Source: a virus. From it: 26,276 nt of DNA. The notes under the pieces are model-generated. The model was given only the letters and a program-made list of their open reading frames with translations, did not search any database and was not told the DNA's origin. Shown one piece after another: positions 1 to 26,276 of the stretch (position 1 is its first letter; each line of letters begins with the position of its first letter). The DNA lies in the IMG/VR virus record IMGVR_UViG_3300041409_001121, positions 1 through 26,276 of that record; one strand, given 5' to 3'. A program made the position numbers and the translations under genes.

Positions 1-2
1 CA

Positions 3-95
3 GGTGGAGGCGCCGGGTACTGCCCCCGGGTCTGCCCGCAGTCCGCTCAGAGTTTCAGCGCCATCGTCTTTCGACATCGCGTTTGTAACATCCTG
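3..95 (-). ncRNA. ssrA: Acceptor piece of two-piece (permuted) tmRNA, ssrA, partial gene
   Basis: Read on the minus strand, the end of this stretch forms a tRNA-like acceptor half: a 7-nt strand CGCCTCC followed by discriminator A and CC (positions 12 to 3), preceded by a 5-bp stem with a 7-nt loop (positions 29-13). An acceptor strand with T at position 70 would give the G3:U70 pair needed for alanine charging, as in tmRNA. Alphaproteobacterial tmRNA is known to be permuted into separate acceptor and coding pieces. The coding piece with the tag reading frame would lie to the left, outside the window. The 5' limit near 95 is a guess. The loop is not a canonical TTCGA T-loop, so the call rests partly on recalled resemblance to alphaproteobacterial ssrA. 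Confidence 0.55.
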
Positions 96-240
96 AGCCG
101 GGCATCCTAACAAAAAAGCCGGCCGCTGGGGAAGCGGGTAGGATTGGTGCCTGGTCGGGCCGGGGCGAAAGCGGCTTGAATAACGGCCAAAGAAAAGCCG
201 CCCGCGCGTGAAACCGGACGGCCTTTTCGCGAGTGCCGGA

Positions 241-811
241 TCAGGCCCGGTTCCGCCGCATTAAGATACTTCGAACGCCGCGGCCGCTAGGAGGTAGGCA
301 GCAAGAAGAAACCTCGCCGGCGTCAACCCATGGGTCCCCGCAGCATGCATCGCAAATGCGGACCGATAGCGAAGCCACCGCGAACCCAGTAGCGCGATTG
401 CCGCCAGTGCGACGCCTTCTGCACGGATTGTCGATTACCAACCGAAGCGGCGGCGCTGGCAATTGGCGTGCCGGAGCTTGTACGATCACAATGACCTCGG
501 GCGGCGTAATCTCCTCAGCGGGCGTCGCCACGGCGGGTATTTCGCCGAGGGCCGCGAGAAATGCGGCGGCCAGCTTCGGTGAGTTGCCAGCCGGCATCGT
601 CCCGCAAGACATACCGAGAGCCAAAAATATCGAGATCGGGCGCGAGAGCTGATAGGCGCTTCATGCGGGCTGTCCACTCTGGACAGCTCAGGAGGGTGAT
701 ATATCGATTGAGATCTGGCACGGTGGCACGACAATCAGGCTGGCCCGCCAAAACCTTCAAAATTGAAAACTGCAAACTCACCGCACGCCCCAATGACGCA
801 ACCACAAACAA
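241..811 (-). pseudogene. Frameshifted small Bradyrhizobium-type hypothetical protein
   Basis: The minus-strand frame starting with TTG at 811 reads a compact domain (ILKVLAGQPD ... DLDIFGSRYVLRDDAGW) that resembles a small hypothetical protein common in Bradyrhizobium. After GWQLTEAGRR the frame turns into low-complexity Arg-rich sequence. A sensible continuation (FLAALGEIPAVATPAEEI, then VIVIVQAP) lies in another frame ending at 241. A one-base slip near 560-570 would join the two, so this is probably one gene broken by a single indel. The function of the intact family is unknown to me. A sequencing error is possible. The start codon is uncertain because a TTG and several later candidates exist. 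Confidence 0.45.
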
Positions 812-960
812 GGCTCAGAGGCTACGGCTGGCGCAGGTCACCGTCCACGACGGATTAGACGTTCTAATGACCTGAAGCGCGAATTTCTATGAGCTGCGCC
901 CAACGGGCAACATCGCAGGGGACATTCGCCCCTTTTAGATAAATCGCGGCGAGATGTTCC

Positions 961-1122
961 TTAGACAGGGTCTTCCTTCTGTTTGTTATCCCGCTTTGTG
1001 GACAGATCGCGCCACGCCTGCGCCATTTGCAACAGCCGCGCCTTATCACCGGGATTGGGGGACTTGGCCGCAAGCGCGACGCACTGCTCGGCGTACTGGA
1101 GATACTTCTCGACACACGCCAT
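961..1122 (-). CDS. Small hypothetical protein (53 aa) with YLQYAEQC...LLQMAQAW motif
   Basis: The frame begins with ATG at 1122 (MACVEKYLQYAEQC) and ends with TAA at 961. The product is a short, probably helical protein with the pattern Y-x-x-Y-A-x-x-C followed by L-L-x-M-A-x-A-W and a charged Lys-rich tail. The same pattern occurs in the divergently encoded 50-aa protein at 1263-1415, so the two are probably distant paralogues. I associate such tiny proteins with Bradyrhizobium and relatives, where they have no assigned function. No signal peptide or membrane segment is visible. Coding status rests on the pattern shared with its neighbour. Confidence 0.55.
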   Translation of the reverse strand: MACVEKYLQYAEQCVALAAKSPNPGDKARLLQMAQAWRDLSTKRDNKQKEDPV

Positions 1123-1262
1123 GCGCCCCCGAGCCCCAAAATCTCGCGTTTGTAATTCGCACCACCAACATTAGTTCCGCAAACTCTGTCCCCACATACC
1201 CGTCATAACACCCGAACGAGGTTCTGCTTTTTAGCGTTTCATTAACGGCTGAGGAGGCCGAT

Positions 1263-1415
1263 ATGAAAGACGCAAACACATACCGGGAGTATGCCGCCGA
1301 CTGTAGGCGCATGGCAAAACTAATGAACCAGAAAGACCAAGAGGCCCTGCTTAAAATGGCAGCCGCTTGGGAAGATCGCGCTAAAGAGGCGGAGCGGCGG
1401 AAAGAAAGCGGTTAG
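1263..1415 (+). CDS. Small hypothetical protein (50 aa) with YREYAADC...LLKMAAAW motif
   Basis: An ATG at 1263 follows a strong ribosome binding site (GAGGAGG, about 1250-1256) at good spacing. The reading frame of 50 codons ends with TAG at 1413-1415. The protein is charged and predicted helical, with Y-x-E-Y-A-x-x-C-x-x-M-A and L-L-x-M-A-x-A-W matching the small minus-strand protein at 961-1122, followed by a Glu/Arg/Lys-rich tail. No catalytic motif is visible and the function is unknown. The good ribosome binding site and the shared motif make it a credible gene despite its length. Confidence 0.65.
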   Translation: MKDANTYREYAADCRRMAKLMNQKDQEALLKMAAAWEDRAKEAERRKESG

Positions 1416-1588
1416 GCGTCCGCCAACCTCCAATTTTGCGGGCGCGACCTCGCTAATCACGGTCGCACCCGTCTCACTTCCGTAGCGCGGTATGGTCGCC
1501 GCTGGCGTCGGGGTTAGTCACTGGGCAAGCCGCGCAGATTGCGGCTTCACCTTCGACTCAGCGCTACGGTGCTTGCTTCCCCAAGTCG

Positions 1589-2077
1589 TCAATCGCCGAA
1601 ATGCTCATCCGGCTCGGAATAGGCTCCGAGCAATCCGTCAAACTTGCTTGTTCCGGACGGCAGGACCGAGAGCGAGACGCGAGACCGGGCAACGGGAGAG
1701 AGGCCGAACTCGGTGAAATATTTATGCATCAGCTCCAATTGTTTGTTGGCAATCGTGAGCCAGGGGTTCTGTTGAACATGGCCTGATGGAATCTTGATGA
1801 CCATAGGCGTTTGGCGGAGCTTTTTTTCAGCTTCGACCCAGCGACCGTAAGCTTGGCAGTACCCGGCGAGCGCTGCGCGATCAAGTTCAGTGAGGATCTG
1901 CAAAAGCGTTAGCTGAGTCGCCAACCTCTTCCATTCGGCTTTTGCTGATGGACAGAGGTGGGAGGGGCATGTCGGAGGTTTCCTGCCTGGCACAGGCTCG
2001 TTTGGATTTAAAGGACGCTTGCCGGGATTGCCGTGAAGCAGCTTCAAATGTGTCGGCGTAGGTTTGCGGCCGCGCAC
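1589..2077 (-). CDS. Phage terminase small subunit, P27 family (copy 2 of a tandem pair)
   Basis: The 162-aa product begins RGRKPTPTHLKLLHGNPGK, the N-terminus typical of P27-type terminase small subunits, which recognise phage DNA for packaging. It is closely related over about 135 residues to the protein encoded immediately upstream at 2079-2585, differing mainly in a short linker after residue 20 and at the C-terminus. The start is a GTG at 2077, exactly equivalent to the ATG of the other copy and one base from its stop codon, so translation is probably coupled. No terminase large subunit follows. Left of this gene are only small hypothetical genes and ssrA, so the packaging module is incomplete and this copy may be non-functional or repurposed. 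Confidence 0.8.
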   Translation of the reverse strand: MRGRKPTPTHLKLLHGNPGKRPLNPNEPVPGRKPPTCPSHLCPSAKAEWKRLATQLTLLQILTELDRAALAGYCQAYGRWVEAEKKLRQTPMVIKIPSGHVQQNPWLTIANKQLELMHKYFTEFGLSPVARSRVSLSVLPSGTSKFDGLLGAYSEPDEHFGD

Positions 2078-2078
2078 T

Positions 2079-2585
2079 TTACCGCCGGCTCAGGAATTCG
2101 TCCGCGGGCACCCACGGCTTGGGCGCGCCAAGCAGGCCGGCGAATTTACCTCCGGTCCATGGCTTCGATCCAGCGCCGGCCAACGACACCCGCGAGCGCG
2201 CAACGGGAGAAAGCCCGAACTCAGTAAGATATTTGTGCATGAGCTCCAACTGTTTGTTTGCGATCGTCAGCCACGGATTCTGTTGCACATATCCTGAAGG
2301 TAGTTTGAGCAGCATGGGCGTTTCTTGGAGCTTGCGTTCCGCTTCGACCCACCGGCCATAAGCTTGGCAGTAGGCTGCCAGCGCAGCGCGGTCGAGTTCG
2401 GTCAGTATCCTCAACACCGTCAATTGGGTCGCGAGCCGTTTCCACTCTGTCTTGGCTGGCGGGCAAAGGTGGGAGGGACAGGTTGGCGCACGCCGCTGGC
2501 TGGGCTCGCTGGAGCTGACGCCGCCCTTACCGGGATTGCCGTGCAGCAGTTTGAGATGGGTCGGCGTGGGCTTGCGGCCGCGCAT
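2079..2585 (-). CDS. Phage terminase small subunit, P27 family (copy 1 of a tandem pair)
   Basis: This 168-aa protein starts at ATG 2585 (MRGRKPTPTH), one base past the stop of the ParB-methyltransferase gene. An in-frame upstream ATG at 2606 exists but lies inside that gene, and starting at 2585 matches the second copy. The protein shows the P27 terminase small-subunit signature and a central helical region (ELDRAALAAYCQAYGRWVEAE ... NPWLTIANKQLELMHKYLTEFGLSP). Its C-terminal tail differs completely from that of copy 2, which suggests an old duplication followed by divergence. The family normally works with a large ATPase-nuclease subunit, which is absent from this window. Confidence 0.82.
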   Translation of the reverse strand: MRGRKPTPTHLKLLHGNPGKGGVSSSEPSQRRAPTCPSHLCPPAKTEWKRLATQLTVLRILTELDRAALAAYCQAYGRWVEAERKLQETPMLLKLPSGYVQQNPWLTIANKQLELMHKYLTEFGLSPVARSRVSLAGAGSKPWTGGKFAGLLGAPKPWVPADEFLSRR

Positions 2586-2586
2586 G

Positions 2587-3915
2587 TTAGCTTCCTTCCA
2601 GCTCAAGGTGGCGTCGACGCTCCCGGCTCAAGTCGCCAAAATTATGCCCGCTCACTGCGTGACAAGCCTTCTGTCCCGTGAAGGCTTCCCAGCGCTGGAT
2701 CGTGACGTCGACGTAGGCAGGCGCCAGCTCAATCGCGTAACAAGCCCTGCCAGTCATCTCCGCTGCGATAATGGTGGTGCCGGACCCGCTGAATGGCTCA
2801 TACACGGCCTGCCCGGGCGACGAGTTGTTCTCAATCGGCCGCCTCATGCACTCGACCGGCTTCTGCGTCCCGTGTCCGGTCTCGGACTTCAGATGCGAAA
2901 TGCCCCAGACCGTCGTCTGCTTGCGGTCGCCAGCCCAATGGCCTGTTTTCCCCCTCCGAACCGCGTACCATGCCGGCTCGTGCTGCCAGTGATAGTCACC
3001 GCGGCCGATCACGAGCCGCGTTTTATCCCAAATGATCTGCGCTCGAATTGCAAAACCCGACGCTTCAAGGCTGGCAGCAACTTCGCCGGCATGCAGGGCA
3101 CCGTGCCAAACGTAGGCGACATCGCCCGGGAAGAGAACCCACGCCTCGCGCCAATCCGCACGGTCGTCATTCAGAACCTCCCCTGTGGCGCGCGCCGCAA
3201 CCTTGCTGCCATCGGCCCGTATCACTTCGTTGCGCCATTTCGGTTGGTAGCTCACGCCATAGGGCGGGTCGGTTACCATCAGGTGCGGCACGACGCCGCC
3301 TAAAAGCTCGGTCACGGTCGAAACATCGGTGCAATCGCCGCAGATCAGACGATGATGCCCAAGTATCCAGACGTCGCCGGGTTTCGTGATGGGCTCGACT
3401 GGAGGTTCAGGCGTTTCATCCGGGTCTGTCAGGCCGATGTTCTGGCTCGCGGCCAGAGCCAGCAGTTCTCGATCCGAGAAGCCTGCCAATGTCATGTCGA
3501 CACCGAGCGCAGAGAGATCGCCCACCTCCAGAGCGAGCATGGTCTCGTCCCAGCCAGCATTCAGGGCGAGCTTGTTATCCGCCAGGATGTAGGCGCGCCT
3601 GGCAGCGTCAGATAAACCGGCGAGCTCGATCGCCGGAACCTTGGTCATGCCCAGTTTACGCGCGGCCAGTAGCCGACCGTGGCCGGCAATCACCCCATTG
3701 TCGCCATCGACCAGCACCGGGTTGGTCCAGCCGAACTCCTTGATGGATGCTGCAATCTGCGCGACCTGCGCCTCCGAATGAGTACGAGCGTTCCGCGCAT
3801 AAGGGATCAGGTCTTTGAGCAGGCGATATTCGATGTGCAACAGCCTCTCGTCGCTTGCGCACAAGCGCGCAGGTTTACGATCATCATTGGAGTTGGTCGA
3901 CTGTTTCGAGGCCAT
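2587..3915 (-). CDS. ParB/Srx-domain fused site-specific DNA methyltransferase
   Basis: The 442-aa protein carries an N-terminal ParB-like domain (about residues 28-125; IPYARNARTHSEAQVAQIAASI, GHGRLLAARKLG) and a C-terminal DNA amino-methyltransferase domain. The catalytic motif DPPYG is at 216-220 and the AdoMet-binding motif EPFSGSGTT lies near residue 380, so catalytic motif IV precedes motif I, the beta-type order. Such ParB-methylase fusions are typical of alphaproteobacterial phages and usually sit next to terminase genes, as here. The expected activity is N6-adenine or N4-cytosine methylation, perhaps to protect phage DNA. The start at ATG 3915 is the first in frame. The gene runs directly into the terminase genes with a 1-nt gap, implying one transcript. 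Confidence 0.88.
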   Translation of the reverse strand: MASKQSTNSNDDRKPARLCASDERLLHIEYRLLKDLIPYARNARTHSEAQVAQIAASIKEFGWTNPVLVDGDNGVIAGHGRLLAARKLGMTKVPAIELAGLSDAARRAYILADNKLALNAGWDETMLALEVGDLSALGVDMTLAGFSDRELLALAASQNIGLTDPDETPEPPVEPITKPGDVWILGHHRLICGDCTDVSTVTELLGGVVPHLMVTDPPYGVSYQPKWRNEVIRADGSKVAARATGEVLNDDRADWREAWVLFPGDVAYVWHGALHAGEVAASLEASGFAIRAQIIWDKTRLVIGRGDYHWQHEPAWYAVRRGKTGHWAGDRKQTTVWGISHLKSETGHGTQKPVECMRRPIENNSSPGQAVYEPFSGSGTTIIAAEMTGRACYAIELAPAYVDVTIQRWEAFTGQKACHAVSGHNFGDLSRERRRHLELEGS

Positions 3916-4569
3916 CGCTGCGCTTCCAGTTACAAGTTAGGCCGATGTCTTCGGCACTTTTACAAAACGCAACTGGTAGATACCCCCCTGCCAATTTCGC
4001 GGCATTGCGCGTGGAGGGATGGCACCGGTCCGTGATCGAAAAGCTGTAGACTTTTGACCCGCCCCCCGGTCACACAATGCAAGAGCTCCTCATCGCGAGT
4101 CGCGCAATCAACATGCACAGAGTCTGACAGCTTTACCGAAGAGCACAATAACCGTTGTCTACGCACCAATACGTTTGTTTGCGATCGATGAAGAATTTTT
4201 GGCTGAGAGCGTTGTCGATGTCGTCAAACGACACGTTCAGCAGCGCGTACGCTCGGCATGATTCGAAGAACGATCACAGGACGCATCGCAATTTAGCCGA
4301 GGTCGGGTTGATTGTAGATCGCGAGCGGGCAGAACTGTGACGATCATGACGTTCGTGACGTCCATTTCATAACAGGATCTTTGCGCGCGCGCGTACGCGA
4401 TTATCTCAAGAATGCGTCACGAGCGTCACGAACGTCACAGCGAGGACTTCATGGCAATTCGCCAGCTCCGCATGTGGCAACGATAAACCGGATCCGTGAT
4501 GCAAACGGGGGGCCCGCCTGGGAAGCTGATCTTGGCTGCTGCGTCGGAGGTGGCGTGGGCCCGCCAGGA
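3916..4569. other. Gene-less stretch between primase and methyltransferase genes
   Basis: No convincing coding region is seen here on either strand. The short open frames lack ribosome binding sites and recognisable motifs. The stretch contains the inverted 9-bp-period repeats described separately and is noticeably richer in A/T between about 4140 and 4380 than the flanking genes. It follows the end of the primase gene and precedes the methyltransferase start, so a promoter for the methyltransferase-terminase transcript is expected within it, although no clear consensus could be assigned. Confidence 0.5.
4336..4439. repeat. Inverted iteron-like repeats flanking an alternating GC tract
   Basis: Left arm 4336-4360 and right arm 4415-4439 are inverted copies matching at 22 of 25 positions. 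Each arm is itself built of three GTGACG-type units at 9-bp spacing (for example GTGACGATC, ATGACGTTC, GTGACG). Between the arms lies an 18-bp strictly alternating pyrimidine-purine tract (4382-4399) containing the palindrome CGCGTACGCG. Direct units at a constant 9-bp step suggest binding of a protein repeatedly on almost the same helical face. A replication origin next to the primase, or an operator, is plausible. This role is inferred only from layout. Confidence 0.65.
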
Positions 4570-5937
4570 TTATGCACCTGCGTTATGCATGGCCTTCGGT
4601 TTCAAGCGGATGCCGAAAAATTCACGCTTCTTGGCGCTGCGGTAGAATTTAAAGCCTTCCTGGTCCATCTTGTCATTAAAGCTCTGACGCGTGCCGGGCG
4701 GGTGGCCGGCCGTCAATGCGAATTCCTTCCACGACGTGAACAGTTCGCTGCTGGTACCGGATTTGTCGTTGTTGCCTTTCTCGCAGTCGCATTCCTCATC
4801 GAGCCAGTGCACGAAGAGGTCCTGGTCGCAGAAGTAGTCCTTCGTCGCCGCGATCACGCTCTCTGGCTTCACCAACCCACAGCGCTGCCAGTCGAGGCAT
4901 CCCTCGACCATCCACTGCAGGATCGCCGCCCCTTCCGCCATCAGCTTTTGTTCAAGCTCCCGATCCGGCTTCTCCGGTTTCTTATCGAAGGGAACAATCA
5001 AAAAACGGCGACGAACGCCCTCGTCGACGTTCCGCAAAACGGGCTTATGATTGCCGACCAGAGTAAGCTTGAACTGTGGAAGGAAGGTAAAATTATTTTG
5101 CCGCATGAAGCGGGCTGTGGTCGGGTCGCCACCGGTCATCTGCTTGATGCGTGCCTCGGCCCAAGCCCGTCCCTCCTCGGTTTCGGAAGAGGTAACGAGG
5201 CGCGCGCCGCGCAGCATCGCCAAGTCGGTGGTGTGCTTGTCGCTCTTTGATGCTGTGAAGGTGTCCATTGCGGCCGTGCAGGCATACTGGTTCAAGATCC
5301 CCGCCACGATGTTGAGGAAAACGCTCTTTCCGTTGCCGCCCGGCCCGTACACAAAGACCAACGCTTGCTCGCGGGTGATCCCGGTCAGGCTATAGCCGCA
5401 CCACTGCTTCAGGAACCGGATCAGGTCGGGGTCGTTGCCGGTGGTCTCCAGGAGGAAACGCTTCCAGAGCGGGCAGTCCTGGTCGGCCGGCGCGACCAGC
5501 GTGCTCTTCGTAATGCCGTCTTGACGAATGCTGGGACGCAGGATGCCGGTTCGAAGATCGACGGTCCCACTCGGTGTGCCGATCAACCAAGGGTCTCGGT
5601 CCCAGTAGTCGATCGAAACCGCCACCCTCGTGTCCGCTTTGGCAAATTTCTCGACGCCGCTGGCGAAGGCCGCTCTGCCTGCACTGGTACGCTTTTTATC
5701 ATCGCCATCTTCGACTAAAGATCGGATTAGTTCCCGGGCAAACTGGAACGCAAGCCTTGTCTTGTCCTGCCTCCAGATCTGGCCGTCCCAGCGATACCAG
5801 CAGCGGCTATCGTGGCAGAACCTGAGATCCCGCCCATGCTGTTCGACGAATGCCAGACCAGCAAAATCCTCGCTGATCGCTTCATTGGACAGGCTTGGTT
5901 CCAAGCGTCGTTTCGAAATGATATCCGCATTTGCCAT
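4570..5937 (-). CDS. Phage/plasmid primase-helicase ATPase, P4/D5 family
   Basis: The 455-aa product has the organisation of the C-terminal half of P4-type primases: a D5_N-like region (residues about 60-180, including IGTPSGTVDLRTG) and an SF3-type helicase ATPase with Walker A GPGGNGKS at 198-205, followed by conserved SSETEEG, MRQNNFTF and LVGNHKP segments. It probably unwinds DNA to initiate replication of the element. The DNA-synthesising primase function may come from the Toprim protein encoded just upstream, giving a split primase. The ATG at 5937 lies two bases after that gene's stop. An alternative ATG at 5958 would overlap it. Confidence 0.88.
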   Translation of the reverse strand: MANADIISKRRLEPSLSNEAISEDFAGLAFVEQHGRDLRFCHDSRCWYRWDGQIWRQDKTRLAFQFARELIRSLVEDGDDKKRTSAGRAAFASGVEKFAKADTRVAVSIDYWDRDPWLIGTPSGTVDLRTGILRPSIRQDGITKSTLVAPADQDCPLWKRFLLETTGNDPDLIRFLKQWCGYSLTGITREQALVFVYGPGGNGKSVFLNIVAGILNQYACTAAMDTFTASKSDKHTTDLAMLRGARLVTSSETEEGRAWAEARIKQMTGGDPTTARFMRQNNFTFLPQFKLTLVGNHKPVLRNVDEGVRRRFLIVPFDKKPEKPDRELEQKLMAEGAAILQWMVEGCLDWQRCGLVKPESVIAATKDYFCDQDLFVHWLDEECDCEKGNNDKSGTSSELFTSWKEFALTAGHPPGTRQSFNDKMDQEGFKFYRSAKKREFFGIRLKPKAMHNAGA

Positions 5938-5939
5938 GC

Positions 5940-6836
5940 TCACTTCATGGCCCTCCACGCGTCGTTAAAGTCGTTGCCGATCTTAGAGGTGATGATATTC
6001 ACGGGCTTGCGGGCGCCGAGGTAGCGCCGGGCGCAGACCTTTACGTCGCGCCGGCTCGTCGGGTCGTTTTCCTCCAGTACCGTGAGTTCGGCGAGGTCGT
6101 TGATCACCGGAAAGTTCCGCACCGCTCCGCTCGATCCCAGAGCCCAACATGGTGCATAACCCGCCGCGCGAGCGGAAAGCACGGTCTCGATTCCTTCACC
6201 GATGGTCAGCGAGTGAACTGGTTGGAGGTCGAACTTGACGGCGGCACTCTTCGCGATGCCCAACATCTTGCGCTCGATCTTGTCGCCGGTCTTTTCATCG
6301 AGGAAAGTCCTGTGAATGCCGCAAGGTTCGTTGGTTTTGACGTTCCGCAGCAAACACACCATTGCCGGCATGTGTTTCTGGCGATTGAAATACAGCGACG
6401 GGTGAAACCGGATCACGTTTCCGGCAACATCGGCAGGTAAATCAAGGCCGCGATATTCACGTAAGTATCGCTCCACAATTGAACCGGCAGGATTGGAGGC
6501 CTCCATCCAGAGCTTCAGTGCCAAGGCTTTGCGCCTCGCTTCGTCGATGTTGCCGCCATCAGTGACAATCAGGGGCTCACGACGGTACTCGCCTCGTTGC
6601 CGCGTCAAGAAACCCAGCTTGGCGCATATATAGTTACGGCATTCGATCGGATTATCGCCAGCATGGCTGTAAACGACGAAGCCTCCCGGCGCGCGCAAAT
6701 TTAGTTTGATTGAGAGCGATCGATCCGCCGCGCTATGGCCTGGGCCGGGCACGTTGGCGGAATCACGACCCGTAACGTCGCCGCCCAGATTTTTGGCCAT
6801 CGCGTGTATTTCGAATCGGTCCATCGCGCCAACCAC
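5940..6836 (-). CDS. Toprim-domain primase-like protein
   Basis: The 298-aa protein resembles the N-terminal half of alphaproteobacterial phage primases: an N-terminal part with LGGDVTGRDSANVPGPGHS, a central region, and a C-terminal Toprim fold with the signature IGEGIETVLSA and acidic motifs (LEENDP, GNDFND). Toprim domains bind metal through these acidic residues for nucleotidyl transfer. Its close coupling to the D5-type ATPase (stop and start separated by 2 nt) suggests that the two polypeptides together replace a single primase-helicase. The start could be 6836 or the ATG four codons later at 6824. No zinc-binding cysteine cluster is visible at the N-terminus, which is unusual for a complete bacterial primase. 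Confidence 0.82.
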   Translation of the reverse strand: MVGAMDRFEIHAMAKNLGGDVTGRDSANVPGPGHSAADRSLSIKLNLRAPGGFVVYSHAGDNPIECRNYICAKLGFLTRQRGEYRREPLIVTDGGNIDEARRKALALKLWMEASNPAGSIVERYLREYRGLDLPADVAGNVIRFHPSLYFNRQKHMPAMVCLLRNVKTNEPCGIHRTFLDEKTGDKIERKMLGIAKSAAVKFDLQPVHSLTIGEGIETVLSARAAGYAPCWALGSSGAVRNFPVINDLAELTVLEENDPTSRRDVKVCARRYLGARKPVNIITSKIGNDFNDAWRAMK

Positions 6837-7000
6837 TCGTTAGCCAAGCGAAGTCCATACCGACTTGCGGGGAGAAAGTTCAACAGATTTCAACGACCAT
6901 GTGAAACGGTGAGCACACAAACTGGCTGCTGCGAAATCCTGCGCAAATGATATTCTGCATACTGAGCTGAGAATCACTCCGTGAGCTGGAGCGCTGGACG

Positions 7001-7711
7001 ATGTCGACAATGATTCGCAAGCGTGGCCTCGACTGCGAAGCGGCGCTCAAGCGCTGGTCTGACCCAGCTGCATATGCGGCTATGGAGGAGCTCTCCGATG
7101 TCGCCACACGTCATACCGACGAGCCCCACTCCATGAAAAGGTGGGTCCAGTACCGTAAATTGCGAAATGCTCTGGAGGAAGCGTTTGTTCTGAAGTTGCA
7201 GGAAGGTGATCCGCTTGCGAGCGGGCTTCCGGGATACGGACGATCCCGTGAAATAATCGAACCCAGCCTATGGGATGATCTGGAAATCGGTTATGATTTA
7301 GGTGACATATGCGGTCGAGGTCAAACTTATTCCCATGCCGAATTCTTCGACCCCGCCACTATCCCGTCGAACATTTCCAACCTTCCGGAATGGTTTAGGA
7401 AGCCGCGGGAACAGTATTTTTTCGCGCATGATTCGGGATATCGACACGTCACGGCCGGTGGGGTGATTTTCGCCCTCGGCGACGAGCAAAGAAGAGTAGT
7501 TGCTTTCCTGCATCAGAAGGCACTTGAAAATGATCCCTGGCAAGCAACAGTGAGTATTCAGAAAGGTGCAGAAGTCCACGGCTCAATGCGAGACTTGTTT
7601 GGCCGCGCAGATCATTGGTCGGACCTCCTGCTTTCGGATCATACGCGGTATTACCGGCTAAGGGACTGCTCCGGCATGGTGATGTCTGGAACGACCAACA
7701 GAGGGTCATAG
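7001..7711 (+). CDS. Hypothetical protein (236 aa) at the edge of the mobile region
   Basis: The frame opens with ATG at 7001, after a weak purine-rich site, and runs 236 codons without interruption. I recognise no enzyme motif, signal peptide or membrane segment. The protein has a polar N-terminal helical part (residues 1-70), a central acidic region rich in Trp, Tyr and Phe, and a C-terminal part with alternating hydrophobic residues that could form beta strands (HVTAGGVIFALGDEQRRVVAFLHQ). It is divergent from the Toprim-primase operon, so the roughly 165 bases between them probably hold promoters for both. Length and composition support a real gene. Function is unknown. Confidence 0.65.
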   Translation: MSTMIRKRGLDCEAALKRWSDPAAYAAMEELSDVATRHTDEPHSMKRWVQYRKLRNALEEAFVLKLQEGDPLASGLPGYGRSREIIEPSLWDDLEIGYDLGDICGRGQTYSHAEFFDPATIPSNISNLPEWFRKPREQYFFAHDSGYRHVTAGGVIFALGDEQRRVVAFLHQKALENDPWQATVSIQKGAEVHGSMRDLFGRADHWSDLLLSDHTRYYRLRDCSGMVMSGTTNRGS

Positions 7712-7805
7712 CCGACCCAGACTGAGCCCTAACTCAGCCTAACGACTTTCAGGCGCCTTTGCCGCAACTTCTGCGCATCATTGCAGAGGACTGCGGAGAC
7801 AAGGC

Positions 7806-7997
7806 ATGGAAGCCTACTGGAACGAAATCGAACTTGCACGACGCTGGGGAATTTCTCACCGCACACTTCAGCGGTGGCGGAGCCAGAAAAAAGGGCCACC
7901 GTACCTGAAATTGTGCGGGCGCGTTGTTTACCGAGCCGCCGAAGTTCTGATTTGGGAAAACACGAACTTGCAAACCGGCGAGGCTAAGGCGTCGTGA
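7806..7997 (+). CDS. AlpA/MerR-like helix-turn-helix protein (63 aa)
   Basis: The short protein (EIELARRWGISHRTLQRWRSQKKGPPYLKLCGRVVYRAAEVLIWE) shows a winged helix-turn-helix typical of AlpA-type excisionases and small element regulators: recognition helix HRTLQRWR, then the wing GPPYLKLCGRVVYR. It heads a five-gene cassette with a large serine recombinase, so it may act as a recombination directionality factor or as the cassette's transcriptional regulator. The ATG at 7806 follows GACAAGG. Its stop overlaps the next start by 4 nt (GTGA). Confidence 0.82.
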   Translation: MEAYWNEIELARRWGISHRTLQRWRSQKKGPPYLKLCGRVVYRAAEVLIWENTNLQTGEAKAS

Positions 7998-8179
7998 GAG
8001 ACGGTCAGCCGGCTCTCCCACACCTAATAGAGATTGGCGAACTTCTGGCCGCCGGCCTCATGCGTCTTCAGGCCCTGAAGTCCAGTCGATTATCCGATCA
8101 GAACGGAGAAAGTTCGCTTCACTACGATGCCAGCCAGAGCGGTCATGCGGCACCCCTTTCTCCGGAGGCGAGCCCATGA
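7994..8179 (+). CDS. Small cassette protein of unknown function (61 aa)
   Basis: This short gene starts with GTG at 7994, overlapping the stop of the HTH gene, and ends in an ATGA overlap with the DUF2924 gene. Such precise junctions on both sides argue that it is translated. The N-terminal half is helical and hydrophobic (LIEIGELLAAGLMRLQALKSS). The C-terminal half is polar and probably disordered. I recall similar small proteins preceding DUF2924 and serine recombinase genes in Rhizobiales elements. No function is known. It could be an accessory factor in recombination or regulation. Confidence 0.65.
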   Translation: MRDGQPALPHLIEIGELLAAGLMRLQALKSSRLSDQNGESSLHYDASQSGHAAPLSPEASP

Positions 8180-8622
8180 ATGACCCAGTATTGGCCCAAT
8201 TAGCGGCTTTGAAGGGCGCACCGGCGCCCGTACTAAAAACCAAGTGGCGAGCGCTGTTTGACAGCGAGCCGCCGCCCTATAACCGGCGCTTCCTGGAAAG
8301 CCGCCTCGCCTACCGTATTCAGGAGCTGGCCTATGGGGGCTTAAAGAAGGAAACGGTTGAACGATTGCGGGTGCTGGGGAAGCAATACGACGGCAAGCCC
8401 GGGGGCCGCGCCAAAGGCCGCTCAGACCGCCTACCGATCGCCGGAACCCGGATGATCCGCGAATGGCAAGGCCTCCAACATTGCGTGACCGTTCGCGCCG
8501 ACGACTTCGAATATCAGGGCAGACCCTACAAGTCGCTGTCGGCAATCGCGCGCGAGATCACAAAGGTCCGCTGGAACGGTTGGGTGTTCTTCGGGCTGAA
8601 GAACCACCGCGGTGCTGTATGA
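8176..8622 (+). CDS. DUF2924 domain protein
   Basis: The 148-aa product matches the pattern of the DUF2924 family: an N-terminal segment LKTKWRALFDSEPPPYNRRFLESRLAYRIQELAYGG, then a C-terminal part with GTRMIREWQG, VTVRADDFEYQGRPYKSLSAIAREIT and WNGWVFFGL. That C-terminal part resembles the small DNA- or RNA-binding fold proposed for this family. It is typically found immediately before a large serine recombinase in alphaproteobacterial mobile elements, as here, and it may assist recombination. It overlaps both neighbours by 4 nt, so the products are probably made in fixed proportion. The biochemical role is unproven. Confidence 0.85.
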   Translation: MNDPVLAQLAALKGAPAPVLKTKWRALFDSEPPPYNRRFLESRLAYRIQELAYGGLKKETVERLRVLGKQYDGKPGGRAKGRSDRLPIAGTRMIREWQGLQHCVTVRADDFEYQGRPYKSLSAIAREITKVRWNGWVFFGLKNHRGAV

Positions 8623-9953
8623 GCAGGAAGCAGTCAACTGCGGTCGCGCCTCAGCAGAAGCTCCGCTGTGCGATCTACACCCGCAAATCTAGCGAAGAGG
8701 GCCTCGAGATGGAGTTTAACTCGCTCGACGCCCAACGAGAGTCCTGTGAGGCCTATGTTGCCAGCCAGCGCGCCGAAGGCTGGATCCTTGTCCCCGACCG
8801 CTACGACGATGGCGGCTTCTCCGGCGGCACGCTGGAGCGGCCGGCACTGAAGCGGCTGCGAACCGATATTGAAGCCGGCAAGGTGGACGTGGTGGTGGTC
8901 TACAAGATTGACCGGCTATCCCGCTCGCTGATGGATTTCTCCCGGCTGGTCGAGGTGTTCGATCAGCACAAGGTCACATTCGTGTCGGTGACCCAGTCCT
9001 TCAACACCACCACGTCGATGGGCCGGCTGACCTTGAACGTGCTGCTGTCCTTTGCCCAATTCGAGCGCGAGGTGATTGGCGAGCGCATCCGGGACAAGTT
9101 CGCGGCATCCCGCAAGCGGGGCATGTGGATGGGCGGATGGGCGCCGCTCGGCTACGAGGTCAAGGAGCGCAAGCTTATCGTCAACGAGACGGACGCCAAG
9201 CTCGTTCGCTCGATCTTCCAGCGCTTCCTCAAGACCGGCTCTGCCACCACCCTGGCGCGGGAACTGATCGCGGAAGACGTCCGCAACAAGTACGGCAAGC
9301 TGATCGACAAGGGCATTCTCTACAAAATGCTCAGCAACCCCGTTTATATCGGGGTGGCCGTGCACAAGAGCGTCTCCTACCCCGGCGAGCACCTAGGCAT
9401 CATTGATCAGAAGATTTGGGATAAAGTCCAGGCCCGGTTCCAGCAAAACCCACGCAAACGGGCGGCCGTCACACGGGCACAGACGCCCTCCCTGTTGAAG
9501 GGAATCATCTTCGGCCCCACCGGCGTCGCCATGTCGCCGACGCACACACGGAAGAATGGCAGGCTCTACCGCTACTATCTCAGCCAGACCGTCCTTAAAC
9601 AGGGAGCGGGCGGCTGTCCCGTTGCCCGCGTTCCGGCCGCCGAAATCGAGAAGATCGTCATCGATCAGGTCCGCATTCTGCTGCGGTCACCCGAAATCAT
9701 CGTCCAGACATGGCACAGTGCCCGCAAATCCGTCAAAGGCATGACCGAGTCCGAGGTCCGCGCAGCACTGAAGGCGTTCGACCCGCTTTGGAACGAACTT
9801 TTCCCTGCCGAGCAGGCCCGCATCATTGAGTTGGTTGTCGAGCGCGTTGATATCCGGGCCGACCGCGTCGACATCAAGCTCCGGATCGCCGGCGTTACAT
9901 CCCTCATCGGCGAGTTGACGGGCAGTCCCTCTACCCATCGGAACGCCGCATGA
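8619..9953 (+). CDS. Large serine recombinase (site-specific integrase)
   Basis: The 444-aa protein has an N-terminal resolvase catalytic domain with YTRKS (probable nucleophile Ser24), QRESCEAYV, IDRLSRS and the long conserved block NVLLSFAQFEREVIGERIRDKFAASR. This is followed by a Recombinase domain (about residues 175-280; LGYEVKERKLIVNETDAKLVRSIFQRF, NPVYIGVAVHK) and a C-terminal region. The zinc-ribbon part is reduced, with few cysteines. Such enzymes integrate and excise elements between short att sites. An upstream in-frame ATG exists at 8463, but the ATGA overlap with the preceding gene points to 8619. It is the only recombinase in the window and may mobilise any of the surrounding modules. 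Confidence 0.93.
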   Translation: MSRKQSTAVAPQQKLRCAIYTRKSSEEGLEMEFNSLDAQRESCEAYVASQRAEGWILVPDRYDDGGFSGGTLERPALKRLRTDIEAGKVDVVVVYKIDRLSRSLMDFSRLVEVFDQHKVTFVSVTQSFNTTTSMGRLTLNVLLSFAQFEREVIGERIRDKFAASRKRGMWMGGWAPLGYEVKERKLIVNETDAKLVRSIFQRFLKTGSATTLARELIAEDVRNKYGKLIDKGILYKMLSNPVYIGVAVHKSVSYPGEHLGIIDQKIWDKVQARFQQNPRKRAAVTRAQTPSLLKGIIFGPTGVAMSPTHTRKNGRLYRYYLSQTVLKQGAGGCPVARVPAAEIEKIVIDQVRILLRSPEIIVQTWHSARKSVKGMTESEVRAALKAFDPLWNELFPAEQARIIELVVERVDIRADRVDIKLRIAGVTSLIGELTGSPSTHRNAA

Positions 9954-10375
9954 CGATCGCCACCCAAGCCATCAAAACCAGCATCAGCGGGGATGGCCGC
10001 ACCGCCACGGTCAGCATCCCCATCACTTTCCGGCAACGCGGCGGGCGTAAGCAGATCCTCACACCTCAGGGTGCCACGCCGTGGTCGGCTGCCCCACGCG
10101 TAGATACGGCCCTCCTCAAAGCCATCGTCCGGGCGCATCGCTGGCGGCAGTTGCTGGAAGGCGGCGAGTACGCCTCATCGTCGGAATTGGCTAAAGCTGA
10201 GAAGGTCAACGCCTCTTATCTGAGCCGAATCCTTCGTCTGACGCTAATCGCGCCGGAGATCATCGAGGCGATCCTGGCCGGACGCCAACCCAGGACGCTT
10301 CAACTCGATGATTTGCTCAAGCCACTGCCAGCGGCATGGTCTCAGCAGCATTCGAGGCTGTCTCGTCCGCAGTAG
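9950..10375 (+). CDS. HTH-containing protein downstream of serine recombinase (141 aa)
   Basis: The start codon overlaps the recombinase stop (ATGA at 9950). The N-terminal half (residues 1-45) is beta-rich with SIPITFRQRGGRKQILTP. The C-terminal half is helical with a likely helix-turn-helix (SSSELAKAEKVNASYLSRILRLTLIAPEIIEAILAGRQP) of the kind seen in DNA-binding accessory proteins of integrative elements. Proteins of this type commonly close the DUF2924-recombinase cassette in Rhizobiales. It may regulate the cassette or help the recombinase to choose its direction. I see no other motif. Confidence 0.75.
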   Translation: MTIATQAIKTSISGDGRTATVSIPITFRQRGGRKQILTPQGATPWSAAPRVDTALLKAIVRAHRWRQLLEGGEYASSSELAKAEKVNASYLSRILRLTLIAPEIIEAILAGRQPRTLQLDDLLKPLPAAWSQQHSRLSRPQ

Positions 10376-10581
10376 ACGCTGCGCGTCGGATGACTTCGTT
10401 CTTATCTGTGCATTCGATTGCTATGGAGCATTTGGAAGGTCCTGACCTCCCCGCTTGAGGGAAATCGGTATTTTTTGTCGGTTGCTTGGTTATGACACTG
10501 GCATTGGAATGATCCGCCGCTTTCGCTGTTGGTTTACCGGTTGATGGTTCGGCGCGCCTTCCAGGCGGGCTTCTCGGCAAA

Positions 10582-10881
10582 CTACCAGCGGCAACAGCCG
10601 CGTAATCGCGGTGTCGCGTAATACGCTTGTCCTGGATAATAGGCCGGCTGATAACTGAATCCGTTGCCGTAATACGTCGGGCGATAGCCGTACCCGTAGA
10701 TCGCGGGGGCCATGGCTAAATACAGTCCGGGGCCACATCCCGCACTGCATCCGCGAGCGCTTGCCATCAGACCGGCGATGGTGGAACTGACAATCGGGCC
10801 CGCACTAAGGCGGTCTCGGGCCCCCACAGGCGATGTCAGTAACGTGGTTGCGATCACTAATGCTACGGATGCGGTTTTCAT
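10582..10881 (-). CDS. Small secreted Gly/Tyr-rich protein
   Basis: Starting at ATG 10881, preceded by GGAGGAA, the 99-aa product begins with a clear signal peptide (MKTASVALVIATTLLTSPVGA) and continues as a glycine-, alanine- and tyrosine-rich chain with repeated Y-G-Y, P-x-Y-Y and Y-Y elements and a few cysteines. Such small exported proteins are frequent in Bradyrhizobiaceae and lack known functions. It is probably periplasmic or surface-exposed and its repetitive aromatic tail may be disordered. The upstream in-frame ATG at 10905 would place charged residues ahead of the signal sequence, so 10881 is preferred. It has no obvious link with the recombinase cassette. Confidence 0.7.
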   Translation of the reverse strand: MKTASVALVIATTLLTSPVGARDRLSAGPIVSSTIAGLMASARGCSAGCGPGLYLAMAPAIYGYGYRPTYYGNGFSYQPAYYPGQAYYATPRLRGCCRW

Positions 10882-10905
10882 GGCTTCGTTCCTCCACGCC
10901 AGCAA

Positions 10906-11600
10906 ACGTGAAGACGGAGCGAATGGTTGCCATGAGCCCTACGGCCCTGAGCTTAATTTGATTTCTATATTGCTGAAATATTAATACGCGTACCGCGGTG
11001 TAAGGCGGTACCGACCTACGCATTCGTCGATCGGATGTTATGTAATATGCCGGTGCCCCGTTATGCTGTTGGCCATGGGAATACACCTCCACCAAAACAG
11101 CGTCGAAGTATGAATTGGATCTTCGGTCAGTCATTGATGATGAGCTTACCGAGAACATCCGGTCGGCGCATCTGAACGCGCGTCGTCGAGGCGGTGAACT
11201 GGGCCTTGGCTTTCGGTGTGGACTCCTCCGAGGAAGAACTTTCTCACTTGATCCGCAATATCTGCATCGAGCAGAAACTCCATGACGGCACTTGCGAATT
11301 CTCGCCCGATTTCGATGTGATCGCCAAACGGTATCCGGGCTTTGGAATAGGTCGCAGCGTCGTCCGCGGGCAGTTTCCTCGAAGTGGCAGCCTTGCCGCA
11401 GCTCGTGGACCGATGCCGCAGCCACCAATTTCTTTGATCTAAGACCTTGAATAAGCTGGTAGACACGTCGGCAAACGAAGATTCAGAGCGTGCCTTTTCA
11501 CGTTGTCCCTGCTAAGGTCGTCATCGGCAGACCGGTGCTGCCAGTCAGTGTCTGACCCTCACCAGAATCGCTCTTGGATGAATTGGGCCCTTACACATCT
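10906..11600. other. Gene-poor stretch between recombinase module and operon A
   Basis: No convincing gene is found. Open frames exist on both strands around 11146-11466, but neither has a ribosome binding site, a recognisable domain or a clear composition advantage over the other. The minus frame contains a protein-like stretch (EIGREFASAVMEFLLDADIADQVRKFF) that may be the remnant of a decayed gene. The right end of the stretch leads into the promoter proposed for operon A. Confidence 0.4.
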
Positions 11601-11629
11601 TTGGGTGCATGTGAGGCTCGTTCTATATT
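11601..11629 (+). promoter_or_regulatory. Candidate sigma-70 type promoter for operon A
   Basis: TTGGGT at 11601-11606 and TATATT at 11624-11629 are separated by 17 bp, close to the consensus housekeeping arrangement, and lie about 40 bases upstream of the dGTPase start. The start region also has GAGGAG at 11659-11664 as ribosome binding site. Only sequence resemblance supports this. Alphaproteobacterial promoters are often degenerate. Confidence 0.4.
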
Positions 11630-11671
11630 ATAGGTTGCAGTGAATGTGGAACTGCACCGAGGAGCGCTGTG

Positions 11672-13117
11672 ATGACCGAAGCGCAGCACAAGCTGGATTG
11701 GGCAAAGCTGCTCAACGGCAATCGGCGTAAGCCACCATCGGCGCCGAGCCCGCAGAAGGGCAAGGAGCAGAGGATCCCGCTCGAACGGGACTATGATCGC
11801 CTGCTCTTTTCCACGCCGGTTCGGCGCCTTGCCGATAAAACTCAGGTCTTCCCGCTGGAGCGCAACGACAGCGTCAGGACTCGCTTGACGCACAGCCATG
11901 AGGTCGCGAATCTTGCGCGGAGCATAGGTACCACCCTCTTCTACAATCACGGGGAAGAGCTCGGCTTGGCGACCATTCCGGATGCAGCTCGCTCGGTCCC
12001 GTCGCTTCTGGGCGCGGTCGGCCTCGCCCACGACCTCGGGAACCCTCCCTTCGGTCACCAGGGCGAAGATGCCATGCAGTCCTGGATCACCCGTCACTCC
12101 GTACCCAAGGGAGAGGATCAGAACTCGTTCGACATTTTCGCCGGCGCCGGGCTCACGGCTGCCCAACAGCGGGATTTTGAAAAGTTCGAGGGCAATGCGC
12201 AGGCGCTCCGCCTCCTGACCCGGCTCCAGATTATCAACGACGGCTACGGTCTGAACATGTCCTATGCCGCCCTCGCGGCCCTCATGAAATACCCCGTGCC
12301 CTCCGACAAGATCGACAAATCCATCCAATCGCGGAAGAAGTTCAACTTCTTCCAGTCGGAGGCCAAGATCGTCGACGACGTATGGCGGAACACTGGCCTC
12401 GAGGAAGGCGTGCGCCATCCCCTAACCCTTGTGATGGAAGCCTGCGACGACATCGCCTATTCGGTTTTGGACCTGGAAGATGCGGCCAAGAAGGGACTGA
12501 TCTCGTTCCACGACCTGATCGCCTCCTTGAGCCACGACGCTAACCATGACCCGCAAATCGTTGATATTTGTGAGCAATCCAGCAAGCGCGAGACTGAATA
12601 CCGCCAATCCCAATTGTCCGGCGCTGAGCTCTCCGACATCTCGATGCAGATGCTGCGGGTCCAGGGCATCGGCCTGATGGTCAATGCCGTGACTGACGCT
12701 TTCGTCGCGAATCGGGATACAATCATGGCCGGGGAATTCCAGGGCGAGCTCTTGGCAGGATCACGGTCCGAGGCGCTTTGGAAAGCCCTGAAAGGATTCG
12801 CGCGAAAGCACGTCTATTCCCATCGCAGCGTGATCGAGGTCGAGTTAGAGGGACACCGCACCATTCATACGTTGATGGACGCGTTTTGGCAGGCCATCCT
12901 GAACCGGGGTGCCGAAGATTTCGTGAACCCCCGTGGCACGAAGCCCTACGATGCCTATGTCTATTCGCGCATCTCAGAAAACTACCGGCGCGCTGCGCAG
13001 ATGTCGGAAATGCCGATGCGTTATCGAGAACTTCAGCTGATGACGGACATGATGTCCGGCATGACCGATTCGTTCGCCGTCGAGCTCTGCCGCAACCTGG
13101 TGTCCTTGAGGGGTTAA
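11672..13117 (+). CDS. dGTPase-like HD-domain deoxynucleotide triphosphohydrolase
   Basis: The 481-aa protein has the layout of deoxyguanosinetriphosphate triphosphohydrolases: ERDYDRLLFSTPVRRLADKTQVFPLERNDSVRTRLTHSHEVANLARS near residues 35-85, the metal-binding HD motif HDLGNPPFGHQGE at about 120, and the later conserved EACDDIAYSVLDLEDA near 255. The family removes triphosphate from dGTP or other dNTPs, and some members protect bacteria by draining the dNTP pool during phage infection. Starting at ATG 11672, just behind a GTG at 11669, gives good spacing to GAGGAG. It is the first gene of operon A and ends 2 nt before the nucleotidyltransferase. A housekeeping role is possible, but its position among nuclease and methylase genes favours an accessory one. 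Confidence 0.9.
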   Translation: MTEAQHKLDWAKLLNGNRRKPPSAPSPQKGKEQRIPLERDYDRLLFSTPVRRLADKTQVFPLERNDSVRTRLTHSHEVANLARSIGTTLFYNHGEELGLATIPDAARSVPSLLGAVGLAHDLGNPPFGHQGEDAMQSWITRHSVPKGEDQNSFDIFAGAGLTAAQQRDFEKFEGNAQALRLLTRLQIINDGYGLNMSYAALAALMKYPVPSDKIDKSIQSRKKFNFFQSEAKIVDDVWRNTGLEEGVRHPLTLVMEACDDIAYSVLDLEDAAKKGLISFHDLIASLSHDANHDPQIVDICEQSSKRETEYRQSQLSGAELSDISMQMLRVQGIGLMVNAVTDAFVANRDTIMAGEFQGELLAGSRSEALWKALKGFARKHVYSHRSVIEVELEGHRTIHTLMDAFWQAILNRGAEDFVNPRGTKPYDAYVYSRISENYRRAAQMSEMPMRYRELQLMTDMMSGMTDSFAVELCRNLVSLRG

Positions 13118-13119
13118 CG

Positions 13120-13878
13120 ATGCAGGCGCTCGCCCGAAACGAACGCGAACTCGGTCGAAGGATCGACGGGTTCCTCATGTCTGACGCCCGAGGCGTCGAG
13201 GCCCATGAGTTGATTCAACGGCTGAGCACGGTCGGAAAGGTCGGTATCTTCGGCGGTATGGTGCGCGATATCGCCAGGTCGGGCAGCGAAGCCTTCGCCT
13301 CAGACATCGATTTGGTGGTCGACGGCGATGCGGAGGGGCTGCCCAGTGCATTCGCGGGTTGCCGTGCCGAACGCAATCGATTCGGGGGGTACCGCCTGAG
13401 CGGTCGTCATGTGAAGTTCGACATTTGGGCCCTTCACGACACTTGGGCCATCAAGGAAGGATTGGTTAGGGCATCGGGCCTAGCAGACCTGACGAAGACT
13501 ACCTTCTTCGATTGGGATGCCGCGGTGTATATCCCAGCCGAGAGTGTGCTGCATTGCAGCGTGGATTACGTCGACCGGATCCACAGCGGCGTGGTGACCA
13601 TTAATCTCGAGGAAAACCCCAACCCGCTCGGCGCCATCGCGAGGACGCTGCGGCTCCTTGTCGACTGGGAGGTCGGGTTGTCGCGACGCCTAGCCGACTT
13701 CCTCTGGCAGCAAATCAAGGCCCACGACGTGAACTCGTTGGTTGATGCCCAGAAATACACCTTGGGACATGTGCCGGTGAAGGGGCAGAGCTTTCCCGCG
13801 CTGCATCGGAAATTGAGTGCACGAGACTTCTTCGAACCCGAGTTCAGATACCAGCGAACCTGGCGTCCTTGGGCCTGA
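13120..13878 (+). CDS. Nucleotidyltransferase with poly(A) polymerase/CCA-type head motif
   Basis: The 252-aa protein contains VGIFGGMVRDIARSG followed by SDIDLVVDG (about residues 43-68), the hallmark GG-x-VRD and D-x-D of the class II poly(A) polymerase/CCA-adding head domain. The aspartates would hold two metals for nucleotide transfer. Unlike true tRNA nucleotidyltransferases it is short and lacks a recognisable RNA-binding tail; the C-terminal half (RTLRLLVDWEVGLSRRLADFLW) is helical. The substrate could be a small RNA, a protein or a nucleotide. It begins 2 nt after the dGTPase stop, so the two are probably co-translated. The 136 nt between this gene and the helicase gene are untranslated. 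Confidence 0.72.
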   Translation: MQALARNERELGRRIDGFLMSDARGVEAHELIQRLSTVGKVGIFGGMVRDIARSGSEAFASDIDLVVDGDAEGLPSAFAGCRAERNRFGGYRLSGRHVKFDIWALHDTWAIKEGLVRASGLADLTKTTFFDWDAAVYIPAESVLHCSVDYVDRIHSGVVTINLEENPNPLGAIARTLRLLVDWEVGLSRRLADFLWQQIKAHDVNSLVDAQKYTLGHVPVKGQSFPALHRKLSARDFFEPEFRYQRTWRPWA

Positions 13879-14014
13879 CCGCGCACGTCTGTGCTGCATT
13901 GTGAACAATACCTATTATCGACCAATGCCTTGTTGACCCGTTCTAGTTCCCCCTGAATAGATCGCATCGGGCGGTCCGGTTGCTGCTGCCCCCACCGTCA
14001 ACCGGAGCGTCAAC

Positions 14015-17000
14015 GTGGTGTACCGACTGGGAAAGCGAGCCATTTCGCAATACATCCGGACGGATTGCCAACGACGCCTACGTCTCGATCTGTACAGCAC
14101 GGCTGCCGACCGCGCAGCGGCCGGAGCACCCGAACGGGATGCAGCTCGTCCGGGATTCGCGCTGATCACCCAAGCCGGCCGAAATCACGAGCGGCAGAAG
14201 TTCGCCGAGCTGTCCGAGGTGCTTCCGCACCTGGTGCTCCACGGGGCGCCGACGGCCTTCACGGAGGGAGAAGAGCGCGCCTTCGGTACGATTCTGCTTC
14301 GCGATCATCTTCCCCGCGTCGTTGCTAACCAGTTGCTGATCGAGGCGGAGTATCAGGTCACCCCGGCCTTCGTGGCTGCCCACGGGCTCTCGGATCTCGC
14401 CGACGGCAGAGCGTTCAACGGGGCCAACCACCTCGAATTCTCAGCAGTCCGTCCGGACATCATTCACGTCGTACCTCCCAGCGGCGGACGGCGCCGTGCC
14501 ATCTCAATTGACGGCACAATCACCCCCGTCGCCGACGACAGGTTCGGGCTGAAAGTGATCGACGTGAAGATCTCAGGCGAGGCATCGCCCGCCCATTTCT
14601 CGGAGCTCGCCTATTACGGGATTACGTTGGCGGGCTGGTTGGACGCAAATGGCCTTAGCGACCGCTTCTTCGTCCTCGCAGAAGCCGCAATCTGGCCAGG
14701 CCGCCACGACGCGTCCAGTATCGAGGTCCAGTTGCGTCAGGACGTGAAGGATCACGTAACCGACCGGCATCAGGAAAAATACTTGGCTGCGCTGGCCGCT
14801 GACCTGGAAATGATGCCGCCGGAGGTCGTTCTGGGGCGCGTGGCCAGGTTCTTGCGGCACGACCTCCGCAATATCCTGAACGAACCGGATTGGCGCAACC
14901 TGCCATGGCATGTCGATCACAGATGCTCCGGTTGCGATTATCTCGGTTACAAATGGTCGACCGAGGAGGATGCCGCCGCGGCTATCCCGACCCCGCCAAC
15001 ACGGGCCGCCCAGGCACAGTCGGCCTACTGTTGGACCATGGCGAAGGACCTGGACCATCCTAGCCGCGTGGCCGGCCTGACCGAAGGGGCGCGCGGCAAG
15101 CTTCTTGAAGGCGGGATCGCGAACGTTCAGAGCCTTTCAGCAGCGTCGGCGGGCAACGTGGTCTTCGAATCGCATCAAACCCTCCGCGCAAAGCGAACAG
15201 TGCTCGTCGCCCGCGGCCTGACCTTGGTGAACGCCCTCCCCGCAGCCATACCGGATCGGGCCGGCACATCGGCCGTCTTGCCGAGCTTCTCCGACATCCG
15301 CGTCAACATTTCCGCGGACTTTGACGTCGGATCGGGCCTGACTTTCGCTTTCGGATACAACATCTCGTACGGCGTTCCGAACTCGCCACGCACCGCAAAC
15401 GCGGGGTATGGCAGAGCATTCACAAATCGCGACCGCGCCCTGCTGGTGCTGGAGCGTTCCGTTGACGCCGAGGGAGAGATCCTGCGTCAGTGGCTCGAGT
15501 TCATGATGCAGGATATCGCCCGCGCACGGGCCGATACGCTCGCGGGCTATCGGCTGTTCGATCCCAACAAGCGAGACGTCACGATCCAGTTCTATATCTG
15601 GGATCGGCTGGTCTTCAATCACCTCTGCCGCATCATGGGGAGGCATCTCGACATCGTGCAGGCTCCCGTTCGGATCGGGGGCACCGATGTCAGCCCGATG
15701 TCCTGGCTGTTTCCGGCGGAAACCGTACTCGAGGACGCAAGATACACCAGCGTTTCGTCTCCGCTGACCATCGTCTCTGAGATCGTGAACAGCCTCGTCG
15801 CGGCCCCCGTTCCGCACCACTACGGTCTCGTCAGCCTGGCCAACGATCTCGACGCCGACCGCCGCGTCCGCACCGACGGATCGACCTGGGCCTTCAACGT
15901 CAACAAGTTCTACCTCGACCCGCTCTCAGACCAGATTCCGTCAGAGCGCGGCAGTGAGATCTGGCAAAGGAAGTCGCCGTTCAGATCGCAGGACTTTCAG
16001 TGGCATCAGGAGCAAACGAGACGCGTTGTACGCGACAAACTGCGGGCGCTATCGTGGATCGTCGACGGCATCAGTCGCCGTCTGCGCGACACGCTCAGCG
16101 CGGAAGCGCCAACGGTCGGCGAGATTTTTCGGCCTGAACAACCGCTGACCGGCGTCGGTTTCGATGGTCTGATGCTGTATCAGCACACACGGCTGATGCA
16201 GGCCGCACAGAGGCTTGAGAATGACCTGCTGCTGGCGATGCCTGCCCATGAGCGTGAAGCTCGCTTCATGAGCGCCCGAGTCGATGGAACATTGATGGGA
16301 GAAGAGCGCTCCGCGTGCCTTCGGCACTATGGGCTAGGCAACTCGATCGCCAATCCCTCGGTGTATGCTTTCGAACTCAGAGAAGCATCGCGCGAGGTCC
16401 GCATTAAGGATGGCGACTTTCTCCTCTCGTTCGCGCCCGAGGACCTGCTGGCGCGGGTTCAGCATGAGACCGCGGCCGGATTCAAAACCCAGTTTCCAGC
16501 TCTACAACAGACGCTTCCGATCCAGGGCGGAGACTACCAGGATTCTGCGCGGGCATCGCTGCGAGTTTCGGTCAGGAAAATCGACAGGGCAAACCGCCGC
16601 TTGATCATCGAAGCGTCCGCGCTGCTTCAGACGGCAATTCGGTTGGGCATCGCGAACCTCGATTTCAACCCGCGTCAGGGGCGCTTCGGTGTGGTCGATC
16701 CGGTCGTCATTGATTTCTTTTCTCGCCGGCTGAGAGATGCGCTGTCCGGCCGTACCGGCCAGTGGGGTTCGCCTGGGATCAGAAATCCCCCGTTGGCCCT
16801 CAGCCGACCCTTGTTTCAAGCGAGGATCGCCAATGTCGGCCGGCTGAATCCCAGAGCCTCGGCAAGCGTGCCAGCGGAAACCTTCATTTGGAACGCCGAC
16901 GTGGCCGCGAGCACGGCAACCGGCCTGTCCGCGGCTGATGTGGTCGCCATCGCCCGCACGATAGCTCCGGACATCACGCCTAAGCAAAGCGAGGCGATCA

Positions 17001-18436
17001 AACGCTCCGTTCAACGCCAATTGGCGATCTGGTGGGGACCGCCCGGAACCGGCAAGAGCGCTACAGCGCAAGCGTACCTCGCGTCCTCCCTGAAACATGC
17101 GGCAGACACCGGCGCCGGCCTGCGTATCGCGGTCACCGGCTTCACGTGGGTCGCCATTGATCACGTCGCCAAAAGGCTTCCGGGACTGCTCTCCCAGCTG
17201 GGTATCGCCGGTCGGGTACGCCTAGTGCGTCTCGCGTCGGGTGCAGGATCCCTAGAGTCGGTCGCGCCCGAGCTTCAACAGTTTGTGCTACCGATGAATG
17301 ACCGAGGGGAGCCGGATCGTCAGGACCTGGAATCCGCTCTCTCCGCACAAGACTCCCTGGTCCTTGTAGCAAGCACCGTCGAGCAGATCGCGAAACTCGG
17401 CGGGTCGGTGATAGCTCCCCTGTTCGACCTCGTGCTGATCGACGAAGCGTCCCAGGTCGATGTCGCCCATGCAATCGTCGCATTTACCAAGCTGGCGCCC
17501 GGCGCGCGGCTGACGGTGGTCGGCGACGACCTGCAGATGGCCCCAATTCATCCCATCGAGCCGCCCGTCGGCGCCGAGCATCTCGTCGGCTCGATATTCG
17601 ATTACTACCGCCATTATCGACGACGCGGCCAGGCCGACCCCGGGATTGAGCGGATCATGCTGGATCGCAGTTTCCGTTCGAATTCGGAGATTGTCGATTT
17701 CGTAAGGCTCGCCGGCTACCAGGATCTGCACGCCAGCGACAAAAGCAAGGATATCCAGTTCGCAACGGAAATTCCCTTGACGCCGACTGCGCCGGCGTCA
17801 TGGCCGGCCGGGCTGATCTGGTCGCCGGCTTATGCACAGACCCTCGACCCCGGCAAACCCCTGACAGCGGTCATCCATAACGACCGTTTCAGTAGCCAAC
17901 GCAACCAGGAAGAGGCTGACCTCGTTTCCAGCCTGGTCTTAGCATTGTTCGAGAGCCGATTAATGGACATCGACGCCGCCAACGCGGCACCTTTGTCCCC
18001 CGTCGACTTCTTCCGTAAGGGCGTCGGCATCGTGACGCCCCATCGGGCACAGCAGGCCGCCGTCTTCGAGAGGCTGGCCGCGGCGCTTGCGGGACGCGTC
18101 GACGCCAATGAAATCTTCGCCGCCGTCGACACGGTCGAGCGTTTCCAGGGACAGGAAAAGACCGTGATGATGGCCAGCTTCGGCCTGGGCGATAAGGATC
18201 AGATCGCGGCGGAGGAGACTTTCCTATTCCAGCTCAATCGCTTCAACGTCACGGCATCGCGCGCCAAGGCCAAGTTCATCGCCATCATGAGCCGCAGACT
18301 CTTGGATCACCTTCCGACCGACAAGGTTGCCCTCCACCAGTCTCGCCTCATCAAACATTTTGCCGATGGCTTCTTGCAGAGATCCTTTCCAATATCGCTG
18401 CCGGGTCTGGGCGAGTGCGAGTTGCGTACGAGATGA
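14015..18436 (+). CDS. RecB-like nuclease fused to Dna2/Upf1-type SF1 helicase (1473 aa)
   Basis: The N-terminal part resembles RecB-family (TM0106-like) nucleases: LGKRAISQYIRTDCQRRLRLDLY at the start, RPDII near 147, KVIDVK near 185, then HFSELAYYGITLAGW in place of the usual QxxxY helix, and a cysteine cluster CSGC near 305 with a further Cys about 30 residues on. The C-terminal third is an SF1B helicase with Walker A GPPGTGKS at about 1008, DEASQ at 1143, VVGDDLQMAP, LDRSFRSN, VTPHRAQQ, RFQGQEKTV and NVTASRAK. About 600 central residues have no motif I recognise. The start is GTG 14015 behind CCGGAG. Such proteins process DNA or RNA ends. The stop overlaps the methyltransferase start. Confidence 0.88.
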   Translation: MVYRLGKRAISQYIRTDCQRRLRLDLYSTAADRAAAGAPERDAARPGFALITQAGRNHERQKFAELSEVLPHLVLHGAPTAFTEGEERAFGTILLRDHLPRVVANQLLIEAEYQVTPAFVAAHGLSDLADGRAFNGANHLEFSAVRPDIIHVVPPSGGRRRAISIDGTITPVADDRFGLKVIDVKISGEASPAHFSELAYYGITLAGWLDANGLSDRFFVLAEAAIWPGRHDASSIEVQLRQDVKDHVTDRHQEKYLAALAADLEMMPPEVVLGRVARFLRHDLRNILNEPDWRNLPWHVDHRCSGCDYLGYKWSTEEDAAAAIPTPPTRAAQAQSAYCWTMAKDLDHPSRVAGLTEGARGKLLEGGIANVQSLSAASAGNVVFESHQTLRAKRTVLVARGLTLVNALPAAIPDRAGTSAVLPSFSDIRVNISADFDVGSGLTFAFGYNISYGVPNSPRTANAGYGRAFTNRDRALLVLERSVDAEGEILRQWLEFMMQDIARARADTLAGYRLFDPNKRDVTIQFYIWDRLVFNHLCRIMGRHLDIVQAPVRIGGTDVSPMSWLFPAETVLEDARYTSVSSPLTIVSEIVNSLVAAPVPHHYGLVSLANDLDADRRVRTDGSTWAFNVNKFYLDPLSDQIPSERGSEIWQRKSPFRSQDFQWHQEQTRRVVRDKLRALSWIVDGISRRLRDTLSAEAPTVGEIFRPEQPLTGVGFDGLMLYQHTRLMQAAQRLENDLLLAMPAHEREARFMSARVDGTLMGEERSACLRHYGLGNSIANPSVYAFELREASREVRIKDGDFLLSFAPEDLLARVQHETAAGFKTQFPALQQTLPIQGGDYQDSARASLRVSVRKIDRANRRLIIEASALLQTAIRLGIANLDFNPRQGRFGVVDPVVIDFFSRRLRDALSGRTGQWGSPGIRNPPLALSRPLFQARIANVGRLNPRASASVPAETFIWNADVAASTATGLSAADVVAIARTIAPDITPKQSEAIKRSVQRQLAIWWGPPGTGKSATAQAYLASSLKHAADTGAGLRIAVTGFTWVAIDHVAKRLPGLLSQLGIAGRVRLVRLASGAGSLESVAPELQQFVLPMNDRGEPDRQDLESALSAQDSLVLVASTVEQIAKLGGSVIAPLFDLVLIDEASQVDVAHAIVAFTKLAPGARLTVVGDDLQMAPIHPIEPPVGAEHLVGSIFDYYRHYRRRGQADPGIERIMLDRSFRSNSEIVDFVRLAGYQDLHASDKSKDIQFATEIPLTPTAPASWPAGLIWSPAYAQTLDPGKPLTAVIHNDRFSSQRNQEEADLVSSLVLALFESRLMDIDAANAAPLSPVDFFRKGVGIVTPHRAQQAAVFERLAAALAGRVDANEIFAAVDTVERFQGQEKTVMMASFGLGDKDQIAAEETFLFQLNRFNVTASRAKAKFIAIMSRRLLDHLPTDKVALHQSRLIKHFADGFLQRSFPISLPGLGECELRTR

Positions 18437-20469
18437 GGAATCGACTGCCGAAGCGATCGTTACTGGACGAGGGAGATGTCCCTTTTATCGGGCTTGCCCG
18501 TCTCGCTTATCGCGAAAGCGTGCGTCCCCGCGACGTATATCAGTCGCATAAATGGTTCGCCCGGCGCCTCGCCGTGACTGCGCGTGCTCTACTGATCGCG
18601 GCCGCCACACCCGCCGGCGGATCGTTCTGGAAATCATACTACACCGCTCCCTCCTACAAGGGGATCGACGTCCTCGATCCCTTTCTCGGTGGAGGCGTAA
18701 TGGTACTGGAGGCGTCGCGCCTCGGCGCAAACGTGCACGGCCTCGATGTAGAGCCTGTTGCAACTGCAATTTCGTCCTTCCAGGGCAAATTACGGTCGCT
18801 GCCGGCGCTCGAAGCGGCCTTGGATAAGCTTTGTACCGACGTTGGCGGAAGACTCGCTCCGTTCTATCGCGCCCAAAACCGGAGCGGCGAGGACGAGATT
18901 CTCCTGCATGCGTTCTGGGTCCAATCGGTCGCCTGCAGAAACTGCGGTCACGGCTTTCACGCTCATCCAAAGTTCAAGCTGGGGTCCGATCCGCGCATCG
19001 GCCGGCAATGGATCGCTTGTCGCGCCTGCAGCAATATCCTCCAAACCAAGATCGGTGCGAAAACATCCGGCTGCCGGTGCAGCGTTCGCACCCAAGCCGA
19101 GAGAGGACACGTCGACGCAGGAACGGCCGTCTGCCCTTGCTGCGGTCACCGGCAGAGGCTCATCGATGAAGCCGCACTCGCCGGCAAGCCACCATCGTTC
19201 GAATTGTTCGCAGTCGAAACTATCCCGACGGGCAATGAACGGCGCTATCAGGGTAACGAACGAACGATCAGGACGGCGACGGACTTCGACCGCCAAATGT
19301 TTGCCGATGCCGCGAAGGCGCTTGTTGCGCTACGGGCGGACAAACCAGCATTTCTGCCCCCCTCGCCTATTCCGCGCGAAGGCAGGCTGGATGATCGCCT
19401 CTTCAGGTATGGCTATCAAAACTATTCGGAGCTGTTCGCGGCTCGCCAGCAGCTTCATCTCGGTCTGCTTGCCGAGGCGATAGAAAGTCTCGAAGGCGAT
19501 GTGCGCGAAGCTTTCTCGATAGCCTTCTCCGACCATTTGACCACGAACAATCTGCTTTGCGGATATGCGGGCGACTGGCGGCGGCTGAGCCCACTCTTCT
19601 CGATCCGTGCCTTTAGACACATCGCCCGCCCGGTCGAAATCAATCCTTGGCTACGAAAGAATGGGCGGGGCACCTTCCCGAACGCGGTTCGTGCAATCCA
19701 GCGCGCGTCCAAGGCACTGTTGGCGCCCCAGGAGCCGACCCGCGCCGGCACCGTCCGGCCGGTTCAAGATCAAGCCTCCGGGTCATGGGATCTGCGTCGC
19801 GCCGACGCGCAAAACATTGCGCATCTGGCCGATGCTTCGATCGGTTTGGTTCTGACGGATCCTCCTTACTTCGACTACATATCCTATTCCGAGCTCGGCC
19901 ACTTCTTCGTACCTTGGATGGCGCGCTTTGGATTGATCGACGGATCATGCTTGGCGTCGTTTCCGGCCGACCAGCTTGCTGCGATCTCCAAATCACCCGA
20001 TGCTGCAGAACGATTTACAGATGGTATGACCCGTGCCTTCAAGGAAATCCGTAGGGTCTGCAAGGAAGATGCTCGGATCGTCTTCACCTATCAAAACCTC
20101 GATGGACGCGGCTGGGAGGCACTGGCCAAAGCCATGTCCGAAAGCGGCGTAGTCCCGATCAAGACGTTTCCTCTCCTCGGCGACTGCGGCACGCGCCTCC
20201 ATCGCAGGGAACGATCCATCTCATGGGACGCGATCGTGGTCTGCAAAGCGGGCGAAGCGAACTCGTGGATCGCCCCCCCCGATCTTATTGCGCAAGCCAC
20301 GACCAAGCTTCCGCGGCAATGGTCAAAGAAAGTCCTTACCGCGGGACTGGACTTCTCGGAGAGCGACGCGACGAACATGTCGTTCGCGGAATCGATCGTG
20401 ATCGCAGCGAGGACGGGCACCAAGCAAACAGCTGCCCGGGAGAGACCGCGCCGAGCCGCACAGAGCTGA
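18433..20469 (+). CDS. Zinc-ribbon DNA amino-methyltransferase (DUF1156/COG1743-like)
   Basis: The 678-aa protein starts in an ATGA overlap with the helicase gene. It opens with a conserved segment ending HKWFARRLAV, followed by AdoMet-binding motif I (DPFLGGGVMVLEASRLGANVHGLDVEP, about residues 80-107). It then has zinc-ribbon pairs (CRNC ... CRAC, CRC ... CPCC, about 172-240) and much later the catalytic motif TDPPYFDYISYSELGHFF near 475. It should methylate adenine N6 or cytosine N4 in DNA. The wide separation of motifs I and IV with inserted zinc ribbons matches COG1743-type methylases of defence loci. No separate restriction enzyme gene is present, so the fused nuclease-helicase may be the effector. 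Confidence 0.85.
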   Translation: MRNRLPKRSLLDEGDVPFIGLARLAYRESVRPRDVYQSHKWFARRLAVTARALLIAAATPAGGSFWKSYYTAPSYKGIDVLDPFLGGGVMVLEASRLGANVHGLDVEPVATAISSFQGKLRSLPALEAALDKLCTDVGGRLAPFYRAQNRSGEDEILLHAFWVQSVACRNCGHGFHAHPKFKLGSDPRIGRQWIACRACSNILQTKIGAKTSGCRCSVRTQAERGHVDAGTAVCPCCGHRQRLIDEAALAGKPPSFELFAVETIPTGNERRYQGNERTIRTATDFDRQMFADAAKALVALRADKPAFLPPSPIPREGRLDDRLFRYGYQNYSELFAARQQLHLGLLAEAIESLEGDVREAFSIAFSDHLTTNNLLCGYAGDWRRLSPLFSIRAFRHIARPVEINPWLRKNGRGTFPNAVRAIQRASKALLAPQEPTRAGTVRPVQDQASGSWDLRRADAQNIAHLADASIGLVLTDPPYFDYISYSELGHFFVPWMARFGLIDGSCLASFPADQLAAISKSPDAAERFTDGMTRAFKEIRRVCKEDARIVFTYQNLDGRGWEALAKAMSESGVVPIKTFPLLGDCGTRLHRRERSISWDAIVVCKAGEANSWIAPPDLIAQATTKLPRQWSKKVLTAGLDFSESDATNMSFAESIVIAARTGTKQTAARERPRRAAQS

Positions 20470-20475
20470 ATCAAA

Positions 20476-21543
20476 CTAATTGGAGCCGAACGTCGACGCT
20501 TCTGCCAGCCAGCGGCGCGCGGCCTCAACCCGTGTCCTGTGCAGGACGGCAAGATGTCCATAGAGCTCGGCGAGCATTTGAAACGTGGTCAATTCGGTGA
20601 CAATGGCGAGTTTGCGATATTCCCGGTGATTGACCTCAAAGCGGCGCCCCCCTTCGGTGTCCGCCAGAAGTTGCCGACAATATTCTTCCATCGAGACCCT
20701 GCCATTCGGCTCCGCCTTCACCAAGTCTCGCATAAGGTCCAGATCGTACTGCCACCGGCTCTTGGCGTACTCAACCTGCCACGCGGTCAGGTAGCCTGAT
20801 TTTTCGTAACTCTCCGGAAATGCCGGTCATCCGAAGGATGGGCTAATAGATAGTTGTTAATATCGTTCAGACTATGGATCTTATCCGACCGGCGTCGTGC
20901 CGCCTTTAAGACTGCGTTCGTCGCATCGGCCATCAGCCTGAGGACGTCGGTTCTAGCTCCCCAGAATGCTATCTCCTCGGCAGACGCTGGCAGAAGCACA
21001 TCCCCGACCTCCACAAGGTGCTCACTTTTCCGAAGGTCTTCAGGGCTGCTATAATCCGGATCGGACACTAAGCTGACGCCACCGAAAGCATAGGCTTGCG
21101 CCGCAAGCCTCGAACAAAAACTGCTTCCCGCTTCCGGCGCTACGCAACTTTCGCGCCACGACGGCGATCGCCTCACTTTTGGAATACTCTGTTCCAGTAG
21201 CAGCCCTTGCAAAGTCCGTAATCTTGCGGGTTGGCCCTTCTCCAAGCGGTAGCCTCGATCGCAAAACCAGTACCGTCGCATCGTCCTCGAAGAACATGCG
21301 TTGGATGTTGCTCGAATGCACTCCCTCGGCGGTCGCATCGATGATCGATGAGTGCTGCACGTAGATCATCGCGTGCGAAATAGCGCTGTTGGTGGCCCGC
21401 CGAACCACCTTGCTTACCTTGTTTGGCCCTGATGTCAGGATTATATCGCCTACCTGTAATCGCTGATCGTTCAATTTCTTCATCTGTTGGAATTGCCTCA
21501 AGCTCATCGGACTAGACACGCGCCCACATTCCGTGGGCCGCAA
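20476..21543 (-). pseudogene. NlpC/P60 (YiiX-like) papain-fold hydrolase gene with two frameshifts
   Basis: Three minus-strand frames together spell one protein. Frame 1 (from 21543 or ATG 21507) gives LQVGDIILTSG and ISHAMIYVQHSSIIDATAEGV, the His-containing half of permuted NlpC/P60 (YiiX/YaeF) enzymes. At a run of five T (about 21114-21118) the frame must shift to give FCSRLAAQAYAFGGVSLV, the catalytic Cys half. Near 20816-20820 a second shift is needed to move from AHPSDDRHF into PESYEKSGYLTAWQVEYAKSRWQYDLDLM and the tail ending at 20476. Family members cleave amide or ester bonds in peptidoglycan, lipids or proteins. The gene is convergent with the methyltransferase and divergent from the radical SAM operon. 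Sequencing errors at homopolymers could explain both shifts. Confidence 0.65.
21522..21538. repeat. Perfect hairpin in the divergent intergenic region
   Basis: GCCCAC and GTGGGC form a perfect 6-bp inverted repeat around the loop ATTCC. It lies between the hydrolase pseudogene (leftward) and the radical SAM operon (rightward). If the hydrolase starts at 21507, the hairpin is in its leader; if it starts at 21543, the hairpin is in its first codons. It could be an operator or an mRNA structure. No T-run follows, so a terminator is unlikely. Confidence 0.4.
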
Positions 21544-21611
21544 CTTTTCATGTATTAATCTTATTCCATCACTCTTTGGTAGAGCACCGAGCAGCTCTTA
21601 TTGGTCAAGCC

Positions 21612-22721
21612 ATGCCCAGCCTACGAGCCGCCCCAACCGACCTGCCGGAATCGCTCCGGAACGTGGTCGAATACCGGAAATCCGGTCTCAGCCTAAACCA
21701 CGTCGTGGGCTGCCCGCTGGACTGCGGTTACTGCGTGCGCCATCTATTCCAGAATTTCGAGATGAAACAGCCCCATCTGGTGTTAAATGATAGCGACGCG
21801 GTCGACCTTCTAGTTGGTCATTGGGCCTTTCGGCCTCACACGACGCCAATTCAAATCTTCAATCGGGCGACCGATCCGTTCTTGCCCGGCGTCAAGGATC
21901 ACCTCTTTGATTCTCTTGAGCATATGGACAGCAGAGGGCTCACGAATTCCGTTCTCGTCATTACCAGATGGAAAATCGAGCGCGCAGACGTCGCGCGATT
22001 GGAGCGACTAAGGAATTTGCGTCTGACGATATTGGTCACGTGGTCCGGCATCGACGACGATCGTATAGAGCCCGTTGACAGCGCCCATGCCGAAAACTCG
22101 CTTCGTATCCTCAGCAAGAACGCATCAAGGACCAAGTCGATTCTGTATTGGCGCCCGCTCATTGCTGGCCTTAACGACAGCGACGTGCACATGAACCGGG
22201 CACTGGCATTATCCTCGCTCGCTGGCGCCACGGTCTTCACTGGCCTTTTTCATCGCGCCGAGATTCGGGAGTATCTTCGACTCTCAGGCGTTCCTGATGT
22301 CTATCCGGACATTGCCCGCAGAAAAATTCTACCGGCAGAAACGGAAATGCGCGTGCTCAGCGCCTTTGCGGCCAGGCCCCTTTTCCGGAAAACGTCTTGC
22401 GGAGTAGCCTATGTGCACCGCACTGCGGACTACAATGGGCACTATGGCATACAGGAAATCTGCGATATCTGTCCTCCGCAGCAAATAGCCCGATGCGCCA
22501 TCGCCCATCGTCAGCCGGAACTTTTCAAAGTGAAGGAACTTGCCGAAATTGCAAACTTGGATGCGGATCAAATCGATATCGATCAGCGTAAGATCCAGCT
22601 TAACAACAGCTCCGAACAGCAACGTTACTTCATTCAACACACGCTGAATTACCAGGTCCATGATCGAGATCACCCTCACGTCTACGGACGACATGGAAGG
22701 GCGGAGGTGGGATGGGAATAG
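21612..22721 (+). CDS. Radical SAM enzyme, spore-photoproduct-lyase-like
   Basis: From ATG 21612 the 369-aa protein shows NHVVGCPLDCGYCVRH, a canonical C-x3-C-x2-C cluster (Cys34, 38, 41) that binds the 4Fe-4S cluster and AdoMet to make a 5'-deoxyadenosyl radical. Later strands (IQIFNRATDPFLPG, VLVITRWK, LRLTILVTWSGIDDDRIEP) match the partial TIM barrel of the SPL-like group. The C-terminal region adds KTSCGVAY and EICDICPPQQIARC, four cysteines that might bind a second cluster or zinc. A TTG start at 21576 is possible. This is the first gene of operon B and overlaps the exonuclease gene by 10 nt. The substrate is unknown. A damaged or modified base is conceivable. Confidence 0.88.
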   Translation: MPSLRAAPTDLPESLRNVVEYRKSGLSLNHVVGCPLDCGYCVRHLFQNFEMKQPHLVLNDSDAVDLLVGHWAFRPHTTPIQIFNRATDPFLPGVKDHLFDSLEHMDSRGLTNSVLVITRWKIERADVARLERLRNLRLTILVTWSGIDDDRIEPVDSAHAENSLRILSKNASRTKSILYWRPLIAGLNDSDVHMNRALALSSLAGATVFTGLFHRAEIREYLRLSGVPDVYPDIARRKILPAETEMRVLSAFAARPLFRKTSCGVAYVHRTADYNGHYGIQEICDICPPQQIARCAIAHRQPELFKVKELAEIANLDADQIDIDQRKIQLNNSSEQQRYFIQHTLNYQVHDRDHPHVYGRHGRAEVGWE

Positions 22722-23302
22722 ACACCGAGCGGTTCTGGGTTGTCGATGTCGAAGGAAGTGGCAGCTCGCCGCCTGAGATCGTCGAATTGGCAATGCTAGA
22801 AGTGGCAAATCTTGTGTTGACGGACAACAAGCGCCACTGGCTCGTCCAGCCCGAGCGCGGAATTCAACCGGCCGCCACGCGGATCCACGGGCTAACAGAA
22901 GACGACGTCGCCGATGCCCCTTCCATGGAAGACATCGCCGACGACGTCGTTATGTGGCTAGAGGCCGCGCCTATCGTTGGGCACAACGTCAAGGTTGAAG
23001 TTGAAATTCTCAAGAAATCGCTGCCCGATTGGGCGCCTTCGGTCGCCATCGACACCTTGAGGCTTTCAAAGGCCCTAAAGCCTGGCTTGGCCTCCTACAG
23101 CCTAGCCAATCTGGGTGCGGAATTCGGACTAGCCGATCAAGCCGCCCAGCGTACCGGGGCCCAGCATCACTCTGCCCTCTACGATACGACGTTGGCCGCC
23201 CTCTTGTTGGTTCACCTGCTTTCTCCTCTGACGAGAGACGAACGCCAGACGGCGCTTAGGGACGCGAACATCCTCGATCCGAGACAGGGATCTCTCTTGT
23301 GA
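22712..23302 (+). CDS. DnaQ-like DEDDh 3'-5' exonuclease
   Basis: The 196-aa protein has the exonuclease fold: Asp12 and Glu14 in VVDVEGSG (Exo I), IHGLTEDDV (typical of DnaQ/DinG-type domains), GHNVKVEVEIL (Exo II region, residues 90-100) and HSALYDTTLAALLL with His153 and Asp158 (Exo III). At the Exo II position normally held by Asp there is Glu96, so catalysis may be altered. The enzyme would trim DNA or RNA from 3' ends. GGAGG at 22703-22707 and ATG 22712 are inside the end of the radical SAM gene, and the stop overlaps the kinase start (GTGA), indicating a tightly coupled operon. Confidence 0.87.
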   Translation: MGIDTERFWVVDVEGSGSSPPEIVELAMLEVANLVLTDNKRHWLVQPERGIQPAATRIHGLTEDDVADAPSMEDIADDVVMWLEAAPIVGHNVKVEVEILKKSLPDWAPSVAIDTLRLSKALKPGLASYSLANLGAEFGLADQAAQRTGAQHHSALYDTTLAALLLVHLLSPLTRDERQTALRDANILDPRQGSLL

Positions 23303-23892
23303 TCCCCCCTCCGATAAAGATCGGCATCACCGGCACGCACTCGACCGGCAAGTCTTCCTTCCTTGAGGCGGTCCGGCAGAAGCTGGAACCCGACCTAAAG
23401 GTTCACCGCATCGGCGATTTCGCAGTGAGGGCGAAGGAGCTCGGATTTCCGATATTACGAAGCCACAATTTCGAAAGTACGCTTTGGATTATGTCCGAGT
23501 GCATGCGACTCGAAGCGGAGGCCTCGCTCGCGAACGATGTCGTTCTCGTCGATCGCCCGGTATTAGATGCGCTTGGATATCTGCATGCGGCTCTGCGGCT
23601 GTCCGGCCGGAAGATCGGCGACAGACGGTCCGCAGAATTGGCGGCGATCGTCAAGGCACACACGCCCGACTACGATCTGCTCGTCAGGACGTCCTTTGAT
23701 GAGACCATCCGAATCGGCGAAGGCCGAGATCAAGACGCCGAATTCCGCCAAGCGGCGGCCTCCTCGATCGAGACCTTGGTTTCCGAAATCGCGCCGGAGG
23801 CGGAGGTGCTGACCTCATCGAACCAGGACGAGATCGTGCGGCGCGTCGTTGCGCTAGTCTCATCGCGGCGGCAGGCTGCCGTGAGCCGATGA
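23299..23892 (+). CDS. P-loop nucleotide kinase-like protein (AAA_28/NadR-type)
   Basis: The 197-aa protein begins with IKIGITGTHSTGKSSF, a Walker A motif (GTHSTGKS, residues 12-19) of the type found in NadR-like and thymidylate-kinase-related ATPases. It also has VVLVDRPVLDALGYLHA (about 82-98), a Walker B/substrate-binding segment with the DR signature of nucleoside and nucleotide kinases, and a lid-like stretch rich in charged residues (ETIRIGEGRDQDAEFR). A role in phosphorylating a nucleoside, nucleotide or related small molecule is likely. The GTG start overlaps the exonuclease stop, and its own stop overlaps the aldo-keto reductase start. Context suggests it prepares or salvages a nucleotide-like compound handled by this operon. 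Confidence 0.78.
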   Translation: MIPPPIKIGITGTHSTGKSSFLEAVRQKLEPDLKVHRIGDFAVRAKELGFPILRSHNFESTLWIMSECMRLEAEASLANDVVLVDRPVLDALGYLHAALRLSGRKIGDRRSAELAAIVKAHTPDYDLLVRTSFDETIRIGEGRDQDAEFRQAAASSIETLVSEIAPEAEVLTSSNQDEIVRRVVALVSSRRQAAVSR

Positions 23893-24806
23893 ACCACCGC
23901 CTTTCCGCGGCCCTGCGCCGTATCGGTCTCGGATGCATGCCGCTGACGGGCATCTATGGCCCAATCTCGCGAGATACCGCAATCAAGATCATTCGACGCG
24001 CCCTGGATCTTCATATTACCCACTTCGACACGGCCGAGATCTACGGCCCCTACCTAAACGAAGAACTGTTGTCCGATGCTCTTGGCTCCGATCGGACGAG
24101 CGTCGAAATCGCCACCAAATTCGGATATCGCCTCCAAGACGGCAAGATCGTTGGATTGGACAGCAGACCGCAGTCTATCCGCCTAGCCGTGGAAGGCTCG
24201 TTGCGGCGACTGCGTCGTGAATACGTCGATGTCCTTTACCAGCATCGACCTGATCCCGCGGTGCCGGTCGAAGATGTCGTCGGCACTATGGCGGACTTGG
24301 TGAAAGAGGGGAAGGCATTGGCGTTGGGGTTGTCGGCCACCGACCAAGACTCGCTTCGGCGCGCCTCAGCGACACACCCGATTGCTTTCATTCAGAATGA
24401 GTACTCTCTAATCGCTCGCGATCCGGAGAAGGCACACCTGCTGTGCCTGCAAGGAACCTCAACACAATTTGTCTGCTATTCACCGCTGGGACGCGGGATA
24501 CTCGCAGGTAAGCCGCCGAAGGCGACCCAGCAATCTTCGACAGATTACCGCAACAAGGATGCTCGATTTCAACCGGAACGCCACGCCGAGCTCGTCGACC
24601 AGCTTGCACCGCTCTGGCAGATCGCCGCCGCTCAATCAGTTTCACCTGCCGCAATTGCTCTGGCCTGGCTGCTGTCCAAAGCACCCGCAATCCGCGTCAT
24701 TCCAAGTGCGACCGACGAGGGGCAATTGAACGCCAACGTCCTCGGTGAGGAAATAGCTTTGTCGGCCGAAGAAATCGGCGCGCTCGACCTAGTCGCTGCG
24801 ACTTAG
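23889..24806 (+). CDS. Aldo-keto reductase family protein
   Basis: The 305-aa protein is a complete NADPH-dependent aldo-keto reductase: RIGLGCMPLTGIYGP at the N-terminus, THFDTAEIYGP with Asp47 and Tyr52, ATKFGY with Lys77, and VDVLYQHRPDP with His119 complete the catalytic tetrad. AFIQNEYSLIARDPE, CYSPLGRGILAG and IRVIPSATDEGQLNANV form the later barrel strands and the phosphate-binding site for NADPH. Such enzymes reduce aldehydes and ketones. It is the last gene of operon B, starting in an ATGA overlap with the kinase gene. Such genes are often found in metabolic operons, so its conservation with the exonuclease and radical SAM genes would be informative. No clear terminator is seen after it. 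Confidence 0.92.
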   Translation: MNHRLSAALRRIGLGCMPLTGIYGPISRDTAIKIIRRALDLHITHFDTAEIYGPYLNEELLSDALGSDRTSVEIATKFGYRLQDGKIVGLDSRPQSIRLAVEGSLRRLRREYVDVLYQHRPDPAVPVEDVVGTMADLVKEGKALALGLSATDQDSLRRASATHPIAFIQNEYSLIARDPEKAHLLCLQGTSTQFVCYSPLGRGILAGKPPKATQQSSTDYRNKDARFQPERHAELVDQLAPLWQIAAAQSVSPAAIALAWLLSKAPAIRVIPSATDEGQLNANVLGEEIALSAEEIGALDLVAAT

Positions 24807-25043
24807 CGAGGTCAGTCAGAAGGCCCCTGCCGTTGTCTTCGTCAGGCTCATAAACAAATGGCAGTTCGTATTGATCATTGTAGCGCGGATCCGGCGGCGA
24901 CCGGCAGATGGACAATGTGCGTATCGACTACAATGTGGCGTTGCAGGCAGTGTTAAACCGTGAAAGAATCGCGATGGGCCTTGCTCCGGGATTTCCGGCC
25001 CATTCTTGCGTTTCTTGGGAGCCAGACCAAACGTACGACTGCC

Positions 25044-25085
25044 TGGCTGGAGCGGGAGGATTCGAACCTCGAAATGGCGAGTTAG
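25044..25085 (-). other. 3'-terminal tRNA fragment, candidate attachment-site scar
   Basis: On the minus strand this segment ends with a T-arm (loop TTCGAAT, stem CGAGG/CCTCC with one mismatch), the acceptor half CGCTCCA, discriminator G and an encoded CCA (25044-25046). A matching 5' acceptor half (TGGAGCG) is not found within 120 bases upstream on that strand, so only the 3' part of a tRNA is present. The T-to-acceptor sequence and GCCA end look most like tRNA-Gln or tRNA-Ser types. Fragments of this kind often mark the att boundary of an integrated element. Confidence 0.55.
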
Positions 25086-25342
25086 AAATCAGATCGTCTC
25101 GCCTGTCCGAGAGAAGCGGCAAAATCTCTTTTCACCGAAGCTCATAAGTAGCTCGAAAGGTTCGAATTTAGAGAACCGTACCGAATGGTTGGAGTCCAGA
25201 GCTCCGGAGAGAAACGGGCTTTTCGGAGAACAATATGCGGCTCTGCCGATCGGGGAGTCCGAAGCTCAAATGACAAATCGCTGCCGTTATTGGGCTCAAT
25301 CGCCGGCGAGATCCGCCGGAGAATGCGCGTCTCAGACCAAGC

Positions 25343-25432
25343 TGGCGGAGAGAGTGGGATTCGAACCCACGGTACAGTTTCCCGCACACACGCTTTCCAA
25401 GCGTGCGCCTTAAGCCACTCGGCCATCTCTCC
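25343..25432 (-). tRNA. tRNA-Ser (anticodon GGA)
   Basis: The 90-nt minus-strand gene folds as a class II tRNA: acceptor GGAGAGA pairs with TCTCTCC, followed by discriminator G and encoded CCA. The D-arm contains GGCCGAGTGGCTTAAGGC, the anticodon arm CGCTTGGAAAGCG has anticodon GGA (plus-strand 25396-25398), there is a long variable arm, and the T-arm has GGTTCGAATCC. It reads serine UCC and UCU codons. It marks the return to the core chromosome beside otsA. Confidence 0.97.
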
Positions 25433-25890
25433 TGGTGCCCTCTCTTGAAGGGCCATGACGACTTTTGCAAGAGACCGAGCCCGCGACGCCAGTGATTTTC
25501 GTAACGAATTGAACCAGCGGCGATATTTGGCGACTTCGTTGTCGCAGATTTCGCCCCTTGTGAGGCCTGTGAACCGGATAGCGGGCACCGCCGACGATAT
25601 CCTGAGGGACCGTTACGCATCCGGAGAACGATGTGACCATTGGCTGCGCATTGGCATTCTCGCTTGCTGCCGCCGCCGCTTGCCTTGCAGGGCGCTGGCG
25701 CAAGCCTGTTCACGCCATGGCCCGGTGGTGAGCTGCGATGACGGCCGGCGCGGGTTGCTGTCGGGAGATGCGATCATCTGGGCCGACGGCACGCGAGACC
25801 AAGCTCGTCATGGCCGGACTCGTCCCGGCCAGCCACGTCTTGAATTCGTGCGAGCGAAGCCGGACCCGCGTGCCGGGTTAAACCCAAGCG
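25433..25890. other. Intergenic stretch between otsA and tRNA-Ser
   Basis: No real gene is visible. The open frames here either overlap the tRNA or lack ribosome binding sites and protein-like composition. The stretch holds the REP-like palindrome near 25806-25842. The promoter of the tRNA-Ser gene, read leftward, must lie in its left part. Confidence 0.5.
25806..25842. repeat. REP-like palindromic element
   Basis: CGTCATGGCCGGACTCGTCC begins a 37-nt element whose arms TGGCCGG and CCGGCCA (25811-25817 and 25825-25831) form a stable hairpin flanked by CGTCA and CCACGTCTT. Elements of this form, with a GGCCGGGC-type core between CGTCA and CACGTC, are dispersed in Bradyrhizobium and relatives in intergenic DNA. 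Here it lies downstream of otsA and may also act as a transcript stabiliser or weak terminator. Confidence 0.6.
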
Positions 25891-26276
25891 CTAGTGATAG
25901 CGCGCGCTGCTGTTGACCGAGCGCGGCGACCACAAGGTCGCGGGATCGGCGCCAACCGGATCGGCCGCGGCGACCTTGCCGGCAAATTCGTCCTGCAGGG
26001 TGTAGACGAAACTGGCGAACCATTGCCGGATGGTGCTGCTGCGAAGTTTCGCCATCATCGCTTCCCAGCGCATGCGGCGCTCCATCAGCGGCATCGACAG
26101 CGCCGTCGCCATGGTTCGCGCCATGCCGTCGATATCGTGCGGGTTCACGATCAGCGCGGTATCGAGCTCGTTGGCGGCGCCGGCGAATTTCGACAGCACC
26201 AGCACTCCGGGATCGGCGGGATTTTGCGCGGCGACATATTCCTTGGCCACCAGGTTCATGCCGTCCTGCAACGGCG
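25891..26276 (-). CDS. otsA: Trehalose-6-phosphate synthase, C-terminal part (gene cut by window end)
   Basis: The last 126 or so residues of OtsA are present, with [45 protein letters not shown] and [14 protein letters not shown], matching the C-terminal nucleotide-sugar binding half of glycosyltransferase family 20. The enzyme makes trehalose-6-phosphate from UDP-glucose and glucose-6-phosphate in the cytoplasm as part of osmotic and desiccation protection. The true start lies to the right of the window; the Met nearest the edge is internal. The gene is typical chromosomal content. Confidence 0.95.

Follow-up and report, generated by a model that had tools for sequence, protein, structure and literature searches.

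Four overlapping genes in the window, by which we mean the whole stretch of 26,276 nucleotides that was analysed, are best explained as a mobile operon directed against phages and producing a modified pyrimidine nucleotide, a reading to which we give about an even chance. The four ORFs were found open on the forward strand just where the original prediction had placed them. They encode a radical SAM (rSAM) protein of an unnamed family (21612..22721, 369 aa if it starts from the ATG at 21612, an in-frame TTG at 21576 being the other candidate start), a DEDDh 3′-5′ exonuclease (22712..23302, 196 aa), a P-loop nucleotide kinase of the AAA_28/TMPK-like type (23299..23892, 197 aa, GTG start) and an aldo-keto reductase (AKR; 23889..24806, 305 aa), which is an accessory gene. 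The overlaps of 10, 4 and 4 nt that had been predicted are exact: the exonuclease opens at 22712, before the rSAM gene closes at 22721; the GTG of the kinase at 23299 precedes the last base of the exonuclease gene at 23302; and the AKR start at 23889 falls inside the kinase gene, which runs to 23892. The genes make one tightly overlapping set and are probably translationally coupled, in line with the idea that they are made together. As the gene order and the tight spacing recur across phyla, the arrangement is not a matter of chance. A sigma-70-type scan of 20400-25400 gave no promoter-like site, such a scan not being informative for the host of this window.

A homologue set of 92 rSAM loci from six phyla was used to see which genes travel together. 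The exonuclease adjoins the rSAM gene in 90 of the 92 loci and the kinase in 87, and the AKR is present in 47. The set is a three-gene core (rSAM, exonuclease and kinase) with an AKR accessory that roughly half of the loci lack. The original prediction had treated all four as one unit, to be given up if most homologous clusters lacked a member; the absence of the AKR goes part of the way to this for the four-gene unit, but the core holds. A single actinobacterial genus, sampled with 247 genomes, likewise shows co-occurrence of the core genes (Fisher p = 1.7e-8). Beyond this, the operon is patchy, with 1 occurrence in 384 other alphaproteobacterial genomes and 0 in 395 other actinobacterial genomes, and no DNA match to it was found in E. 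coli. The core is mostly located on plasmids and mobile islands, many copies being plasmid-borne. A search of 50,697 phage records returned no homologue and none was confirmed in IMG/VR, on which ground we rejected the possibility that these are phage-encoded metabolic genes.

The first gene is taken as a radical SAM enzyme because its [4Fe-4S] motif C34-x3-C38-x2-C41 (GCPLDCGYC, 21711..21734, forward strand) is 100% conserved in 92 sequences and because its AlphaFold2 model (pLDDT 93), a partial TIM barrel, was matched by Foldseek to solved rSAM enzymes; alignments of 8 and 61 sequences were also used for the assignment. The protein has no significant match in Pfam (where the radical SAM profile PF04055 was not matched), NCBIfam, PADLOC or PHROGs, its model met with nothing but generic rSAM matches in the viral fold library, and a PDB search by sequence alone with the rSAM and kinase families returned nothing useful. 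Four other cysteines, C263, C284, C287 and C295 (22398..22496, forward strand), are 97-100% conserved in the 92 sequences and may hold a second Fe-S cluster or a Zn site. A paralogous rSAM protein contained in a MurA-aldolase-glycosyltransferase cassette, where it sits beside the C-terminal remnant of a canonical rSAM, was rejected as a member of the system on account of its distance (24-27% identity) and treated as a neighbour.

The predicted likeness to spore photoproduct lyase (SPL) reduces to a generic rSAM resemblance, with TM of 0.46-0.51 and 12-13% identity, and SkfB and the PFL-activating enzyme match equally well. SPL and the PA0069/Rv2578c rSAM families share the partial-barrel fold and the C-x3-C-x2-C motif with our protein but show no significant sequence match to it and differ in the extra cysteines and in gene context; a weak profile match to these families was seen for a Streptomyces paralogue only. 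It is on the fold matches to SPL, and on the salvage logic of an exonuclease next to a kinase, that a repair or recycling role would have to be built, in which the exonuclease cuts out a damaged 3′ nucleotide, the rSAM enzyme and AKR restore it and the kinase feeds it back into the pool. We consider such a role very unlikely, given that the SPL likeness is no closer than that to other rSAM enzymes, that the extra cysteines are conserved, and that a patchy distribution and a defence-island context do not fit house-cleaning. Nothing was found that points to the excision and repair of an altered nucleotide, which was one part of the original prediction.

The other three enzymes are what they had been predicted to be, with their catalytic residues intact. 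The exonuclease matches RNase_T in Pfam (1.2e-17) and has the D-x-E ... D/E ... H-x4-D residues of the DEDDh family, D12, E14, H153 and D158 being 98-100% conserved and the ExoII acid being D or E. A PADLOC match to PDC-S48 is confined to the exonuclease domain of this second gene, and a known defence system was rejected as an identity for the operon. The kinase matches AAA_28 in Pfam (2.2e-9) and has as its best PHROG the thymidylate kinase family 2107 (1.2e-10); the best PDB folds for its AlphaFold2 model (pLDDT 96) are thymidylate kinases, followed by NadR and deoxynucleoside kinases. Its Walker A motif GTHSTGKS (G12..K18, 23332..23355, forward strand) is intact, as in all 71 kinases of operons without a thymidylate synthase (TS) gene and 13 of the 16 from operons that have one, the remaining three TS-type kinases having no Walker A motif. 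A nucleoside monophosphate (NMP) kinase agrees with the motif and the fold, though the kinase could instead be a nucleoside kinase, as AAA_28 also includes NadR. The AKR (Pfam Aldo_ket_red, 2.2e-59) has the tetrad D47/Y52/K77/H119, which is 100% conserved in 46 sequences, and its slot in the operon has been filled from at least two AKR lineages.

Accessory genes in related loci point to pyrimidine nucleotides as the substance class of the pathway, so far as may be read from gene families. In actinobacteria the operon is linked to a TS homologue that is far closer to MilA, the CMP 5-hydroxymethylase (7e-73), than to true TS (8e-14), and an ordinary thymidylate synthase was rejected on these values. 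This linked gene, which lies outside the window, has the catalytic Cys in 21 of 21 sequences, K133 in 21 of 21 and A176 in 19 of 21 (Gly in the other 2), that is, the Lys133/Ala176 that replace Arg/Ser in MilA-type enzymes and set the preference for CMP over dCMP (PMC5175136). The actinobacterial loci also have a tandem NDK with the catalytic NLVH(T/S)SD, and an NMP hydroxymethylase, an NMP kinase and NDK would together cover the way from CMP to the CTP level. A Streptomyces form of the operon has six genes in the order TS-NDK-rSAM-exonuclease-kinase-AKR. The clue to CMP is limited to the actinobacterial branch, which makes up about a quarter of the loci, and the window itself has no TS or NDK gene. 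In rhizobial loci an HD dNTPase of the SAMHD1/EF1143 type lies 34-65 nt downstream of the operon as an optional accessory that most loci do not have. A dCMP-deaminase family protein and a NUDIX protein are also found among the accessory genes.

The relation to MilA raises the possibility of a nucleoside natural product, a secreted or intracellular antimetabolite like mildiomycin or polyoxin, with the plasmid spread reflecting competition with microbes and not with phages. The Streptomyces copies do lie behind a cassette of HTH, ATP-binding and DUF6415 regulators, and the paralogous rSAM occurs in the MurA cassette; but the loci share no conserved exporter, peptide ligase or N-glycosidase, an exported nucleoside would hardly call for NDK and an NMP kinase, and the proteobacterial copies sit inside defence islands. 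We hold this to be unlikely. The likeness to mildiomycin biosynthesis extends to the CMP-specifying residues but not to N-glycosidase or peptidyl steps, and since the gene is linked instead to an NMP kinase, NDK and the exonuclease, the product is probably retained as a nucleotide. A TS-family hydroxymethylase, a P-loop kinase and rSAM proteins are also parts of phage thymine-hypermodification pathways. The operon might by analogy modify pyrimidines in the DNA of its carrier element for self-marking or restriction evasion, as phages do with hydroxymethylpyrimidine-based modifications, and the many plasmid-borne copies would suit this. The residues speak otherwise, as the linked hydroxymethylase carries the signature for CMP (ribo) and not for dCMP/dUMP; the kinase does not match the 5-hmdU DNA kinase, no restriction partner is conserved, and the 50,697 phage records gave no copy. 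Such hypermodification is in our estimate distinctly unlikely.

The surroundings of the operon agree with an anti-phage function. The core adjoins CBASS, Shedu, ABC-3C and Qat-type genes, and PADLOC matched 271 models around 17 loci as against 11 around 14 random control regions from the same genomes, so that the enrichment in defence islands and mobile elements expected of anti-phage systems is found. The operon itself does not correspond to a known defence system, as PADLOC and NCBIfam have no model for the rSAM protein and PADLOC has none for the AKR. In the window, an HD-domain dGTPase-like gene (11669..13117, forward strand; PADLOC dGTPase, 2.4e-74) lies in the same island outside the operon, with which it is loosely associated, and in A. 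vitis a dGTPase is likewise found upstream of the operon. A DpdJ/IGHMBP2-like helicase (14015..18436, forward strand; PADLOC DpdJ, 4e-38) and a DUF1156/HmaB-like DNA methyltransferase overlapping it (18415..20469, forward strand; PADLOC HmaB, 7.8e-18, and NCBIfam DUF1156_antiphage, 2e-15, below cut-off) are probably a separate defence module. Phage defence often works through signal nucleotides, and CBASS genes are frequently found nearby, which could be taken to mean that the operon makes a second messenger in infected cells and so sets off an effector encoded apart from it; however, the three-gene core comes with no conserved sensor or effector gene and the neighbours differ between loci, leaving little probability for this alternative. 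Both the defence-island context and the linked genes for a CMP-hydroxymethylase, NDK, a dNTPase and a deaminase lend support to the broader suggestion that a nucleotide-derived signal or toxin is built.

Viperin and CMPK2, whose genes adjoin in humans, make ddhCTP (PMC10058120), and a viral 3′-5′ exonuclease is reported to remove ddhC from RNA (PMC9415739). Viperin and the prokaryotic viperins (SAND), with CMPK2, resemble our operon in pairing an rSAM enzyme with a nucleotide kinase in defence, a nucleotide analogue being the likely product. Unlike them, it has an rSAM protein that is not a viperin, with no significant match to this family in PADLOC, NCBIfam, Pfam or PHROGs, finds viperin only among its weaker fold matches (13-16% identity), carries the four extra conserved cysteines, and is accompanied by an exonuclease and often an AKR. 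TS and dNMP-kinase or 5-hmdU kinase domains occur in the validated E. coli defence units of DefensePredictor (PMC13092281), which likewise use nucleotide-modifying enzymes against phages, but the main text of that report does not have the words 'radical', 'aldo' or 'exonuclease' and its systems were tested in E. coli, where the operon was not found. Phage-defence dNTPases (dGTPase, SAMHD1-like) have counterparts in the rhizobial gene directly after the operon and in the dGTPase-like gene of the window's island, with the difference that they are optional and most loci do not have them.

We infer the substrate, product, step order, toxicity, exonuclease role and anti-phage effect of a pathway making a modified pyrimidine nucleotide as follows. 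The rSAM enzyme would take hydrogen from a pyrimidine nucleotide, probably the monophosphate, and then rearrange or oxidise it; the AKR, where present, would reduce a carbonyl arising in this step; the TMPK-like kinase would attach the second phosphate; and NDK (an own copy in Streptomyces, the housekeeping copy elsewhere) would give the triphosphate. Phage polymerases would take up the analogue, by which synthesis would be stopped or corrupted. Our guess for the DEDDh exonuclease is that it most likely removes the analogue from host 3′ ends as self-protection, or alternatively frees the starting nucleotide from nucleic acid. The SAMHD1-like dNTPase of some lineages would cut competing dNTPs. 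The linkage of the core, the thymidylate-kinase fold, the pyrimidine accessory genes, repeated AKR recruitment, the defence context, patchiness and the precedents above support this scheme. Against it, the MilA-type residues imply a ribonucleotide while a TMPK-like kinase and a dNTPase would suit deoxynucleotides, the CMP clue comes from one branch, three TS-type kinases are without Walker A, and the Streptomyces cassette lies behind regulators that are annotated as natural-product genes, secondary metabolism being possible there.

Taken together, the observation behind the original prediction is confirmed and its interpretation is partly supported. Its remark of knowing no described pathway with this set agrees with our search, in which the gene set was described nowhere in the libraries and open-licence papers covered. 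We put forward, tentatively, that the operon may represent an unrecognised class of prokaryotic immunity, namely a dedicated multi-enzyme pathway that evolved independently of viperin and builds a new antiviral pyrimidine nucleotide (in Streptomyces from CMP via a hydroxymethyl intermediate) with its own kinase and NDK and a built-in 3′-5′ exonuclease for self-protection. If the proposed pathway is right, an rSAM family to which no model of Pfam, NCBIfam or PADLOC was matched would gain a function, and the neighbour genes of the rSAM indicate which metabolites to look for. Antiviral nucleotides would then have a second radical-SAM route, independent of the first and present in six phyla, and with it would come a new chain-terminator-like chemistry together with its natural antidote.

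Four forward-strand open reading frames of the window were verified, namely a radical SAM protein (rSAM, 21612-22721), a DEDDh exonuclease (22712-23302), a thymidylate-kinase-like AAA_28 P-loop protein (23299-23892) and an aldo-keto reductase (AKR, 23889-24806), with the predicted overlaps of 10, 4 and 4 nt. Pfam recognises the last three. The first protein has no significant Pfam match and no family in NCBIfam, PADLOC or PHROGs, yet judged from sequence and model it is a radical SAM enzyme, since all 92 homologues share the motif C34-x3-C38-x2-C41 and the structure predicted by AlphaFold2 (mean pLDDT 93) resembles solved rSAM enzymes. Four further almost invariant cysteines (C263, C284, C287 and C295) likely form a second metal site. 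The SPL-like character assigned to it in the original prediction proved to be a generic resemblance, and by sequence it is not a viperin. A distant paralogue (24-27% identity) occurs in Streptomyces plasmids, where genes for a MurA-like protein and a class II aldolase immediately precede it (L012:6619-9185, L103:5649-8185 and L013:6580-9215; L-numbers denote homologous loci). In L012 and L103 this cassette is preceded by a GT4 and a second protein (hexapeptide-type in L012) and followed by a canonical rSAM C-terminal remnant, exonuclease and kinase. A MurA-type enzyme beside an rSAM is reminiscent of PolA-PolH of polyoxin/nikkomycin.

Homologues of the rSAM were found on 38 plasmids; GTDB genomes gave 151 candidate stretches, from which 80 loci were retained. 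They occur in Pseudomonadota (Alphaproteobacteria and Pseudomonas), Actinomycetota, Cyanobacteriota, Myxococcota, Acidobacteriota and Nitrospirota. With the rSAM as bait, its own presence being therefore given, 90 of the 92 loci have the exonuclease beside it and 87 the kinase, with tight spacing. Clustering of these core genes is not due to chance. Among 247 genomes of one actinobacterial genus (that of locus L048), 20 have an rSAM match (partial or broken in about 7) and 10 a kinase match, with both in 8 (p = 1.7e-8); as only a few candidates were scored in each genome, some of the absences are probably false. The spread is patchy, with a single positive among 384 other alphaproteobacterial genomes and none among 395 other actinobacterial genomes. 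Nearly identical copies of the operon and of a dCMP-deaminase-family neighbour in L043 and L044, bins of different phyla, suggest cross-phylum transfer or mis-binning. Two diverged copies each are present in Actinokineospora inagensis and Pseudonocardia sp. MH-G8 (L057/L062 and L081/L086). Of the four-gene unit originally proposed, the core of three holds together and the AKR is optional (47 of 92 loci). In a tree that combined system AKRs with generic ones (short search, without bootstrap), the alphaproteobacterial and the actinobacterial/Pseudomonas system AKRs form two groups separated by generic AKRs, which forces at least two changes; two recruitments of this activity to the same slot speak for carbonyl reduction as a step of the pathway.

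The accessory genes suggest a link to pyrimidine nucleotides. A thymidylate synthase homologue and an NDK lie upstream of the rSAM in 21 actinobacterial loci; the homologue is nearest to MilA, which acts as CMP 5-hydroxymethylase in the biosynthesis of mildiomycin (7e-73, compared with 8e-14 to the best true thymidylate synthase), and the two residues switching MilA from dCMP to CMP (PMC5175136) are kept (Lys in 21 of 21, Ala in 19 of 21). The L007 NDK is a tandem with the catalytic NLVH(T/S)SD in each half. Rhizobial loci carry a same-strand HD protein after the operon, related to EF1143-type and SAMHD1 dNTPases; a dCMP-deaminase family gene lies downstream of the near-identical operons of the Acidobacteriota (L043:10521-11033) and Nitrospirales (L044:7596-8102) bins, and NUDIX genes adjoin some Nocardia and Actinokineospora loci. 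A DUF3800-type gene also recurs beside the alphaproteobacterial operon, upstream in L006 (as annotated), L025-L027, L030, L031 and L033 and downstream in L019 (12296-13432, Pfam-confirmed). The kinase model (pLDDT 96) has thymidylate kinases as nearest folds, and its top matches further include NadR and deoxynucleoside kinases. Among 16 kinases of operons with the synthase homologue and NDK, 3 (L048, L059 and L067) have lost Walker A, a loss seen in none of 71 others; the enzyme may there have become dispensable or taken on another role.

We infer the substrate, product and phage effect as follows. In actinobacteria the hydroxymethylase would act on the NMP, followed by rSAM and AKR, the kinase (NMP to NDP) and NDK (NDP to NTP), an unbroken route that leads from CMP to a modified form of CTP; in the other groups an ordinary nucleotide would be the starting point for the rSAM. 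The same logic is seen in viperin with CMPK2, whose genes are adjacent in humans (PMC10058120). The exonuclease would serve self-protection, the precedent being the viral 3'-5' exonuclease that removes the viperin product from RNA (PMC9415739), or, in the opposite role, it may supply the starting nucleotide. Loci with the dNTPase would use it to reduce the level of competing dNTPs. It may be noted that the ribonucleotide signature of the hydroxymethylase does not sit easily with the deoxy-flavoured kinase and dNTPase. Such a pathway fits the nucleotide-derived toxin or signal of the original prediction and not its repair reading.

Rhizobial neighbours include CBASS (patatin, DncV-like cyclase, ThiF), Shedu, ABC-three-component, QueC-like (Qat-type) and toxin-antitoxin genes. 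PADLOC matched 271 models (E <= 1e-10) on 139 neighbour ORFs of 17 loci, three of them with CBASS genes, against 11 on 128 ORFs of 14 arbitrary regions of the same genome set, a clear direction with a ratio exaggerated by model redundancy. In the window, a serine recombinase with phage-like genes, a dGTPase-like gene and a helicase-methyltransferase pair all lie upstream of the operon. The phage- or satellite-like block (1589-10375) holds two repeated small-terminase genes (DNA about 76% identical), a ParB-methyltransferase, a D5 primase, a Toprim protein and the serine recombinase. The pair (14015-20469), a DpdJ/IGHMBP2-like helicase of 1473 aa and a DUF1156/HmaB-like DNA methyltransferase overlapping by 22 nt, looks like a separate two-gene defence module, and a tRNA-Ser(GGA) near the right end (25343-25432) could be an integration site.

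No description of the gene set was found in the open-licence literature searched. Defence by nucleotide modification is under active study: a 2026 paper validated E. coli defence units that carry thymidylate synthase, dNMP kinase and 5-hmdU kinase domains, and its main text mentions no radical enzyme (PMC13092281). The operon is quite probably mobile, defence-associated and nucleotide-modifying; the mechanism as a whole, by which it would be a further form of rSAM-nucleotide defence, we regard as about as likely as not.
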